Source: an uncultured Gammaproteobacteria bacterium
Lineage (GTDB): Bacteria; Pseudomonadota; Gammaproteobacteria; PS1; Pseudothioglobaceae
DNA length: 64,000 bases
Assembly: GCA_902556205.1 (NCBI GenBank)
Contig: CACDVH010000002.1
Span: forward strand, 1 to 64,000
Reading direction: 5' to 3'
The notes under the pieces are model-generated. The model was not told where the DNA came from, did no database searches, and saw only the letters and a list, made by a program, of their open reading frames with translations. Positions 1-64,000 of this stretch are shown piece after piece. The translations under genes and the position numbers were made by a program. The first letter of the stretch is position 1; each line of letters begins with the position of its first letter.

Positions 1-1
1 G

Positions 2-595
2 TATCTTGATAGGGCATTGATTATTGCAGATAATATTTGTAATCGTCAGTCTCAACAAGCCGATGGATTGATTTGGGAGCATTACGACTCAGATTGGAGG
101 ATTGACTGGTCCTTCAACAAAAATAAGCCTGATGACTTATTTAGGCCGTGGGGTTTTCAAGTTGGACACCTAACTGAATGGTCAAAACTTCTACTTATTC
201 TTGAAAGGTATGTAAATGTAAAATGGCTCCTACCTCGTGCTGTAGAGCTTTTTGAAGATGCGGTTGAAATGGGATGGGATGAAAAAAATCAAGGGCTTTT
301 CTATGGCTTTGCTCCAAACGGAGATATATGTGATTCAGATAAATATTTTTGGGTTCAGGCAGAGTCGTTTGCAGCAGCAGCATTGTTAGTAAATCGCACT
401 CAAGAAAACAGATATTGGGATTGGTATAACAGAATTTGGGATTTTAGCTGGAACCACATGGTTGACCATGAATATGGCGCTTGGTTTCGCATTTTAGATG
501 GAAATAATAAAAAATATGACAACCTCAAGAGCCCAGCTGGAAAGACCGATTATCATACAATGGGAGCATGTTTTGAGGTCTTAAATGTAATTTAG
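2..595 (+). CDS. AGE-family (N-acylglucosamine 2-epimerase-like) sugar isomerase, C-terminal part
   Basis: The reading frame is open from base 2, so the gene begins before the window; only the last ~198 codons are visible. The segment FRPWGFQVGHLTEWSKLLL is the AGE-family hallmark (the family has GHxxEWxxLLL), and KYFWVQAESFAAAALL matches the later conserved WxQAE block of the alpha/alpha barrel. Members isomerise or epimerise free sugars (N-acetylglucosamine/N-acetylmannosamine, mannose/glucose/fructose, cellobiose). Which sugar is used cannot be told here. It lies on the same strand just upstream of a sugar ABC importer, so a role in interconverting an imported sugar is a reasonable inference. 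No signal peptide can be judged because the N-terminus is missing. Confidence 0.85.
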   Translation, partial: YLDRALIIADNICNRQSQQADGLIWEHYDSDWRIDWSFNKNKPDDLFRPWGFQVGHLTEWSKLLLILERYVNVKWLLPRAVELFEDAVEMGWDEKNQGLFYGFAPNGDICDSDKYFWVQAESFAAAALLVNRTQENRYWDWYNRIWDFSWNHMVDHEYGAWFRILDGNNKKYDNLKSPAGKTDYHTMGACFEVLNVI

Positions 596-719
596 GACAC
601 TCCACTTGAAATTGGAAGAATAATATTAAGGAAAAAGAATAAAACTTCTTTATCTGTTTCTACTAAAAGTACTTCCTAGTTTAAAATAGCGAACTGATTT
701 CAACAAGGCCAATAAATTT

Positions 720-1103
720 ATGACACCTGAATCTGTATTAGAGCAATGGGCTCAATGTTTCAATAGCGGCGACCTAGACGGAATTACCAGGCTATATGAA
801 ATAGATGGTACATTGTTGCCTACATTTAAGCCCGTTCTGATGAATTCAGGAGATAAAATATCTGGTTACTTTAGTGCAGCGATAGAGGGTAATGCCTCTA
901 TTGAATTTAATGTTAATAAATCGATTAAAACAAAGCTATCTGATTCTTCATATTTAATGACAGGAAGTTATGTTTTTTGCCTGCCTAGTAAGGGTGGAGA
1001 AAAATACGAGTCTTGGTACACTTTTGTAATTGACACATCTAAAGATTCACCGATTAAGCATCATCACTCTTCTAGAGTGCCATATGATTTCGATCTAAGT
1101 TAG
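720..1103 (+). CDS. NTF2-like / SnoaL-like (CaMKII association-type) domain protein
   Basis: A 127-residue single-domain protein. The start (ESVLEQWAQCFNSGDLDGITRLYEIDGTLLPT) is the typical first helix pair of NTF2-like proteins of the SnoaL/DUF4440/CaMKII-association type, in which a small alpha+beta cone forms a pocket. The end has HHHSSRVP, as in the association-domain subfamily. Such proteins are small-molecule binding or oligomerisation modules; no catalytic function can be assigned. It sits between the AGE epimerase and the first sugar-binding protein on the same strand but has its own ~120 bp upstream gap, so it may or may not be co-transcribed. Confidence 0.7.
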   Translation: MTPESVLEQWAQCFNSGDLDGITRLYEIDGTLLPTFKPVLMNSGDKISGYFSAAIEGNASIEFNVNKSIKTKLSDSSYLMTGSYVFCLPSKGGEKYESWYTFVIDTSKDSPIKHHHSSRVPYDFDLS

Positions 1104-1156
1104 CAGCCTGATTCGTAAATTCATATTTCGATTCAAATTGTAATATTTTGTAACAA

Positions 1157-1176
1157 TTGTATACAGTTTGATACAA
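1157..1176. promoter_or_regulatory. Inverted repeat TTGTAT-N8-ATACAA upstream of sugar importer 1
   Basis: TTGTAT and ATACAA are exact reverse complements separated by 8 bp, and the second arm overlaps TTGATA, a possible -35. A second small inverted repeat (ATTCTGC at 1199, GCAGAAT at 1216) lies between it and the gene. The arms resemble GntR-type half sites, but no such regulator is encoded in the window, so the assignment is open. Confidence 0.35.
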
Positions 1177-1252
1177 CCCCACTAATAAACTGATTTCAAT
1201 TCTGCTCAATGGTGTGCAGAATGTGATTCATATCATTTTAATGGAGAAAAAT

Positions 1253-2503
1253 ATGAAGAATAATAAGTTAACAACGCTAGCTGCGTCAGCGCTTCTAGCA
1301 ACTACAACATCAGTTAGTGCTGGTGACGTAGAGGTTTTACACTGGTGGACTAGTGGTGGTGAAGCTGCAAGTGTAAATTATCTTAAAGGCAAGCTAAGTG
1401 ACGCTGGAGTTGGTTGGACTGACTTCGCTGTTGCTGGTGGCGGTGGTGAAAACGCGATGACTGTACTTAAGTCAAGAGCGATTTCTGGAAACCCTCCTAC
1501 AGCTGCTCAAATCAAAGGCCCTTCAATTCAAGAGTGGGGTGATCTAGGATTTTTAGCTGACATCAATGGTGTTGCTGAAAAGAATAACTGGGATGATTTA
1601 TTACCAGCAGTTGTTGCTGACGTAATGAAGCATGAAGGGAAATACGTTGCTGCTCCTGTAAACGTTCACAGAGTAAACTGGATGTGGTCTAACCCAGAAG
1701 TTTTTCGTGCTGCAGGCGCGACTATTCCAACAACTTGGGACGACTTCATGGTTCAAGCTAAGAAGCTTCAAGACGCTGGTTACGTAGCACTAGCTCACGG
1801 TGGTCAGCCATGGCAAGATGCAACTGTATTTGAAGCAGTAGTTCTTGGTGTTGGTGGCGCAGACTACTACAACAAAGCGTTTGTAGAGATGGACATGGAC
1901 GCACTTAACAGTGACACAACAGTAGAAGTTTTCGAAACTTTTGGAAACCTACGTCAATTCGTTGATGCAAATGCACCAGGACGTGACTGGAACATTGCGA
2001 CTTCAATGGTAATTGAAGGTCAAGCTGGAATGCAGATCATGGGTGACTGGGCAAAAGGTGAATTCAAGGTTGCTGGTAAGAATGTAGGCACTGACTTTGT
2101 ATGTAGCGCAGCTCCAGGTACTTCAGGTGCACACACATTTAACGTCGACTCTTTTGCATTCTTTGCACAAGGTACAACATCTGGAACTGGTGCACAAAAC
2201 ATCATGGCTGCAGAAATCTTAGGTACTGATTTCCAAACAGTATTTAACCTGAATAAAGGTTCTATTCCTGCGCGCTTAGGTGTTTCAAGAGCTGAGTTTG
2301 ATACATGTGCTCATGACTCTATGGACGCTTTTGTTGCTTCTTCAGCAAGCGGTTCATTAGTACCAAGCTTTGCTCACGGTATGGCATTGCCTTCAGCGGT
2401 AGCTGGAGCGGTAGTTGATTCAGCTACAAACTTCTTTAACTCTTCTCAGAGTGCAGAAGAAGGCGCTGCTCAACTGGTTGCTTCGATGGCAGCTGCGATG
2501 TAA
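1253..2503 (+). CDS. Sugar ABC transporter substrate-binding protein 1 (CUT1 family)
   Basis: The ATG at 1253 has GGAG 6 nt upstream and opens a clean signal peptide (MKNNKLTTLAASALLATTTSVSA), so it is preferred to the earlier in-frame GTG at 1214. The mature protein (~393 aa) starts GDVEVLHWWTSGGEAASV, the typical first strand of MalE/UgpB-like binding proteins (SBP_bac_1), and later has INGVAEKNNW and GQAGMQIMGDWAKGEF, which are conserved in glucose/oligosaccharide binders of this group. It captures a sugar in the periplasm for the permeases at 2623-4361. About 35-40% of residues near the N-terminus match the paralogue at 7604. The ligand is unknown; glucose or a beta-glucoside is likely from context. 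Confidence 0.9.
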   Translation: MKNNKLTTLAASALLATTTSVSAGDVEVLHWWTSGGEAASVNYLKGKLSDAGVGWTDFAVAGGGGENAMTVLKSRAISGNPPTAAQIKGPSIQEWGDLGFLADINGVAEKNNWDDLLPAVVADVMKHEGKYVAAPVNVHRVNWMWSNPEVFRAAGATIPTTWDDFMVQAKKLQDAGYVALAHGGQPWQDATVFEAVVLGVGGADYYNKAFVEMDMDALNSDTTVEVFETFGNLRQFVDANAPGRDWNIATSMVIEGQAGMQIMGDWAKGEFKVAGKNVGTDFVCSAAPGTSGAHTFNVDSFAFFAQGTTSGTGAQNIMAAEILGTDFQTVFNLNKGSIPARLGVSRAEFDTCAHDSMDAFVASSASGSLVPSFAHGMALPSAVAGAVVDSATNFFNSSQSAEEGAAQLVASMAAAM

Positions 2504-2563
2504 GAGCAACTCTGTATAAAGAGCTTTAGCTTGTCTCCTTTAGCGTAAGGCTCTTTAATGCAT

Positions 2564-2594
2564 TTAGGGCGCTTAATTTAAGCGCCCTAATTTT
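2564..2594 (+). terminator. Hairpin with T-run between binding protein 1 and its permease
   Basis: TTAGGGCGCTTAA (2564-2576) pairs perfectly with its reverse complement at 2578-2590 and is followed by TTTT. It lies in the 119-bp gap after the binding-protein gene. This is the usual place for a partial terminator or 3'-stabilising hairpin that makes more binding protein than permease mRNA. Confidence 0.8.
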
Positions 2595-2622
2595 ATAAAT
2601 TCATAATAAAATCAGACTTACC

Positions 2623-3492
2623 GTGCTTAATTTTTTAGAAAAAAACTTGCCAAAAATTGTATTGGCACCGACCACAATCGCAATGATTGTATGTATGTAT
2701 GGTTTTATCGTGTGGACCGGTCTATTATCTCTTACAAAAAGCCGTATGATGCCTCAATGGGATTTTGTTGGGCTCGATCAATATGTCAGACTTTTTAAGA
2801 ATCCTAGATGGGATGTGGCCGTTGATAATCTCTTTATTTTCCTCATTTTATTTATTGTGATCGCTCTAGTTCTAGGCCTTTTACTAGCAATATTCCTAGA
2901 TCAAAAAATCAGAGTTGAAGGCGCAATAAGGACTATATATTTATATCCTATGGCAATCTCATTTATTGTTACAGGTACGGCATGGAAGTGGATTTTAAAT
3001 CCAGGTCTTGGAATCGAAAAGCTGATGAATGACTGGGGTTTTGTGGGCTTTGAATTCAGGTGGCTGGTTGAACAGGACATGGCCATCTATTGTATTGTGA
3101 TTGCTGCAATTTGGCAGTCTAGTGGCTTTGTAATGGCGCTCTTTTTAGCTGGCTTAAGAGGTGTTGATGATAATCTAACTAAAGCTGCAAAAATGGATGG
3201 TGCATCAACGGTTCGCCTATACTGGCATATTATTTTGCCTTTAATGAGACCCGTTTTTTTTAGTGCTATTGTCATCCTTACTCATATAGCGATTAAAAGT
3301 TTTGACCTTGTTCAGGCGTTGACAGGGGGAGGCCCTGGATATGCATCCGACTTGCCAGCCAACTTTATGTATACATATACCTTTAACAGGTCACAAATTG
3401 GCATTGGCGCTGCCAGTGCAATGATTATGTTGTTCGGTGTTCTAGCTGTATTAATACCGTATTTATATTCAGAACTACGCGAGAAAGATTGA
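2623..3492 (+). CDS. Sugar ABC transporter permease 1a (MalF/UgpA-like)
   Basis: A 289-residue inner-membrane protein with about six hydrophobic segments and the BPD_transp_1 EAA loop, visible as DDNLTKAAKMDGASTVRLYWHI (the EAA--- -G motif that docks on the ATPase) near residue 190. YLYPMAISFIVTGTAWKWILNPGLGIE is characteristic of CUT1 sugar permeases. The start is a GTG; no better start exists in frame. It overlaps the next permease by 4 bp (ATGA), so translation is coupled. It forms the heterodimeric channel with the 3489 product. Confidence 0.9.
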   Translation: MLNFLEKNLPKIVLAPTTIAMIVCMYGFIVWTGLLSLTKSRMMPQWDFVGLDQYVRLFKNPRWDVAVDNLFIFLILFIVIALVLGLLLAIFLDQKIRVEGAIRTIYLYPMAISFIVTGTAWKWILNPGLGIEKLMNDWGFVGFEFRWLVEQDMAIYCIVIAAIWQSSGFVMALFLAGLRGVDDNLTKAAKMDGASTVRLYWHIILPLMRPVFFSAIVILTHIAIKSFDLVQALTGGGPGYASDLPANFMYTYTFNRSQIGIGAASAMIMLFGVLAVLIPYLYSELREKD

Positions 3493-4361
3493 TGAATAAA
3501 TTTAACTTACTAAATATTAATTTTGGCCGAGCAGCTATTTACTTCATATTGTTTTTATTTGCTTTTATCTATTTAGCACCTCTTTATGTGATGTTTACAA
3601 CTTCACTTAAAGATATTGAAGAAATTCGAAGTGGTAACTTGATGGCTCTTCCAATCGATCCAACCCTATATGCTTGGAAGAAAGCCTGGGCATCAGCATG
3701 CACTGGAAGTGAGTGCAAAGGCCTAGCTCCATATTTTTGGAATAGTGTAAGGATTGTATTTCCTGCAGTAATTATCTCAACTATTTTGGGCGCTTTTAAT
3801 GGCTATGCTCTTGCTAAATGGAAGTTCAAAGGAAGTGAATTTCTTTTTGGAGCTCTCTTATTTGGCTGCTTTATCCCTTTCCAGGTTATTCTTTTACCGA
3901 TGGCAAAGCTTTTGGGAGCTTTGGGGTTGGCTAACACTGTGACTGGCCTTGTTTTGGTTCACGTTATCTATGGAATAGCTTTTACAACACTCTTTTTTAG
4001 AAATTATTATGTGGGAATACCGACTGAGCTTGTTAAAGCTGCAAAGCTCGACGGCGCTAGTTTCTTAAAAATATTTCGTCACATTTTTATTCCATTGTCT
4101 ACACCAATTTTTGTAGTCACAATCATTTGGCAGTTTACCCAAATTTGGAATGATTTTTTATTTGGAGTTGTTTATTCAGGCTCGGGAACTCAGCCAATTA
4201 CTGTGGCACTTAATAACCTTGTGAATACCTCGGTTGGTGGAAAAGAATACAACGTAGATATGGCTGCAGCAATTATTGCTGCGCTGCCAACGCTAATCGT
4301 TTATATCATTGCAGGAAAGTACTTTGTGAGAGGACTAACTGCTGGCGCAGTTAAAGGATAA
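3489..4361 (+). CDS. Sugar ABC transporter permease 1b (MalG/UgpE-like)
   Basis: A 290-residue permease with an N-terminal membrane segment after residue 15, the conserved YLAPLYVMFTTSLKDIEEIR start of MalG-type proteins, and the EAA motif TELVKAAKLDGASFLKIFRHI near residue 180. The end GKYFVRGLTAGAVKG is the usual CUT1 C-terminus. It overlaps the preceding permease by 4 bp and is followed after 40 bp by the ATPase. It is clearly paralogous to the 10250 permease (both have the insert CTGxxCxGL, probably a periplasmic disulfide loop). Confidence 0.9.
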   Translation: MMNKFNLLNINFGRAAIYFILFLFAFIYLAPLYVMFTTSLKDIEEIRSGNLMALPIDPTLYAWKKAWASACTGSECKGLAPYFWNSVRIVFPAVIISTILGAFNGYALAKWKFKGSEFLFGALLFGCFIPFQVILLPMAKLLGALGLANTVTGLVLVHVIYGIAFTTLFFRNYYVGIPTELVKAAKLDGASFLKIFRHIFIPLSTPIFVVTIIWQFTQIWNDFLFGVVYSGSGTQPITVALNNLVNTSVGGKEYNVDMAAAIIAALPTLIVYIIAGKYFVRGLTAGAVKG

Positions 4362-4401
4362 TTTTAATTACTAAGAAAATTACGAATACAGGATAAAAAA
4401 A

Positions 4402-5499
4402 ATGGGAAGTATTAGTCTTAATGGGATCAACAAATCTTTCGGTTCAACTGAAGTGCTTAAGGATATCAATTTAGATATTAAAGATGGAGAGTTTTTGATA
4501 CTGATCGGTCCATCTGGATGTGGAAAGTCAACTTTAATGAACCTAATTGCCGGTCTTGAAGACTTAACTGGCGGTGAAATAATTATTGATGATAAGGATG
4601 TGTCTGAAGAGTCGCCAAAGGACAGAGATATTGCGATGGTATTTCAATCGTACGCGCTCTATCCAACTATGAATGTTGCAAGAAACATTTGTTTTGGATT
4701 AGAAATGAGCAAAATGCCAAAAAATGAACAAGAAGTTATATTAAAAAAAGTCTCATCTTTGCTTCAGATTGATCATCTATTAGATAGGAAGCCAGGGCAG
4801 CTTTCAGGCGGTCAGAGGCAAAGAGTTGCTATGGGAAGGGCACTAGCACGTTCACCAAAAGTCTTTCTATTTGATGAGCCACTTTCAAATTTGGATGCAA
4901 AGCTAAGAGTTGAAATGCGCACTGAGATTAAAAAACTTCATCAGCGCATTGGAACAACCATTGTTTATGTTACTCATGATCAGATAGAGGCAATGACACT
5001 CGCAGATAGGATAGCTGTGCTTAAGGATGGTGAATTACAGCAAGTCGGCACACCTTACGAAATTTATAATGATCCAGTCAGTCACTTTGTTGCGGATTTT
5101 ATGGGCTCACCTGGTATGAATTTTATTGAGTGTATTGTGAAGGATGAGAAACTCATAATTGAGAGTGGTGGTGAAAAATATGAATTAGAGATCCCATGCA
5201 AGGACGCTATTAATAATTCTAAATTAGATGTTGTATTGTTAGGAATAAGGCCTGAAATGCTTACCGAAATTCAGCCATCTGTTGAGAAAAATTCCTACAT
5301 TCATCAAATAAAATTTGATGTCGACGTTTTAGAACCTATGGGTGCTGATACGGTTGCAATTGGACAATGGAATGAAAGCGAAGTTATGGCGAGGCTAAGT
5401 CCAGAATCTGGAAACGCAGCTGGAAAGGGTTTTGACTTGCAAGTCGATACTAGTAAAGCTATATTATTTGATCCAAATTCAGGCTTAAGAATCAGATAA
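4402..5499 (+). CDS. Sugar ABC transporter ATP-binding protein 1 (UgpC/MsmK/MalK-like)
   Basis: 365 residues, the normal length for MalK-type subunits. Visible motifs are Walker A GPSGCGKST (near residue 36), the Q-loop FQSYALYPTM, the signature LSGGQRQRVAMGRAL, Walker B VFLFDEPLSNLD and the switch H in VTHDQ. The last ~125 residues form the OB-like regulatory domain (LLGIRPEML, VDVLEPMGADT). It energises uptake through the permeases at 2623-4361. An ATPase of this type can often serve several importers, and a second one is present at 11177. Confidence 0.92.
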   Translation: MGSISLNGINKSFGSTEVLKDINLDIKDGEFLILIGPSGCGKSTLMNLIAGLEDLTGGEIIIDDKDVSEESPKDRDIAMVFQSYALYPTMNVARNICFGLEMSKMPKNEQEVILKKVSSLLQIDHLLDRKPGQLSGGQRQRVAMGRALARSPKVFLFDEPLSNLDAKLRVEMRTEIKKLHQRIGTTIVYVTHDQIEAMTLADRIAVLKDGELQQVGTPYEIYNDPVSHFVADFMGSPGMNFIECIVKDEKLIIESGGEKYELEIPCKDAINNSKLDVVLLGIRPEMLTEIQPSVEKNSYIHQIKFDVDVLEPMGADTVAIGQWNESEVMARLSPESGNAAGKGFDLQVDTSKAILFDPNSGLRIR

Positions 5500-5518
5500 T
5501 TATTGATACAATGTCAGT

Positions 5519-6379
5519 ATGAGTGAAGGTTTTACTAAATCTGGCTTATCAATACCCCCAATAGGGCTCGGAACGTGGGACCTGCAAGGCCCAACATGCT
5601 CAAGAATCGTGCGAGAAGCACTAGAGCTTGGGTATCGTCATATTGATGGCGCTTCGATGTATGAGAACGAATCAGAAGTTGGCCAAGGTGTGATTGATTC
5701 TGGAGTTGATAGAGAAGAGATCTTTATTACGACAAAAATCAATACGACAAGTTGGACGCCTTCAAAGGGTAATGGACCTTCATTACAAAATAAAGACATA
5801 GTTAAGCACTTTGAGCAAAGTCTCAAGGATTTGCAAACTGATTATGTGGATCTACTTCTCATTCATTGGCCTAAGTTTGAGACTAATTTGGCAGACATGC
5901 TAGAAATCTTATACAAGATCAAAGATGCTAAAAAAACAAAAGAGGTCGGTGTTGCAAACTTTAACAGCCATCTTGTAAATGAATGCATTAATCTTGGATT
6001 TAATGATATCTATTGCAATCAAATTGAATACCACCCTTTTTTATCTCAAGCAAAGTTAATGGAGGTCATGCAAGATTTTGATTTAATTCCGGTTGCTTAT
6101 TGCCCAATATGCAGAGGTGATGTCGCCAGACATGATGTTCTCATTAGCCTTTCCAACAAGTACTCTAAGACACCTGCTCAGATAGCTCTTCGATGGTTAT
6201 ATCAGCAAAGGGCAGTATCAATTCCAAAAACAGCAAATTCACATAGACTAAAGGAAAACTTTGATATTTTTGATTTTGAGATTGAGTATAAAGATATGCT
6301 TAAAATCTATAGCCTAGAGAGAAATCAACGCTTAGTTCCTAACCTAGAGATTAATGAGTCAAAGTATCCCTTTGATTAA
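5519..6379 (+). CDS. Aldo/keto reductase
   Basis: A 286-residue (beta/alpha)8 NAD(P)H-dependent oxidoreductase. The start PPIGLGTWDLQG and the tetrad D-Y-K-H are visible: HIDGASMYENE (Asp, Tyr), TTKI (Lys) and LLLIHWP (His). SIPKTANSHRLKEN near residue 245 is the cofactor phosphate-binding segment of the family. It follows the sugar ATPase by 19 bp and presumably acts on the imported sugar or a related aldehyde. A TACAAT stands exactly 6 nt before the ATG with no Shine-Dalgarno, so an internal leaderless promoter is possible. The stop overlaps the end of the convergent LacI gene by 4 bp. Confidence 0.88.
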   Translation: MSEGFTKSGLSIPPIGLGTWDLQGPTCSRIVREALELGYRHIDGASMYENESEVGQGVIDSGVDREEIFITTKINTTSWTPSKGNGPSLQNKDIVKHFEQSLKDLQTDYVDLLLIHWPKFETNLADMLEILYKIKDAKKTKEVGVANFNSHLVNECINLGFNDIYCNQIEYHPFLSQAKLMEVMQDFDLIPVAYCPICRGDVARHDVLISLSNKYSKTPAQIALRWLYQQRAVSIPKTANSHRLKENFDIFDFEIEYKDMLKIYSLERNQRLVPNLEINESKYPFD

Positions 6380-7392
6380 TCTCGATTTAATTTAAGAACG
6401 CTCTTTCTCTCTATCAGCTTAATTCCAAAATCGTAATCAATTTCTAGAGCAGCGCCATAAGAAAGATTAATGAGCTTTCTAACGGCTGAGATTGCCATTT
6501 TTTGAACTGGGACATCTATTGTTGTGAGTGGCGGATTAGTGTAAGAAGATATGTTCATGTTGTCATAGCCTAATACTGAGACTTCGTCTGGAATCTTAAC
6601 TCCATTGCTTGACAAAGCTGAAATAGCAGACATTGCAGATTGATCATTGGCACAGAATAGAGCGGTAAAAGAGGGTTCTTGATTAAAAAGATAGTTAGCT
6701 CCTTCAAAGCCTTTTTTAAAGGTGTAATCGCCGCGATAAATAAGATTTTTATGAATTGAAATATTATTATCCTTAAGTGCATCTAAAAAACCATTATGCC
6801 TTTCATTCGCATCAGTTGTATCAAACCATCCACTGATATAGGCTATCTCCCTATGACCACTATCAACAAGATATTGTCCAGCAATATATCCCGCTTGATA
6901 ATGATCAAAACTGAAGGATTTATCTGATATAGCATCAACCTTATTGTTTAAAAGAACGATATTTGGATACTCTTTCTCTAGTTGAAGAATATCAAACTCT
7001 GGCAAATCTGCGCCCCATATTATTAAGCCATCACACCCTTTATTGATAAGATTGTCAATTGATAATCGGGATGCATTAGGATGGTTGGCCGAATTTCTTT
7101 CTCCATCAGTAGTAATCAGACTCACACCGAACGGCTGAAGTTCCCGTTCTATTTTTGTGAGTGTAGCTCGACTCATTTCGCCCGAACTTTTAGTACCCCA
7201 CAGACCAATCGTATTATATCTTTTTGATGAGAGAGACTGGGCTGAAGTGTTGGGTATGAATTTAAGTGCAGACATCGCATCGCTGACTTTATCGAGCGTT
7301 TTCTTGGAAACAGAACCTTTTCCAGATATAACTCTGGAAACAGTTCCAATTCCTACTCCTGCTAGTTTTGCAACATCTCTTATAGTGGCCAT
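6376..7392 (-). CDS. LacI-family transcriptional repressor
   Basis: 338 residues. The N-terminus MATIRDVAKLAGVGIGTVSRVISGKGSV is a textbook LacI helix-turn-helix with hinge (NTSAQSLSSKRYNTIGL), followed by the periplasmic-binding-protein-like sensor domain (ALFCANDQSAMSAISAL, VSVLGYDNMNISSY, PPLTTIDVP). It is divergent from the second sugar importer (7604), whose promoter holds a palindromic LacI-type operator at 7540. It most likely represses that operon and is relieved by the imported sugar or a metabolite. It may also act on itself because the two promoters share the 211-bp gap. Confidence 0.93.
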   Translation of the reverse strand: MATIRDVAKLAGVGIGTVSRVISGKGSVSKKTLDKVSDAMSALKFIPNTSAQSLSSKRYNTIGLWGTKSSGEMSRATLTKIERELQPFGVSLITTDGERNSANHPNASRLSIDNLINKGCDGLIIWGADLPEFDILQLEKEYPNIVLLNNKVDAISDKSFSFDHYQAGYIAGQYLVDSGHREIAYISGWFDTTDANERHNGFLDALKDNNISIHKNLIYRGDYTFKKGFEGANYLFNQEPSFTALFCANDQSAMSAISALSSNGVKIPDEVSVLGYDNMNISSYTNPPLTTIDVPVQKMAISAVRKLINLSYGAALEIDYDFGIKLIERKSVLKLNRD

Positions 7393-7447
7393 TTTGTAAA
7401 GATTTTATCTATCATATTAAGCTATATATTGTTGATTATATAGGAAA

Positions 7448-7468
7448 TAGCTAGTTTTTTTCTAGCTA
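7448..7468. promoter_or_regulatory. Inverted repeat TAGCTAG-T7-CTAGCTA in the lacI/importer 2 divergent region
   Basis: Perfect 7-bp arms separated by seven Ts. It lies between the two divergent starts and could be a second operator or, read toward the importer, a weak hairpin. A further perfect inverted repeat GTGACA-AAA-TGTCAC follows at 7487-7501. Neither matches a named consensus that I can assign safely. Confidence 0.35.
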
Positions 7469-7500
7469 ATCCTTACGTATAACTTTGTGACAAAATGTCA

Positions 7501-7514
7501 CACTTTGACACATT
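7501..7514 (+). promoter_or_regulatory. 14-bp box CACTTTGACACATT, copy 1 (importer 2 promoter)
   Basis: The identical 14 bp recur at 13800-13813 ahead of gnd. The box contains TTGACA and abuts the GTGACA/TGTCAC inverted repeat at 7487. It may be a -35 region embedded in a binding site of a regulator shared by sugar uptake and the pentose phosphate operon. Confidence 0.45.
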
Positions 7515-7533
7515 TACATTTTAGTAGTTTATT

Positions 7534-7553
7534 TATAATTGGAAACGGTTCCA
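7534..7553 (+). promoter_or_regulatory. -10 TATAAT and LacI-type operator TGGAAACGGTTCCA of importer 2
   Basis: TATAAT at 7534-7539 is followed directly by the 14-bp near-palindrome at 7540-7553. That sequence fits the LacI/CcpA-family operator pattern TGNAANCGNNNNCA with the central CG. Its position over the expected transcription start is what a repressor site needs, and the lacI gene is divergent from it. Confidence 0.75.
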
Positions 7554-7603
7554 TAATAATTATGTTATGGAGTTTTTTAATAAGTATTTTCTAGGAGAGA
7601 AAT

Positions 7604-8845
7604 ATGAGAAAAATGTTTAAGAGTTCAACGTTAGTTGCAGCTGCTATCTTAACGGGTGCTGTGAATGTTGCATCAGCGACTGAACTTGAAGTCACACACT
7701 GGTGGACTTCAGGTGGTGAGGCTAATGCCGTTGGAGAGCTTGCTAAAGCTTTTGATGCAACTGGTCACAAATGGGTTGATGGTGCTATTGCTGGTTCAGG
7801 CGGTGTTGCAAGACCTATTATTATTAGTAGAATTATTGGTGGAGAGCCAATGGGTGCTACTCAGCTTAATCATGGTCGTCAAGCGGAAGAGCTAATCGAA
7901 GCTGGTCTACTTTTAGATTTAACTGATGTTGCTGAAGCAGAGGGCTGGAGAGATGTTATTTATCCACCAAACCTTTTAGACGCTTGTACAGTGGATGGTC
8001 GCGTATATTGCGCACCTGTTAACATTCATTCAGCTCAATGGTTATGGTTAAGTCATGACGCTTATGAGAGTTCAGGTGTTGCTGTTCCTAGCAATTGGGA
8101 CGAGTTTGTTGCTGCAGGTCCAGCGCTTCGTGCAAACGGAATTGTGCCTTTGGCTCAAGGTCAGCAAGGATGGCAAACAGGACTAACTTTTGGTGTTCTA
8201 GCAACAGCTCTAGTTAGTGAGGATGCTTGGTATGCGGTTAACCGTGATAAGGATGCCTCTGTTGCAGGTGGTGCAGAGTATGCTCGCGTTTGGAATGCGT
8301 TTGACGATGCCCGTAAAATGGCTATTGGATCAAATGTTGGTGACTGGAACCTAGCTACAAACCTTGTTATTACTGGTAAAGCAGGTGGACAGATTCATGG
8401 TGACTGGGCTCAAGGTGAGTTTAGTGTTGCTGGATCTGTTGCAGGAACTGACTATTCATGTCTTCCAGGTCTAGGAGAGCGTGAAATTTTAGATACTGGT
8501 GGAGATGCGTTCTATTTCCCAGCACAGGATGATGCTGATGTTGAAGCGGCTCAAAAAGAGTTAGCAGCTCTTCTAGTTTCTCCTCCTGTACAGGTGGCGT
8601 TTAACCTTAAAAAAGGTTCATTGCCAATCCGTGGTGATATAGATATGTCAACTGCTAACGATTGTATGCAGAAGGGTCTGAAGATTCTTGCAGGCGGAAA
8701 TGTTGTGCCTTCAGGGGATATCCTTCTTTCGGCTGATACAAACAACCAGGTTAATGAACTTATGAATACTTTTTGGAGTGATTTGTATATGAGCCCTGCA
8801 GATGCACAGGCTAAATATGCTAAGATCATTGCAAGTGCAGACTAA
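7604..8845 (+). CDS. Sugar ABC transporter substrate-binding protein 2 (CUT1 family)
   Basis: 413 residues with signal peptide MRKMFKSSTLVAAAILTGAVNVASA; the ATG has GGAGAG 7-8 nt upstream. The mature start TELEVTHWWTSGGEANAVGEL is nearly the same as in binding protein 1, and VITGKAGGQIHGDWAQGEF is the equivalent later block. These features match periplasmic glucose/oligosaccharide binders (SBP_bac_1). It is the first gene of the second importer operon and should be controlled by the LacI protein at 6376. Its pocket residues differ from binding protein 1, so the two operons probably take different but related sugars. Confidence 0.9.
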   Translation: MRKMFKSSTLVAAAILTGAVNVASATELEVTHWWTSGGEANAVGELAKAFDATGHKWVDGAIAGSGGVARPIIISRIIGGEPMGATQLNHGRQAEELIEAGLLLDLTDVAEAEGWRDVIYPPNLLDACTVDGRVYCAPVNIHSAQWLWLSHDAYESSGVAVPSNWDEFVAAGPALRANGIVPLAQGQQGWQTGLTFGVLATALVSEDAWYAVNRDKDASVAGGAEYARVWNAFDDARKMAIGSNVGDWNLATNLVITGKAGGQIHGDWAQGEFSVAGSVAGTDYSCLPGLGEREILDTGGDAFYFPAQDDADVEAAQKELAALLVSPPVQVAFNLKKGSLPIRGDIDMSTANDCMQKGLKILAGGNVVPSGDILLSADTNNQVNELMNTFWSDLYMSPADAQAKYAKIIASAD

Positions 8846-8860
8846 GTATTAATCAAAAAA

Positions 8861-8901
8861 AGAGCTGCCAAATGTTAAACTGGAGTTTGGCAGCTCTTTC
8901 A
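8861..8901 (+). terminator. Hairpin between binding protein 2 and its permease
   Basis: AGAGCTGCCAAA (8861-8872) pairs perfectly over 12 bp with TTTGGCAGCTCT (8886-8897), then TTTC. It occupies the same place as the hairpin in operon 1, so it probably sets binding protein above permease expression in the same way. Confidence 0.8.
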
Positions 8902-8949
8902 AAGCAATACCATCTAGTTTTGAATGCATTTCTTATTTAAATTACATTA

Positions 8950-10257
8950 GTGCTTATGATTTATAAAGCTCAGCTTGAAAGGTTATTTGTTAGTTCAGTT
9001 ATGCTAGCCTTTGCTTCATTAGCGCTATCAATAGTTGGTATTAAATCTCAGCTATTTCAAACTATACAGTTTCTTTTTTTGTTTATTGCTCTCATTAGTT
9101 TAGTAGTTTTAGGGGTCCAATCCAAAACTATTCAATTTAATGCCAATAGGCTTAAAAAACAAATTATTGGGTGGCTGCTCTCCTCTGTTTTTTCAATTGC
9201 TATTTGGTTGTTTGCCCAAAAAGATTTTCAATCTATTTTTCCAGCCCTAAAGGGCTATAAAAAGGCCTTAAATACACTCGAGCCTTTTGCTATTTATGCT
9301 GCTATTGTGTTCATATTGTTTGCTCTAATATTATCAATTGTTGGTGCAAGGGATAGTAGGCTTGATCGTCCTGGATTTATTGAGCGTACGCTCGTATATA
9401 ACCTCTCAAGTAAAATTGCAGCGCTTCCAATGATGTTCACATCAATTGGTATTTTTGTTATTGCAACTTTATGGACTGTGTATCACTCCTTTACTAATAG
9501 CCGTATGCTTCCTAAAAGTGAGTTTGTAGGACTTGCTCAATATGAAAGACTTTGGAGTTCAGATCGTTGGTACATGTCAATTGAAAACCTTGCAATCTAT
9601 GGCGCATGTTCTTTAATTTTTTCACTATTCATTGGCTTTATTTTGGCTGCTTTGCTAGACCAAAAAACAAGATTTGAAAATACATTTAGAACTATATTTT
9701 TGTATCCGTTTGCCTTAAGCTTTATTGTCACAGGCCTCGTCTGGCAGTGGATTCTTAACCCTGAGTATGGCGTTGAAAAAATTATAAGATCAATTGGTTT
9801 TGAGTCGTTTGTTTTTAACCCTTTATACAATACAGATATAGTTATCTACGGAATACTGGCAGCAGGTTTATGGCAAGGTACAGGCTTTATTATGTGTCTT
9901 ATGTTGGCAGGACTTAGAGGGATTGATCAAGAGATATGGAAAGCCGCTAAAATTGATGGAATTCCCATGTGGAAAACCTATATTCAGATTGTGATACCAA
10001 TGATGCGTCCAATTTTTATAACCACTCTAGTCATTATTGCTGCCGGAATTATTAAGGTTTATGATTTAGTAGTTGCTCAAACCTCAGGGGGTCCAGGAAT
10101 TTCTTCTGAGGTTCCAGCCAAGTATGTATATGACTACATGTTTAGTGCGCAGAATCTTGGTCAAGGTTTTGCTGCTTCGACAATGATGTTAGTCTCTGTT
10201 TTAATAGTGCTTATTCCATTTGCATATCTTCAGTTTGGGAGAAGAAAGTATGACTGA
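8950..10257 (+). CDS. Sugar ABC transporter permease 2a, N-terminally extended (MalF-like)
   Basis: 435 residues, about 145 more than permease 1a. The last ~290 residues align with permease 1a (TVYHSFTNSRMLPKSEFVGLAQYERLW, YLYPFALSFIVTGLVWQWILNPEYGVEK, EAA motif QEIWKAAKIDGIPMWKTYIQI). The extra N-terminal part has about four more hydrophobic segments (residues ~10-130), as MalF of E. coli also has additional N-terminal helices. The start is GTG at 8950 or ATG at 8956. It overlaps the next gene by 8 bp. Confidence 0.88.
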   Translation: MLMIYKAQLERLFVSSVMLAFASLALSIVGIKSQLFQTIQFLFLFIALISLVVLGVQSKTIQFNANRLKKQIIGWLLSSVFSIAIWLFAQKDFQSIFPALKGYKKALNTLEPFAIYAAIVFILFALILSIVGARDSRLDRPGFIERTLVYNLSSKIAALPMMFTSIGIFVIATLWTVYHSFTNSRMLPKSEFVGLAQYERLWSSDRWYMSIENLAIYGACSLIFSLFIGFILAALLDQKTRFENTFRTIFLYPFALSFIVTGLVWQWILNPEYGVEKIIRSIGFESFVFNPLYNTDIVIYGILAAGLWQGTGFIMCLMLAGLRGIDQEIWKAAKIDGIPMWKTYIQIVIPMMRPIFITTLVIIAAGIIKVYDLVVAQTSGGPGISSEVPAKYVYDYMFSAQNLGQGFAASTMMLVSVLIVLIPFAYLQFGRRKYD

Positions 10258-11158
10258 AACTCAAAAGAATTCTATAGTTACTGAGCCAAGAGGCCCTAAG
10301 CCACGCAAGATAATGAGCCGAAGAAATATCATTCTTTATGGCACTCTTCTAGTGGTTGCAATCTATTATTTGATTCCGCTGTATGTAATGATAGTGACAT
10401 CTCTTAAAGGTATGCCAGAGATTAGACTAGGGAATATTTTTTCACCACCTGTCGAAGTCACCTTTGAGCCATGGATTAAGGCATGGTCACAAGCCTGTAC
10501 TGGTCTAAATTGCGATGGATTGTCGAGAGGTTTTTGGAATTCTGTACAAATCACATTACCATCAGTTATCGTTTCAATAGCCATTGCATCGGTGAATGGT
10601 TATGCGCTTGCAAATTGGCGCTTTAAGGGTGCTAACCTGTTTTTTACAATCTTAATTTTTGGCGCTTTTATTCCATATCAAATTATGATTTATCCTCTAG
10701 TGATTTTGCTAAGAGACTTAGGAATCTACACAAAACTACCTGGATTAATTTTAATTCACTCAATTTTTGGAATGCCCATACTAACTCTTCTATTTAGAAA
10801 CTATTTTACAACGATTCCTGAAGAGCTCTTTAAGGCTGCTCGGGTAGATGGAGCAAGGTTTTGGGGTATTTATTTTAGGGTCATGATGCCAATGTCGCTG
10901 CCTATTTTTGTGGTAGCGATAATAATGCAGGTGACAGGAATTTGGAATGATTTCTTGTTTGGAGTGATTTATACAAAGCCTGATACATATCCAATGACAG
11001 TGCAGCTGAACAATATTGTAAATTCAGTTCAAGGAGTCAAAGAATATAACGTCAATATGGCCGCAACATTGCTTACCGGTCTTGTGCCCTTAACCATTTA
11101 TTTTATTTCAGGCAAGCTCTTTGTTAGAGGCATTGCTGCGGGTGCTGTTAAAGGTTAA
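10250..11158 (+). CDS. Sugar ABC transporter permease 2b (MalG-like)
   Basis: The ATG at 10250 is preceded by GGGAGAAG and gives MTETQKNS, a better start than the upstream in-frame codon at 10220. The protein has ~302 residues: a short basic cytoplasmic tail, then YYLIPLYVMIVTSLKGMPEIR, the EAA motif EELFKAARVDGARFWGIYFRV and the end GKLFVRGIAAGAVKG. It is paralogous to permease 1b. It pairs with the 8950 product to form the channel. Confidence 0.9.
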   Translation: MTETQKNSIVTEPRGPKPRKIMSRRNIILYGTLLVVAIYYLIPLYVMIVTSLKGMPEIRLGNIFSPPVEVTFEPWIKAWSQACTGLNCDGLSRGFWNSVQITLPSVIVSIAIASVNGYALANWRFKGANLFFTILIFGAFIPYQIMIYPLVILLRDLGIYTKLPGLILIHSIFGMPILTLLFRNYFTTIPEELFKAARVDGARFWGIYFRVMMPMSLPIFVVAIIMQVTGIWNDFLFGVIYTKPDTYPMTVQLNNIVNSVQGVKEYNVNMAATLLTGLVPLTIYFISGKLFVRGIAAGAVKG

Positions 11159-11176
11159 ATAAAAGGAAAACGATTA

Positions 11177-12271
11177 ATGAATAGTATAGAAATAAAGGAT
11201 CTTTCACTTAACTTTGGGAATGTCAAAGTTCTTAAAGATTTAAATCTATCTGTTGAGAAAGGAGAGTTTTTGGTTCTCCTAGGTGCCTCAGGTTGTGGTA
11301 AATCAACTTTGCTTAATTGTATTGCAGGACTTTTGGAAATTAATGAGGGTCAAATTTTTATTAATAATCAAAATGTCACATGGTATGAACCATCTGAGAG
11401 AGGAATTGGAATGGTTTTCCAGTCCTATGCTCTTTACCCTCAAATGTCTGTTAAAGGTAATCTAACGTTCAGCTTAAAGAATGCAAAGCTATCTAAAGAA
11501 GATATTGAAGAGCGAGTGAAAAATGCTTCAGAAATTCTTCAGATTGAAGACCTTTTAGATCGAAAACCTGCTGCACTTTCTGGAGGTCAGCGACAAAGGG
11601 TTGCAATTGGAAGAGCACTCGTAAGAGATGTGGAAGTTTTTTTGTTTGATGAGCCATTATCTAACCTAGATGCTAAACTACGCACTGAGCTTAGAGTAGA
11701 AATTAAAAGGTTGCATCAAAAGCTCGATAATACGATGATCTATGTCACCCATGATCAAATTGAGGCAATGACTCTAGCGAATCGAATTGCAATCATGAGA
11801 GATGGCTTGATTTTGCAGCTAGATAAACCTAAAACAATATACAACTATCCTGTAAACAAATATGTGGCTGAATTTATAGGGTCTCCTAGCATGAATTTTT
11901 TAAAAGGTAAAATTGTACCCAACAAAATACCTGTCTTTAAACTAGAAGGAGGCTGGTGTGAAACACCAGATCTAAGTAATTATAAGTTTAAAGAGGATAT
12001 TAAAGAAGAGAGGCAAATTTGGTTGGGTGTTCGCCCTGAAAGTATAGTGGTTGGTGATGAGGCTGAAAAGTTTCCAGTCAAATTTAATTTAGAGGCTGAG
12101 GTCGTTGAGCCAATGGGTGCTGATACCTTGGTATGGTCACAGATTGGTGGGCAGGAGTTCCACTTTATTGTCGATGGTAATTCCACTATAAATAGTGGTG
12201 ACTCTCTAAGAGTAGGTTTTGATCCAGTACACTCATCTATTTTTGATTTAGATAGTGAAGATAGACTTTAA
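11177..12271 (+). CDS. Sugar ABC transporter ATP-binding protein 2 (UgpC/MsmK-like)
   Basis: 364 residues. Walker A GASGCGKST near residue 37, Q-loop FQSYALYPQM, signature LSGGQRQRVAIGRAL, Walker B VFLFDEPLSNLD and the His switch VTHDQ are all intact. The C-terminal OB-type domain carries WLGVRPESI and AEVVEPMGADT. It is very similar to the 4402 ATPase along its whole length, showing that the entire transporter operon was duplicated rather than single genes. Confidence 0.92.
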   Translation: MNSIEIKDLSLNFGNVKVLKDLNLSVEKGEFLVLLGASGCGKSTLLNCIAGLLEINEGQIFINNQNVTWYEPSERGIGMVFQSYALYPQMSVKGNLTFSLKNAKLSKEDIEERVKNASEILQIEDLLDRKPAALSGGQRQRVAIGRALVRDVEVFLFDEPLSNLDAKLRTELRVEIKRLHQKLDNTMIYVTHDQIEAMTLANRIAIMRDGLILQLDKPKTIYNYPVNKYVAEFIGSPSMNFLKGKIVPNKIPVFKLEGGWCETPDLSNYKFKEDIKEERQIWLGVRPESIVVGDEAEKFPVKFNLEAEVVEPMGADTLVWSQIGGQEFHFIVDGNSTINSGDSLRVGFDPVHSSIFDLDSEDRL

Positions 12272-12291
12272 TAAATATAGGTATTTAAACA

Positions 12292-13758
12292 ATGTATAAA
12301 TTTCCAAAAGATTCAAAACTTAACAATCCAAAATTTATTTTTGGAGTTGCTACTGCGTCCTACCAAATCGAGGGCGCGACAAATGTTGATGAGCGTTGTG
12401 ACTCAATATGGGATACTTTTTGCGCCACGCCAGGAATGGTCTATAAGCAACACAATGGCGATGTTGCCTGTAATCACTACAACTTATATGAGCAGGATGT
12501 TGACCTTATTGCTTCTCTTAATGTAGATGCCTATAGGTTATCCATTGCCTGGCCAAGAATTATTAAAGAGGATGGAAGAGTTAATCAAAAAGGATTGGAT
12601 TTTTATGACAGACTAATTACTGCTCTAGAGAAAAAAAATATAACAGTCATGGCAACCCTTTACCACTGGGATTTACCCCAATATCTTGAAGATAAGGGTG
12701 GGTGGTTAAATAGAGAAACTTCAGTTAAATTTGCCGAATATGCTGATGTGATCAGTCAATATTTTGGTGATCGAATTAGTTTTTATGTCACTCTCAATGA
12801 GCCATGGTGCAGTGCATTTCATGGCTATCGATATGGCATACATGCTCCTGGAATTGCTGATGAGGCTTCTGGCTTTTTGGCCTGCCATAACTTATTGCTT
12901 GCTCATGGAATGGCTATGCCTATTTTAAGGAAGAATGCCAAAAAATCTCAGCACGGAATTGTTTTAAATTTTACTCCAAATTATCCAGTCGATGATTCCT
13001 CGATTGAGGCAGCTGATTTTGCTGATGATGAGCATACACACTGGTTTATAAAGCCCTTAATGGAGGGAGGGTATCCTTGTTCAGTCTACCAACACTTTAA
13101 AGACTATATGCCAACAATTGAAGAAAACGATATGGCTATTATTAGTGAAAAAATTGATTTCTTAGGGGTCAATTTTTATTCGAGAAGTATGGTGACAAAT
13201 GGAAGGCAAGGAAAAGTTTCTGATACTATCTTGAAGAAACTTGAACGAGCTGAAATTCGAATAATAGAGTCAGATGAAGTTTTAGAAGATGAAACTAAAG
13301 CAGAGCAACTCCAAAAGCTGATGAACCAAAAAGAAAGCCATTATCTGAGCGTCGAGCTGCAGGAGGTTGAAAGGACCCATATTGGATGGGAAGTCCATCC
13401 TGAGGCTCTTTTGAAGCTATTAACTGACTTAAATAATATTTATAATCTTCCACCGGTTTATATCACCGAGAATGGTGCGGCTGTTGACGATCATGTCGTT
13501 GATGGAAAAGTGGATGATGAGCAGCGATACCGTTATTATCAAAACCATCTATTAATGGTTCATGAAGCCATTAAAATGGGAGTCGATATAAGAGGATATT
13601 TTGCTTGGAGTTTGATGGATAATTTTGAGTGGGCTGAGGGTTATAAGATGAGGTTTGGAATTGTCTATGTTGACTATGAATCTCAAAAGAGAACTCTTAA
13701 GCAAAGTGCTATAAAGTTTCAAGAATTCCTTAATGCGCGCAAAGAAGGGCTCTTGTAG
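12292..13758 (+). CDS. Glycoside hydrolase family 1 beta-glycosidase (beta-glucosidase)
   Basis: 488 residues. The family 1 N-terminal signature FIFGVATASYQIEGA, the acid/base motif TLNEPW (Glu near residue 168) and the nucleophile motif YITENGAA (Glu near residue 395) are all present, and FAWSLMDNFEWAEGY is the usual aglycone/sugar-binding end. There is no signal peptide, so the enzyme is cytoplasmic and must act on glycosides imported intact, presumably by the transporter encoded just upstream (21 bp gap). It releases glucose, which the glk product at 17914 can phosphorylate. Exact specificity (glucose or galactose, aglycone) is unknown. Confidence 0.92.
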   Translation: MYKFPKDSKLNNPKFIFGVATASYQIEGATNVDERCDSIWDTFCATPGMVYKQHNGDVACNHYNLYEQDVDLIASLNVDAYRLSIAWPRIIKEDGRVNQKGLDFYDRLITALEKKNITVMATLYHWDLPQYLEDKGGWLNRETSVKFAEYADVISQYFGDRISFYVTLNEPWCSAFHGYRYGIHAPGIADEASGFLACHNLLLAHGMAMPILRKNAKKSQHGIVLNFTPNYPVDDSSIEAADFADDEHTHWFIKPLMEGGYPCSVYQHFKDYMPTIEENDMAIISEKIDFLGVNFYSRSMVTNGRQGKVSDTILKKLERAEIRIIESDEVLEDETKAEQLQKLMNQKESHYLSVELQEVERTHIGWEVHPEALLKLLTDLNNIYNLPPVYITENGAAVDDHVVDGKVDDEQRYRYYQNHLLMVHEAIKMGVDIRGYFAWSLMDNFEWAEGYKMRFGIVYVDYESQKRTLKQSAIKFQEFLNARKEGLL

Positions 13759-13787
13759 ATTTTGATATAAGTTCAATTTTTATGCTA

Positions 13788-13830
13788 CACACTTTGCAAC
13801 ACTTTGACACATTATCAAAAATTCTATAGT
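13788..13830 (+). promoter_or_regulatory. gnd operon promoter region with 14-bp box copy 2
   Basis: CACTTTGACACATT at 13800-13813 is identical to 7501-7514. The word ACACTTTG occurs twice in a row here (13789 and 13799). TTGACA (13804-13809) with TATAGT (13825-13830) could be a -35/-10 pair with a short 15-bp spacer, which would suit an activator-dependent promoter. Confidence 0.5.
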
Positions 13831-13885
13831 TTAAACTTTATTTCGATTTTTTAGCTTAATAGTAACAATATTGTTGTTGTAAATT

Positions 13886-15304
13886 ATGAAGAATATCAAT
13901 GCAGATATTGGCCTCATAGGTCTAGGTGTGATGGGTTCTAGCCTTGCTTTAAATATGGAGAGTAATGGCTATACTGTGGCCATTCATAATCGAACAGCTC
14001 CCCAAATAGATAATATTGTCAATAACAGATCAAAGCTCAAAAAGATTTTTGGATTTGAAAATCTTGAGAAGTTTGTAAACTCAATCAAAACGCCTCGCAA
14101 AATTATGCTTATGGTTGTTGCTGGAACAGTTGTGGATGACTACATTCAAAAACTGATTCCGCTCCTCGATCAAGGTGACATCATTATTGATGGTGGAAAT
14201 TCACATTTTCCTGACACATCCAGAAGAACTGAGGAGTTAGAGTCTAAGGGGTTTCAGTTTATTGGAGCAGGAGTCTCTGGGGGAGAAGAAGGTGCGCTTA
14301 AAGGCCCATCAATTATGCCTGGTGGCTCAGTTTCTGCTTGGCCAGAAATTAAGGAAATCTTTCAAAACATATCTGCAAAGGTGGGTGATAATGAGCCATG
14401 CTGCGACTGGATAGGAGAAGGTGGCTCTGGCCACTTCGTTAAGATGGTTCATAACGGCATTGAGTATGGTGATATGCAACTCATTTGTGAAGCCTACCAG
14501 ATCATGAAAGATGTTTTAGAAATGTCTAATGACGAGATGCACGAAGTCTTCAAAGAATGGAATAAGGGAGAACTCAACAGTTATCTGATCGAAATTACGG
14601 CAGACATCCTTAAATTTAAAGAGAAGGATGGGAGCTATTTAATAGACAATATTCTTGATACTGCTGGAGAAAAGGGGACCGGTAAGTGGACCGCTGCCGT
14701 AGCGCTGGAGCTTGGCGCGCCGCTTACGCTAATTGGCGAGGCCGTCTTTGCTAGATATCTTTCTTCAAGAAAAGATGAGAGAGTTGAAGCATCTGCCATG
14801 TTTGATGGCCCATCCATTAAGTTTGATGGAGACAGAGAGCAAGTCCTTCAAGACATCCATGACGCACTTTATGCTTCAAAAATGGTTTCTTATGCTCAAG
14901 GATATACTCTTCTATCAAGGGCCGCTAAAGAGTTTGACTGGAACCTCAATTACGGCGCAATTGCTCTCATGTGGAGAGGTGGATGCATCATCAGATCAGT
15001 CTTCCTATCAAAGATAAAGGATGCTTACGACAGAAATCCAGACATTAAAAATTTACTATTAGATCCCTTTTTCAAGGACAAGATTAATAAATCGCAAAAG
15101 GGATGGAGAAGGGTGGTATCTACTGCCATTTCAAATGGTATATCTATCCCAGCTATGACATCTTCCCTTTCTTACTTTGATGGCTACAGATCAGAAAGTC
15201 TTCCTGCTAATCTTTTGCAAGCTCAAAGAGATTACTTTGGTGCACATACTTATGAGCGAATTGATGGTGAAAAAGGTAAATTTTTTCATACAGAGTGGAC
15301 ATAA
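13886..15304 (+). CDS. gnd: 6-phosphogluconate dehydrogenase (decarboxylating)
   Basis: 472 residues, the length of the long (dimeric) family. The Rossmann start IGLIGLGVMGSSLALNMESNGY, the substrate-binding VSGGEEGALKGPSIMPGG, the catalytic Lys/His region GSGHFVKMVHNGIEYGDMQLI and the C-terminal DYFGAHTYERID are all clear. It converts 6-phosphogluconate to ribulose 5-phosphate, CO2 and NADPH. It heads the gnd-zwf-pgl-cupin-glk cluster, so glucose goes into the oxidative pentose phosphate route; no edd/eda genes of the Entner-Doudoroff path are in the window. Confidence 0.96.
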   Translation: MKNINADIGLIGLGVMGSSLALNMESNGYTVAIHNRTAPQIDNIVNNRSKLKKIFGFENLEKFVNSIKTPRKIMLMVVAGTVVDDYIQKLIPLLDQGDIIIDGGNSHFPDTSRRTEELESKGFQFIGAGVSGGEEGALKGPSIMPGGSVSAWPEIKEIFQNISAKVGDNEPCCDWIGEGGSGHFVKMVHNGIEYGDMQLICEAYQIMKDVLEMSNDEMHEVFKEWNKGELNSYLIEITADILKFKEKDGSYLIDNILDTAGEKGTGKWTAAVALELGAPLTLIGEAVFARYLSSRKDERVEASAMFDGPSIKFDGDREQVLQDIHDALYASKMVSYAQGYTLLSRAAKEFDWNLNYGAIALMWRGGCIIRSVFLSKIKDAYDRNPDIKNLLLDPFFKDKINKSQKGWRRVVSTAISNGISIPAMTSSLSYFDGYRSESLPANLLQAQRDYFGAHTYERIDGEKGKFFHTEWT

Positions 15305-15335
15305 AATATAGTGAATGACATAGTTAGCAATAAAG

Positions 15336-16808
15336 ATGCCTAAAACTTCAAACAAAATAAATAGTTTTATCCTTTTTGGTGTTTTAGGAGATTTGTCCTT
15401 AAGAAAGCTTATTCCGGCTTGGTACTATCTTGAGAAGGATAATTTGCTCGATGATTCTTTGAAAATATTAGGTGTAGGAAGGCAAGAACTTTCAGATTCC
15501 GATATAGAATTAAAAGTAAAAGATGCGCTTAATACCTTTGTTTCCTCTGAGTACCTTGAATCTGAAATAGTTTCTCGCTTATCAAGGCGCTTTAGTTACT
15601 GCAAATGTGATTTATCAAAAGCCGATAGCTATAAAGACCTTAGCCTAAAGCTCATTGACTGGACAAAGCCCATGGCCTATTATTTAGCTATTTCACCTGG
15701 CCTTTTTGAAACAGTCTGTGATGGTCTCAAGGGCTCAAATTTGATTACTCCTGATTGCAGAATTGTTGTTGAAAAACCGATTGGCTATGATTTGGATACC
15801 TCTCAAGAGATCAATGAAAAACTCACAAGACATTTTGACGAGTCGCAGATCTATCGTATTGATCACTACTTAGGCAAAGAAACAGTTCAAAATCTAGTGA
15901 CTCTTAGGTTTGCAAACTCCCTTTTTTCAAGTCAATGGAATTGTAAAGGTATTGACTATGTTGAAATTACAGCGGCTGAATCCGTTGGAATTGAGGATCG
16001 CTGGGGATATTTTGATGGGATGGGGCAGCTCAGAGACATGGTGCAAAGTCATCTTCTCCAGCTATTGTGCCTGATTGCTATGGAGCCGCCTAACAGGCTT
16101 GATGATCAGAGTATTCGATCAGAAAAGGTAAAGGTCTTGGAGGCCTTAAAACCCCTTGATCAAGGCAGTATCTCGTCTAACTTCGTTTCAGCGCAATACA
16201 CTGATGGTGAAATTGATGGAGAAAAAAAACCAGGATATACTAATGAAGTTGGTGCTAAATCAGATAGCGAAACTGAAACTTTTGTTGCTATTAAGGCAGA
16301 GATACAAAATTGGCGTTGGTCTGGTGTTCCTTTTTATTTGCGTACCGGCAAGAGACTGGCTTCTAAAACAACACAAATTGTTGTTCATTTTAAATCAGAT
16401 GGCCACTATGCATTTGATGAGAGTAAGGAGAGTCTTAGGGGCAATATACTAATAATAAGTTTACATCCTACTGAGGGTATATCGCTAAAGGTCTTCACGA
16501 AGCCTCATGGGGTAAATCAGCATTCTACTATTCGTTCAGACCCGATGAGTTTAGATTTCATTAAAACACAAAAACTATTAAATATACCGAGTGGATATCA
16601 GAGTCTATTGATGGATATTCTTAATGGCAATCAAAGTCTATTCCTTTGCAGAGAAGAAGTGGAGCTTGCTTGGAAATGGTGTGATGAGGCTTTAGATGCC
16701 TTTAATGATACAAATCAAGAGCTATATTATTATAAATCTGGGAGTAATGGTCCGGTTGAGAGTGAAAGGTTGGTTTTAAGTGATGGACACAGTTGGTATG
16801 AGGAGTAG
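15336..16808 (+). CDS. zwf: Glucose-6-phosphate 1-dehydrogenase
   Basis: 490 residues. FILFGVLGDLSLRKLIPAWYYL is the nucleotide-binding start (GxxGDLxxRKL), RIDHYLGKETVQN is the active-site motif with the catalytic His, and YLRTGKRLASKTTQI is the substrate-binding GKR region. It oxidises glucose 6-phosphate to 6-phosphogluconolactone with NAD(P)+. It starts 31 bp after gnd and its 3' end overlaps pgl, so the three oxidative pentose phosphate enzymes are made together. Confidence 0.96.
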   Translation: MPKTSNKINSFILFGVLGDLSLRKLIPAWYYLEKDNLLDDSLKILGVGRQELSDSDIELKVKDALNTFVSSEYLESEIVSRLSRRFSYCKCDLSKADSYKDLSLKLIDWTKPMAYYLAISPGLFETVCDGLKGSNLITPDCRIVVEKPIGYDLDTSQEINEKLTRHFDESQIYRIDHYLGKETVQNLVTLRFANSLFSSQWNCKGIDYVEITAAESVGIEDRWGYFDGMGQLRDMVQSHLLQLLCLIAMEPPNRLDDQSIRSEKVKVLEALKPLDQGSISSNFVSAQYTDGEIDGEKKPGYTNEVGAKSDSETETFVAIKAEIQNWRWSGVPFYLRTGKRLASKTTQIVVHFKSDGHYAFDESKESLRGNILIISLHPTEGISLKVFTKPHGVNQHSTIRSDPMSLDFIKTQKLLNIPSGYQSLLMDILNGNQSLFLCREEVELAWKWCDEALDAFNDTNQELYYYKSGSNGPVESERLVLSDGHSWYEE

Positions 16809-17517
16809 TAAAACACATTATCTGCCAGAGCATGTTGGCTTTTATAGCACCAATAGTAGCGAATCTTTGGTGGCTGATCTTAGTCAAAACATAGGTGAAA
16901 TTTTAATAGAAACAATTGAAGAGAGAGGCCGCGCAAGCCTTGCGGTTTCTGGAGGAAGTACCCCCAAGCTACTATTTGAAGAATTATCCCTTTTAAATTT
17001 AGATTGGTCTAGAGTGGACCTTACTCTTGTTGATGATCGATGGGTTGATTCTGACCATAAGGACAGCAATGAATTACTTATTAAAACTCACTTCTTAAAA
17101 AACAAAGCAGCAAAGGTCAATTTTGTGCCCCTTAAAAATGATGCTAAAAGTGCAAAGGAAGGTGTCTTATTTAGCGAAAATACACTCAAGAGTATTGCTA
17201 TACCATTTGACCTCATTATTTTAGGGATGGGTACAGATGGACATACAGCATCACTTTTTCCGTGCTCAGATGAGTTATCAATTGGTATGGATTTAAATTC
17301 AAAGAGTCACCTGGTTGCAACAACTCCCAAAACGGCGCCATATGAGCGAATCAGCTTAACTGCAAAATCTATTTTTGAGGCTAAAAGGATTATTCTGCAT
17401 CTAAATGGTTCAGCCAAGCTTCATACGCTTGAGGATGCGATGAGTATAAGAGATTCTAGTAAGATGCCAATCTATGCTTTTCTAGAGAATGGACTTGACA
17501 TTTATTGGAGTCCATAA
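16783..17517 (+). CDS. pgl: 6-phosphogluconolactonase
   Basis: ~244 residues of the DevB/Pgl family (glucosamine-6-phosphate isomerase-like fold). SLAVSGGSTPKLLFEEL, VDLTLVDDRWVDSDHKDSN and ILGMGTDGHTASLFP are diagnostic. It hydrolyses the lactone made by Zwf. The gene overlaps the end of zwf; possible starts are GTG 16780, ATG 16783 and ATG 16798, and none has a strong Shine-Dalgarno, consistent with translational coupling to zwf. I chose 16783. Confidence 0.93.
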   Translation: MDTVGMRSSKTHYLPEHVGFYSTNSSESLVADLSQNIGEILIETIEERGRASLAVSGGSTPKLLFEELSLLNLDWSRVDLTLVDDRWVDSDHKDSNELLIKTHFLKNKAAKVNFVPLKNDAKSAKEGVLFSENTLKSIAIPFDLIILGMGTDGHTASLFPCSDELSIGMDLNSKSHLVATTPKTAPYERISLTAKSIFEAKRIILHLNGSAKLHTLEDAMSIRDSSKMPIYAFLENGLDIYWSP

Positions 17518-17609
17518 TAGTAGCTAATTAGTATATTGATGAAAGACTTATTTGTTTGAAAAAAGAAAGGGATAATACTATTTTGTTAATATCAATTTAT
17601 GGATAGTTT

Positions 17610-17933
17610 ATGAAAATAAATAATATCGATGGTGAAGTTGTTAAAGATAACGAAACCTATCTCCTCAAAGACAACACCTCACTTAAAAATCTTGTTGTCA
17701 GTTCCACGACTCTCCATCCAGGCAAGTCAACCCGAGGACATTCTCACCCAGGAAAAGAGGAGGTTTATATGATTATGAGTGGAACAGGAAGAATGCAGCT
17801 CGATGATAATGAATTTGATATCTCTGGTGGTGAGATGGTATTGATTGAGGATGGGGTGTTTCATCGCGTTCATAACACTGGAGAAATAGATCTCTATATG
17901 GTGTGTGTTTTTGATGGAGACAGAAACCATTAG
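17610..17933 (+). CDS. Small single-domain cupin
   Basis: 107 residues forming one cupin_2 barrel: HSHPGKEEVYMIMSGTGRMQLD (motif 1 with metal-binding His and Glu) and HRVHNTGEIDLYMVCVFDG (motif 2). Such proteins can be sugar-phosphate isomerases, dioxygenases or sensors; no activity can be assigned from sequence alone. Its place between pgl and glk suggests a role with glucose or gluconate derivatives. It overlaps glk by 20 bp. Confidence 0.82.
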   Translation: MKINNIDGEVVKDNETYLLKDNTSLKNLVVSSTTLHPGKSTRGHSHPGKEEVYMIMSGTGRMQLDDNEFDISGGEMVLIEDGVFHRVHNTGEIDLYMVCVFDGDRNH

Positions 17934-18915
17934 TAATAAAACTTTCAACCTGGTTGGAGATATTGGAGCCACAAACGCGAGGTTTGCGCTAGTTTCTCCA
18001 GGCTCTTCTGAAATGGAAAGCATACAAAGTCTCAAATGTTCAGACTTTGAAGATATTCAGAGCGCTATCCTTTTGTATCTTTCTGACCACTCTGATGTAG
18101 ATATTCAAGCGGCATGCTTTGCAACTGCTGGTACAGTCCATTTAGAGTTATTTAAGCTTGCAAATAATCACTGGGTCATCAGCAAAAAGGATGTTAAAAA
18201 TGCCCTTAAAGGAGTTGAAGTTCAGTGGATCAATGACTTTACTGCTCAGGCCTTTGCAACTACTACACTCGGAGATGATGACGTTATCGTTATCAATCAG
18301 GGCATTGTTGAGCCAGAAAAATTAAGACTAGTGATTGGTCCTGGGACTGGATTAGGAGTTTGTGGTTTGATTATGTCACCCTCGGGCTGGCTCCCAATTG
18401 CAGGAGAAGGAGGACATTCTGACTTTGCCCCCAATACCAGTCTTGAGTTTGAAATTCTGACTCTATTAACTAAAAAATTCGGCCATGTAGCTGTTGAGAG
18501 AATTCTTTCGGGCCCTGGAATTATGAATTTGTATGAGGCGCTTTGTCAAATTAACAATAAAGAGATGATTTATGAGTCACCATCAGAGATAACTGCATCA
18601 GCAGTAAATGGTGGCAATGACCCACTAGCTCATGAAACTGTTCAAATGTTTTGCAAAATCTTTGGATCGGTTGCTGGAAGTATGGCGTTGACAGTTGGTG
18701 CACTAGGAGGCGTTTACATTACAAGTGATCTAGTAAGAAACTTTTTGGACCTATTTGTTGCAAGTGAATTTCAAAAGAGTTTTGAGAGTAAAGGAAGACT
18801 TAAGCCTGTTCTTGAAGATATCCCAGTCTACCTTTCTAAAAAGAAAAATATGGGCTTAATTGGAACGGTTTACCAAATCAATAATCAATGGATTCAAAAA
18901 GGATTTAAGATTTAA
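17914..18915 (+). CDS. glk: Glucokinase (bacterial Glk type)
   Basis: ~333 residues. LVGDIGATNARFALVSP is the phosphate-1 motif of Glk, QWINDFTAQAFA and LVIGPGTGLGVCGL are the sugar- and ATP-binding regions, and GEGGHSDFAP is the conserved catalytic-domain stretch. It phosphorylates free glucose, here likely released by the beta-glycosidase or imported directly. The ATG at 17914 lies inside the cupin gene and is preferred to the GTG at 17905. It ends the gnd operon. Confidence 0.95.
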   Translation: METETISNKTFNLVGDIGATNARFALVSPGSSEMESIQSLKCSDFEDIQSAILLYLSDHSDVDIQAACFATAGTVHLELFKLANNHWVISKKDVKNALKGVEVQWINDFTAQAFATTTLGDDDVIVINQGIVEPEKLRLVIGPGTGLGVCGLIMSPSGWLPIAGEGGHSDFAPNTSLEFEILTLLTKKFGHVAVERILSGPGIMNLYEALCQINNKEMIYESPSEITASAVNGGNDPLAHETVQMFCKIFGSVAGSMALTVGALGGVYITSDLVRNFLDLFVASEFQKSFESKGRLKPVLEDIPVYLSKKKNMGLIGTVYQINNQWIQKGFKI

Positions 18916-18924
18916 GCAGATAGT

Positions 18925-19290
18925 TTAACCTTCTAATGCTGTCTTCATTAAAAGCTCAGCAATCTCATCTCTAGAACCAAAATAGCTAGTAACCTTGATT
19001 TCAAGATTTGGAAAGTTTTGAGAGGCTTTGTTTACCTCCTCGGGAATATCTCTATTGATATGAACCCCAGCTGATAGAAAGTAGGGTAAGACTGTGACTC
19101 GTTGCGCGCCTATTTTACTGCACATTTCAATGGCCTCAGGAATCGAAGGAGAGGCAAACTCAAGAAATGCAGGTATGACCTTGTCAAATTGATTTGAATT
19201 AAATTTGAGCATTTTTTTTGATAAAGAGTCAACTTCTAGGTTTGACTCCTCTCTTCTGCTTCCATGGGCAACCAGTATTAAAATATTCAT
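18925..19290 (-). CDS. CbiX/SirB-type single-domain chelatase
   Basis: 121 residues. LILVAHGSRREESN is the N-terminal motif of class II chelatases with the metal-binding His, and VLPYFLSAGVHINRDIPEEV holds the second His. At ~120 residues it is a short CbiXS-type protein that would act as a homodimer, inserting cobalt or iron into sirohydrochlorin. It is divergent from the ferrochelatase gene at 19352, which fits a shared tetrapyrrole theme. Metal choice cannot be seen. Confidence 0.85.
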   Translation of the reverse strand: MNILILVAHGSRREESNLEVDSLSKKMLKFNSNQFDKVIPAFLEFASPSIPEAIEMCSKIGAQRVTVLPYFLSAGVHINRDIPEEVNKASQNFPNLEIKVTSYFGSRDEIAELLMKTALEG

Positions 19291-19351
19291 ATCAGGTAGG
19301 ATAAGATCTTAAATTGAAATATTTGACTATTTTATAGGGTATCTTATCACG

Positions 19352-20413
19352 TTGAAAATATTAATTAGAGGCAAGCCTTTGTATCAATGTTCATCAATAC
19401 ATGAATCTAGTGGTCAACCCAAGATAGGAATTCTTTTATCTAATTTAGGCACTCCAGATGCACCGACTTCAAAGGCAGTTAGACCCTATTTAAGGCAGTT
19501 TTTATCAGATACGCGCGTCATTGAACCGCCACCGCCAAGATGGATTTGGAAAATAATTCTTAATGCCATCATTCTTACTTTAAGACCCAGAAAGTCTGCC
19601 AAAGCCTATCAAACAGTGTGGAATACTCATGGGGACGGATCCCCACTCTTATCGATAGCGAAAAGTCAAAAAGTGGCTATTATTTCAGAACTTGAAAATA
19701 GAGCGCCTGGACAATTTGAAGTTGCGCTAGGTATGTGCTATGGAAACCCCTCTATGAAGTCCGCACTTGATGAGTTAGAGCAGAAAGGCTGTAAAAAAAT
19801 AATTGTTCTTCCTTTGTATCCGCAATATGCAGCCTCATCCACTGGCTCTGTTTTTGACGCAGTGGCTAAGGAGCTATTATCATGGAGGAATGTACCTGAT
19901 CTAAGGTTTATTAGTAACTACAGCGAAGAGGAGAAGTATATTGATGCACTTGCAAGTAGCGTTAAGGAGTATCAAAAAAAATATGGCAAACCTGATTTCT
20001 TACTTATGTCGTATCATGGCATTCCTAAGAGGTATTTTGACAAGGGTGATAACTATCCATGCCAATGCTGTAGAACGACCTTTCGCCTTGCTCAAAAACT
20101 AAATTTGAAACCTGATGAGTACCAGATGTCTTTTCAATCCAGGCTTGGTGTGGCTGAATGGATGAAAGAATACACCGATCAGACATTGAAATCATTGCCT
20201 AGTAAAGGCATCAAAAAGGTTCAAGTGATCTGCCCTGGTTTTTCTGCTGACTGTCTTGAGACCATTGAGGAAATTAGCGAGGAGAACAAGGAGTATTTTA
20301 TGGAGTCTGGTGGAGAAGATTTTGGCTATATACCTGCACTTAATGCTAGATCTGATCATATTGAATTTTTGAGTCAACTACTGATAGATAATTCAGCTGG
20401 CTGGAATAAGTAA
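19352..20413 (+). CDS. hemH: Ferrochelatase
   Basis: 353 residues. KIGILLSNLGTPDAPTSKAVRPYLRQFLSD is the usual HemH start, LLMSYHGIPKRYFDKGDNYPCQC includes the catalytic His, and VICPGFSADCLETIEEI the conserved late block with the catalytic Glu. It inserts Fe2+ into protoporphyrin IX as the last step of heme synthesis. The start is a TTG; the first ~25 residues before KIGILLSNLG are a longer lead than usual. It is followed after 1 bp by the 20415 gene. Confidence 0.95.
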   Translation: MKILIRGKPLYQCSSIHESSGQPKIGILLSNLGTPDAPTSKAVRPYLRQFLSDTRVIEPPPPRWIWKIILNAIILTLRPRKSAKAYQTVWNTHGDGSPLLSIAKSQKVAIISELENRAPGQFEVALGMCYGNPSMKSALDELEQKGCKKIIVLPLYPQYAASSTGSVFDAVAKELLSWRNVPDLRFISNYSEEEKYIDALASSVKEYQKKYGKPDFLLMSYHGIPKRYFDKGDNYPCQCCRTTFRLAQKLNLKPDEYQMSFQSRLGVAEWMKEYTDQTLKSLPSKGIKKVQVICPGFSADCLETIEEISEENKEYFMESGGEDFGYIPALNARSDHIEFLSQLLIDNSAGWNK

Positions 20414-20414
20414 A

Positions 20415-21260
20415 ATGAAAATTGTTATTCTGGGCGGTACTGGTTTAATAGGAAACGCCCTTCAAAAAAGCTTTTCAAGTGATTATCAGCTAGATTGTTT
20501 TAATAGGGATGCATTTCAATCAGTTGAACACCTTGTTTCCATAATTAAAGGCAGTGATTTGGTTATTCAGCTCTCGGGCTCAACCATATCAAAAAGGTGG
20601 TCTCAAAAAATCATCAACGAGATGTGGCAAAGTAGGGTGGATACCAACAAAATGCTTTCTGAAGCCGTTAAGTTCATGAGCTCAAAACCCAGAGTGATAT
20701 GTGCTTCAGGTATCAGCTTTTATGCAGAATCTAGTTGCGATGAACCAAAAACCGAAAAAGATCCTCAAGGTGATGGTTATCTTACGAGTTTAAATATTGC
20801 AATTGAGGATGCTGCAAGATCGATCTCAGATGAGGTTATTATTCTTAGATTTGGAGTTGTCCTCTCTAGAGAGGGAGGAGCGCTTCAAAAACTTTTTTGG
20901 CCATACTATTTTGGAGTGGGTGGTCCAATTTTGTCAGGTAACCAATGTTTTTCTTGGATTCATATTAAAGATCTTGTTAGGTCTATTCATTTTCTTATTG
21001 GCAGCCCAGAAAGCAAAGGAGTATATAACGTCACATCTCCAGAACCAGTTCCACAAAAAATATTTGGAAAAGCCCTAGCTAAAGCTTTAAGAAGGCCATT
21101 CTTAATCCCAGTTTGGGAGTGGCAATTGAAAATCCTTCTTGGTAAAGGCTCTCAAGTTTTAACTCTCAGTGCATCCGTTATCCCCAAAAAATTACTGGAT
21201 GAGGGCTTTGTTTTTGACTTTCCAAGTGTTGATAGTGCCATGAAAGAGTTGATTGATTGA
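20415..21260 (+). CDS. TIGR01777-type (YfcH-like) SDR epimerase
   Basis: 281 residues of the extended short-chain dehydrogenase type. MKIVILGGTGLIGNAL is the NAD(P)-binding GxxGxxG, LVIQLSGSTISKRW and ILRFGVVLSREGGALQKL are typical of the YfcH/SulA-like family, and FSWIHIKDLVRSIHFLI is also conserved there. The physiological reaction of this family is not established. The gene sits directly after hemH and is likely co-transcribed with it. Confidence 0.88.
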   Translation: MKIVILGGTGLIGNALQKSFSSDYQLDCFNRDAFQSVEHLVSIIKGSDLVIQLSGSTISKRWSQKIINEMWQSRVDTNKMLSEAVKFMSSKPRVICASGISFYAESSCDEPKTEKDPQGDGYLTSLNIAIEDAARSISDEVIILRFGVVLSREGGALQKLFWPYYFGVGGPILSGNQCFSWIHIKDLVRSIHFLIGSPESKGVYNVTSPEPVPQKIFGKALAKALRRPFLIPVWEWQLKILLGKGSQVLTLSASVIPKKLLDEGFVFDFPSVDSAMKELID

Positions 21261-21282
21261 AAAATCTAATCGTGTGGTAAAA

Positions 21283-21345
21283 TATAATTAAATTTCAGGC
21301 CGTTATAAGGTTCTTTTAGACTTTCCATTCTGGAGAGTTTTTTTT
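21283..21345 (+). promoter_or_regulatory. Promoter and intrinsic terminator upstream of slyD (attenuator or small RNA)
   Basis: TATAAT at 21283-21288 is followed ~30 bp later by a hairpin, ACTTTCC (21320-21326) with GGAGAGT (21332-21338), that runs into eight Ts. Transcripts started here would end before the slyD start at 21364 unless read-through occurs. No short coding ORF with a ribosome site is evident in the leader. Confidence 0.55.
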
Positions 21346-21363
21346 ATTTATTTTGGAGAAAAT

Positions 21364-21849
21364 ATGAAGGTTAGTAAGGATAAAGCTGTTTCAATGCACT
21401 ACACTCTTAAAAATGATGCAGGAGATGTTATAGATTCGTCTGAAGGTAAAGAGCCTTTAGATTTCCTGCAGGGTCATGGCAACATTATTCCTGGCTTAGA
21501 GTCAGCACTTGAAGGTGCTAATAAAGGCGATAAAATCGAGGTTTCTGTTGAGCCTGAGCAAGGGTATGGACTGAAAATGCAGGACGCTATACAAGAAATT
21601 CCAAGGTCTGCACTTCAGGGTATTGACGAGGTCACAATTGGAATGCAGCTTCAGTCTCAAGATCAGGATGGTAATGCATTTGTGGTAACCGTTATAGAGC
21701 AGGATAAAGAGAAAATTACGGTTGATGCAAATCATCCTTTAGCGGGTGAAACTCTTCATTTTTCTGTTAGCATTGAAGATGTCAGAGATGCTGAGGCAGA
21801 GGAGCTTTCTCATGGTCACGTCCACTCTGCTGGCGGGCATTCTCATTAA
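21364..21849 (+). CDS. slyD: FKBP-type peptidyl-prolyl isomerase, SlyD-like
   Basis: 161 residues. The FKBP part (DKAVSMHYTLKNDAGDVIDSS, PLDFLQGHGNIIPGLESALEG) is interrupted by the insert-in-flap chaperone domain typical of SlyD (YGLKMQDAIQEIPRSAL), and the tail HGHVHSAGGHSH is a short metal-binding histidine stretch. It is a cytoplasmic folding helper and, in other bacteria, a nickel donor. The Shine-Dalgarno is TTGGAG, 7 nt before the ATG. Confidence 0.93.
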   Translation: MKVSKDKAVSMHYTLKNDAGDVIDSSEGKEPLDFLQGHGNIIPGLESALEGANKGDKIEVSVEPEQGYGLKMQDAIQEIPRSALQGIDEVTIGMQLQSQDQDGNAFVVTVIEQDKEKITVDANHPLAGETLHFSVSIEDVRDAEAEELSHGHVHSAGGHSH

Positions 21850-21872
21850 TTAATAAATTCTTAGCGGGCTAG

Positions 21873-22532
21873 GTGAATACTCAAAACACTTGTCCGCTAT
21901 GTAAATCTGAAAATAATTCCCTTCTTTATAAAGATCATTTGCGTGATTATCTTCAATGCGCAAATTGTGATTTAGTGTTTGTTCCCACTGAATATCATTT
22001 ATCTCTAGCTGAAGAAAAAGAAAGATACGATACCCACAACAATAACCCAAAAGACTCCCGTTATCGTCAATTCTTGAGTCAACTTACTACGCCCTTAAAT
22101 TTATTGATTCCAAATCGATCTTTTGGCCTAGATTTTGGATGTGGATCCGGTCCAGCTCTATCCTTGATACTTGAAGAGAAAGGGCATCGAGTGGAATTGT
22201 ATGATAAGTTTTATTATCAAGATCAGTCAGTCTTTGATAAAACGTTTGATTTTATTACCCTGACTGAAGTTATAGAGCACCTCTCAGATCCAATCTTTGA
22301 GATAGGGAGACTCAAATCAATTCTCAAACCTGATGGTGTTATTGCAATAATGACGCAGACCTTAACTCAGAACACAGATTTCAAAGCCTGGTATTACAAA
22401 AACGATCCCTCACATATTGGTTTTTATAATCAAAAATCATTAGACTATTTGGCAGACTATTTTGAGCTTGAAATAACTCATTACTCTGATCGCGTTATTT
22501 TTTTGAAAAAGAATTTAAGGAAGTATATTTAG
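21873..22532 (+). CDS. Class I SAM methyltransferase with N-terminal zinc ribbon
   Basis: 219 residues. An N-terminal CPLCxxEN...CANC zinc ribbon (residues ~6-28) precedes a Methyltransf_23-type domain: FGLDFGCGSGPALSLILEE (motif I), FDFITLTEVIEHLSDP (motif IV region). Proteins of this layout are related to small-molecule or tRNA-modifying methyltransferases; the substrate is unknown. The start is a GTG at 21873 without a strong Shine-Dalgarno. Its end overlaps the convergent rsgA by 18 bp. Confidence 0.85.
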   Translation: MNTQNTCPLCKSENNSLLYKDHLRDYLQCANCDLVFVPTEYHLSLAEEKERYDTHNNNPKDSRYRQFLSQLTTPLNLLIPNRSFGLDFGCGSGPALSLILEEKGHRVELYDKFYYQDQSVFDKTFDFITLTEVIEHLSDPIFEIGRLKSILKPDGVIAIMTQTLTQNTDFKAWYYKNDPSHIGFYNQKSLDYLADYFELEITHYSDRVIFLKKNLRKYI

Positions 22533-23477
22533 ATAGCTCTGATAACGACTGTTGCTAATTTTGCCTTGATCCAATGAATCTTTTACCGCGCAATTAGGCT
22601 CATTGATATGTTTGCAATCTCTAAAACGACATTCACTAGATAAAGCTTTAAACTCCTTAAACCCATTCTTAATTTCAAGTTCAGTTAAATTTTCAAGTTG
22701 AAACTCTCTAACGCCAGGCGAGTCAATTAAATCACCCCCACTTGGGATATGATAGATTGTTGTGTTGGTTGTTGTGTGTTTGCCAAGCTTACTTTTATTT
22801 GAAATCTCGCTGACTCTGAGCTCTAAATCAGGAATCAGTGAGTTAATGAGTGAGGATTTTCCAACACCCGATTGACCCAAAAAAATGTGAGATTTGTTAA
22901 CTAGTTTCTCTTTGAATGTATCAAGATTTGTTTGATTTTTGACGCTTACGAAATGAACATCATAATCAAGTGATTTATAATGCATAAAGTCTTTAGTAGT
23001 GCTTTTTTCATCACTTGAGAGTTCAATCTTATTGACAATAATTCCAATCGGAAGTTTAGAATTTTCAGCCATGATCAGGTACCGATCGATGAGTTCAAAT
23101 TCATAGTGGGGCTCTAAGGCAACGACAATCCATAATTGGTCGATATTAGCTGCAATCAATTTACCTTGCCTTTTCAGTTCACTATCACGAGGATAAATCG
23201 CAGTAACAATAGCCTCGTTATGTTTTGTTTTTTGAAAAAGGACTCGATCACCTGCCACTGAAAGACCAATATTTTGTCGACTTACAGACTGAAAGACTCT
23301 CCCTTGTTCATTCTCAACGAGCTGTCGTTGGCCATATCTTGTGATTACTTTTCCTGAGTGCTCTATTTCATCTTTGTCAAGTTGTGATTCAACTTTTGAA
23401 GCAGCCTTGCCAGCGCGAGCAATCTTTTCAGATTGTACTTTGTCGATGCGCCATTTTTGTTTTCTAGTTAATGGCAC
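22515..23477 (-). CDS. rsgA: Ribosome small subunit-dependent GTPase A
   Basis: 320 residues. An N-terminal OB-like part (GKVITRYGQRQLVEN, SVAGDRVLF) is followed by a circularly permuted GTPase domain with the order G4 (NKIEL), G1 (FLGQSGVGKSSLIN), G3 (DSPGVREF), and then a C-terminal zinc-binding region (CRFRDCKHINEPNCAVK). It matures the 30S subunit in a GTP-dependent way. It follows the M48 peptidase gene on the same strand after 12 bp. Confidence 0.95.
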   Translation of the reverse strand: MPLTRKQKWRIDKVQSEKIARAGKAASKVESQLDKDEIEHSGKVITRYGQRQLVENEQGRVFQSVSRQNIGLSVAGDRVLFQKTKHNEAIVTAIYPRDSELKRQGKLIAANIDQLWIVVALEPHYEFELIDRYLIMAENSKLPIGIIVNKIELSSDEKSTTKDFMHYKSLDYDVHFVSVKNQTNLDTFKEKLVNKSHIFLGQSGVGKSSLINSLIPDLELRVSEISNKSKLGKHTTTNTTIYHIPSGGDLIDSPGVREFQLENLTELEIKNGFKEFKALSSECRFRDCKHINEPNCAVKDSLDQGKISNSRYQSYLNILP

Positions 23478-23489
23478 TAGGCAAATGAT

Positions 23490-24734
23490 TTATTGTAATT
23501 TTTCAATTCTAAGAACCGCGCTAGGATGAGAGTCATGAAAAGCAGAGTAGTATTTATCAGGTGACAATGAAGATGAGTTTTCCTTGTAAAGCTTAATGAG
23601 CGATGAAATGAGATCTTTCGCATCAGTATGACTCGCAGCAAAGGCATCCGCTTGGAACTCATGTTTTCGAGACATTAGGTTGCTAATTGGCGTAATAAAA
23701 AAACTAAAGACAGGTAAGGTTAGGCTAAACAAAACTAGAGCTGCATGAGAAGAAGGTTGAGACACTCCAAGGCCATTATAAAACCAAGTTTGGTTAATTA
23801 AATATCCTAAAAGAGCAAGACTTACAAAACTGAAAATAAATGAGCTTATCATTCTTTGTCTTGTGTGTTTGTGATGAAAATGGCCGAGTTCATGAGCCAA
23901 GATTGCTTCAATCTCTTTGTCTTCCATTCCTTTAAGCAGTGTATCAAAAAATACAATTCTTTTATTTTTGCCGATACCTGTGAAATAAGCGTTGCCATGG
24001 GATGATCTTTTTGATCCATCCATAACAAAAATGCCATCACTTCCAAACCCAGTTCTTTCTAAAAGATTTGTAATTCTTGCCTTTAAAGTTTCATTGTCCA
24101 AAGGATTAAATTTATTAAAAATAGGAGCAATAAAAGAAGGGTAGATCCACATCATAATTAAAGAGAAAAGGCTAATGATTGCCCATACATAGATCCACCA
24201 GTAATTTCCAATAGTCTCAAAATTCATTAAGAATAAAATCACATAAATTAATGGCAATATAATAATAAGACTTAAAATTAACTCTTTGATCAAATCAGCA
24301 GCAAAAGTACCTATAGTCATCCTATTGAAGCCGAATTTTTGTTCTAAAACAAAGTTCCTATAGATGCTAAAGGGTAAGTCGATAAAGCTCGCAATGAGCA
24401 TAATACTCAGGATAAAGAAAGTACCCATCAAAACTGGGTCTGAAACCCTTTCTGACCAAAAGCCATCCATCCAATTCATTACTCCTCCAAGTGTCCACAA
24501 TAGAAGAATAATGGTTGAGAAGATGATTTCAAAATGATTTAGTCTTAACTTGGCTTTGGTGTAATTGCCTGCTTTCTGGTGATCTTTAAGTTTTATTGTC
24601 TCATTAAAACCTTCAGGCACAGTATCAAACGAGTTAGAGATGGCTTTATCTTGTCTAAAGTTCAGCCAAAGCAAAGCCACCACAGAGGTGAGAATCGCAA
24701 ATAAAAATATAAATGTAAAAAAATTAAATTCCAT
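23490..24734 (-). CDS. M48-family (Ste24/CAAX protease-type) membrane metallopeptidase
   Basis: 414 residues with about seven membrane segments. The zinc motif HELGHFHH and the third ligand in SRKHEFQADAFAA are present, and the N-terminal part (FFILSIMLIASFIDLPFSIYRNFVLEQKFGFNR split over the second/third helices) is the Ste24-type peptidase_M48_N. It is likely an inner-membrane quality-control or processing protease rather than a prenyl protease in this bacterium. Length and topology fit Ste24/YhfN-like bacterial proteins better than HtpX. Confidence 0.9.
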   Translation of the reverse strand: MEFNFFTFIFLFAILTSVVALLWLNFRQDKAISNSFDTVPEGFNETIKLKDHQKAGNYTKAKLRLNHFEIIFSTIILLLWTLGGVMNWMDGFWSERVSDPVLMGTFFILSIMLIASFIDLPFSIYRNFVLEQKFGFNRMTIGTFAADLIKELILSLIIILPLIYVILFLMNFETIGNYWWIYVWAIISLFSLIMMWIYPSFIAPIFNKFNPLDNETLKARITNLLERTGFGSDGIFVMDGSKRSSHGNAYFTGIGKNKRIVFFDTLLKGMEDKEIEAILAHELGHFHHKHTRQRMISSFIFSFVSLALLGYLINQTWFYNGLGVSQPSSHAALVLFSLTLPVFSFFITPISNLMSRKHEFQADAFAASHTDAKDLISSLIKLYKENSSSLSPDKYYSAFHDSHPSAVLRIEKLQ

Positions 24735-24952
24735 TTGTTTTAAAAAAAATTATCTATAGTCTCGTCAAATTATACCTAGTGAATGTTTAGATGTCTCTGA
24801 TTGAAAACTCTAAAAATAACTAACCAAATTATGTATCTATTGCTTTGTAAAAGGTTAATTGAAGAGGAAAAAATCAAATTATAGATATTGGATGACTATA
24901 TTTATGAGATGGGTATAATTTCGTCATTAATGTTAAATTTTGATAATGTTTT

Positions 24953-25885
24953 ATGATGACAATGGAAGATAGAGATGGCTTCATCTGGATGGATGGAGAG
25001 TGGCTGGATTGGAGAGAAGCAAAGGTTCATGTCCTGACTCACACCTTACACTATGGTATGGGTGCTTTTGAAGGGGTAAGAGCCTATGAAACGGCTCATG
25101 GTCCAGCTATTTTTAAGCTTGAAGAGCATACGGAAAGACTCTTTAATTCGACTAGAATTCTTGGTATGAAAATACCGTTTGATGCTGCTACTCTCAATCA
25201 AGCTCAAAGAGAGGTAGTGTCAAAAAATAATCTTAAATCTGCCTATATTAGACCGATGTGTTTTTATGGTTCTGAAGGAATGGGTCTCAGGGCTGACAAT
25301 CTTAAAGTTCATACTATGATTGCTGCATGGGAGTGGGGAGCTTATCTTGGCGAAGATAATATGAAGAATGGAATTAGGATTAGAACCTCGTCTTACGTCA
25401 GACACCCAGCTCATCCAACGCTCAGTGGTGCGAAAACAAATGGAAACTATATTAACTCCATGATGGCGCTCAAAGAGGCCCTAGAGCATGGCTTTGATGA
25501 GGCTCTAATGCTTGATATTGATGGCTTTGTATCCGAGGGAAGTGGTGAAAATATATTTGTCATCAAGGATGAGGTTATTTATACACCTCATTTGACTTCT
25601 GCGCTCCCTGGTATTACTCGAGATACAATTGTTACTTTAGCCAAATCTATGGGTTATGAGATAGTGGAGAAGAAATTGTCATGTGATGAAATTTATGCTT
25701 CAGATGAGGCTTTTTTTACTGGCACCGCAGCTGAAGTTACGCCAATAAGAGATCTTGATGGAAATCAAATCGGTATTGGTTCTCGTGGTCCAATTACTGA
25801 GAAGCTGCAATCTCTTTATTTTGATTGTGTTTATGGTAGAAATGCTGATTATAGGCACTGGATTAAAAATGGTATGTGCGTGTGA
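24953..25885 (+). CDS. ilvE: Branched-chain amino acid aminotransferase
   Basis: 310 residues of class IV PLP aminotransferases. FIWMDGEWLDWREAKVHVLTH, GMGAFEGVRAYET, the Lys region LSGAKTNGNYINSMMA (Schiff-base Lys) and EGSGENIFVIKD are diagnostic for IlvE. It makes valine, leucine and isoleucine from their 2-oxo acids. A TATAAT lies at 24914, 33 bp before the coding start. The first Met could be 24953, 24956 or 24962. It overlaps the small zinc-finger gene downstream. Confidence 0.94.
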   Translation: MMTMEDRDGFIWMDGEWLDWREAKVHVLTHTLHYGMGAFEGVRAYETAHGPAIFKLEEHTERLFNSTRILGMKIPFDAATLNQAQREVVSKNNLKSAYIRPMCFYGSEGMGLRADNLKVHTMIAAWEWGAYLGEDNMKNGIRIRTSSYVRHPAHPTLSGAKTNGNYINSMMALKEALEHGFDEALMLDIDGFVSEGSGENIFVIKDEVIYTPHLTSALPGITRDTIVTLAKSMGYEIVEKKLSCDEIYASDEAFFTGTAAEVTPIRDLDGNQIGIGSRGPITEKLQSLYFDCVYGRNADYRHWIKNGMCV

Positions 25886-26064
25886 GCCCAATAAGCTCAA
25901 ATCGCTCAGATGTTTCTCTAATTTCAAAAAAAGATCTGCCTGCACATTGTCCGCCAAAAAAATCTTCAAAATGGAATATGCATCCAAAAGTCTTTCTACC
26001 ATTTGACGAGTTTGGAAATGCAAGTTGCCCATACTGTGGTGCTTTATATAAACTCACTCCCTAA
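25876..26064 (+). CDS. Small CHCC-type zinc-finger protein
   Basis: 62 residues. HCPP...HPKVFLPFDEFGNASCPYCGALY is the zf-CHCC pattern (Cys-His-Cys-Cys) also found in the mitochondrial complex I accessory subunit NDUFS6 and in small bacterial proteins encoded beside ilvE or waaF-type genes. Function in bacteria is unknown. The GTG start overlaps the end of ilvE by 10 bp, so the two are probably translated together. Confidence 0.85.
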   Translation: MRVSPISSNRSDVSLISKKDLPAHCPPKKSSKWNMHPKVFLPFDEFGNASCPYCGALYKLTP

Positions 26065-26079
26065 ATCTTAATTTGTAAA

Positions 26080-26598
26080 ATGCAAGAAAAATCCAACAAT
26101 ATTGTCCTAATTGGCCCCATGGGATCAGGCAAGACAACAGTTGGAAGACGCCTGGCTGAAAATTTACAAATCGATTTTCATGATGCAGACCATGAAATTA
26201 TTGACAAGACAGGAGTCAGCATTGATCACATCTTCGATGTAGAAGGGGAAGAGGGCTTCAGAAAAAGAGAGACAGATGTATTAAAAGAATTATGTAGTAA
26301 GCCTAATATAGTCCTTGCAACAGGAGGCGGTGCAGTTATATCTAAAGAAAATAGGGAATTTATTAAGAATTCAGGTTCTGTTATCTATTTGTTATCATCA
26401 GTTGATCAGATTTTAAGAAGAACTGCAAAATCAAAAACACGACCACTTCTTGAGAATAGTTCAAATCGAAGAAAGACGATTTCAGATATTATTGATTCAA
26501 GGGATCCTCTTTATCGAGAGGTTGCGACTATTGTTATTAACACTAATGGTAAAAAACTTATTGAGATAATTAATGAAATTCAATCTCATTTAGCGTAA
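26080..26598 (+). CDS. aroK: Shikimate kinase
   Basis: 172 residues. IVLIGPMGSGKTTVGRRLAENL (Walker A), FHDADHEIIDKTG (shikimate-binding Asp), FRKRETDVL and LATGGGAVI (the GGG shikimate loop), and RPLLENSS (lid Arg) are all present. It phosphorylates shikimate in aromatic amino acid synthesis. In many gammaproteobacteria it precedes aroB; here the next gene is an outer-membrane protein instead. Confidence 0.94.
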   Translation: MQEKSNNIVLIGPMGSGKTTVGRRLAENLQIDFHDADHEIIDKTGVSIDHIFDVEGEEGFRKRETDVLKELCSKPNIVLATGGGAVISKENREFIKNSGSVIYLLSSVDQILRRTAKSKTRPLLENSSNRRKTISDIIDSRDPLYREVATIVINTNGKKLIEIINEIQSHLA

Positions 26599-26710
26599 TA
26601 ATTTATTTAAATCTTTTGCCTAAAATTCACCAAAAATTCACTAAAATAGATTTTTGATACTCTAAACTGGCAATTTATTACTTGATTTATCGAATTCAAA
26701 AGGGGAAGTG

Positions 26711-28090
26711 ATGTTTTATCGATTTATACTATTTGCGTTTTCTTTTATTTTGTCTCTGAATGTTGGAGCCATAACTCTCAATGAATATAGTGAAAGCCTT
26801 GTTGAGAGCCATCCTTATTTTGTTCAACTCTCTTTATCAGAGAAGACAAGCCTCCTCAACCAGAAGTCGTTAACTACCTACACTGACTGGAATATAAAGG
26901 CTGGAGCGAGTGAAACTTTCGCAGGTGGTGAGGATGTTGGTTCTAGACTTTATAAAGATTTATTTACAACAAAATATGAAATAGGCGCAACAAGAAAAGT
27001 CGAAAATTCTGGTGCTAGTGTGAACCTGAAGCACTCGATGACTAGAAATGACAAGGATAGTAATGCAACTCATTCAAACCTCTTCTCGGTAGATTATGTT
27101 AGACCTATGCTCCAAAACAAAGATGGACTCAATGATAGGCTCAATCTTGACCTTGCTTCAATCGAACTTATGTCAAAGAAGGTTAGTCTTGAAGAGCAAG
27201 CAGAAAACTTCCTAGCTTCAAAGCTAACAAAGTTTGTCGATTTAGCACTTAAACAGGAGGTTGTTAAAAATCATAAAATTGCTCTTGATCTCGCTAAACA
27301 GCAACTCGATCTTACAGAAGATAAATTTAATAATTCTCTTGTAGATATTACTGTCTTGATTCAAGAAAAAGATAAGTTTGTTAAAGCCAAACAACAGTCC
27401 CTCCAATCCAACAAAGAACTAATTATAGAGAGACGAGAGTTGGCAGATCTGATTGGAGTTAGGGAGTCAGATATGATCGTTGAGATGGACTTATTTAAAG
27501 AGCAAAAGCTTGTTAATTTAAATCCATCGGAGTTTGTAAAGAGTTCAAGAGCGATGCAAAAATATGATTTTGATAAAGCCAAACTTCAAAGAGAACTTGA
27601 GTCTAACGAGAACAAAACCATGCCTAATGTTAATTTAAATCTCGGATTATCATCTTTGGGCGAGAATGACAAATACTTTGGCAGTTTTGGTAACAGAGAC
27701 TACTCTTGGAATATAGGTTTAGATATTTCCTACCCTTTGGGGTCAAGAAAAGAGATGATTGCAGTTGAAAATACTGAAATTAAAATGTCTGATATTGACG
27801 CGAAGCGTGCTGAAGCTGAAATGAATAGCATCCAACAAATAAATTATCTATTGGCACAAGTTGATCTTCTTACTGAACTTGTTGAGCTGTATCTTGAGCA
27901 GGGCGCACTTGCTGAAGAAAAGGTCATCGAAGAGCAGATAAAGTTTAGTGAGGCAAGAGGTCAAAAATCTCTTGTACTTGCTGCAAAAATTAATGCCAAT
28001 CAAGCTAACTTGACCTACCTGCAGGCTGCTGGCACCTATCAAAAAATAATTATCGATTATAAGGCGGCAATTGACCAACTTTATAATTAA
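26711..28090 (+). CDS. TolC-family outer membrane protein
   Basis: ~459 residues with a signal peptide (MFYRFILFAFSFILSLNVGA; ATG 26711 with AGGGGA upstream). The long helical stretches with heptad pattern (residues ~140-230 and ~350-450) and the LGLSSLGEND...DISYPLG beta-strand segments fit an OEP/TolC efflux tunnel. TolC proteins partner with membrane-fusion proteins and inner-membrane pumps; none is adjacent, so the partner must be elsewhere. The promoter region carries two TTCAC direct repeats 11 bp apart (26626 and 26637). It is followed after 2 bp by the acyltransferase gene. Confidence 0.82.
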   Translation: MFYRFILFAFSFILSLNVGAITLNEYSESLVESHPYFVQLSLSEKTSLLNQKSLTTYTDWNIKAGASETFAGGEDVGSRLYKDLFTTKYEIGATRKVENSGASVNLKHSMTRNDKDSNATHSNLFSVDYVRPMLQNKDGLNDRLNLDLASIELMSKKVSLEEQAENFLASKLTKFVDLALKQEVVKNHKIALDLAKQQLDLTEDKFNNSLVDITVLIQEKDKFVKAKQQSLQSNKELIIERRELADLIGVRESDMIVEMDLFKEQKLVNLNPSEFVKSSRAMQKYDFDKAKLQRELESNENKTMPNVNLNLGLSSLGENDKYFGSFGNRDYSWNIGLDISYPLGSRKEMIAVENTEIKMSDIDAKRAEAEMNSIQQINYLLAQVDLLTELVELYLEQGALAEEKVIEEQIKFSEARGQKSLVLAAKINANQANLTYLQAAGTYQKIIIDYKAAIDQLYN

Positions 28091-28092
28091 AG

Positions 28093-28935
28093 ATGATTCG
28101 CCTTTTTTTAGCTTTTTGCTCCCTTCTTCCTCTAAGGGCTAATCATTCTTTTGGTGCTTTTCTGGGACAACTTTTGTTTATCTTTAATTCAGATGCTAAA
28201 AATGCATCAAAGCAGAATTTAGAGATTTGCTTTCCAAATCTCAGCCCAGGCGAGCTTCGAAAGTTATTAAAGAAGGTTCTTATTGAAACAGGAAAATCTC
28301 TAACGGAGTCGGGTTTAATTTGGAACCAGTCCTTTAAAGAAAACACCAAACTCATTAGAAATATTCATGGTGAAAATTATTTAGATAGCCCAAAGAAGAC
28401 TATCTTGTTGGTTCCTCATATAGGGTGTTGGGAGATAACTGGGAGAGTTATTGCTGAAAAGCGAAAGATAACCTTTATGTACCGTCCCCTGAGAAGTTCG
28501 AAACAGAATGAATATCTCTTTGCTCGCAGAAATCAAGGTAATCTAACTATGGCTAGCGCCGATAAATCAGGCATCTTAAAAATACAAAGAGCTCTTAATA
28601 ATGGTGAATTGATTGGTATGCTTCCAGATCAAGATCCAGGAAAAGATGGCGGTATTATGGCTCCTTTTTTTAATAAAGAAGTCAATACAATGACTCTATT
28701 AGCAAGATTAGCTAAAAAGCATAATGCACAGGTTTTAATGTTCTGGGCTAATAGGCTTGAAAAGGGAAGGGGTTATGATTTAAATATTGAGCCTGTGGAT
28801 CTTACTGGAAACGGTGAAGATATAGAGTCATATACACAATTAATGAATAAGTCGATTGAATCTTTAATCAGAAAAACACCAGAGCAATATTTATGGAGCT
28901 ATAGACGCTTTAAGTCATCTCACTCTTATCAATAA
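28093..28935 (+). CDS. LpxL/HtrB-like lipid A (lysophospholipid-type) acyltransferase
   Basis: 280 residues. The family core is seen in LLVPHIGCWEITGRVI (the H-x4-E/D catalytic motif appears as HIGCWE), YRPLRSSKQNEYLFARRN and LIGMLPDQDPGKDGG. An N-terminal hydrophobic stretch anchors it to the inner membrane. It probably adds a secondary acyl chain to lipid A (LpxL/LpxM type). Chain length and site cannot be predicted. It directly follows the TolC-like gene, so an envelope operon is likely. Confidence 0.88.
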   Translation: MIRLFLAFCSLLPLRANHSFGAFLGQLLFIFNSDAKNASKQNLEICFPNLSPGELRKLLKKVLIETGKSLTESGLIWNQSFKENTKLIRNIHGENYLDSPKKTILLVPHIGCWEITGRVIAEKRKITFMYRPLRSSKQNEYLFARRNQGNLTMASADKSGILKIQRALNNGELIGMLPDQDPGKDGGIMAPFFNKEVNTMTLLARLAKKHNAQVLMFWANRLEKGRGYDLNIEPVDLTGNGEDIESYTQLMNKSIESLIRKTPEQYLWSYRRFKSSHSYQ

Positions 28936-28981
28936 GTTCTTTAATTTAGACTCTCTCGAGGCTGAAAAGTATCAATAATGG

Positions 28982-28993
28982 TATAATTCACGG
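28982..28993 (+). promoter_or_regulatory. Leaderless-type -10 ahead of cysE
   Basis: TATAAT at 28982-28987 stands exactly 6 nt before the cysE ATG, and no Shine-Dalgarno can fit between them. Transcription starting ~7 nt after the -10 would begin at or next to the start codon. Confidence 0.55.
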
Positions 28994-29659
28994 ATGAGAA
29001 TTGTTGAAGACGTCCGAAGTGTTTTTGCTCGAGATCCAGCAGCAAGAAACGTATTTGAAATACTTACCTGTTATTCAGGTGTTCAAGCCGTCATTTTTTA
29101 TCGTTTAACTCACTCACTATGGAGAATTAAACTTCGTTGGCTCGCAAGATTTATTTCAACGCTTGCTCGCTGGATTACTGGAATTGAGATACACCCCGGA
29201 GCAGTCATAGGAAGACGGTTTTTTATTGATCATGGGATGGGAGTAGTGATTGGTGAAACAGCAATCATTGGCGATGATTGCATGCTTTATCACGGCGTAA
29301 CTCTAGGAGGGACTACCTGGGATAAAGTAAAGAGGCACCCAACTCTAAAAAATGGAGTTGTGATTGGTGCAGGTGCAAAAATTTTAGGACCGATAACTCT
29401 TGGTAACAATGTGAGGGTTGGCTCAAATTCTGTAGTTGTGAGATCGATTGATGATAACGAGACTGTGGTAGGTATTCCAGGGCGAATCGTTAGGCAAAAA
29501 ACAGATGATGAGGGTTCTTTTGATTCTTATGCAGCGAAGGCCTCTGGTATTTCAAATGACCCCACTCTTCAGGCTGTTAATTCACTGATTGATAGACTCG
29601 CAGTGATGGAGGAAAAGCTTGAAAAAGTCACTTCAAAAAAAGTCCGCCAAAAGCATTGA
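28994..29659 (+). CDS. cysE: Serine O-acetyltransferase
   Basis: 221 residues, short form lacking the long N-terminal helical extension of the enteric enzyme. The hexapeptide left-handed beta-helix is seen in [44 protein letters not shown] (split here for the reader over residues ~65-110) with the active-site His residues, and [27 protein letters not shown]. It makes O-acetylserine for cysteine synthesis. It lies just upstream of the isc operon, a frequent arrangement linking cysteine supply with Fe-S cluster assembly. Confidence 0.95.
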
Positions 29660-29686
29660 AAAAAACTAAACATTGAGTTGAATAAA

Positions 29687-29720
29687 ATACTTGACTAAAA
29701 TACTTGGTTAATAGTATAAT
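29687..29720 (+). promoter_or_regulatory. isc operon promoter with IscR type 1 box
   Basis: TTGACT (29691-29696) and TATAAT (29715-29720) form a promoter with an 18-bp spacer. The 25-bp segment 29687-29711 (ATACTTGACTAAAATACTTG plus GTTAA) matches the known type 1 IscR operator pattern and covers the -35. The [2Fe-2S] form of IscR would repress here when clusters are plentiful. Confidence 0.8.
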
Positions 29721-29748
29721 TTGCACTTTATTTTAGATTGAGAATCTT

Positions 29749-30177
29749 ATGCAATTAACCACAAAAGGAAGATATGCGGTGACGGCTATGTTGGATTTAG
29801 CTTCTAACGAATCAACAAGGCCAGTTACTCTTGATATGATTTCACAAAGACAAAATATTTCACTCTCTTATTTAGAGCAGCTCTTTGCTAAACTCAGAAA
29901 AGCTAAGCTCGTTAAAAGTGTTAGAGGGCCTGGTGGCGGATACCTTTTAAACGTTAATGCTGAGGAAGTTTCACTCACTCAAATTATTGAGGCGGTCGAT
30001 GAAAATATTGATCTTAGAAGGTGTCATGGATCAAAAGACTGTAACCGTGGAAAGCAGTGCTTGTCTCACCATTTATGGTGCGAGGTTAGTGATCAAATTA
30101 GAGGCTTTTTGAGCACTCGAAACCTTCAACAGGTTATGGACGACTACCGCCTTAATCAGTCACTCAATCTTAATTAA
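29749..30177 (+). CDS. iscR: Fe-S cluster assembly regulator IscR
   Basis: 142 residues of the Rrf2 family. MQLTTKGRYAVTAMLDLAS and the winged helix (SLSYLEQLFAKLRKAKLVKSVRGPGGGYLL) are typical, and the three cluster cysteines are present in LRRCHGSKDCNRGKQCLSHHLW. It senses [2Fe-2S] status and controls the operon it heads via the box at 29687. Confidence 0.96.
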   Translation: MQLTTKGRYAVTAMLDLASNESTRPVTLDMISQRQNISLSYLEQLFAKLRKAKLVKSVRGPGGGYLLNVNAEEVSLTQIIEAVDENIDLRRCHGSKDCNRGKQCLSHHLWCEVSDQIRGFLSTRNLQQVMDDYRLNQSLNLN

Positions 30178-30198
30178 TTTTTTAAAAGGAATATTTAA

Positions 30199-31413
30199 AT
30201 GCTAACTCCAACTTACATGGATTACTCGTCAACCACTCCAGTTGATCCTCGTGTTGCCAAAAAAATGGCTAAATATCTAACTATGGAGGGTGATTTTGGT
30301 AACGCTGCATCGCGCTCACATTATTACGGATGGCAGGCTGAAAAAGCAGTTGATGAGGCTAGGTCTCAGGTCGCTGATTTGGTTGGAGCAGATCCAAGAG
30401 AGATTGTATGGACTTCAGGGGCTACAGAGTCAAATAACCTAGCAATTAAAGGGATTGCGAATTTTTATCACAAGCGTGGTAAACATATTATTACTTTAAA
30501 GACAGAGCATAAGGCTGTTTTAGATACCTGCCGGCAGCTAGAAAGAGAGGGCTTTGAAGTCACTTACTTAGATCCTATGGCTAATGGTCTTTTGGATATT
30601 GAGGATTTTAAGAATACGATCAGAGAAGACACAATTTTGGCCTCATTCATGCATGTGAATAATGAGATTGGTGTGATTCAAGATCTACAGACTATTGGTG
30701 ATATATGTAGAGAAAACAAAGTGTTTTTTCATGTAGATGCGGCTCAATCGGTTGGTAAAATTGAAATCGATCTAGCTTCTCTTCCAGTAGATCTTATGAG
30801 TTTTTCAGCCCACAAAATCTATGGTCCTAAAGGAATGGGAGCTCTTTATGTCTCTCGTAAGCCTAGAGTTCGTCTAGAAGCCCAGATGCATGGCGGTGGT
30901 CATGAGAGAGGGATGCGCTCTGGAACACTTGCTACCCATCAAATTGTGGGTATGGGTGAGGCTTTTGCAATTGCCAAAGCCGAGATGAAAGAAGAGAGTG
31001 AGAGAACATTAAGATTAAGGCAAAGACTCTATGATGGATTTTCTGATATGGAAGAGGTCGTTGTCAATGGTGATTTGGATCAAAGAATCTCAGGCAACCT
31101 GAATATTAGCTTTAACTATGTCGAAGGTGAGTCTCTCATGATGGCTATATCTGGGGTTGCTGTATCCTCAGGTTCCGCTTGTACATCGGCAAGTCTTGAG
31201 CCCTCTTATGTCCTTCGTGCACTTGGACTGAGTGATGAGCTTGCTCATAGCTCAATTCGCTTTAGTGTTGGCCGATATACGACTGAAAAGGATGTTGATG
31301 ATGCAATCGCCTTGGTTCGTGAGAAAGTTGAAAAATTAAGAGATTTATCACCTTTGTGGGATATGTATAAAGATGGAATTGATTTAAATTCAGTGCAGTG
31401 GGCTGCTCACTAA
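30199..31413 (+). CDS. iscS: Cysteine desulfurase IscS
   Basis: 404 residues. [15 protein letters not shown] start, PLP Lys in [17 protein letters not shown], active-site Cys in [21 protein letters not shown] and the C-terminal [18 protein letters not shown] are those of group I IscS. It takes sulfur from cysteine and hands it to IscU and other acceptors. Confidence 0.97.
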
Positions 31414-31434
31414 ATTTGAAAAGATTTAAAAACT

Positions 31435-31450
31435 CTACAGCACGCTGTAG
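31435..31450 (+). other. Small hairpin in the iscS-iscU gap
   Basis: CTACAG-CACG-CTGTAG is a perfect 6-bp stem with a 4-nt loop in the 69-bp gap between iscS and iscU. There is no T-run, so it is more likely an mRNA processing or stability element than a terminator. Confidence 0.45.
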
Positions 31451-31482
31451 CGTAAAATTGTTAGTTAAATTCGGAGTAACTT

Positions 31483-31863
31483 ATGGCATATGGTAAGAAA
31501 GTATTAGATCACTATGAAAATCCTAGGAATGTAGGAGTTTTAGATAAAGACGCAACTAATGTGGGTACTGGAATGGTCGGTGCTCCGGCTTGTGGTGATG
31601 TGATGCGTTTGCAGATTCAGGTTAATGATGAAGGCGTCATTGAAGAGGCTAAATTCAAAACATACGGCTGCGGCTCAGCAATCGCGTCTTCGTCACTCCT
31701 AACAGAGTGGGTTAAAGGCAAGACTCTTGATGAGGCATCTCAAATTAAAAATACTGAGATTGTAGATGAATTAGAACTACCTCCAGTTAAGATTCACTGC
31801 TCAGTGCTGGCTGAAGATGCAATCAAAGCCGCTATTACTGACCTGAAGAAGAAAGTTAACTAA
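31483..31863 (+). CDS. iscU: Fe-S cluster scaffold IscU
   Basis: 126 residues. The cluster ligands are in [26 protein letters not shown] and the [17 protein letters not shown] segment, which also holds the HscA-recognition motif LPPVK. It assembles [2Fe-2S] clusters from IscS sulfur. Confidence 0.97.
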
Positions 31864-31868
31864 TAATT

Positions 31869-32192
31869 ATGGCGATTACACTGACCGACAAAGCCGCACA
31901 AAGAATGAGCGACTATCTGACCAATAGGGGCTCAGGTGTTGGCGTTCGATTGTCGGTACAAACAACGGGCTGTTCTGGCCTTGGCTACAACATGGAGTTC
32001 GTGGATTCTGTTAATGATGATGACACAACTTTTGATGATAAAGGCGTTAAAGTAATCGTCGATGCCAAAAGCCTAATCTATATTGATGGTACTGAAGTCG
32101 ACTTTCAAAAAGAAGGCCTCAATGAAGGCTTTGAGTTCAATAACCCAAACTCCAAAGCTGAGTGTGGTTGCGGAGAATCTTTTACCGTTTAG
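31869..32192 (+). CDS. iscA: Fe-S assembly A-type carrier IscA
   Basis: 107 residues of the HesB/IscA family with the three conserved cysteines ([15 protein letters not shown] and the terminal AECGCGESF). It receives clusters from IscU and delivers them to apo-proteins. Confidence 0.96.
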
Positions 32193-32225
32193 ACAGCTTT
32201 AATGGTTTTCTAGGGCATTGGCTAT

Positions 32226-32741
32226 ATGCAAAATTATTTTGAGTTATTCGACCTTGAAACATCCTTTTTTATTGATGATTCAAACTTAAAGGAATCCTAT
32301 CAAAGAGAGATTGCTCGTTTTCATCCTGATAGGTTTGCCAGTAAAACTGACTCTGAAAAATTGCAAGCACTGCAAAACACCTCTCTATTAAATACTGCCT
32401 TTGAATCTATCAAGTCACCACTGAATAGAGCGAGTTATCTTCTAAAGCTTGAGGGTATTGATGCCTTTGATGAGAGAGATACCACGATGGATCATGACTT
32501 CTTAATCTCTCAGATTGAGCTCAGAGAAGAGCTCGAGTTGTTGAAATTAAAACAAAATGCGGATGATTTAGAAGACTACCTGGATAAAGTTGAGGAACAA
32601 ATCCAATCTAAGATTGATTTGATTTCAGATGCCTTTAAAGAAGATAAAGGCCACACGGAGATCAAAAAAGACGTTAGAGAGCTCAAGTTTTATGAACAGT
32701 TATTGAATGAGTCGAGTAAATTGATGGATGAATGGTTATAG
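32226..32741 (+). CDS. hscB: Co-chaperone HscB
   Basis: 171 residues. The J-domain (residues 1-75: NYFELFDLETSFFIDD, RFHPDRFAS with the HPD loop) is followed by the C-terminal helical domain that binds IscU (SQIELREELELLK). It brings IscU to HscA and stimulates its ATPase. Confidence 0.95.
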   Translation: MQNYFELFDLETSFFIDDSNLKESYQREIARFHPDRFASKTDSEKLQALQNTSLLNTAFESIKSPLNRASYLLKLEGIDAFDERDTTMDHDFLISQIELREELELLKLKQNADDLEDYLDKVEEQIQSKIDLISDAFKEDKGHTEIKKDVRELKFYEQLLNESSKLMDEWL

Positions 32742-32751
32742 GGCTTAAATA

Positions 32752-34605
32752 ATGGCATTACTTCAAATCTCAGAACCTGGACAGTCAACAGCGCCTCACC
32801 GCCATAATTTAGCCTGTGGAATTGATTTAGGCACAACAAACTCTTTGGTTGCAAGTGTTATGAGCGGTGCTACAAAACTATTAAAAGATGCAGACGGACA
32901 TGCTATCCTTCCATCTGTGGCTCATTTTAGCTCTGCTGGAGTATCTATCGGAAAAGAGGCTCTAAAGTTCTCTATCAAAGATCCATCCAATACAATATTT
33001 TCAATCAAGCGATTCATGGGAATCAGTTTCGATGAGGCGAAAGCCATTAAAAACCTTCCTTATGATCTAATCGATCAAGATGGCTCAGTTGGCTTTCAAA
33101 CTTCAATGGGCATTTTGTCACCCATAGAGGTCTCAGCTAGAATACTCTCAAGCCTTAAAAATAGAGCTGAGAAGGCTCTAGGTGATGAGCTTAAAGGTGC
33201 TGTTATAACCGTTCCAGCTTACTTTAATGATGCCCAAAGACAATCCACAAAAGACGCTGCAAAGCTTGCTGGCATTAATGTACTTAGACTCCTGAACGAG
33301 CCAACAGCGGCTGCCATTGCATACGGTTTAGAGACAAAAGAAGAGGGCATTCATGCGGTTTATGATTTAGGAGGAGGTACTTTTGATATTTCCATACTAA
33401 GTTTCAATAGAGGCGTATTTGAGGTGATGTCTACGGGCGGAGACTCTAGTCTTGGAGGTGATGACTTTGATAACTTAATTTTTGAAGACTGTGTCAAAAC
33501 GCTTCGTTTAGAGAATTTATCAGCAAGCCAGATTCAGGGCATTAGGCAATTTGCTAAAACTGCCAAAGAGCAGCTATCAACAGATGATACTGTGAGCTTT
33601 AAAATTGATACTCAACACTACCAAATAACCAAGTCTGACTTTGAGTCCATGTCTGAAGATTTAGTTAAGCAAACGCTTCGTATCACTAAAAGAGCGCTAA
33701 GGGATGCTGGGATTGATGCTCAAGACGTTAAAGAGACCATTATGGTGGGTGGCTCCACTCGCATGACTATGATTAGAGAAAGAGTCGGTGAGTTATTTAA
33801 AAAGCCAGTATTGTGCTCCATTAATCCAGATGAGGTTGTGGCTAAAGGCGCAGCAATTCAGGCAAATGTTTTGGCTGGAAACAAAAGTAAGGATGATGTC
33901 CTTCTTTTAGATGTTCTTCCTCTCTCGCTGGGTCTTGAAACGATGGGCGGTCTTGTGGAAAAGGTCATTCATAGAAACACAACGATTCCTATTACCAGAG
34001 CGCAAGAGTTTACAACCTACAAAGATGGACAGACAGGGATGGGAATACACGTCTATCAAGGTGAGAGAGAGCTCACAAAGGATTGCCGTTCCCTGGGACG
34101 ATTTGAGCTTAAAGGGATACCTCCAATGGTCGCTGGTAGGGCGCGCATACTGGTTGAGTTTCAGGTTGATGCTGATGGGCTTTTATCGGTCTCTGCAAAA
34201 GAGGAGACCTCAGGTGCTAAATCTGAGATAGTGATTAAGCCTTCTTATGGTCTGAGCGATGAGGAAATGGAGAAAATGCTCAAGGATTCGGTTGTATTTG
34301 CGCAGGAAGATATTCAGCTCAGACAGCTCCAGGAGCAGCGCGTCGATGCTAATAGAACGATTGAGGCGATTGATGCGGCTCTTGAGGCTGATCAATCTCT
34401 CTTAGATCAAGATATGCTTGATTTAATTCTAGCTGCTCGAGAGAATTTATCGCTTTTAGTTGACTCTGATGATTCAAATGAGATTAAAGAAGCAACGAAG
34501 GAGCTTGAAAGGGTGAGCGCAAAGTTTGTTGAGATGAGAATGAACCAATCCATTATGAGTGCAATGAAAGGGCACAGCATTGATGAATTTAATGAACAAC
34601 TATAA
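32752..34605 (+). CDS. hscA: Fe-S assembly chaperone HscA (Hsp70 family)
   Basis: 617 residues. [30 protein letters not shown] and [20 protein letters not shown] form the Hsp70 ATPase core, and the substrate-binding domain begins after [17 protein letters not shown]. It drives cluster transfer from IscU. The position between hscB and fdx confirms it as HscA rather than DnaK. Confidence 0.96.
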
Positions 34606-34614
34606 AATATTACT

Positions 34615-34953
34615 ATGCCGCAACTAATTATCCTCCCTAACCAAGATTTCTGCCCTGATGGTACTGTGATTGAAGCAGATACAGGCACTAGTGTTTGCAG
34701 GGCGCTGCTTGATAACGGCATAGAAATTGAGCACGCCTGCGAGATGTCAAACGCCTGTACGACTTGTCATATCTATGTCAGAGAGGGTTTTGATTCAATT
34801 GAAGAGTCAGATGAGATCGAAGATGACTTGCTTGATAAGGCTTGGGGTCTAGACCCAGACTCAAGACTCTCTTGTCAGGCCATTGTCTCTCAAGAGGACT
34901 TGGTTATCGAGATACCTAAATACACTATTAATCAGGTCTCAGAGAACCACTAG
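34615..34953 (+). CDS. fdx: [2Fe-2S] ferredoxin of the isc system
   Basis: 112 residues. The adrenodoxin-type ligands are in EHACEMSNACTTCHIYV and the later SRLSCQAIV. It supplies electrons for cluster assembly. No iscX follows; the next gene is convergent. Confidence 0.95.
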   Translation: MPQLIILPNQDFCPDGTVIEADTGTSVCRALLDNGIEIEHACEMSNACTTCHIYVREGFDSIEESDEIEDDLLDKAWGLDPDSRLSCQAIVSQEDLVIEIPKYTINQVSENH

Positions 34954-34962
34954 ATTTAACCT

Positions 34963-36042
34963 TTACTCAATTGTAATTTTTGGAAAGGCGCCGACCGATT
35001 CATTTTTGAGTGAAAGCGTTCCAGCAACACGTCTAGCAATCTCTTGATACATCCCAGAAACCTGACTCTCAGGATCTTTAGCAACACTAGGAGTGCCCTC
35101 ATCAACATCCGTTCTGATGTCTAATTGAAGTGGAAGTGCACCCAAAAAGTTAGTATCCGAGTTAGCAGCCATTTGTTTACCACCGCCATGACCAAAGATC
35201 TCTTCAGCGTGATTACATTTTGAGCAGATATGAATCGACATGTTTTCAACAATACCTAGGATGGGTATGTTGACTTTTTCAAACATTGCCAAACCTTTTT
35301 GAGCGTCAATAAGAGCAATATCTTGAGGCGTTGTTACTATCACCGCACCGCTGACCGGAATCTTTTGTGAGAGTGTTAATTGAGTGTCACCCGTTCCCGG
35401 CGGCATGTCTATGATCATGTAGTCGACATCGTCCCACTCTGTGTTCTTTAATAACTGCTCGAGAGCCTGTGTGACCATAGGACCACGCCAAACCATAGGT
35501 GAGGCTTCATCGACCAAAAAACCAATCGACATGGATTGTAGGCCATGCGCCATAACTGGCTTCATATTGCCGCCTTCAGACTCTTGGGGCCTAAGGTCTT
35601 TAGCGCCTAACATGCGCGGCTGAGAGGGGCCATAAATATCTGCATCCAGTATCGCAACGTTAGCACCCTCAGACTGTAATGCAAGAGCCAAATTAACCGC
35701 GGTTGTTGACTTGCCAACGCCACCTTTTCCTGAGGCAACAGCGATAATATTCTTAACTCCTGGCAGTGCTTCTACGCCTTGGGTTTCGTATGATGGAATC
35801 TTTGAATTAATAGAAATATTGGAATAGTTGACGCCTTCCTTAGAGAGCGCTTCTTCAACGGTACCTTTAAGGTCCTCATGAAAGTTTGCTGCAGGATATT
35901 TAAGCAGCAGCTCAACATTCACAATCTCATCATCGATCGAAACATTCTTAACATTTTCTGAAGAGACAAGGTCTTTACCTGTGTTCTCATCGATAATACT
36001 ACTTAGAATCGTTTGAATTTTATCTTCGGTTATACTTGACAA
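34963..36042 (-). CDS. apbC: Iron-sulfur carrier ATPase Mrp/ApbC
   Basis: 359 residues. An N-terminal DUF59/MIP18-type domain (to residue ~90) precedes the deviant Walker A IAVASGKGGVGKSTTAVN, DMPPGTGDTQLTLSQ and the CxxC in MSIHICSKCNHAEEIFG that holds a bridging [4Fe-4S] at the dimer interface. It delivers clusters to target proteins, matching the isc operon next door. The start codon is TTG. Confidence 0.94.
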   Translation of the reverse strand: MSSITEDKIQTILSSIIDENTGKDLVSSENVKNVSIDDEIVNVELLLKYPAANFHEDLKGTVEEALSKEGVNYSNISINSKIPSYETQGVEALPGVKNIIAVASGKGGVGKSTTAVNLALALQSEGANVAILDADIYGPSQPRMLGAKDLRPQESEGGNMKPVMAHGLQSMSIGFLVDEASPMVWRGPMVTQALEQLLKNTEWDDVDYMIIDMPPGTGDTQLTLSQKIPVSGAVIVTTPQDIALIDAQKGLAMFEKVNIPILGIVENMSIHICSKCNHAEEIFGHGGGKQMAANSDTNFLGALPLQLDIRTDVDEGTPSVAKDPESQVSGMYQEIARRVAGTLSLKNESVGAFPKITIE

Positions 36043-36132
36043 TTTGTTGACCTCGGTCGGTAAAATAGCGATATTTTATCGTACAACTATCCCACAAATC
36101 CTTATTTATATTGGGATTATTGAAGACTATTT

Positions 36133-37773
36133 ATGACTAAACGCAGAATTCTTGTTACTTCAGCGCTTCCCTATGCCAATGGTGAAATCCACCTTGGCCA
36201 TCTTCTGGAGTATATTCAGACTGATATATGGGTTCGTTTTCAAAAGATGCAAGGTAATGAATGCCATTACGTCTGCGCTGATGACGCACACGGGACTCCT
36301 ATCATGCTCAAAGCTGATGAGATGGGTATTGACCCTAAAGAGCTCATTGCTGAAGTTAGTCAGCGGCATCAGGCTGATTTTAAAGACTTCAATATTGAGT
36401 TCAGTCAATTCCATTCAACGCACTCAGATGAGAATCAATATTTCTCTGAATTAATTTATTCACGTTTAAAAGAGTCTGGCTTCATCAAGACACGGGTTAT
36501 ATCCCAGGCATTTGACCCTGAAAAGGAGATGTTTTTGCCAGATCGCTTCATTAAGGGTGAGTGCCCTAAATGTGGTGCGGATGATCAGTATGGCGATAAC
36601 TGTGAAGTTTGCGGTGCAACCTACTCAACGACTGAGCTTAAAAATGCAAGGTCAGTTGTCTCTGGTGCTGTGCCTGTTGAGAAGGACTCTGAACACTACT
36701 TCTTTGATCTGCCTCAATTTGAGCAACAGCTCAAAGACTGGACTAACGCAGGACACCTTCAAGATGAGGTTAGTAATAAATTGGCTGAATGGTTTGATCA
36801 AGGACTTCAGCAGTGGGATATTTCAAGAGATAAGCCGTATTTTGGCTTCAAGATACCGGGAACAGAGGACAAGTACTTCTATGTATGGTTAGATGCTCCG
36901 ATAGGTTATATGGCAAGCTTTAAAAAGCTCTGCGATAACTCTGACCTTGAGTTTGATGACTTCTTTGAGAAGGGCTCAGATACCGAGCTCTATCACTTCA
37001 TTGGTAAGGACATTGTGTATTTTCATGCGCTATTCTGGCCAGCCACACTGATCGGTTCTAACTTTAGGACACCGAACGCTATTTTTGCACATGGATTCTT
37101 GTCCGTTAATGGACAAAAGATGAGTAAGTCGCGTGGAACTTTCATACAAGCAAGAACTTATCTTGAAACGCTTAATCCTGAGTGCCTTCGATATTACTAT
37201 GCCTACAAGCTTTCCTCTAAGATTGACGATATTGATCTTAATCTTGAAGACTTTAAGCAGCGCGTAAACTCGGATCTTGTTGGTAAGGTTGTTAATATTG
37301 CCTCGAGAAGCGCTTCGTTTGTGGTTAAGAAGTTTGACAAAGAACTCTCTAAAGTTTGTTGTGAACAAGACCTTTATGATGAGTTTGTAGCTGCTAGCAG
37401 TGATATAGCAGGGCACTATGAGGACAGAAACTTTGGTCAGGCGATGCGCTCAATTATGAAGCTTGCAGACAAAGCCAACCAGTATATTGATGAGAAGAAA
37501 CCCTGGCAGCTCGCAAAAGAAGAAGGCAAGATGCAGGAGGTTCACGAGATTACCTCTCTAGCAATAAACCTCTTTAGAGTTCTAATGACTTACTTAAAGC
37601 CAGTGCTCCCTGAGATGGCAGAGAAATCAGAAGCGTTTTTGAATGTTGACTCCCTGAACTGGAACGACATTAAGAGTCCGCTATTAGGGCACCAAATTAA
37701 TAAATTTAAGCCGCTCATGACGCGCATAGAGGATGAACAGATAGAAGCAATGATAGAGTCCTCGAAAGGTTAA
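36133..37773 (+). CDS. metG: Methionyl-tRNA synthetase, short form
   Basis: 546 residues. [22 protein letters not shown] (HIGH-type motif), a zinc knuckle with two CxxC pairs ([21 protein letters not shown]), and KMSKSRGTF are present. The protein ends after the anticodon-binding helical domain and lacks the C-terminal OB-fold tRNA-binding/dimerisation domain of the E. coli enzyme (677 aa), so it should be monomeric. It is divergent from apbC. Confidence 0.95.
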
Positions 37774-37787
37774 AATTCAAAAGTTTA

Positions 37788-37875
37788 GGAGGGATGGCAG
37801 AGTGGTCGATCGCGCACGCTTGGAAAGCGTGTAAACCTAACGGTTTCATGGGTTCGAATCCCATTCCCTCCACCA
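37788..37875 (+). tRNA. tRNA-Ser (anticodon GGA), CCA encoded
   Basis: An 88-nt gene. GGAGGGA pairs with TCCCTCC (37865-37871), discriminator A, encoded CCA. The anticodon stem CACGC/GCGTG closes the loop TTGGAAA with anticodon GGA, and a long variable arm (TAACCTAACGG-type region) follows as in class II tRNAs, then the GGTTCGAATCC T-arm. Its 3' end is the attachment site of the integrative element that follows. Confidence 0.95.
37856..37875 (+). repeat. attL: 20-bp direct repeat in the 3' end of tRNA-Ser
   Basis: gaatcccattccctccacca. Identical to 56711-56730; the flanking bases differ on both sides (c/t before, c/a after), so 20 bp is the exact length of the repeat. Confidence 0.93.
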
Positions 37876-37999
37876 CATATAGTTCTCACTACATCTCACT
37901 AATAATCTTAAGGTATTGCTATAAAGCCTATTTAATAGGATTTTGGCTAGATTGTATTTCTCTTAATGTTTCATAATGTCTCTTAACATCTCATTATAT

Positions 38000-38021
38000 T
38001 GTGAGTAGAATTGTGAGTAGA
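38000..38021 (+). repeat. Left arm-type repeats (two TGTGAGTAGA copies)
   Basis: Two copies of TGTGAGTAGA separated by 2 bp. The same pair, with one base different in the spacer, lies at 56634-56655 in the same orientation. Further short words (TCTCTTAA twice, CATCTCA twice) lie between the tRNA and this pair. Likely integrase or excisionase binding sites. Confidence 0.65.
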
Positions 38022-38050
38022 TATAGTTTAATCTAGTGTATACTCAAATA

Positions 38051-39259
38051 ATGCTTACTGACACTAAAGTAAGAAATTTAAAACCACAAGATAAACTTTA
38101 TCGTGTTGCTGACTCTCATGGTTTAGCTATAGAGGTTAATCCTAATGGTTCAAAATTATGGCGACATCGATTTAGATACAATAATAAAGCTACAATGATG
38201 TCTCTTGGAAGCTATCCAATGGTTTCTCTTCTTGAAGCTAGACAAAAACGAGATAGCAACAAGCAACTTCTCAGTGAGGGGGTTAATCCTGCAAGGACAC
38301 AGTCCAAGTTTGACAACACCAAACCAACATTTAAGGAGATGTTTGAACAATGGATTGAGAATAAAAGAGATGAATGGTCTTCCGGATATATTGAGGATAC
38401 ACAGCAAAGGGCAAATAACTATTTAATACCAACTATAGGTAAATTACCTATCGAAGACATAAAGTCCCCAGATATGAGGAATTTGCTCCTCAAAATACAG
38501 TCTTCAGGTAAGTTGGACATGCTTCAAAAAGTTAAAGGGATAGCTAATGGTGTTTTTAAGTATTCTGTGGGTATGGGTGTTATTTCAGTAAATCCTGTGA
38601 GAGATTTACCTAATGAGATATTTAAAAAGAAACCTGTTAAGCATTATGCCTCTATTACTGACCCTAAAGAGATTGGAATTCTTCTTGATAAACTCGAAGA
38701 ATACAATGGTAGTTATGAGGTCAATAATGCTCTTATGCTAGCTCCACACCTGTTCTTAAGGCCAAGTGAACTGACTGGACTATTGTGGAGTGAGGTCGAT
38801 TTTGATGAGAAAATCATCAGAATTGGAGAAGAGAGAATGAAAATGAAAAGAACACACCTTGTTCCTATGAGTAAACAGGTTCTTGGAATGATTCTCAAAA
38901 TAAGCAAATTTAACACTGAAAGTCTTTATGTTTTTCCTGGACCAAGAAACATAAATAAATCAATAACACCTGACTCTTTAAGACTTGCGATTAGAAGATT
39001 GGGTATTGATAAAGATACTTTTACTACTCATTCATTTAGAAGTATGGCTAGTACAAGACTTAACGAACTCAATTACAGAGCAGATGTTATAGAAATGCAA
39101 TTGGCGCATGCTGAAGGTAATAAGATTAGAGGGGCATACAATCATGCACAATATCTTCCAGAAAGAGTAAAGATCATGCAAGATTGGTCTAACTATTTAG
39201 ATAAATTACAAAACAAGACCTCTGTTTCGCCATCAGAACTTCAACAAAGTCTTTTTTAG
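38051..39259 (+). CDS. int: Tyrosine-type integrase (P4-type, arm-binding DUF4102 N-terminus)
   Basis: ~402 residues. The N-terminus MLTDTKVRNLKPQDKLYRVADSHGLAIEV with WRHRFRYNNKATMMSLGSYPMVSL is the DUF4102 arm-binding domain. The core has FLRPSELTGLLWSEVDF (first catalytic Arg), the HSFRSMAST box (His-x-x-Arg) and the final AYNHAQYL Tyr. It recombines the element into tRNA-Ser. The ATG at 38051 is chosen; TATACT stands 6 nt before it, so a leaderless transcript is possible. It points away from the tRNA, as usual for this integrase class. Confidence 0.94.
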   Translation: MLTDTKVRNLKPQDKLYRVADSHGLAIEVNPNGSKLWRHRFRYNNKATMMSLGSYPMVSLLEARQKRDSNKQLLSEGVNPARTQSKFDNTKPTFKEMFEQWIENKRDEWSSGYIEDTQQRANNYLIPTIGKLPIEDIKSPDMRNLLLKIQSSGKLDMLQKVKGIANGVFKYSVGMGVISVNPVRDLPNEIFKKKPVKHYASITDPKEIGILLDKLEEYNGSYEVNNALMLAPHLFLRPSELTGLLWSEVDFDEKIIRIGEERMKMKRTHLVPMSKQVLGMILKISKFNTESLYVFPGPRNINKSITPDSLRLAIRRLGIDKDTFTTHSFRSMASTRLNELNYRADVIEMQLAHAEGNKIRGAYNHAQYLPERVKIMQDWSNYLDKLQNKTSVSPSELQQSLF

Positions 39260-39284
39260 TGCTATTTGAGCTATAATCTAAGTA

Positions 39285-39632
39285 ATGAAAGATAAAAATG
39301 AGAATTTTAGATATTTTATTGCTGAAGACGATTTTGAATTATCTATTGCTAGAATAAATGCCCTGGGAAATCCATATCTTAAATGGCAACTAACTCAAGC
39401 TCGTAAAAATCATACAGACGAATTCGGCGAAATTATAAAAGCAGGAGATAATTATTATAAGAAATCAAGCGGACCTTCTTATAGTGATGTTGTTAAATTA
39501 TCAAGAAAATCAATGAATATATTTGCTTTTCTGTATTTTTTGGATACACCTGGCTTAAGTAATTTAGCAGATGAAGTTATTAAAAAAAGAGATGAAGAGC
39601 ACCGTAAAGCAGTTGATGGGTTGAAGCTGTAG
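39285..39632 (+). CDS. Hypothetical 115-residue protein
   Basis: A soluble, highly charged protein (many Lys, Glu, Asp) predicted mostly helical, without signal peptide, membrane segment or recognisable motif. It lies between the integrase and the SRA-HNH nuclease, 22 bp upstream of the latter, and could be its partner or an integrase accessory factor (excisionase-like size). TATAAT ends 7 nt before the ATG with no Shine-Dalgarno. I do not recognise a family. Confidence 0.6.
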   Translation: MKDKNENFRYFIAEDDFELSIARINALGNPYLKWQLTQARKNHTDEFGEIIKAGDNYYKKSSGPSYSDVVKLSRKSMNIFAFLYFLDTPGLSNLADEVIKKRDEEHRKAVDGLKL

Positions 39633-39654
39633 ACATATAGTTTAACAAGACCAG

Positions 39655-40896
39655 ATGCAACAATATTCATGGAATCAATTAGATAATGACACAATAGTTA
39701 AAAGTCTCGATTATTCTGCTTTTAGTGAGAGAAGCTCGGGAATACCCAAACAGTTTTATCCTTTTTTTCGAACCACTCATACCAGATACGATAGGGATTT
39801 GACACTAAGGTATAAGAATATTTCTTATTCTGCAAAAATTATTTGGAAAAAGCCAAATAATACTCGAGCTGTAATTAGTTGGAATCAGAATCTATCATCG
39901 TTAATGAAGTTTATTTTTCCATCTTGGGCTTCTATTAATCCTCACGATAAAGACTCTAAATTAGGTTTAGTTTTTCATAAAACTGAGAATGAGGATTCAT
40001 ATGAAATCTCTTTTAAAAGAGACAATTCTGAAATGACTTTTGGACATATTGAAGGGATAAATGAAGGTCATATATTTGCTAATAGAAACCTATTGAGATT
40101 ATCTGGCATTCATGCACCTCCAGAGGCAGGGATTTGGGGAAGGCAAGATGAAGGCTCAGCTTCTATTGTCTTGTCGGGCGGTTATGCAGATGATATTGAT
40201 GATTGGGATTACATTCTTTATACCGGTCAAGGTGGAAGAGACCCATCCAGTGGAAAACAAATCAAAGATCAGGAGTTTACCTTAGGAAATAAAGGGCTTC
40301 AGCTTAATAAAGAATACAATCATTTAGTCAGAGTAATTCGAGGTTACCAAGTGGAATATGGGCCTGATGAAGGTTATCGTTATGACGGCCTTTACTATGT
40401 GACAGGTTATGAAAGGGTTAAAGGTAAGGAGGGATTTCTTGTTTGTAGGTTTCATCTACAAAAAGAAAAAGAGATTTTATCTCCTGAAGATACAGAACAT
40501 CCAATATCACCATCTGAAAGGATTGAATATAGGGGTAATCGGCTTAAAAGAAATGTTAAATATGCTGAGCAAATTAAGGAAATGTATAACTACATGTGTC
40601 AGGTTTGTAATGTGTTTTTGAAAACTCCAACTAAAGGTTATGGTATAGCTGAAGCTGCTCATATTCAAGCAATGGGCAAACCTCATGAAGGACCTGACAC
40701 AAAAGCCAATATGATTTGTTTGTGTCCAAATCACCATGCTCAATTTGACAGGTTTTCATTCTATATCGAACCAGAAACTTTGGAGATTGTAGGACTAGAT
40801 GAATTCAAAGGAAGATCAATAAAAATCAACAGTAAACACAAAGTTAAATCTAAATACTTTGAATATCAAAAGCAGCAATATCTCAAAAGTAATTAA
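39655..40896 (+). CDS. SRA (YDG) - HNH modification-dependent restriction endonuclease
   Basis: 413 residues in three parts. Residues 1-125 are an uncharacterised beta-rich N-terminal domain. Residues ~128-275 are an SRA/YDG domain (GHIEGINEGHIFANRN, SGIHAPPEAGIWG, IVLSGGYADDIDDWDYILYT, YRYDGLYYV), which flips and reads 5-methyl- or 5-hydroxymethylcytosine. Residues ~305-385 are an HNH nuclease (CQVC...AEAAHIQ...CLCPNHHAQFD). Enzymes with SRA plus HNH (for example ScoMcrA- and TagI-type) cleave modified DNA, so this is a type IV defence nuclease. No methylase is encoded nearby, consistent with that role. Confidence 0.9.
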   Translation: MQQYSWNQLDNDTIVKSLDYSAFSERSSGIPKQFYPFFRTTHTRYDRDLTLRYKNISYSAKIIWKKPNNTRAVISWNQNLSSLMKFIFPSWASINPHDKDSKLGLVFHKTENEDSYEISFKRDNSEMTFGHIEGINEGHIFANRNLLRLSGIHAPPEAGIWGRQDEGSASIVLSGGYADDIDDWDYILYTGQGGRDPSSGKQIKDQEFTLGNKGLQLNKEYNHLVRVIRGYQVEYGPDEGYRYDGLYYVTGYERVKGKEGFLVCRFHLQKEKEILSPEDTEHPISPSERIEYRGNRLKRNVKYAEQIKEMYNYMCQVCNVFLKTPTKGYGIAEAAHIQAMGKPHEGPDTKANMICLCPNHHAQFDRFSFYIEPETLEIVGLDEFKGRSIKINSKHKVKSKYFEYQKQQYLKSN

Positions 40897-41147
40897 TAAT
40901 ATTTAAAAGTGTTACGATTGTCACTAGGGTAGAGCCCATTGTCTTTTACATCATCATTTACATAAAGATTATCATCCAAAGTGGCATTATCATTGCTATT
41001 TAAATTTTCATTAGCATTTACATTAGGTTAATAGTTGGCAAACCATTGGTTATTAATACATTTTTTTAATATATTCTTTAATAGATATAGTTCATTTTGA
41101 GATTTGATGTTATTATGTGATTTTTGTTTTTTTATTATCAATTAGTC
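40897..41147. other. AT-rich intergenic stretch before the membrane-nuclease gene
   Basis: About 250 bp with no plausible gene. It contains a 9-bp direct repeat CATTTACAT at 40955 and 41015 (60 bp apart) among other ATCAT/CATTA words. It probably holds the promoter and control region of the 41148-46573 operon; I see no clear -35/-10 pair. Confidence 0.4.
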
Positions 41148-42833
41148 TTGAGAAAATTTTTAATCAGCTCAATACTTTTATTTGGGCTTATAAATCCTGT
41201 TTTTTCTGAAATTAAAGGAATAGATCTATCTGATCGACCTGATTCATCAATATGCAGTTGGTTTGAAGTTAAATATACTCCTCAGATTTATATTGATGAA
41301 GCTCGAAAGAGAAACTTGGCTTGCGGTATTCCTTTGAATGCAAGGCAAACTGATTCTGGATGGGAGTGTTATAGCGGGTTCAGACAAAGTGGAAATAAAT
41401 GTCTAAAAATATATGCACCTCAGAATGCATATATCTCAGGCAATAATTGGTACTGCAAGCCAGGCTTTAAAAGAAGTGGTAATCAATGTATTAAGCAAAT
41501 AGTTATCCCGCAAAATGCATTTAAATCAGGAAATAGTTGGTATTGCAAGTCAGGTTATACAAAAAGTGGAAATAGCTGTATTAAAAATATAGTAATTCCT
41601 GAAAATGCATTTAAATCAGGAAATAGTTGGTATTGCAAGTCAGGTTATACAAAAAGTGGAAATAGTTGTATTAAAAATATAGTAATTCCTGAAAATGGCT
41701 ATAAGTCAGGTAACACTTGGTATTGTAATCCAGGCTATAAAAAAACTGGAAATAGTTGCGTAAAGAGTACACCTATCCCTCAAAATTCAAGTAATGACGA
41801 TATCTTAACTATATTGTTTTCAACATTGATATCAACAATATCATGGTTGATTCAGACAGTAATTTTAATAGTTTCGTTTTTATTTAATGATAAAGGGGGA
41901 GCACTAATATTTTGGTTAGTAGTTGTTTATTTTTTATATCGATCTTTTAGTAAACCTTCTTCAGTAGAAAAACGCAAAAAAATCGTCATTACAAAGGATA
42001 TGCCCAGAGTTTATCCAGAGAAAAATGTGCCACCTAAACCTAAACCAGAGCCTAAGCCTAAACCTGAGCCTAAGCCTAAACCTGAGCCTAAGCCTAAACC
42101 TGAGCCTAAGCCTAAACCTAAACCAGAGCCCAAGCCCAAGCCTAAACGCAAGTTTGTTATAAAGGAAAAGGTTGTTCCTAAACCTAAGACTTCAATAAAG
42201 AAAACTGTAAAAAATCCTGAAAAGAATGGTGATCGATATTTCCCAATTAATTCGGCTTTAAAGTCTGAAGAAACAGGTCTTGGATTTCAAGTTCTTACTT
42301 TTGAACAAGGTTCTAAAGCTTGGTTGGATTGGAGACATTCAGGTATTGGAGCTTCTGATGCTTCTACTGTGATGGGAGATAACAGATTTCAGTCACCTGA
42401 TGAGTTACTTTATCAAAAGAAAAACAAAATCAATATCGAGCCAAACGCAAAGATGAGAAAAGGCACCAAACTTGAACCAAAGGCTAGAGATCTGTATATT
42501 GAATTTACAGGAATTGAGGTGTTTCCTCTCTGTTTACAAGATAAGAAGGATCCATGGCTAATTGCGAGTATGGATGGAATTTCAAAGGATTACAAGCATA
42601 TTGTTGAAATAAAGTGCGGTGAGTCAGCGTATTGGCAAGCTTCAAAAAACATTGTTCCCGAGTATTATTATGGTCAGCTGCAACACCAAATGATGATTAC
42701 TGGCCTTAAAGAGGTTGATTATTGGTGTTATTGGCCAGGATACGAGCCTAAATTGCAAACAGTGAAAAGAGATGATGATTACATAAAATTATTGTATCAA
42801 GCAGAAAAAGCATTTATGAAGAAGTTAAGATGA
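41148..42833 (+). CDS. Membrane protein with EGF-like repeats and a C-terminal YqaJ/lambda-exonuclease domain
   Basis: ~561 residues from the TTG at 41148 (the in-frame TTG at 41124 is the alternative). MRKFLISSILLFGLINPVFS is a signal peptide or anchor. Residues ~63-214 are five ~30-residue repeats of the form GNxWYCxxGYxxSGNxCIK. Hydrophobic segments follow at ~219-246 and ~251-267, then a basic stretch and a Pro-Lys-Glu linker (~296-334, PKPE units). Residues ~379-555 are a YqaJ-type nuclease: GIGASDAS, Glu443 in KLEPKAR, Asp476 in SMDG, Glu487-x-Lys489 in EIKCG, Gln510 in QLQHQMMITG. All catalytic residues look intact. It overlaps the helicase gene by 4 bp. I know no described protein with this layout. 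Confidence 0.82.
   Translation: MRKFLISSILLFGLINPVFSEIKGIDLSDRPDSSICSWFEVKYTPQIYIDEARKRNLACGIPLNARQTDSGWECYSGFRQSGNKCLKIYAPQNAYISGNNWYCKPGFKRSGNQCIKQIVIPQNAFKSGNSWYCKSGYTKSGNSCIKNIVIPENAFKSGNSWYCKSGYTKSGNSCIKNIVIPENGYKSGNTWYCNPGYKKTGNSCVKSTPIPQNSSNDDILTILFSTLISTISWLIQTVILIVSFLFNDKGGALIFWLVVVYFLYRSFSKPSSVEKRKKIVITKDMPRVYPEKNVPPKPKPEPKPKPEPKPKPEPKPKPEPKPKPKPEPKPKPKRKFVIKEKVVPKPKTSIKKTVKNPEKNGDRYFPINSALKSEETGLGFQVLTFEQGSKAWLDWRHSGIGASDASTVMGDNRFQSPDELLYQKKNKINIEPNAKMRKGTKLEPKARDLYIEFTGIEVFPLCLQDKKDPWLIASMDGISKDYKHIVEIKCGESAYWQASKNIVPEYYYGQLQHQMMITGLKEVDYWCYWPGYEPKLQTVKRDDDYIKLLYQAEKAFMKKLR
41511..41690 (+). repeat. Tandem 90-bp repeat in the membrane-nuclease gene
   Basis: Bases 41511-41600 and 41601-41690 are nearly identical (I see one silent difference, c/t at 41576/41666, and a few in the first 15 bp). 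Each encodes one 30-residue EGF-like unit. Three more diverged units flank them. Confidence 0.85.
42031..42150 (+). repeat. Low-complexity Pro-Lys-Glu coding repeat
   Basis: Short tandem units of cctaaacctgagcctaag encode alternating KPKPEP. The linker is like the stiff Pro-Lys/Pro-Glu spacer of TonB proteins and separates the membrane part from the nuclease domain. Confidence 0.85.
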
Positions 42834-45800
42834 GTGAAGAGCAGAAATCAACTGAAAATGAAGATGTCTTAGGGAGCATTGTTAGTTCTGTAGACCTTGG
42901 TAAAGATATTCTTGAATTGCTTGAGAAAAATAAAGAGGGCTTAAAGGCAAATGAGATTGCTGATGCGCTTGAGTTTGAGGTTGATGTAAAAGGTGTTCGA
43001 CAGCTACTTTATGGTAATTTAAATGGAAAAGTTAGGCAAGATAATAGCTACAAATGGTATCTGATTTCCGATTCAGATCGATCAATAGAGATTGGTCACC
43101 AAAAGAGTGCTCCTCTCACTGATCTTGCAAGATTATGTCGTTATTATCTTGCGTGTTCCGATCAAGCAAATACGGGAGTTTCGACTTGGGCAAAAAGTAA
43201 CTTTGATGATTTAGATTATGGAGAACTTGGCTCACTACCGCTTCATACAGATGATTTACTTGCTGATGCAAATGCTCAAAGACTTTTAGGCAAAATTAGA
43301 TCAGATAGATCTAGGCTAGAGTTATTTGTAGGTTATCCGACCCATCTTAGAAAATTTACCTCTCAAAAAGGTAATGAAATATATAAAGTAGAGCCACTAT
43401 TTTTATTTCCAGTAGAGATCGATCCCAACAATAAAACCCCAATACTCGACGTTTCATATCCAGTCATTAATCCAGAAGTTGTAAAACAATTTACGAATTC
43501 TCAACAAGAATCAATTCTAAGTGAGACAGCATTGCTTGAAAGTGAGCTTGGTATTGGAGAAATAGGTGCAACTATAGATATTGACGAGCTTGTATTAAGG
43601 TTGCAAAGTATCAGGGATGATTGGCCTTGGCAAGAAAATATGGATCCCTCTGAATTAGATTCAAGTTCCTCACATTTGTCTGAAATAGATCAACCAGGAA
43701 TATACAACAAGGCTATTGTAATAATAGTTCCTAAATCGAAATACACTCAAGGTTTAGAGTCTGAATTAACCAATATTTCTAAGCTTGATATTAAAGAAGT
43801 TAAAGGAACTGCATTGGGTGGCTGGCTGGATGGAAATGATGATTCAAATCAAAAAGAATTACCAAAGAATCCAAAGCCTTTAGTAGAAGTGCTGCCAATG
43901 AATTCTGAACAGAGACAAGCTGTGAATACTTCTTTTGTTAAAGATTTAACCATTATTACTGGACCGCCAGGAACAGGTAAGTCTCAAGTTGTAACTAACC
44001 TTTTAATAAATGCTGCCTGGCAGGGAAAAAAAGTTTTATTTGCTAGTCGTAATAATAAAGCAGTTGATGTAGTTGAGACTCGAATTAACAATTTAGGACC
44101 AAGGCCAATATTGCTTCGAGTGGGTTCAAATGCTTATCAAAATAAACTTGCAGAATATCTGATTGCTTTGCTCTCTACTTCTTCAACTGAAGATGATCAG
44201 TTGGAGTTTGATGAGACTCAGATGCTGCATAAAAAGTTGCTGAAACGCTCTAATAAATTAGATGATGAAGTTGAGAAGCTGATTGAACTCAGAAACTCTG
44301 TTGATAGTCTGGAACAAGCAGCAGAAATTGTGAGAAACAAAATAGTGGATGAAGAATTATTTTTATCATTTAAGAAATTAAATACTTCAACAATTACTAC
44401 TAGTGTTAAAGCATTTTCTAAGAAAATTTCTAAGCTTGTTAAAAACGTCGAGCAAAAGGAGACATTAGAGGCTGAAATCAAAGAATTACGCTCTCAATAT
44501 AAAAATAAGATTTTTATTTCTTTTAGAGATGCTGATATTGAAATTCTAAGAGCGGATTTAGCAAAATTCATACAAATTTTTAAGCCTTTGAAAAAAGGAT
44601 TATTCTGGTTTTTAAGAAAGAATGGGCTTTTTAAAACAGCCAACAGATTGTTAAATAATCAGCATGAATTTGTTGGTAAGCTTGGGTATTCATTCCCTCA
44701 TGACTTTGTATCTGAATCAAATATTGACGACTGGCGAAGCTTAATTAATCAATTGAATACTTCAATCAATGACGCTGAAATTGTGAAGGAATATTTTGAA
44801 GATCTAGAGGCACTTAATAATTCGTCACTTTTAAAGCAAGCAAATTCATCACTAAAAGATACTTTGAAAGGAATTCATTCTCTTGGTTTAGAAGCCCCAG
44901 ACGAGATGGTAATGGATTCAAATTTAAATGATTGGAGTGCATTTGTTGATTATTTGCCGATTGCTATTGAAGAAGCCGAGAAAGTGAGTAAATACTTAAA
45001 TGCATTAAGCAAACTTCAAGGTCTAAAGAATCTAGAAGAAATTACTTTAGAGAGACAAAAGCTCTTTAAATCATTTTCATCTAATTCTGAAAAGCTTTGG
45101 AAGCTCTGGTTGAGGCTTCAACCATCAACACTTTCTAAAGAAGATCGAGCTACGCTGAGCAAATACAAAACATTATTAGATATGGTGAATGAGAGCCAGG
45201 GAGATTTAGAACCCAGTGTTCGTCGAGAATATGGCAAGATTATTCCACAAGTTTCTCATCTATTGCCGTGTTGGGCAGCGACTTCTCTTTCAGTTAAAAA
45301 TAGACTGCCATTTGAGCCAGGATTCTTTGATATAGTGGTTTTTGATGAAGCAAGCCAGTGTGATATTGCCTCAGCACTACCCTTACTTTATAGAGCAAAA
45401 ACAGCGGTTGTGATTGGTGATCCACAGCAGCTTACACACATTACGACTCTACAAAAAGGACAGGATCAAAAACTTTTAGAAAAATACGATCTTTTCTCAG
45501 ATTACATTCAGTGGGCATATTCTTACAATTCTCTATTTTCACTTGCATCTGGAATAGGTTCTAAAAACTCGTTAATCAACCTTGCAGATCATCATAGATC
45601 TCATGCAGATATTATTGAGTTTTCAAATAAAGAGTTTTATCAGGGTAGATTAAGAGTTGCTACTAGATATGATAATTTAAAGAGAATAAACAATAAAGAG
45701 CCTGGCGTTAGATGGGTTGATATTCAGGGTCAAACATATCCTGGTCAATCTGGCGGATCGATGAATCCACTTGAAGTTAAAGCTCTAGTGATTGAATTAG

Positions 45801-46573
45801 AAGACTTAGTTCTTAAAAGAGGTTATAAAGGATCTGTTGGTGTAGTTACTCCATTTGTTGCACAAGTGAGTGCAATTAGAACTGCTGTAAGCCAAAATGC
45901 AAGACTGGAAAATGAATTAGTTGGTAGAAATTTTTTGGTCAATACGGTTCATCAGTTTCAAGGAGATGAGCGTGACGTTATGTTTTTCTCACCAGTTTTA
46001 TCAAAAGGAATGAGAGCTCAAAGTATTCATTTTCTTAAAACCAATGGCAATTTATTTAATGTTGCAATTACTAGAGCAAGAGCTCAGTTAATAGTTGTGG
46101 GTGATCTGGCTCAGTGCGGCGCATCTGATGTAGACTATTTAGCAAGATTTGCAACATACAGCCAAGATCTCATTAAGAAAAATAATGATAATCAAAATAT
46201 AGAATTATCTTATGGATCTTCAAAATATCCCGAGGTGGATAATCCAGAGCAAGTCTCAAATTATGAAAGGATTTTTTACACTCAGATGTATCTAGAAGGC
46301 ATCAGAACATTGCCTCAATTTAGAGTTGAGAAATATGTACTTGATTTTGCGATAGTCGATGGCGATAGAAAACTCAATATCGAAGTTGATGGTGAAAAAT
46401 ACCACAGAAACTGGAACGGTGAATTATGCCGCAGAGACCAGATGAGAAATCAAAGAATGTATGAACTTGGCTGGGATGTAGAAAGGTTTTGGGTGTATGA
46501 GATAAGAGACGATTTAGAGTCTTGTATTAAACGGATAAAGGCCTGGCAAAACCGCTCCAAAAAACCGGCTTAA
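42830..46573 (+). CDS. UPF1-like superfamily 1 helicase with C-terminal DUF559/Vsr-like nuclease
   Basis: 1247 residues. Residues ~15-80 look like a winged-helix domain (LLEKNKEGLKANEIADALEF). The helicase has Walker A GPPGTGKS (378-385), a large charged coiled-coil insertion (~450-800), Walker B DEAS (Asp839-Glu840), GDPQQL, DHHRSH, TVHQFQGDERDVMFF and AITRARAQLIVVGD. The last ~100 residues carry a PD-(D/E)xK nuclease of the DUF559/Vsr type (Asp1172 in LDFAI, Glu1185 and Asp1187 in NIEVDGEKYH, then RRDQMRNQRMYELGWDVERFWVYEI). Related helicase-nuclease proteins occur in defence islands. The ATGA overlap with the membrane-nuclease gene argues for equal expression and a joint task. Confidence 0.88.
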   Translation: MSEEQKSTENEDVLGSIVSSVDLGKDILELLEKNKEGLKANEIADALEFEVDVKGVRQLLYGNLNGKVRQDNSYKWYLISDSDRSIEIGHQKSAPLTDLARLCRYYLACSDQANTGVSTWAKSNFDDLDYGELGSLPLHTDDLLADANAQRLLGKIRSDRSRLELFVGYPTHLRKFTSQKGNEIYKVEPLFLFPVEIDPNNKTPILDVSYPVINPEVVKQFTNSQQESILSETALLESELGIGEIGATIDIDELVLRLQSIRDDWPWQENMDPSELDSSSSHLSEIDQPGIYNKAIVIIVPKSKYTQGLESELTNISKLDIKEVKGTALGGWLDGNDDSNQKELPKNPKPLVEVLPMNSEQRQAVNTSFVKDLTIITGPPGTGKSQVVTNLLINAAWQGKKVLFASRNNKAVDVVETRINNLGPRPILLRVGSNAYQNKLAEYLIALLSTSSTEDDQLEFDETQMLHKKLLKRSNKLDDEVEKLIELRNSVDSLEQAAEIVRNKIVDEELFLSFKKLNTSTITTSVKAFSKKISKLVKNVEQKETLEAEIKELRSQYKNKIFISFRDADIEILRADLAKFIQIFKPLKKGLFWFLRKNGLFKTANRLLNNQHEFVGKLGYSFPHDFVSESNIDDWRSLINQLNTSINDAEIVKEYFEDLEALNNSSLLKQANSSLKDTLKGIHSLGLEAPDEMVMDSNLNDWSAFVDYLPIAIEEAEKVSKYLNALSKLQGLKNLEEITLERQKLFKSFSSNSEKLWKLWLRLQPSTLSKEDRATLSKYKTLLDMVNESQGDLEPSVRREYGKIIPQVSHLLPCWAATSLSVKNRLPFEPGFFDIVVFDEASQCDIASALPLLYRAKTAVVIGDPQQLTHITTLQKGQDQKLLEKYDLFSDYIQWAYSYNSLFSLASGIGSKNSLINLADHHRSHADIIEFSNKEFYQGRLRVATRYDNLKRINNKEPGVRWVDIQGQTYPGQSGGSMNPLEVKALVIELEDLVLKRGYKGSVGVVTPFVAQVSAIRTAVSQNARLENELVGRNFLVNTVHQFQGDERDVMFFSPVLSKGMRAQSIHFLKTNGNLFNVAITRARAQLIVVGDLAQCGASDVDYLARFATYSQDLIKKNNDNQNIELSYGSSKYPEVDNPEQVSNYERIFYTQMYLEGIRTLPQFRVEKYVLDFAIVDGDRKLNIEVDGEKYHRNWNGELCRRDQMRNQRMYELGWDVERFWVYEIRDDLESCIKRIKAWQNRSKKPA

Positions 46574-46592
46574 TTATATTCTAGTTTTTCAT

Positions 46593-46702
46593 TATAATAG
46601 AGTGTTATAGGGCTTTTGCATTAGTGTTTTTTAATAACTAGTCCTAGTCTTGAATTAAATATAAATAGAGGAGCGGTTAACTTGTTCGCAAGTTATTTTT
46701 TG
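46593..46702 (+). promoter_or_regulatory. Promoter, short transcript and UUCG-loop terminator ahead of alpA
   Basis: TATAAT at 46593-46598 could start a ~95-nt RNA. A hairpin AACTTG-TTCG-CAAGTT (46679-46694) with a UUCG tetraloop followed by ATTTTTTG ends it ~25 bp before the alpA start. This could be an attenuator of alpA or an independent small RNA. The -35 is weak. Confidence 0.5.
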
Positions 46703-46725
46703 TTTATCTATTTATAGGATAAAAA

Positions 46726-46926
46726 ATGCATAGATATCAGTTAGTCAAGCTTTCAGCTGTAAAAGACATCACTACCTTTAGTTCAGCAACCATATATCGT
46801 CTTATTAAAAAAGGTGAATTCCCAAAACCGATTAAACTCTCGAAGCGAAGTTCAGGTTGGTTTTTAGAAGAGATATACAGTTGGCTTGATCAAAAAAAAG
46901 AATCTAGAGACGGGGGTAAGCTATGA
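46726..46926 (+). CDS. AlpA-family helix-turn-helix regulator
   Basis: 66 residues. VKDITTFSSATIYRLIKKGEFPKPIKLSKRSSGWFLEEIYSWL is a complete AlpA/Phage_AlpA (MerR-like HTH_17) domain. AlpA-type proteins act as excisionases or activators of integrase genes in P4-like elements, which fits the tRNA-borne integrase here. It overlaps the next gene by 4 bp (ATGA). Confidence 0.92.
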   Translation: MHRYQLVKLSAVKDITTFSSATIYRLIKKGEFPKPIKLSKRSSGWFLEEIYSWLDQKKESRDGGKL

Positions 46927-47192
46927 ATCAACTCTATGATGCTCATGAAGAGCATATTAATCGAAATTCCTTCGTTTTTTACGATAGTTTTTATAAAGCC
47001 ATGAAAAACCTAAGCGATGAAGAAAAAGTCGAATATATCGATGCTATATGCTGTTATAGCCTCTATGATCAAGTTATAGAGATGGATAATAAAATTGAAG
47101 GTATGTTTGAGTTAATTAAGCCTCAAATTGATGCAAATATTAAACGTAGAAAAGATGGGGCTAAAGGAGGCAGACCTTCAAATCGGGATTGA
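46923..47192 (+). CDS. DUF6291-type mobile-element protein
   Basis: 89 residues. NSFVFYDSFYKAMKNLSDEEKVEYIDAICCYSLYDQ and the basic end KRRKDGAKGGRPSNRD resemble the short DUF6291 proteins that occur next to replication or regulatory genes of phages and integrative elements. The biochemical role is not known. Translationally coupled to alpA and convergent with the 48686 gene, whose stop abuts it. Confidence 0.7.
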   Translation: MNQLYDAHEEHINRNSFVFYDSFYKAMKNLSDEEKVEYIDAICCYSLYDQVIEMDNKIEGMFELIKPQIDANIKRRKDGAKGGRPSNRD

Positions 47193-48686
47193 CTATTTTT
47201 TTAAATCAATCAGAGTCATCATATCGACAGGATAATGATAATCGCCTAAAGTGTTAATTTCACATATTGTCTGATTTGAAATATCTTCATAGATTTTTGT
47301 GACCGAATTAGTAAGGAGAAGTTCTCCAATTTTTGCTCGTTGTTTTTGTGAACCATAACCATTAAAAATGCTGCCAAAATTTCTGTGCGTTATGAATTTT
47401 CCATCATCTGAACTGTCACCTCTAAATGCTAAGACATCATTAACGAAACTTTGTCTCATGACATCGCATATGTAGTCAGTACTCTTGTTTTTAAAAAGAT
47501 CAAATTGTCTCATATATCTGAGTGGTCTTAGAAAAATTTGGAAGTTTATTCCAGCACTATCATTCACGTGCAAACCAATATCTTTAGGCCTAAAATTCCA
47601 ATTTAATTCTTCAAGATACTCATCGATTTCCATCTCTAATTTGAGTACGCCAAAATCAAATTGATTAACAGGCTGATTAAATAAAGTTTCTACGATGCTG
47701 TTATCAATCTTTTTTGGAACTTCAAATTCAAATAACGATTTGAATTGATTGGGCTCATTTTCTGTCTCGTTTTTTTCGCTTTGTTGAGATTCTGCAATTC
47801 TCTCAAGAAGGCTTTTTTCTTCTTTTTCTTTAGTTTTTTTTGATTTAACTAAATTCTCAAGCCTGAGCACTTCATCCTTTGCCCATGTATCTCCTAATGA
47901 TGCCCACTTTTGAAGCATGACTAGTGCTTCCTGGTAATTTTCAGCATCTTCGGCACTTAATATAGAGCTAAGCTCATTTTCTATTATTAATATAAGATCA
48001 TCAAAATCACTGTTCCATTTTTTTATAGCAGATGCTTGTAATCCGAGGCTATTATTGTCTTCATAATTTGAATAAAACGCAATATTAACAATTCTTCCTT
48101 CCATTAAATATTTTAATAGTGTTGAAGTCAGTCTTGCTGTTTTAGAATACTCCCCATTAACTCTTTGCTCCTTCATCGCAAGATATGTGTATCCAAAAGT
48201 GTCTTTTTCATCAATAAAGGGTGGAAAAGGAATAAGAGCACTTATCGAATTATCAATATTCACACCTGATTGACTTGATAATTTCTCACTTTGCTCTTCT
48301 AGAGCTTCCCTAACCGAATTAAATGTTTTTTCATTGTCTATAAGTTCTTGTTTGTCATTATTGACCTGTTCCATAAAATCTTCACGACCATAGTCTTTGC
48401 CCGGAATAGTAGTAACTTGAACAAACTCCGACATTGTTGGCTCAAGTCCTGAATTAATCCTCTCAAGATCGGAAGGTAGCATGTATGCAAGTAACAGCTC
48501 TACTTCTGGAGGGTGAAGGCTATTTAAGTTATTAAAAATTGGGTTTGATGGCTCGACTGCAACCAATTCACTATAGTTCTCAGGAAAATAAAAAATCCAA
48601 CCATCCACTAGAACATTTGTCTTAGATTCAGATGCATGAGTAGATGAAAATACTAAGACAAAAAGCATTGTTAAAATTTTCTTCAT
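47193..48686 (-). CDS. Secreted protein of unknown function, 497 residues
   Basis: MKKILTMLFVLVFSSTHASES is a clear signal peptide. The mature protein has no family I recognise: an N-terminal part with many acidic residues, a Lys/Glu-rich coiled coil (~265-310), and a C-terminal part (~330-497) with RPKDIGLHVNDSAGINFQIFLRPLRYM and a Cys pair. Its ATG is 6 nt from TATAAT (48693-48698 reverse) without a Shine-Dalgarno, as for other envelope genes of the island. It is likely periplasmic or surface-exposed cargo. Confidence 0.75.
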   Translation of the reverse strand: MKKILTMLFVLVFSSTHASESKTNVLVDGWIFYFPENYSELVAVEPSNPIFNNLNSLHPPEVELLLAYMLPSDLERINSGLEPTMSEFVQVTTIPGKDYGREDFMEQVNNDKQELIDNEKTFNSVREALEEQSEKLSSQSGVNIDNSISALIPFPPFIDEKDTFGYTYLAMKEQRVNGEYSKTARLTSTLLKYLMEGRIVNIAFYSNYEDNNSLGLQASAIKKWNSDFDDLILIIENELSSILSAEDAENYQEALVMLQKWASLGDTWAKDEVLRLENLVKSKKTKEKEEKSLLERIAESQQSEKNETENEPNQFKSLFEFEVPKKIDNSIVETLFNQPVNQFDFGVLKLEMEIDEYLEELNWNFRPKDIGLHVNDSAGINFQIFLRPLRYMRQFDLFKNKSTDYICDVMRQSFVNDVLAFRGDSSDDGKFITHRNFGSIFNGYGSQKQRAKIGELLLTNSVTKIYEDISNQTICEINTLGDYHYPVDMMTLIDLKK

Positions 48687-48730
48687 GAGTTAATTATATT
48701 TCAAACTGAACTTTAATATGAAATTTATGG

Positions 48731-48943
48731 TATACTTATATTCGAACGAAGAAATTTGTTCAGGTGCTCTTTAATTTATCGGCTGTAAAGTTGGTAGCGA
48801 ACCTAAAGAGTGATTGGCCGGGTAGGCCAATAGACTAGTAGAAACTGGTATTAATGCTGCAAAGCAAATCCATATTAGACTTATGTCTAATATCTATAGC
48901 GGTCCCGCTGGTCTCCATTTTTTTTATATATATGGAGAAGTTT
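48731..48943 (+). ncRNA. Structured 5' leader of the AIPR-like gene (boxA plus hairpins)
   Basis: Starting near TATACT (48731) there is ~200 nt of non-coding leader. It holds an rrn-type boxA word TGCTCTTTAA (48765-48774), whose CTCTTTA is exactly complementary to TAAAGAG at 48804-48810; a hairpin ATTGGCC-GGGTA-GGCCAAT (48813-48831); a perfect 9-bp hairpin ATATTAGAC-TTAT-GTCTAATAT (48872-48893); a short AGCG-GTCC-CGCT stem (48898-48909); and TCTCCAT (48912-48918) pairing with ATGGAGA (48932-48938), which includes the Shine-Dalgarno. An ORF can be read through part of it (from 48854) but it would span these hairpins. Confidence 0.65.
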
Positions 48944-50344
48944 ATGAAAAACAAAAACTTAGTACTTAAAGTTGATAATCAGAGTGTTCAACATACTCGT
49001 TATCTTAATAAGATTATTGGCACAATTGATTTAAAAAATCTTGCCAAATTAATCAACGCAGTTGGCCTTGAGGCAAATCCGCGTAAATCCAAGGTTTGTA
49101 ATACAACCGACCAAATAAGAGACACATTGGAATATAACCCTGCAATGTTTAAATATAGCTCTAAAGGTCTTTTGGTTTCTTCAAGTGAATGCCATAAGCT
49201 TGAGAGAGGTCGATTAAATCTTACTTACAATAATGAAAGCATTGAAGGAATTCTTGATGGTGGGCATAACACTCTCGCTTGTGGATTATCGATTCTTGAA
49301 ATGATTGGATTTAGTGATAATAAAGTAAGCAAGATTAAGAAATGGGATGAGTTTATTGGGTTCTGGAAGGAAGTATTTACTGAGAAATCTTTTGAAAAGA
49401 TTGATCAGGCTCAGGGTGATCCTGAGAAGGATCCAGAAGCCTTTGCTCAGCTGCCTATTGAAATCATTTATCCAACTGAAGAGGGTTACGATCGCTTTGA
49501 AGAAAATATCTATTTTATTTCTGCGGCAAGAAATAACAATACTGCTTTAAGTGTTACAACTCGAAGTAATCATAAACACTACTATGATGCACTTAAAAAG
49601 GTATTAGATGAATATGTAAGTAATAAGATTACATGGAAGGATAACGAGGAGACTGGTCATAAACAACCTATCAAGTCTCAAGAGATTATTGCGCTATCCT
49701 TAATCCCTTTGATGACTCTTCAAAAAGAAGGCCTTCTTCCTGAAAAATTAGAAAAAATTAATCCTGTTTCGCTCTACAGTAGTAAAGGTAAATGCGTGCA
49801 AATTTTTGATAATTTTATTAAATTAATGAATCCTGCTAATGAGGAGGGTAGAGAGCCAACAGGCGATGAAATAACTCAAAATCTAGAATCTAATGAATTA
49901 ATAATGAGTGCATTTGAAAAAATGTTTGTTATTCCTGAGTTAGAAGATTTTATTGTTGTTAATTTTCCAAAGGCATATAACAAGACTGGTAAAAAATTTG
50001 GTAAATGTCCAAAGGTTCAGAGATACAGCTTGACTGAAAAAGGACCAGAGTTTACCAATAGAAAACAAAAGACTCAGTACTATGGAAACTCTTCTGAATA
50101 CAAGTATCCTAAGGGTTTTTATACTCCAATAGTTGCTTCACTTAGTGCACTTATGCATGTTAAGAACAATAGAGTTGAATGGAGAGTTTCAGATCCTAAA
50201 GCTTTTCTAGAAGACAACTTGGATTCGATACTAAGTAGTTATTTGAAATTTATGAGCAGTCATAATGCAGATCCACAAGTTATTGGAAAATCTGCCTATA
50301 GCTACGAAGTGATAGAAGAAGCAATTAATAAGTTATTGCAATAA
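48944..50344 (+). CDS. AIPR-like / DGQHR-related protein (putative abortive-infection protein)
   Basis: ~466 residues from the ATG at 48944, which has GGAG 6 nt upstream; the longer frame from 48854 runs through leader hairpins and is not preferred. MFKYSSKGLLVSSSECHKL followed by EGILDGGHNTLACGLSIL resembles the AIPR (abortive phage infection) core, in which an NG-Q-T or DG-x-H motif is conserved. LSVTTRSNHKHYYDALK and KSQEIIALSLIPL also fit. The match is by eye and moderate; a distantly related DGQHR-type protein is the alternative. No membrane segment. It stands alone, closed by a terminator hairpin at 50356. Confidence 0.55.
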   Translation: MKNKNLVLKVDNQSVQHTRYLNKIIGTIDLKNLAKLINAVGLEANPRKSKVCNTTDQIRDTLEYNPAMFKYSSKGLLVSSSECHKLERGRLNLTYNNESIEGILDGGHNTLACGLSILEMIGFSDNKVSKIKKWDEFIGFWKEVFTEKSFEKIDQAQGDPEKDPEAFAQLPIEIIYPTEEGYDRFEENIYFISAARNNNTALSVTTRSNHKHYYDALKKVLDEYVSNKITWKDNEETGHKQPIKSQEIIALSLIPLMTLQKEGLLPEKLEKINPVSLYSSKGKCVQIFDNFIKLMNPANEEGREPTGDEITQNLESNELIMSAFEKMFVIPELEDFIVVNFPKAYNKTGKKFGKCPKVQRYSLTEKGPEFTNRKQKTQYYGNSSEYKYPKGFYTPIVASLSALMHVKNNRVEWRVSDPKAFLEDNLDSILSSYLKFMSSHNADPQVIGKSAYSYEVIEEAINKLLQ

Positions 50345-50355
50345 ATATGCTAGAT

Positions 50356-50416
50356 ATCAGGGGGTGGGAATTACACTCCCTGATTAAATTAATACCTTAT
50401 TTATAATAAGGTTCAT
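50356..50416 (+). terminator. Two hairpins after the AIPR-like gene
   Basis: ATCAGGGGGTG (50356-50366) pairs with CACTCCCTGAT (50374-50384) with one mismatch, and CCTTATT-TAT-AATAAGG (50395-50411) follows, then TTCATTTTT. Either can end the upstream transcript. Confidence 0.75.
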
Positions 50417-50510
50417 TTTTCACCTAAAATTCATCAACAAAACACTAAACCTATATCTTTAAGCTATTGATTTATATAACAATAGATTAACTTCATAAAT
50501 ATAGGACATC

Positions 50511-52808
50511 ATGACCCGGCCCAAATCAAACCCAATATCTAAATTAATCATCTCTTCATTTTTACTTCTAGCTACAAACCTTGCAATTGCAAGTTCCAAC
50601 TCCCAAGAAAAACAATCTAATCCAGTCAACGAAGCCGAATCAGGCTCTATGCTCTTTAAGTTCGATGACGACTCCTCAATTATGCAAATTGCACTCGATA
50701 CCGAAGTGCAGATGGATATTACAGGAAACATAAACAGAGTCATTGTTGAACAGATTTTTACTAACCCTTCAGATATGTGGGCAGAAGGTGTCTATGTGTT
50801 TCCACTCCCCGAAGACTCCGCCGTTGATCGATTAAGGATGTATGTCGACGAGAGGGTGATAGAGGGGCAGATTCATGAGAAAGAAGAGGCCAAAAAGATT
50901 TATGAGAAAGCTAAGAGTGAAGGCAAAAGTGCTTCTCTAGTCGAGCAGCAAAGACCCAACATCTTTACCACCAATGTCGCCAACATTGCGCCAGGAGGTA
51001 GCATAAAGGTTGCTATCGAATACCAGCAAGCCGTCAGCATTAGTAACAACAAATATTCTGTTAGATTCCCGATGGTGGTCGGAGACCGTTACGTCCCTGG
51101 GGCTCCTGCCTATACTCCCGATGAATCATTGGGCGTCTCTTTTAATACAACTGAGGTTAGTGACGCCTCAAAGATTACCCCAATTAGCGAGAACCACGTT
51201 CGTGAACTCATTGACGAGAATTATGAAACCGATTTGCCAGTCAGGATTAGTATTAATCTGAACGCAGGCTTTGACGTTGCCTCATTGAATTCGACTTATC
51301 ACAAGGTCAACACCGAGAGTCTAAATCAGACAACTAAATACATTAGCTTGGCTGAGGCGGCACAGCTTGATCGTGACTTTGAGCTAACCTGGTCAGCAAA
51401 CATGTCTCACGAGCCCGAGGTGGCTTTGTTTGCCCAAGAAAACGATAACAATATCTATCTCTTGATGATGGCTATTCCACCAAAAAATGACGTATTTAAG
51501 AAGAGTGACAGGGCTCGTGAGTTGATTTTTATTATTGATTCCTCAGGTTCTATGAGCGGAGGCTCAATGAGACAAGCCAAAGATTCGCTCTACGAGGCCT
51601 TAGAGAGATTGAAGCCCTCAGACAGGTTTAATATCATTGATTTTGATAGTGGTTTCGAGCCACTCTTTGATTCAGCTAAGATGGCAAACCAATCTCACAT
51701 GAATGAAGCCAAGAGATTTATTAGGAAGATTGATGCTGACGGAGGAACAGAGATGTTCAAGCCTATTGACTTTGCTCTCAAATCAAGAGATTCAGAATCA
51801 AGTAAATTCCTGCGACAAATTGTATTTATAACCGATGGTCAGTCTGGAAATGAAGAGGCTATATTTAATAACGTTAGCTACAACATAAGGAACGATAGAT
51901 TTTTCACCATTGGTATTGGTTCAGCTCCAAACTCTTATTTGTTAACTAAACTCGCAGATTTTGGAAGGGGTGCGTTTACCTACATAGGTAGCCAGAAAGA
52001 GGTTAGACAGAAAATGAATAGACTCTTTGAAATGTTAGAGTCACCCGCACTCACCGACATAAAGGTCAACTTTCCACCCGAAATCACCTCTGAACTTGCC
52101 AGAGACGTGATTTATGACCTCTATGCTGGTGAGACCATAACCGCAGCTTTTAAGATGAATGCACTCCCTAATTCACTTGAAATATCCGGCAAAACCATAG
52201 ATGGAGTGTTTAATAAAACCATCACCATAGATAAACTCAGCAATACTTCGGGGGTAGACACTCTATGGGCGCGTCGCAAAATCGACCGGTTGACCGATTT
52301 TTATAACAACACTTACGCGCAATCAAACAAAGATTCTGCACGAAGAGATATTACAAATTTAGCTTTAGATTACCATTTAGTTTCTCGATTTACCTCTCTT
52401 GTTGCAGTTGATATTACTCCATCAAGACCTGAACATGAAGAGCTTATCACTCAGGCCATCATCACGAAGGCGAAGGCAGATGGATTAGAGAAGGAGATTG
52501 AGCTAAATGAGGACGGTCAGCTTCAAAACAGAGATGAGCTAATGCTGGCTTTAATGAGAGCTTTGCCAGAAGACAAGGTCAAAAATTCTAGTGCTCAAAA
52601 ACAGTTCGAGATGGTGATGAAAAGTGCTAACGTTCCTCCAAGTGCATTTGCCTCGATGAAGGTACCAGAGAAGATAGCGGCTCTAGTGGATACCCAAGTC
52701 AAAATGATTCCTTCCTCGCAGACAGCAACATACTCTGAGCTGTTGATGTATATTGGGCTCTCGTTGCTCCTGATCGCCGCCATACTTCGTCGAAGGTTAG
52801 TGATATGA
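50511..52808 (+). CDS. VIT and vWA domain protein, marine proteobacterial sortase target
   Basis: 765 residues. A signal anchor (LIISSFLLLATNLAIA) is followed by a VIT domain (residues ~60-190: EQIFTNPSDMWAEGVYVFPLPEDSAVDRLRM) and a von Willebrand A domain (residues ~335-510) with the MIDAS motif DSSGSMSGGS. The C-terminus has SSQTATYSE, a hydrophobic helix and RRR, the layout of a sorting signal. This is the TIGR03788 type of protein encoded with class GN sortase. It overlaps the sortase gene by 4 bp. The DNA here and in the sortase gene is visibly richer in G+C than its neighbours. Confidence 0.9.
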   Translation: MTRPKSNPISKLIISSFLLLATNLAIASSNSQEKQSNPVNEAESGSMLFKFDDDSSIMQIALDTEVQMDITGNINRVIVEQIFTNPSDMWAEGVYVFPLPEDSAVDRLRMYVDERVIEGQIHEKEEAKKIYEKAKSEGKSASLVEQQRPNIFTTNVANIAPGGSIKVAIEYQQAVSISNNKYSVRFPMVVGDRYVPGAPAYTPDESLGVSFNTTEVSDASKITPISENHVRELIDENYETDLPVRISINLNAGFDVASLNSTYHKVNTESLNQTTKYISLAEAAQLDRDFELTWSANMSHEPEVALFAQENDNNIYLLMMAIPPKNDVFKKSDRARELIFIIDSSGSMSGGSMRQAKDSLYEALERLKPSDRFNIIDFDSGFEPLFDSAKMANQSHMNEAKRFIRKIDADGGTEMFKPIDFALKSRDSESSKFLRQIVFITDGQSGNEEAIFNNVSYNIRNDRFFTIGIGSAPNSYLLTKLADFGRGAFTYIGSQKEVRQKMNRLFEMLESPALTDIKVNFPPEITSELARDVIYDLYAGETITAAFKMNALPNSLEISGKTIDGVFNKTITIDKLSNTSGVDTLWARRKIDRLTDFYNNTYAQSNKDSARRDITNLALDYHLVSRFTSLVAVDITPSRPEHEELITQAIITKAKADGLEKEIELNEDGQLQNRDELMLALMRALPEDKVKNSSAQKQFEMVMKSANVPPSAFASMKVPEKIAALVDTQVKMIPSSQTATYSELLMYIGLSLLLIAAILRRRLVI

Positions 52809-53359
52809 AGAGACTGATACTACTAATAGTTTTTTTAGGGCTGAGTTTTTTCGCATACGGGGCTTATATACCCGCAAAAGCAGTCTTAGCTCAGTATTTG
52901 ATTAATGATGCCTGGAATGACTCATTAAGCTCAGGAGAGAGTCGCAAGCCCTGGAAATGGGCCGATATGCATCCGGTCATGAAGCTGAGCTCTGATAAAC
53001 ACAACCAAGAGCTCATTGTCTTGTCAGGAGACAAGGGCAACTCTCTCGCCTTTGCTCCAGGATACAATCTAAATAGTTACATGCCGAATCAGGGTGGTAC
53101 AACGGTTATTTCTGCTCACAGAGACACCCACTTTGAGTTTTTAGAGAACATATCAGTCAGTGACGTTTTCGAGCTGACGGATCGAAACAATGAAACGACC
53201 AGTTACGAGGTCAGTGACATCAAGATTATTGATGCAACGAAACAAGATATAGCTGTCCATTCAGACCGAGCCGAACTCAAATTGATTACGTGCTATCCCT
53301 TTGATGCTTTGGTTGCTAGAGGGCCGTTGAGATATGTCGTCACCGCAAAAATGATATGA
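52805..53359 (+). CDS. Class GN sortase
   Basis: 184 residues with an N-terminal membrane anchor (LILLIVFLGLSFFAYGAYI). Catalytic His in ISAHRDTHFEFL, Cys in LITCYPF (the TLxTC motif as LITC) and Arg in GPLRYVV are present. This type of sortase in marine Gram-negative bacteria processes the VIT/vWA protein encoded just before it. It presumably acts in the periplasm. The stop overlaps a 40-codon ORF. Confidence 0.93.
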   Translation: MKRLILLIVFLGLSFFAYGAYIPAKAVLAQYLINDAWNDSLSSGESRKPWKWADMHPVMKLSSDKHNQELIVLSGDKGNSLAFAPGYNLNSYMPNQGGTTVISAHRDTHFEFLENISVSDVFELTDRNNETTSYEVSDIKIIDATKQDIAVHSDRAELKLITCYPFDALVARGPLRYVVTAKMI

Positions 53360-53478
53360 AGATAAATATAACTCCAATTCGAAAAGACTCCAAGTTTATA
53401 AGCAACAAAATCCTATTAATGTCGGTCGTCTTTCATTTGGTGCTATTTGTTTTGGTGAGTTTTATGGAGTTGGTTTAA
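53356..53478 (+). CDS. Small membrane protein, 40 residues
   Basis: ATG at 53356 overlaps the sortase stop (ATGA). The product MKINITPIRKDSKFISNKIL is followed by the hydrophobic LMSVVFHLVLFVLVSFMELV, so it is a basic head plus one membrane helix. Its coupling to the sortase suggests a real gene, but there is no homologue known to me and no separate Shine-Dalgarno. Confidence 0.5.
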   Translation: MKINITPIRKDSKFISNKILLMSVVFHLVLFVLVSFMELV

Positions 53479-53490
53479 TAAGGAGAAAAA

Positions 53491-53745
53491 ATGGTAATCA
53501 TGTTTCAACTATTTTGGATAGCAGTGCTTACTTATGGATCAGCGTTACTATGCGCATCAGTCAAAACAAAAATTGGCAAAACTCTGATTATCTTGTTATT
53601 TTTTCCAGTAATTCTGTATTTGATTTTGACGGTTATATTTCAAATATACTTTGATTTGAGTATTACAGATCTATACAGGATTGGATGTGGAATGGATGCT
53701 GAACATTATAGTGATTGTTATCCAGATGGATATTTTCAGAATTAG
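53491..53745 (+). CDS. Small membrane protein, 84 residues
   Basis: A strong AAGGAG lies 6 nt before the ATG. Two hydrophobic segments (residues ~3-24 and ~30-57) are followed by a short outer tail with two cysteines (RIGCGMDAEHYSDCYPD), which could form a disulfide in the periplasm. No family recognised. It closes the sortase cluster. Confidence 0.65.
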   Translation: MVIMFQLFWIAVLTYGSALLCASVKTKIGKTLIILLFFPVILYLILTVIFQIYFDLSITDLYRIGCGMDAEHYSDCYPDGYFQN

Positions 53746-53840
53746 TTAAATTAATTAAGGTTTGGTTTACCTAATGAACTGGGCATTTGTTCCTATTGTC
53801 GCCCTAGGATTTCCCTTAAAGCACTAAAACGGAGGAAGTT

Positions 53841-54284
53841 ATGTCAAATGTTTATCAAAGTCATTTAACAGTCGTTATTGGCAATCCTAATAAAGATATG
53901 CAAGTCTTGATCACTCAACAAGCTAAAGAAGAGGGTGGTATGGAAGAAGATGTTTGGTTTGATTATGTTTTACGAAAATTTGATGCTGGAACTGAACAAA
54001 TTGCACCAAGCTATCAGAGTCCAATAGACGAGATGCTCTCCATAATGCTTGATGATGATATAAGAGTTGCTAAGCCCTTTAATGGCTTTACAAAAAGAGA
54101 TGGTCGAATATTTCCAGTAATCATATTTTATGAAGACTATATTCAAGATCTTGAAGGAAATCCAATTTCATTAATGAAGCTATCTGAAAAAATGATTGAG
54201 ATGATTAGAGAGTATTTTTTAAGAGTTATTAAAGCTGATTGGATTACTGTTACTTCAACGATTAACACTAGTCCTTATTTTTAG
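53841..54284 (+). CDS. Hypothetical 147-residue protein
   Basis: A soluble acidic protein behind a strong GGAGG Shine-Dalgarno. No signal peptide or membrane segment. Two short strand-helix units (HLTVVIGNPNKDM, FPVIIFYEDYIQDLEG) suggest a small alpha/beta fold. It is convergent with the envelope gene cluster at 54281 and overlaps it by 4 bp. I cannot name a family. Confidence 0.65.
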   Translation: MSNVYQSHLTVVIGNPNKDMQVLITQQAKEEGGMEEDVWFDYVLRKFDAGTEQIAPSYQSPIDEMLSIMLDDDIRVAKPFNGFTKRDGRIFPVIIFYEDYIQDLEGNPISLMKLSEKMIEMIREYFLRVIKADWITVTSTINTSPYF

Positions 54285-54790
54285 GATGCACTAAAGTCAA
54301 AATAGATCTGCCTTGTAAAAACATTTTCATCTTCTGGGCGGGGCAGAGGAGAGGTCTTCAAGATAGCTTTCATTAGAGACTTTTTCATTTGATTAGCTCT
54401 TCTCTTGTCACGTATGCTACATTCTTGAATTTCAGCATCTAAAACGTTGCCATCCTCATCTTGTTGAATATAGATTCTACAATTCCATTTACTGTAAGGA
54501 ATAACTTTGGTGGTCTTAAGTTCCCAATTCCCTCTTACTCTGCAAGATATCCCCTCAATCCAATCATCTTGCAAAATATTGAGTTTTTCTTGGATATCGT
54601 CTAAATTACTCTGATGTATTTCTTTGAAAAATTTATAAGCCTCATGAATAAATATAGGGGCAATTATTATTAGAAAAATAATTCCAAGCCAGGGTATTTT
54701 TTGCCATATCAGAATCCATGTAGCGATGACAAAAATGTTTATAAAAATGAATTTAAGTAACTCAATAGTTTGAGTGATTTGCTTTTTCAA
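54281..54790 (-). CDS. Inner-membrane protein with TolA C-terminal-like domain
   Basis: 169 residues. Two hydrophobic segments (~10-55) are followed by a short helix with HQSNLDDIQEKL, then residues ~80-169 with a TolA-III/TonB_C-like fold: WNCRIYIQQDEDGNVLDAEIQECS and ILKTSPLPRPEDENVFTRQIYFDFS. KTSPLPxPxD is the conserved end of TolA domain III. The long TolA domain II helix is missing. The start is TTG with AGGAG upstream. It could be a TolA mimic that interacts with TolB or with phage/colicin proteins. Confidence 0.75.
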   Translation of the reverse strand: MKKQITQTIELLKFIFINIFVIATWILIWQKIPWLGIIFLIIIAPIFIHEAYKFFKEIHQSNLDDIQEKLNILQDDWIEGISCRVRGNWELKTTKVIPYSKWNCRIYIQQDEDGNVLDAEIQECSIRDKRRANQMKKSLMKAILKTSPLPRPEDENVFTRQIYFDFSAS

Positions 54791-55020
54791 TTTTTCTCCT
54801 CTTTTTCTTGCTCCTCAATGTCATCAAGATTGCTTTGATGGGTATCTCTCAATGTGTGGAAAAGCGATTCCTTTCTATTACGATAAAGATATACAAATCC
54901 AAGAAACATTCCAACAGCAATTAGAAAGTCATAAGGATGAGAGGCCAACTCTAAAATAGTATCGATGAAGAACAAGCCAATAAAGAAGAAACTGCCATAA
55001 AAGAGAATATTTTTAATCAT
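54787..55020 (-). CDS. Small membrane protein with the HQSNLDDI tail
   Basis: 77 residues. Two membrane segments (~3-20, ~32-47) and a charged cytoplasmic tail with RDTHQSNLDDIEEQEKEEKN. The segment HQSNLDDI is shared with the 54281 protein at the same distance after the membrane part, so the two may derive from a common ancestor. The ATG directly follows the previous stop (TAGATG), so the genes are coupled. Confidence 0.65.
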   Translation of the reverse strand: MIKNILFYGSFFFIGLFFIDTILELASHPYDFLIAVGMFLGFVYLYRNRKESLFHTLRDTHQSNLDDIEEQEKEEKN

Positions 55021-55947
55021 CTAATTTACACTAAATATAAAGATAAGCTCTTTATCAAAGACCGCATCATCAGGGGCGGATGGAAGTGGTGATGCTTTAT
55101 AAACCGCTCTTATTATGGAATCTTTGAATACTTTAGCTTTATTACTATTATCAACATTTGAATTTCTAACATCGACTGCAACAACATTACCATCTCTATC
55201 TTGAACAACATATACCTCAGCAGTCCAATCATCCTCTGCTCCTTGATAACGCCAGAATGATTTAACCTTTGCTGCAACATTCAATAAATAAACTGACTTC
55301 AAGGTATTTAACTGTTCCTCAATAATCCTAAGTCTTTCTTGGTCTTGGTCAGCCTGAACTTCTTGAGTAAGAAGGCGATTGTATTGCTCATTTTCATAAG
55401 CAAGCTGCTGTGCAGCTCTCTCAGCTTCTAGCTCATCAAGACGTTGACGTTCCTCATCTAGCAAATCCTTGTACTTATCATTTTCTACTTCTTTTTCATA
55501 CAAATTGTTAATCTTATTTTTGTATTCAATACTCATTAAGAGGTTTTCAACACTTTGTGCTCTTTGCTCAGGGTTTTCATCTGCAAGTTCACAAACCACC
55601 CCTAGAAAGCGATACATTGCTGTGTCTGGTGCGGGATAAGTCCATCCTTCACTTGATTGAATTGAAGTTGATTCACCTTTACCAAGTGGCTCATCATGAA
55701 AATCTAATTGTAATGGATTCATTCTTTCACCCTCACAGTCAGTTCTGAGATAAATCTTCTCACTTGAGTCTGATCGAGAAGTCATCATCCACCAGTAAAC
55801 ATCACCATCATTCTTTCTTTTTAGATTGTTGAAGTCAATAAAACTCTGCTCTATAGAGTCATCCTCTATGATAGGAATTTTTGTCCACTCACCATAAGTA
55901 TTAAAAGAGAGCAGTAAAGAGAAGAGTAGTAGGAGTAGTTTTTTCAT
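55021..55947 (-). CDS. Secreted protein with coiled coil and TolA C-terminal-like domain
   Basis: 308 residues. Signal peptide MKKLLLLLFSLLLSFNTYG. Residues ~20-140 form a domain with YIDxNNLKR..GDVYWWMM similar to surface-adhesin-E-like modules. Residues ~145-215 are a Glu/Gln/Arg-rich coiled coil. Residues ~220-308 are TolA-III-like (AAKVKSFWRYQG, AEVYVVQDRDGNVVAVDVRNS, AVYKASPLPSAPDDAVFDKELIFIF). So it has the coiled coil plus domain III layout of TolA but a signal peptide in place of the anchor. Confidence 0.78.
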   Translation of the reverse strand: MKKLLLLLFSLLLSFNTYGEWTKIPIIEDDSIEQSFIDFNNLKRKNDGDVYWWMMTSRSDSSEKIYLRTDCEGERMNPLQLDFHDEPLGKGESTSIQSSEGWTYPAPDTAMYRFLGVVCELADENPEQRAQSVENLLMSIEYKNKINNLYEKEVENDKYKDLLDEERQRLDELEAERAAQQLAYENEQYNRLLTQEVQADQDQERLRIIEEQLNTLKSVYLLNVAAKVKSFWRYQGAEDDWTAEVYVVQDRDGNVVAVDVRNSNVDNSNKAKVFKDSIIRAVYKASPLPSAPDDAVFDKELIFIFSVN

Positions 55948-55951
55948 TAGA

Positions 55952-56389
55952 TTAATTTCCCACTAAGGCACAATTATTTTTTAAGTACATGTTTCTTGAG
56001 TTTATATCAGCAGCCTCACCCACTTCGTCAAAAACACTATTTAACATTTCTTCATAAAGCCCACCAAGAATGAAGTCATTACTAAACAAGCCTGCACTGT
56101 CAGATATTCTTAATGAAAATAAGAATGGAACATTGTTCCTCATAAAATCACGTGTAATAATCCCACTTCTTATAGCGTCAAGCAATTTTGTCCCACTAGA
56201 CATACCAACATTAAATAAACGATTCCACTCTTTTCCAACTTCTTCAGAATATTCATGATGAGTTACCATATTGGCGCACTTGAAAGCCATAACAGTTTTA
56301 AGGCCAAGGTGTTTATATTCGGATAAATCGTCCTGAGAAAAAACATTTAAAGAGAGTAATAAAGAGAAGAGAAGTAGTATTTTTTTCAT
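55952..56389 (-). CDS. Small secreted protein, 145 residues
   Basis: MKKILLLFSLLLSLNVFSQ is a signal peptide. The mature ~126 residues are helical with two Cys (FKCANMV and KNNCALVGN), which may pair. No family recognised. It is the first full gene of the minus-strand operon 56389-54281, likely driven by the promoter at 56474-56502. Its signal peptide is very similar to that of the next gene. Confidence 0.68.
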   Translation of the reverse strand: MKKILLLFSLLLSLNVFSQDDLSEYKHLGLKTVMAFKCANMVTHHEYSEEVGKEWNRLFNVGMSSGTKLLDAIRSGIITRDFMRNNVPFLFSLRISDSAGLFSNDFILGGLYEEMLNSVFDEVGEAADINSRNMYLKNNCALVGN

Positions 56390-56413
56390 AATAAATACAA
56401 ATAGTTAAGTTTA

Positions 56414-56467
56414 TTATCTTAAATGGTTAAAGTCATTTACATAAAAAGTTAGAAGTAGTTTCTTCAT
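56414..56467 (-). pseudogene. 17-codon ORF, possible gene remnant
   Basis: MKKLLLTFYVNDFNHLR starts 6 nt after a TATAAT on the minus strand. It resembles the first residues of the neighbouring signal peptides (MKKLLLLLF, MKKILLLF) and then runs off, so it may be the truncated start of an earlier first gene of this operon, or a tiny leader peptide. Confidence 0.35.
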
Positions 56468-56473
56468 GCTTTA

Positions 56474-56511
56474 ATTATATGTCAACTTGAACCAAAGTCC
56501 AAATTTCGTTT
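56474..56511 (-). promoter_or_regulatory. Minus-strand promoter of the TolA-like operon (TTGGAC-17-TATAAT)
   Basis: On the minus strand TTGGAC (56497-56502) and TATAAT (56474-56479) are 17 bp apart. The 30 bp at 56482-56511 match 57380-57409, ahead of the methyltransferase gene, in 28 positions. Confidence 0.75.
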
Positions 56512-56633
56512 GATGTGTGAGTGAGGGTGTATATAACTATCTCCGATGTCGAGAGGGGCTCCCCCCATGCCTTCAAAGTCTAAATAAATATGCCAAGGAT
56601 AGTTATTTATTTCCTATTAAATAACTACTTATT

Positions 56634-56655
56634 TGTGAGTAGAAATGTGAGTAGA
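56634..56655 (+). repeat. Right arm-type repeats (two TGTGAGTAGA copies)
   Basis: Same orientation and spacing as 38000-38021, one base different in the spacer. Located 55 bp inside attR. Confidence 0.65.
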
Positions 56656-56710
56656 ATTTTAGTGATAATTTATTAGATCCTTTAATATATAGAGTTACAG
56701 AGAGTTATGT

Positions 56711-56730
56711 GAATCCCATTCCCTCCACCA
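56711..56730 (+). repeat. attR: 20-bp repeat of the tRNA-Ser 3' end
   Basis: Exact copy of 37856-37875 without the rest of the tRNA, so it marks the distal end of the integrated element. Confidence 0.93.
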
Positions 56731-56735
56731 AGCAG

Positions 56736-57365
56736 TTATTTTTTTCTAAATACTGTGATGATGACTTGGTCACTTCCGTGTTTTTTGTCTGGATTATTTC
56801 CATAAACATCGACTTCATGGAAAGTTGGCTTGGTAATATTTTTTTTAATTTCTATAAGTTTCTTGTCAAAACCAGCTTTTTTAAATAATTTAAAGTGAAC
56901 CGTAAAAACAAAAAGAGCACTGGGGCGTGAAACCCTTAGGAGTTCATCTAATACGTTGGGTCCAACATGTCCATGGGTAAAAGTACCTGCACTGACAATG
57001 GCCCCATAATGATTATCATTGATCAATAACCTTTTTGTTAGGTCTGCCTCGATTATTTCAGAATAACAATTTTTTGTTCTAGCAATATTGAGCATTTCAG
57101 GAGAAATATCAATCGCATCTATTTCTTTTGAATTCAGATTTAAGCACTCTCCAATGAGTCCTGTTCCTGCTCCAACATCTAGGATGGGAGTATCTTTATC
57201 ATCAGAATATTGAGCAAAATATTTAGCTATTTCTATTGGAGAGCGATAGTCATTTTGCTTAGCAAAATCTTCATCATATGTGGACGCCCAAGTCTTATAT
57301 AAATTTATAGAATCTTCAGGAGTTTTTAATGAATAGGCATCTTTTAAACCCTTTTTATCATTCAT
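56736..57365 (-). CDS. Class I SAM-dependent methyltransferase
   Basis: ~209 residues from the ATG at 57365 (MNDKKGLK). DTPILDVGAGTGLIGECL is motif I, IDAIDISPEMLNIAR motif II, and AIVSAGTFTHGHVGPNVLDELLRVSRP the later core. The substrate is unknown; the N-terminal DSINLYKTWASTYDEDF is seen in Williams-Beuren/ubiquinone-type methyltransferases. The longer start at 57383 would precede the -10, so it is not preferred. The gene is the first chromosomal one after attR. Confidence 0.85.
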   Translation of the reverse strand: MNDKKGLKDAYSLKTPEDSINLYKTWASTYDEDFAKQNDYRSPIEIAKYFAQYSDDKDTPILDVGAGTGLIGECLNLNSKEIDAIDISPEMLNIARTKNCYSEIIEADLTKRLLINDNHYGAIVSAGTFTHGHVGPNVLDELLRVSRPSALFVFTVHFKLFKKAGFDKKLIEIKKNITKPTFHEVDVYGNNPDKKHGSDQVIITVFRKK

Positions 57366-57371
57366 CTTTAG

Positions 57372-57409
57372 ATTGTATCTCAACTTGAACTAAAGTCCAA
57401 ATTTCATTT
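57372..57409 (-). promoter_or_regulatory. Methyltransferase promoter (TTGGAC-17-TACAAT), leaderless type
   Basis: On the minus strand TTGGAC (57395-57400) and TACAAT (57372-57377) are 17 bp apart, and the -10 ends 6 nt before the ATG at 57365. It shares 28 of 30 bp (57380-57409) with the island promoter at 56482-56511. Confidence 0.72.
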
Positions 57410-57557
57410 ATTGATTTCTATTGACATTATCTTGGTTATGTTATATGATACATTATAGTAGTATATATTCTATAATAAGAGAATAAACACTATTTTTCGA
57501 ATTTGAATTATATTCGCTACTAAGAAAAGATAATAATCAAAAAAGGAGAAAATTATT

Positions 57558-59090
57558 ATGTACAAAACTAAAAAAATCGCTACGCTTGCTAGCATTGCTT
57601 TACTGAGTAGTACATTCAGTGGTGCAGCTATATCAGCAAACATGGGCGGTTCAGTAAATGTTGCAATCATAGGTGAGGCTGATACGCTTGACCCAATGAT
57701 TTCTTCTAAGGATGTTGTTGGTACAGTCACCCAACATATTTATGAAACACTTTTTACTTTTGATGGTTCTTGGGCGCCAGCACCGTTATTAGCTGATGGT
57801 ATGCCTGATGTCTCAGGTGATGGATTAACTTATACTATTAAAATTCGTCAAGGCGTAAACTTTCATGACGGCTCAAGTATGGACTCGGCTGATGTAGTTG
57901 ATTCACTCAACCGTTGGTTAAGTATCGCTTCAAGGGGTAAATCTGTTGCAAGTAAAGTCGATTCAGTTTCTGCATTAGATTCACATACAGTGCAGATACA
58001 ACTTAATGAAGTATATTCACCTTTGCTATCATTAATGTCAATGAATAACGCAGCTGCTGTTATTTATCCTCAAGAAAATATTCAGGGTGATGATCTTGCT
58101 GCGCCAATAGGAACAGGCCCTTACAAAGTGAATGATTATAAGGCTGATCAGTATCTTCAATTAGTTCGTTATGATGGTTACTCTTCAAGTTCCTCCCCAA
58201 TCGATGGGGCGTCAGGACCAAGAGCAAGATACCTGGATGAAATTAACTTTATTCCAGTAGGAGATGTTAGTACTCGCCTTGAAGGTTTATTATCTGGACA
58301 GTTTGATTTCGCTGAAAGTATTGCTGCTGAGTCTTATGACAGATTAGATTCAAATTCTAATGCAGAGCCTGTTCTTCTTGCGCCTTATGGTTGGCCAATG
58401 TGGGTAATTAATCACAAAAAAGGTATTATGACTGATCTTCATGTAAGAAAAGCTCTCCAAGCTGCTCTTCCAGCTGAAGATATGCTTTATGCTGCCTTTG
58501 GTGATGAGAAATTCTATAAAGCTGATGGTGCGCTTTATCCCGAAGGATTTGTTTGGAATAGTGACGCTGGGTTAGAAAATTATGGTTCTGGTGATACTAA
58601 GAAAGCAAATGGCTTTTTGAAAGCCTCTAGCTATGATGGATCTCCACTCAGAATCTTAACTTCGAAACAATACATGTGGCACTTTAAGACTGCTGAAGTT
58701 GCTAAGGTATTTCTAGAGCAAGCAGGATTCAATGTTCAAATGGATGTTGTGGACTGGGCAACACTTGGCCAGAGAAGGAATAATCCTGATCTATGGGATG
58801 TTTTTCTTTCTCATTCACCATACATTCCTGAACCTTCTCTAAATGGCACAATGCAGTCTACTTACAGAGCAGGTTGGACGAATGGTGAAAAAGAGTATTT
58901 AATGTCTCAATTCACTAGTGTGACCGATACGGCTGAAAGAGCTGAAATTTGGTCGAAGATTCAAGAAAATTACTTTAATGATGTTGGCTTCATTAAGCTT
59001 GGTAGCTTTAATAGCTTACGTGGAAAGTCTGTAGCACTTAAAGGAGTGCCAGAAACACCATGGCCTTTTTTCTGGAACGCTCATAAGTAA
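57558..59090 (+). CDS. Peptide/nickel-type ABC transporter substrate-binding protein (SBP_bac_5)
   Basis: 510 residues. Signal peptide MYKTKKIATLASIALLSSTF to ISA. The mature part GGSVNVAIIGEADTLDPMISSKDVVGTVTQHIYETLF and YTIKIRQGVNFHDGSSMDSADVVDSLNRW is typical of the DppA/OppA/family 5 binding proteins, and LHVRKALQAALPAEDM is the usual later block. It has an AGGAG Shine-Dalgarno. With the genes downstream it forms a complete Dpp/Opp-type importer. The amidohydrolase in the operon suggests N-acylated amino acids or peptides as ligand. Confidence 0.92.
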   Translation: MYKTKKIATLASIALLSSTFSGAAISANMGGSVNVAIIGEADTLDPMISSKDVVGTVTQHIYETLFTFDGSWAPAPLLADGMPDVSGDGLTYTIKIRQGVNFHDGSSMDSADVVDSLNRWLSIASRGKSVASKVDSVSALDSHTVQIQLNEVYSPLLSLMSMNNAAAVIYPQENIQGDDLAAPIGTGPYKVNDYKADQYLQLVRYDGYSSSSSPIDGASGPRARYLDEINFIPVGDVSTRLEGLLSGQFDFAESIAAESYDRLDSNSNAEPVLLAPYGWPMWVINHKKGIMTDLHVRKALQAALPAEDMLYAAFGDEKFYKADGALYPEGFVWNSDAGLENYGSGDTKKANGFLKASSYDGSPLRILTSKQYMWHFKTAEVAKVFLEQAGFNVQMDVVDWATLGQRRNNPDLWDVFLSHSPYIPEPSLNGTMQSTYRAGWTNGEKEYLMSQFTSVTDTAERAEIWSKIQENYFNDVGFIKLGSFNSLRGKSVALKGVPETPWPFFWNAHK

Positions 59091-59161
59091 AAATAGTTTA
59101 ATTATTTAAACTAAACTTGCGGCCTAGGGATAATTACTCTAGGCCGTATAATAAGTAAGTC

Positions 59162-60103
59162 ATGAAAACATATATTTTTAAAAGAATACTAGGGATGATC
59201 TGGGTGATGTTCATCGTTCTTACCTTAGTTTTTATTATTGTAAGATTAGCGCCAGGAGATCCTGCAACTCTTATATTGGGTCCTGATGCAACCCCAGAGC
59301 AAGCAATTCAACTACGAGAAAATATGGGCTTTAATCGCCCAATTATGATTCAATATGTAGACTTTATTTCCTCGGTGGCACAGGGGGATTTGGGTAGTTC
59401 TATATTTTTTAATCAGCCTGTTTTAAGCGTACTTGCTGAGAGAGCTGAACCTTCTATATTGTTAACTTTATTTTCACTAGGTATTGCCATATCTATTGCT
59501 CTTCCATTTGGAATAGCTTCTGCCTACTATCGAGGAACTTTGCTTGACCAAAGCTCATTGACAACTGCAATGCTAGTTGCTTCAATCCCCAGTTTTTGGA
59601 CAGGCTTAATTTTGCAACAATATTTAGGGACTGAATTAGGTTGGTTTCCAGTTTCAGGTTATGGCGAACCTGGAGCTAGCTTTGGTCAAAGAGCCTATCA
59701 TCTATTACTCCCTTCTCTTGTATTGGGCATAGTTAATTCAGCGTTAATATTAAGATTTACTCGGGCATCAATGTTGGATGTATTGACTGAAGATTATGTT
59801 CGAACAGCTAGGTCAAAAGGATTATCTGAAGTGAATGTAGTTCTTCGCCAAGCATTTAAAAATACTTTGATTCCATTGGCTACAGTTATTGGCTTAACTT
59901 TTGCTTTACTTATTTCTGGCGCCGTTGTCACTGAACGTGTTTTTAATTTACCAGGCATTGGTTCGCTTGTTGTTGGCTCAGTTTTAAGGCGAGATTATCC
60001 AATGATTCAAGGCACCTTGATTTTAGTATCAGGGGTCTATGTACTTGTTAATTTTTTAATTGACATGATTTATTTATGGATTGACCCAAGGGTCAAATAT
60101 TAA
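59162..60103 (+). CDS. Peptide ABC transporter permease (DppB-like)
   Basis: 313 residues. KRILGMIWVMFIVLTLVFIIVRLAPGDPA is the family start, DYVRTARSKGLSEVNVVLRQAFKN the EAA loop, and GIGSLVVGSVLRRDYPMIQG plus IDMIYLWIDPRVKY the usual C-terminus. It forms the inner-membrane channel with the next product. Confidence 0.94.
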   Translation: MKTYIFKRILGMIWVMFIVLTLVFIIVRLAPGDPATLILGPDATPEQAIQLRENMGFNRPIMIQYVDFISSVAQGDLGSSIFFNQPVLSVLAERAEPSILLTLFSLGIAISIALPFGIASAYYRGTLLDQSSLTTAMLVASIPSFWTGLILQQYLGTELGWFPVSGYGEPGASFGQRAYHLLLPSLVLGIVNSALILRFTRASMLDVLTEDYVRTARSKGLSEVNVVLRQAFKNTLIPLATVIGLTFALLISGAVVTERVFNLPGIGSLVVGSVLRRDYPMIQGTLILVSGVYVLVNFLIDMIYLWIDPRVKY

Positions 60104-60113
60104 AAGGCTGATA

Positions 60114-60974
60114 GTGAGTGATATTTCAAAAAATTTAGATCAAGTAAATCTTTGGCAAGTTTTAATTCAAAGACGCTCTGTGCTGTTTGGAGTAATTGTT
60201 TTATTAATTATTAGTTTTTTTGCCATCTTTGCTCCATGGATAAGCTCTGTTGACCCTGGAGCAATTGCTGTTCGAAGTAGATTATTGCCTCCAGGCGCTG
60301 AATATTGGCTAGGTACAGATGAACTTGGTCGTGATATTTTCACTCGCTTAATTTATGCTGGAAGAGTATCGTTGACTGTGGGTATTGGAGTGGCAATTAT
60401 CTCTTCTATTGTAGGAATAATAATGGGTCTTGTTAGTGGGTTTTTTAAGCGGTTAGATGCCCCTATTTCTCGAATTATTGATGCAATGATGGCTTTTCCT
60501 GATATTCTTCTGGCTATCTCATTAGTTGCAGTTTTAGGTGGGTCTGTAGTAAATGTTATTATTGCGCTTTCAATTGTCTATGCGCCTCGTGTTGCTAGAA
60601 TAGTAAGGGCTTCAACACTAGTTATCCGAGAATTGCCATATGTTGAGGCTGCAAGAGCTCTGAGTGTGGGAACACCCACTATACTTTTTAGCCATATTTT
60701 GAGAAATATTATGTCTCCTATAATAGTTCAGGCGACATTCATCTTTGCGTATTCAATGCTATCAGAGGCTGGATTGTCTTTCCTGGGTGTTGGAGTAGAC
60801 CCTTCAACGCCAACCTGGGGAACTATGATTAGTAATGGAAGGCAGTATATTGACGTAGCTTCATGGATGATTATGTGTCCTGGAGTGGCAATCACATTGT
60901 GTGTTTTGTCACTTCAAATTGCAGGCGATGGTCTCCGAGATGCGCTTGATCCTAAAATTGCAAAAAATCTTTAA
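60114..60974 (+). CDS. Peptide ABC transporter permease (DppC-like)
   Basis: ~286 residues from GTG 60114, which has AAAAGG 6 nt upstream; the longer frame from TTG 60081 would overlap dppB and lacks a ribosome site. AIAVRSRLLPPGAEYWLGTDELGRDIFTRLIYAGRVSL is the N-terminal OppC signature, and PYVEAARALSVGTPTILFSHILRN holds the EAA loop. GDGLRDALDPK is the standard end. Confidence 0.93.
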   Translation: MSDISKNLDQVNLWQVLIQRRSVLFGVIVLLIISFFAIFAPWISSVDPGAIAVRSRLLPPGAEYWLGTDELGRDIFTRLIYAGRVSLTVGIGVAIISSIVGIIMGLVSGFFKRLDAPISRIIDAMMAFPDILLAISLVAVLGGSVVNVIIALSIVYAPRVARIVRASTLVIRELPYVEAARALSVGTPTILFSHILRNIMSPIIVQATFIFAYSMLSEAGLSFLGVGVDPSTPTWGTMISNGRQYIDVASWMIMCPGVAITLCVLSLQIAGDGLRDALDPKIAKNL

Positions 60975-60976
60975 TT

Positions 60977-62107
60977 ATGATGTTAAAAATAATAAATTAT
61001 AAACCTATTGGGTTCAATAAAACAAACTTACCATTGTCATTCTATATTGATGATAAAGGGTTGATAACTAACTCTGCACCAAGTGAATTTAAGATTATTG
61101 ATTGTAAAAATTCATATTTGTCTCCTGGTTGGAGTGATCTTCACGTGCACATTTGGTATGGCGGAAGTGATGTCTCTATTCGAGCTAATGAGGCAGGATT
61201 TAAACGGGGTGTTACAACTTTAGTTGATGCAGGATCTGCAGGTGAGGCAACTTTTCATGGTTTAAAAGAGTATGTGATTGATCGTCAAAGAGAGACAATA
61301 AAGGCCTTTATCAATATTGGCTCTATAGGACTTGTTGCCTGTAATCGTATTCCAGAGTTGATTGATGAAAGATTTATTGATATTGATCGCACACTTAAAG
61401 TTATTGAGGAAAATAAAGACATAATCTGTGGTATCAAAGTACGAGCCAGTGGCGTTATAGTAGGCTCCTGGGGTATTACTCCTGTACAAATTGCTCGTAA
61501 AGTCGCAGAAATCGCTAAGCTTCCAATGATGGTGCATATTGGTGAACCCCCGCCAACACTTAATCAAATTTTTGATTTATTAAGACCCGGTGATGTTGTT
61601 ACCCATTGTTTTAATGGAAAAAATCCTGGTTCAATTTCAGACTCTCCACAAATTTTTGCTAATGCAAAGCGTCTTGCAGAAGAGGGGGTATTTATGGATG
61701 TTGGGCATGGCGCTGCCTCATATAATTTTGAAGTAGCTAAAGAGGCTATAGATAACGGTTTAAAACCATATTCTATTTCAACAGATCTTCATGGTTGGAA
61801 TCTTCATGGCCCAGTATACGACCTTGCTACAACTGTATCAAAACTCTACGCTGCAGGACTATCACTAGAGGAATGTGTAAATGCCATATCATATAATCCT
61901 CGGAATTTTCTTGACCTAGAGAATGCTGCTTCATTATCTGTTGGAAGTAAGGCTGACTTCACTATTTTTGATATTGATGATTGTGATGAGCTAGTCAGTG
62001 ATTCGCAAGGGAATGATATCACCCTGAAATCAGCATTTGAGCCAAAAATGGTTATATCAGGTGCAAAAACATTTATGGCGGAACGAACGAAGAAAAATAC
62101 AGAGTAA
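60977..62107 (+). CDS. Amidohydrolase-superfamily enzyme (deacetylase/dihydroorotase-like)
   Basis: 376 residues. SPGWSDLHVHIWYGG is the metal HxH, GIKVRASG has the likely carboxylated Lys, MMVHIGEPPPTL and VVTHCFNGKNPG the next His ligands, and ISTDLHGWNLHGP the catalytic Asp. It resembles the Atu3266/EF_0837-type deacetylases of the superfamily, which hydrolyse acylated substrates. It is cytoplasmic and lies inside the transporter operon, so it probably deacylates what the transporter imports. Confidence 0.9.
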   Translation: MMLKIINYKPIGFNKTNLPLSFYIDDKGLITNSAPSEFKIIDCKNSYLSPGWSDLHVHIWYGGSDVSIRANEAGFKRGVTTLVDAGSAGEATFHGLKEYVIDRQRETIKAFINIGSIGLVACNRIPELIDERFIDIDRTLKVIEENKDIICGIKVRASGVIVGSWGITPVQIARKVAEIAKLPMMVHIGEPPPTLNQIFDLLRPGDVVTHCFNGKNPGSISDSPQIFANAKRLAEEGVFMDVGHGAASYNFEVAKEAIDNGLKPYSISTDLHGWNLHGPVYDLATTVSKLYAAGLSLEECVNAISYNPRNFLDLENAASLSVGSKADFTIFDIDDCDELVSDSQGNDITLKSAFEPKMVISGAKTFMAERTKKNTE

Positions 62108-62118
62108 AGATTAGTTTA

Positions 62119-63147
62119 ATGAGTGAAAAAATACAAAAAATGAATAAAAATTTAGTGCTAAAAGTTGATGGATTAAGCACAGAATTTATTTATAAAAATC
62201 GAACAGCAAAGGCTGTTAGAGATGTATCTTTTACTTTAGATAAGGGTAAAACACTTGCGGTTGTTGGTGAGTCTGGATCTGGAAAGTCAGTTACTGCCTT
62301 GTCAATTATGGGGCTTTTGAGTTCCCCAGGTGAGGTGACTTCAGGGAAGATACTCTACCGAAATTCAAAAGAGCAGATACTAGACTTAACTGTAATTGAT
62401 GACAAAAGTCATAGGAAAGTTCGTGGGGCAGAAATTTCAATGATTTTTCAAGAGCCAATGACGTCGCTCAATCCACTCTTTACTATTGGTAATCAGATTG
62501 GAGAAATGCTGCAATTGCATTACTCATCTTCAAAAGAGGATGCTTTGCGCCGGACTATCGAAATTCTGGATTTAGTTGAAATTCCTAGCGCAAAACAACG
62601 TATTAAAGACTACCCCCATCAACTTTCAGGAGGTATGCGCCAACGAGTGATGATTGCTATAGCTCTTGTTTGTAATCCAAACTTGTTAATTGCAGATGAG
62701 CCAACAACCGCTTTGGATGTGACAATTCAAGCTCAAATATTAGATTTAATGAAGCGTCTTCAGTCTGAATTATCAATGTCAATACTATTTATTACACATA
62801 GTATGGGTGTAGTTGCTGAAGTTGCAGATGAGGTAGCAGTAATGTATGCAGGAGAGGTTATCGAGCAGGGTAAGGTTAATTCTATATTTGAAAAGCCATC
62901 ACACCCATACACGCAGGGCTTACTATCATCAATTCCAAATGCCAAAAGAGATATTGATGAATATGGAAATCGGACTCGACTTAAACCCATAGAGGGAATT
63001 GTTCCATCCTTATACTCTAATCCAAAAGGCTGCACTTTTGCGCCACGCTGTGAATTAAGTGAGTCGAGATGTAGCAATAAAGCAAGCCTTGTCCCAATTC
63101 AAGTTGATCATTTGTCACGTTGTTGGAAATTTAAGGTGGAAGCATGA
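62119..63147 (+). CDS. Peptide ABC transporter ATP-binding protein (DppD-like)
   Basis: 342 residues. Walker [11 protein letters not shown]-loop [16 protein letters not shown], signature [15 protein letters not shown], Walker [13 protein letters not shown] and the C-terminal oligopeptide domain with [14 protein letters not shown] (its cysteines typically hold a [4Fe-4S] cluster). It overlaps the next ATPase by 4 bp. Confidence 0.94.
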
Positions 63148-64000
63148 TTGAAGATAATAAATTTATCTCAATTGAGAACTTATCAAAAACTTTTCATACC
63201 AATATGGGTGATTTACAAGCGGTTAGTGATGTTAGTTTTAATCTTCAAAAGGGTTCTATAGTTGGACTTGTTGGTGAGTCAGGGTCTGGAAAAACAACTC
63301 TAGGTCGTTGTATTCTTCGCTTAATTGAGCCATCTTCAGGAAGTGTTAATTTGGAGGGTAATAATTTACTTGAATTAAGTAATAAGAAGTTAAGGGAAAT
63401 TCGTAAGCGTATGCAAATTATCTTTCAAGATCCTTTCTCTAGTTTAAATCCAAGAATGAGAATCAAAGATATTATTGCCGAAGGAATAAAAGTGCATGAT
63501 AAATTATCCAGCGAAAATGAACGATTCAATAGAGTTGCTGAATTGATGGAGGAGGTTGGTTTACAATCTGACCAAATGTCACGTTATCCTCATGAATTTT
63601 CTGGAGGTCAACGCCAGAGAGTTGGAATTGCAAGAGCATTGGCAGTTAATCCAGAATTTATTGTTGCAGATGAGAGTGTATCAGCACTTGATGTATCAGT
63701 TCAGGCACAAATACTTAATCTGATGTTGTCACTCAGAGATAAACATAATCTTACAATTTTATTTATTGCACATGATTTGAGTGTTGTTGAGTATTTATGT
63801 GATCAGGTTGTAGTTCTATATCTTGGAAAGGTCGTTGAATCAGGGAATGCTAAAGATGTTTATTCAAACCCTCGGCACCCTTATACTAAAGCATTAATGT
63901 CTGCAGTTCCAGTTCCAGATCCAAAAGCAAATATCAATAGAGAAATATTAAAAGGAGACATTCCAAGCGCTTTATCTCCTCCCTCAGGATGTGTCTTTAG
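63144..64000 (+). CDS. Peptide ABC transporter ATP-binding protein (DppF-like), cut by the window end
   Basis: The frame opens at ATG 63144 (ATGA overlap with dppD) and stays open to the last base; 285 codons are visible. Walker A GESGSGKTT, Q-loop IFQDPFSSLNPRM, signature FSGGQRQRVGIARAL, Walker B FIVADESVSALD are present. The end of the visible part, PSGCVF, is the beginning of the oligopeptide/cysteine region, so only ~30 residues are missing. VADESVSALD has Ser-Val where Pro-Thr or Pro-Val is more common. Confidence 0.93.
   Translation, partial: MIEDNKFISIENLSKTFHTNMGDLQAVSDVSFNLQKGSIVGLVGESGSGKTTLGRCILRLIEPSSGSVNLEGNNLLELSNKKLREIRKRMQIIFQDPFSSLNPRMRIKDIIAEGIKVHDKLSSENERFNRVAELMEEVGLQSDQMSRYPHEFSGGQRQRVGIARALAVNPEFIVADESVSALDVSVQAQILNLMLSLRDKHNLTILFIAHDLSVVEYLCDQVVVLYLGKVVESGNAKDVYSNPRHPYTKALMSAVPVPDPKANINREILKGDIPSALSPPSGCVF

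Follow-up and report, generated by a model that had tools for sequence, protein, structure and literature searches.

A candidate defence module pairing a predicted membrane-anchored YqaJ exonuclease with a CnuH-like helicase-nuclease on a tRNA-Ser-integrating element

Introduction

Do two overlapping genes of an uncultured gammaproteobacterium, one encoding a putative membrane-bound exonuclease and the other a large helicase-nuclease, form a unit that attacks foreign DNA as it enters the cell? The pair, here termed genes A and B, lies in a 64,000-nucleotide stretch of DNA (the window) and was proposed as a new defence unit in an initial annotation made from the sequence. Two kinds of system offer points of comparison: SNIPE, a membrane nuclease that cuts phage DNA on entry and combines a variable N-terminal part with a conserved nuclease (PMC13190303), and the CoCoNuT systems, which are predicted type IV restriction systems (PMC11090510). 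Here we find that gene A is the new part of the pair and that gene B is not.

The host element and its integration site

The pair was originally placed in a mobile island, beside a type IV nuclease and an AIPR-like gene. The island is an 18.9 kb element (37856-56730) inserted at tRNA-Ser, with the following features around the pair:

37788..37875, + strand: tRNA-Ser(GGA), the integration site (ARAGORN; its last 20 bases are attL)
37856..37875, + strand: attL, GAATCCCATTCCCTCCACCA (exact 20-bp direct repeat with 56711-56730)
38036..39259, + strand: tyrosine integrase (Pfam Arm-DNA-bind_3, Phage_int_M, Phage_integrase)
39655..40896, + strand: SRA-HNH protein, a type IV, modification-dependent nuclease (SAD_SRA E=4e-41, HNH_2 E=3e-11)
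46726..46926, + strand: AlpA-like regulator, just 3' of the pair (Phage_AlpA E=1e-15)
48854..50344, + strand: AIPR-like protein (PF10592 25.1 bits, cut-off 25)
50511..52808, + strand: marine proteobacterial sortase target protein (TIGR03788 692 bits, cut-off 552)
52805..53359, + strand: class GN sortase (TIGR03784 200 bits, cut-off 158)
56711..56730, + strand: attR, the right element end (exact 20-bp repeat of attL)

The mobile island is confirmed by the att repeat together with an empty site in a sister species (G020), where the sequence that follows attR directly abuts an intact tRNA. The type IV nuclease is likewise present as the SRA-HNH protein, and the AIPR-like match exists but is marginal. 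The identical att 20-mer also flanks an element in another species of the same genus (G025), and only six genes are common to the two elements: the integrase (63% identical between the elements, at the same site), genes A and B, the AlpA-like regulator (49%), the sortase target protein (75%) and the sortase (85%). In the comparison of element genes, the SRA-HNH and AIPR-like genes were missing from the G025 element. Scanning for promoters and terminators gave no excess over shuffled sequences.

Gene A: an exported repeat protein with a YqaJ nuclease domain

Gene A begins with a TTG codon, at either 41124 or 41148, ends at 42833 and has a signal-like N-terminus. Its parts are as follows:

41124..42833, + strand: gene A, comprising exported repeat ectodomain, membrane helices, basic linker and YqaJ exonuclease (ORF, profiles, AlphaFold, Foldseek)
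41325..41765, + strand: Cys-rich beta-hairpin repeats, residues 60-206 counted from 41148 (AlphaFold, beta pairs 65-206)
41796..41951, + strand: two predicted membrane helices, residues 217-245 and 249-268 (prediction, AlphaFold model)
41952..42263, + strand: disordered Lys/Pro/Glu linker (AlphaFold, low pLDDT and no secondary structure)
42264..42830, + strand: YqaJ/lambda-exonuclease domain (PF09588, TIGR03033, Foldseek, residue alignment)

The ectodomain had been described as EGF-like. The repeats themselves stand, scoring as EGF_MSP1_1 in Pfam, but the label is only loosely apt, since AlphaFold models them as a chain of small beta-hairpins and the same repeats recur in several other proteins of the genus. 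Some proteins with these repeats elsewhere in the genus are devoid of a YqaJ domain, which makes this exported part a cassette of general use. Between the window and G025 proteins the ectodomain has been partly exchanged while the YqaJ domain is conserved, and only the second helix (249-268) is matched in the G025 protein, for which a single membrane helix is predicted. The G025 linker is also basic and differs in sequence, with KRKKIVITKD kept.

The nuclease assignment of the initial annotation, a lambda-exonuclease-type (YqaJ) domain with intact catalytic residues, proved correct on both counts. The domain matches PF09588 (E=4e-25, 89 bits, cut-off 22) and TIGR03033 (E=5e-36, 124 bits, cut-off 68), and its model (pLDDT about 97) finds LHK-Exo as best Foldseek match (3sz4 and 3syy, TM-score to target 0.77 and 0.76), followed by lambda Exo (0.65-0.67), with 3slp also among the matches. 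Glu443, Asp476, Glu487, Lys489 and Gln510, in the numbering of that annotation, are invariant across an alignment of 22 YqaJ proteins. Substitution rates (pN 0.17, pS 0.74; dN 0.19, dS near saturation) indicate that the domain is under purifying selection.

Gene A shares its catalytic domain, fold and active site with phage YqaJ/RecE-like exonucleases such as lambda Exo and LHK-Exo, and the domain matches the phage family phrog_434. The phage forms are mostly of 200-290 aa and carry no anchor, whereas gene A encodes a membrane protein with the domain as its C-terminal third. Phage records matched gene A over the YqaJ domain alone, at about 30%, and a convincing membrane anchor was found in none of 82 viral YqaJ relatives. 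Viral contigs scanned with a broader YqaJ alignment gave 80 loci, none with a convincing anchor; a scan with a full-length gene A alignment picked up linker peptides and one weak match, and a further scan with the domain alone from the two close sequences yielded one weak match.

Gene B: a CnuH-like helicase fused to a Vsr nuclease

The features of gene B are as follows:

42830..46573, + strand: gene B, 1247 aa, an SF1 helicase of CnuH-like type with a fused Vsr/DUF559 nuclease (ORF, profiles, alignment, tree, AlphaFold, fold search)
42887..43084, + strand: probable N-terminal winged-helix-like region, residues about 20-85 (conserved pattern in the family alignment, the second half alone having been modelled)
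44189..45193, + strand: long helical, coiled-coil-like insertion after Walker A, residues about 454-788 (AlphaFold, near-continuous helices)
46274..46540, + strand: Vsr/DUF559 (MTES_1575) nuclease (PF18741 41.5 bits, cut-off 38.2; PF04480 above cut-off)

Gene B had been read as a UPF1-like helicase carrying a second, DUF559/Vsr-like nuclease, and both parts of this reading hold: the AAA_11/AAA_12 and MTES_1575/DUF559 Pfam profiles score above cut-off, and the nearest solved folds are those of SETX, IGHMBP2, UPF1 and DNA2. Lys384, Asp1172, Glu1185, Asp1187 and H1192 are invariant in an alignment of 29 homologues.

The clade of CnuH-like helicase-Vsr proteins to which gene B belongs is large and mostly stand-alone, and it is spread over many phyla and viral contigs. 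In our tree the gene B proteins of the window and G025 fall within this clade (43 rows, support 99), separate from a CoCoNuT clade (23 rows, support 99), and identity over the full length is 37-58% in most rows of the family alignment. The sister clade is that of CnuH, the helicase found in CoCoNuT systems of type III-B. CnuH is likewise a UPF1-like SF1 helicase that has a winged-helix region at its N-terminus, a Vsr-like nuclease fused directly to it and, after Walker A, the helical insertion described as one of its traits (PMC11090510). The two are of one family, 27-28% identical over their length, but CnuH loci also contain CnuB/McrB and CnuC/McrC, in place of which gene B has the YqaJ membrane protein. 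Genes for CnuB (a McrB-like GTPase) and CnuC (McrC-like) were not found in the window element, nor as neighbours at any of 49 upper-scoring helicase loci, in contrast to most of the lower-scoring loci, which have them. On neighbourhood and tree placement we therefore reject membership of gene B in CoCoNuT.

Mokosh type II (MkoC), Hhe and ProA also include large SF1 helicases with a fused nuclease. The best PADLOC match of gene B is MkoC (E=6e-61), but Mokosh type II joins an RNA helicase and a PLD nuclease in a single protein (PMC10013915) and gene B a MTES_1575/DUF559 nuclease with no PLD match, which rules out Mokosh type II. The NCBIfam models ProA and Hhe match both helicase and nuclease parts, with scores far under the curated equivalog cut-offs (218 against 1500 bits and 118 against 2000 bits, respectively), and membership in either was likewise ruled out.

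Relatives of gene B often adjoin type I, IIG and ISP restriction genes, GmrSD and AbiEii-like genes in a survey that had no background control; by inspection, the relative in G088 adjoins HsdR-like, reverse transcriptase and DarTG-like genes.

Linkage and distribution of the pair

Genes A and B share a 4-bp ATGA overlap (A ends at 42833, B starts at 42830), as first reported and as the ORF coordinates confirm. In the G025 element the pair lies at the same site, adjacent and overlapping, with gene A of like architecture, so that a chance fusion or single-strain artefact is rejected and the earlier expectation of more than a one-strain accident is upheld, if within one element family. The element genes of G025 are far more diverged than its chromosome: the helicases are 47-64% identical to those of the window and the YqaJ domains 50-67% in one comparison and 73% in another, against 98% for chromosomal MetG. 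The pair has been kept in both diverged elements while most of the cargo has turned over.

The suggestion that the pair would recur in unrelated defence islands was not supported. It was present in 2 of the 83 family genomes, among which gene A was never found without gene B; a YqaJ gene neighbours the gene B relative at none of 80 other genome loci, and none adjoins either of two viral helicase genes, L183 and L184. A general system shared by many defence islands is rejected by these counts. To date the pair is known from two related species of one genus and from one attachment site, an observation that tells against the reading as a defence module. Plasmids yielded helicase homologues only, none spanning 80% of the query. 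A literature search made mostly outside subscription journals returned neither a YqaJ-helicase membrane defence system nor a paper on the stand-alone helicase-Vsr clade. Since the clade of gene B is mostly stand-alone and spans many phyla, gene A is an optional, lineage-specific addition.

Discussion

The reading we prefer, although at somewhat less than even confidence, is that the pair is a defence module of a tRNA-Ser-integrating element family, in which a membrane exonuclease has been added to a defence helicase-nuclease in a SNIPE-like manner. Gene B would load on invading nucleic acid, travel along it by means of its UPF1-like motor and cut with its Vsr domain. Gene A would contribute a 5'-3' lambda-type exonuclease tied to the inner membrane through a long basic linker and a repeat ectodomain that is exported and exchangeable. 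This tether would put the exonuclease at the point of DNA entry and away from the nucleoid, where it could digest free ends of phage or element DNA or ends made by gene B. Incoming DNA would be the substrate, and the ectodomain may sense or dock to something at the envelope.

A two-gene unit is favoured by the adjacency and overlap of the pair in elements strongly diverged relative to MetG. A role in defence is favoured by the restriction, GmrSD and AbiEii-like neighbours of gene B relatives, by a sister clade whose helicases belong to systems predicted to act in type IV restriction, and by the SRA-HNH and AIPR-like genes in the window element. Action at DNA entry is favoured by the precedent of SNIPE (PMC13190303), which, like gene A, is a membrane-tethered nuclease whose N-terminal part varies while its nuclease domain is conserved. 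SNIPE consists of DUF4041 and GIY-YIG, neither of which has a Pfam match in gene A with its lambda-type exonuclease, and it features neither a large exported repeat ectodomain nor an overlapping helicase-nuclease partner. Its N-out single-pass anchor holds a cytoplasmic nuclease, compared with one predicted helix in G025 and two in the window protein.

Whether the two proteins act together is the point on which an alternative turns, namely that the helicase-nuclease of gene B suffices for defence by itself and gene A is a separate cargo that happens to be co-transcribed and has a role of its own at the envelope, such as that of a membrane-anchored anti-phage exonuclease independent of gene B. 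This we consider a possibility, though a less likely one. Cooperation is not required, as gene B does without a partner in nearly every lineage, being solo in most clade rows and in viral contigs, and the cassette-like exported module fits the same view; the ordered, overlapping co-retention of the pair amid cargo turnover and the lack of any gene A without B in the family speak against it, and we infer that the proteins act together. A more improbable alternative would place the YqaJ domain in the periplasm or outside the cell, degrading extracellular or incoming DNA for nutrition, as a block to transformation or by clipping during phage entry. Simple counting of the two helices that follow the exported region of the window protein puts the domain outside, away from gene B, the Lys/Pro/Glu linker resembles that of the periplasm-spanning TonB, and a mycoplasma YqaJ nuclease has been proposed to aid nutrient acquisition (PMC12115388). 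However, the G025 protein has one such helix only, and in both proteins a strongly basic stretch (KRKKIVITK) directly follows the helices; it is these two features that favour the cytoplasm, where the preferred reading assumes the domain to lie. There is also no clear reason to couple a periplasmic exonuclease with an ATP-driven cytoplasmic helicase.

Less probable again is that the pair serves the element itself, as a RecE-like exonuclease and helicase for its recombination, excision or replication. The two genes lie between integrase and AlpA within the shared core, and YqaJ proteins such as those of phrog_434 are typical phage recombination exonucleases; yet a recombination exonuclease needs no export, repeats or membrane tether, none of the 82 viral YqaJ relatives has a convincing anchor, an annealing protein was not identified in the window element, and the gene B clade adjoins restriction genes. 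The idea of gene A as a chance fusion or a decaying, functionless gene, to which its presence in only two species might point, is largely refuted by the intact active site, the purifying selection on the YqaJ domain and the same architecture in two diverged copies.

A bolder form of the preferred defence reading, which we put forward tentatively as a doubtful but possible case, is a new two-gene entry block, in which an inner-membrane lambda-type exonuclease with an exchangeable, exported repeat ectodomain recognising an envelope or phage component hands entering DNA to a CnuH-like helicase-nuclease or receives ends from it. We know of no earlier case of a YqaJ exonuclease tethered to the membrane for defence, nor of another helicase-nuclease from the CnuH-like clade that would have a membrane partner. 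It would represent a second route, assembled out of unrelated nucleases, to the cutting of phage DNA during injection, a strategy described only recently, and the recruitment of a phage-type recombination exonuclease as a membrane-anchored weapon. The CoCoNuT relatives of gene B are predicted to target RNA rather than DNA, which sits less easily with a guard against incoming DNA. Our analysis also marks out a large stand-alone clade of CnuH-like helicase-Vsr proteins bordering the CoCoNuT systems.

Results

Gene A, which joins a repeat ectodomain, membrane helices and a basic linker to a YqaJ exonuclease domain, and gene B, a CnuH-like helicase-nuclease, lie where the initial annotation had placed them, within an integrative element:

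37856-56730: tRNA-Ser(GGA) integrative element, 18.9 kb, bounded by exact 20-bp direct att repeats
41124-42833, + strand: gene A, open reading frame from a TTG; the initially annotated start, 41148, is also TTG
42830-46573, + strand: gene B, its start sharing ATGA with the end of gene A
47193-48686, opposite strand: 497-aa protein, probably exported, with no convincing family match
50511-53359: marine proteobacterial sortase target protein and class GN sortase, genes common to the element family
55021-55947: exported protein with a surface-adhesin E domain and, at its C-terminus, a TonB-like domain

The 20-bp repeat is the 3' end of tRNA-Ser, and in the sister species (G020) the site is empty, with the post-attR sequence directly following the intact tRNA. 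Besides the pair and the sortase genes, the element carries a tyrosine integrase, an AlpA regulator, an SRA-HNH nuclease and a marginally matching AIPR-like gene. In a second species of the genus (G025) this tRNA holds a related 26.3-kb element bounded by the identical 20-mer; only six genes are common to both (integrase, A, B, AlpA, sortase target and sortase), and the cargo beyond these differs. Since the two genomes share 98% identity in the adjoining MetG but only 47-85% in the common element genes, the elements look separately acquired or long diverged. The pair occurs in 2 of 83 family genomes, so far in one genus. G007 and G014 also carry sortase/target homologues, which in G014 adjoin a repeat-ectodomain trypsin-like protease.

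The YqaJ domain of gene A was identified by profile search (Pfam, 4e-25; TIGR03033, 5e-36), and its model has a predicted lambda-exonuclease fold (TM-score to target 0.77 for LHK-Exo 3sz4 and 0.67 for lambda Exo 3slp). In the numbering from 41148, the catalytic residues first described as apparently intact (E443, D476, E487, K489 and Q510) are invariant (n=22 homologues). Between the window and G025 the domain is under purifying selection (pN 0.17, pS 0.74), and the membrane-linker-YqaJ part is conserved (56% overall, YqaJ 73%) while the N-terminal modules are unlike, the window's being akin to those of G017 and G018 and that of G025 to a DUF4189-like module of G014 and G005; by sequence, the exported part of gene A thus appears exchangeable and its enzyme part constant. 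The ectodomain is modelled as a chain of Cys-rich beta-hairpin repeats, and elsewhere in the genus the same repeats precede a trypsin-like protease in G014 (L057 6796-8661), a short C-terminal tail in G005 (L056 5209-6060) and a membrane helix plus Cys-containing domain in G018 (L028 1174-1887). As the G005 protein is encoded near an integrase and a YagK/YfjJ-type protein, this exported module seems to move with mobile elements. Among 82 viral YqaJ ORFs, none had a convincing membrane anchor and two had marginal hydrophobic stretches. Upstream of the YqaJ gene (gene A) of G025 lies a phage-like protein of unknown function (phrog_11717, L051 14217-14933), by eye like a single-strand annealing protein; were it one, this would favour an origin of the YqaJ domain in recombination.

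Profile search upheld the proposed composition of gene B, with AAA_11 and AAA_12 marking an SF1 helicase and an MTES_1575/DUF559 nuclease at the C-terminus. In its model, Walker A and Walker B are set apart by a very long helical insertion; senataxin, IGHMBP2, UPF1 and DNA2 are the closest solved folds. Type III-B CnuH combines a winged helix, an OB fold, a helical insertion after Walker A and a fused Vsr nuclease (PMC11090510); gene B resembles it in the insertion, the fused Vsr and a predicted winged-helix-like region, but the defining CnuB/CnuC partners of type III-B CoCoNuT are absent. When one genome was scanned for each species, 80 gene B loci were recovered from many phyla. The homologues fall into two groups, high-scoring ones without CnuB/CnuC genes (0/49) and lower-scoring ones mostly with them. 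In the tree, the window and G025 form a two-row clade (support 100) within a stand-alone clade (support 99), separate from a CoCoNuT III-B clade (support 99). Gene B is a member of an existing family, for which the literature searched yielded no paper of its own. An operon like type III-B CoCoNuT was seen in G150 (L053 1113-10355), encoding a CnuH-Vsr helicase, a coiled-coil protein, a coiled-coil AAA protein and a DUF2357 protein.

Discussion

The A-B pair is a new combination of known parts, neither the pair nor the gene A architecture being described in the literature searched, and its best reading is a defence module. The helicase-nuclease would attack the nucleic acid of an invader, and gene A, as a membrane-anchored 5'-3' exonuclease, would act at the DNA entry point. 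Lambda-type exonucleases require a free double-strand end; such an end might come from linear DNA on entry or from a Vsr cut. This scheme is modelled, by analogy, on SNIPE, a nuclease bound to the membrane. SNIPE has a variable N-terminal region and cuts phage DNA at injection, and its anchor holds it away from the chromosome (PMC13190303). What we infer for the pair is the cooperation, the topology, the substrate and the function of the ectodomain.

Genes A and B may instead act independently: no YqaJ gene adjoins a gene B homologue at any of the 80 genome loci, or at viral loci L183 and L184. Against this rival, the A-B overlap is kept in both elements. The two genes could also serve the element's own recombination, as two of the six genes common to both elements. 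Pointing to defence instead, the raw listing of stand-alone clade neighbours holds restriction enzymes of types I, IIG and ISP, as well as GmrSD and AbiEii-like ATPases, and in G088 (L052) a stand-alone CnuH-like helicase lies in a dense defence island with, by inspection, HsdR-like, reverse-transcriptase, DarTG-like and DUF262-like genes. A further rival places the YqaJ domain in the periplasm. Two membrane helices are predicted in the window protein and one in that of G025, so that helix counting puts YqaJ outside in the former and in the cytoplasm in the latter; the basic stretch behind the last helix in both proteins favours the cytoplasm.

The two viral contigs carry stand-alone CnuH-like helicase-Vsr genes, whose neighbour by eye is a Fic-like protein in L183 and a serine recombinase in L184.
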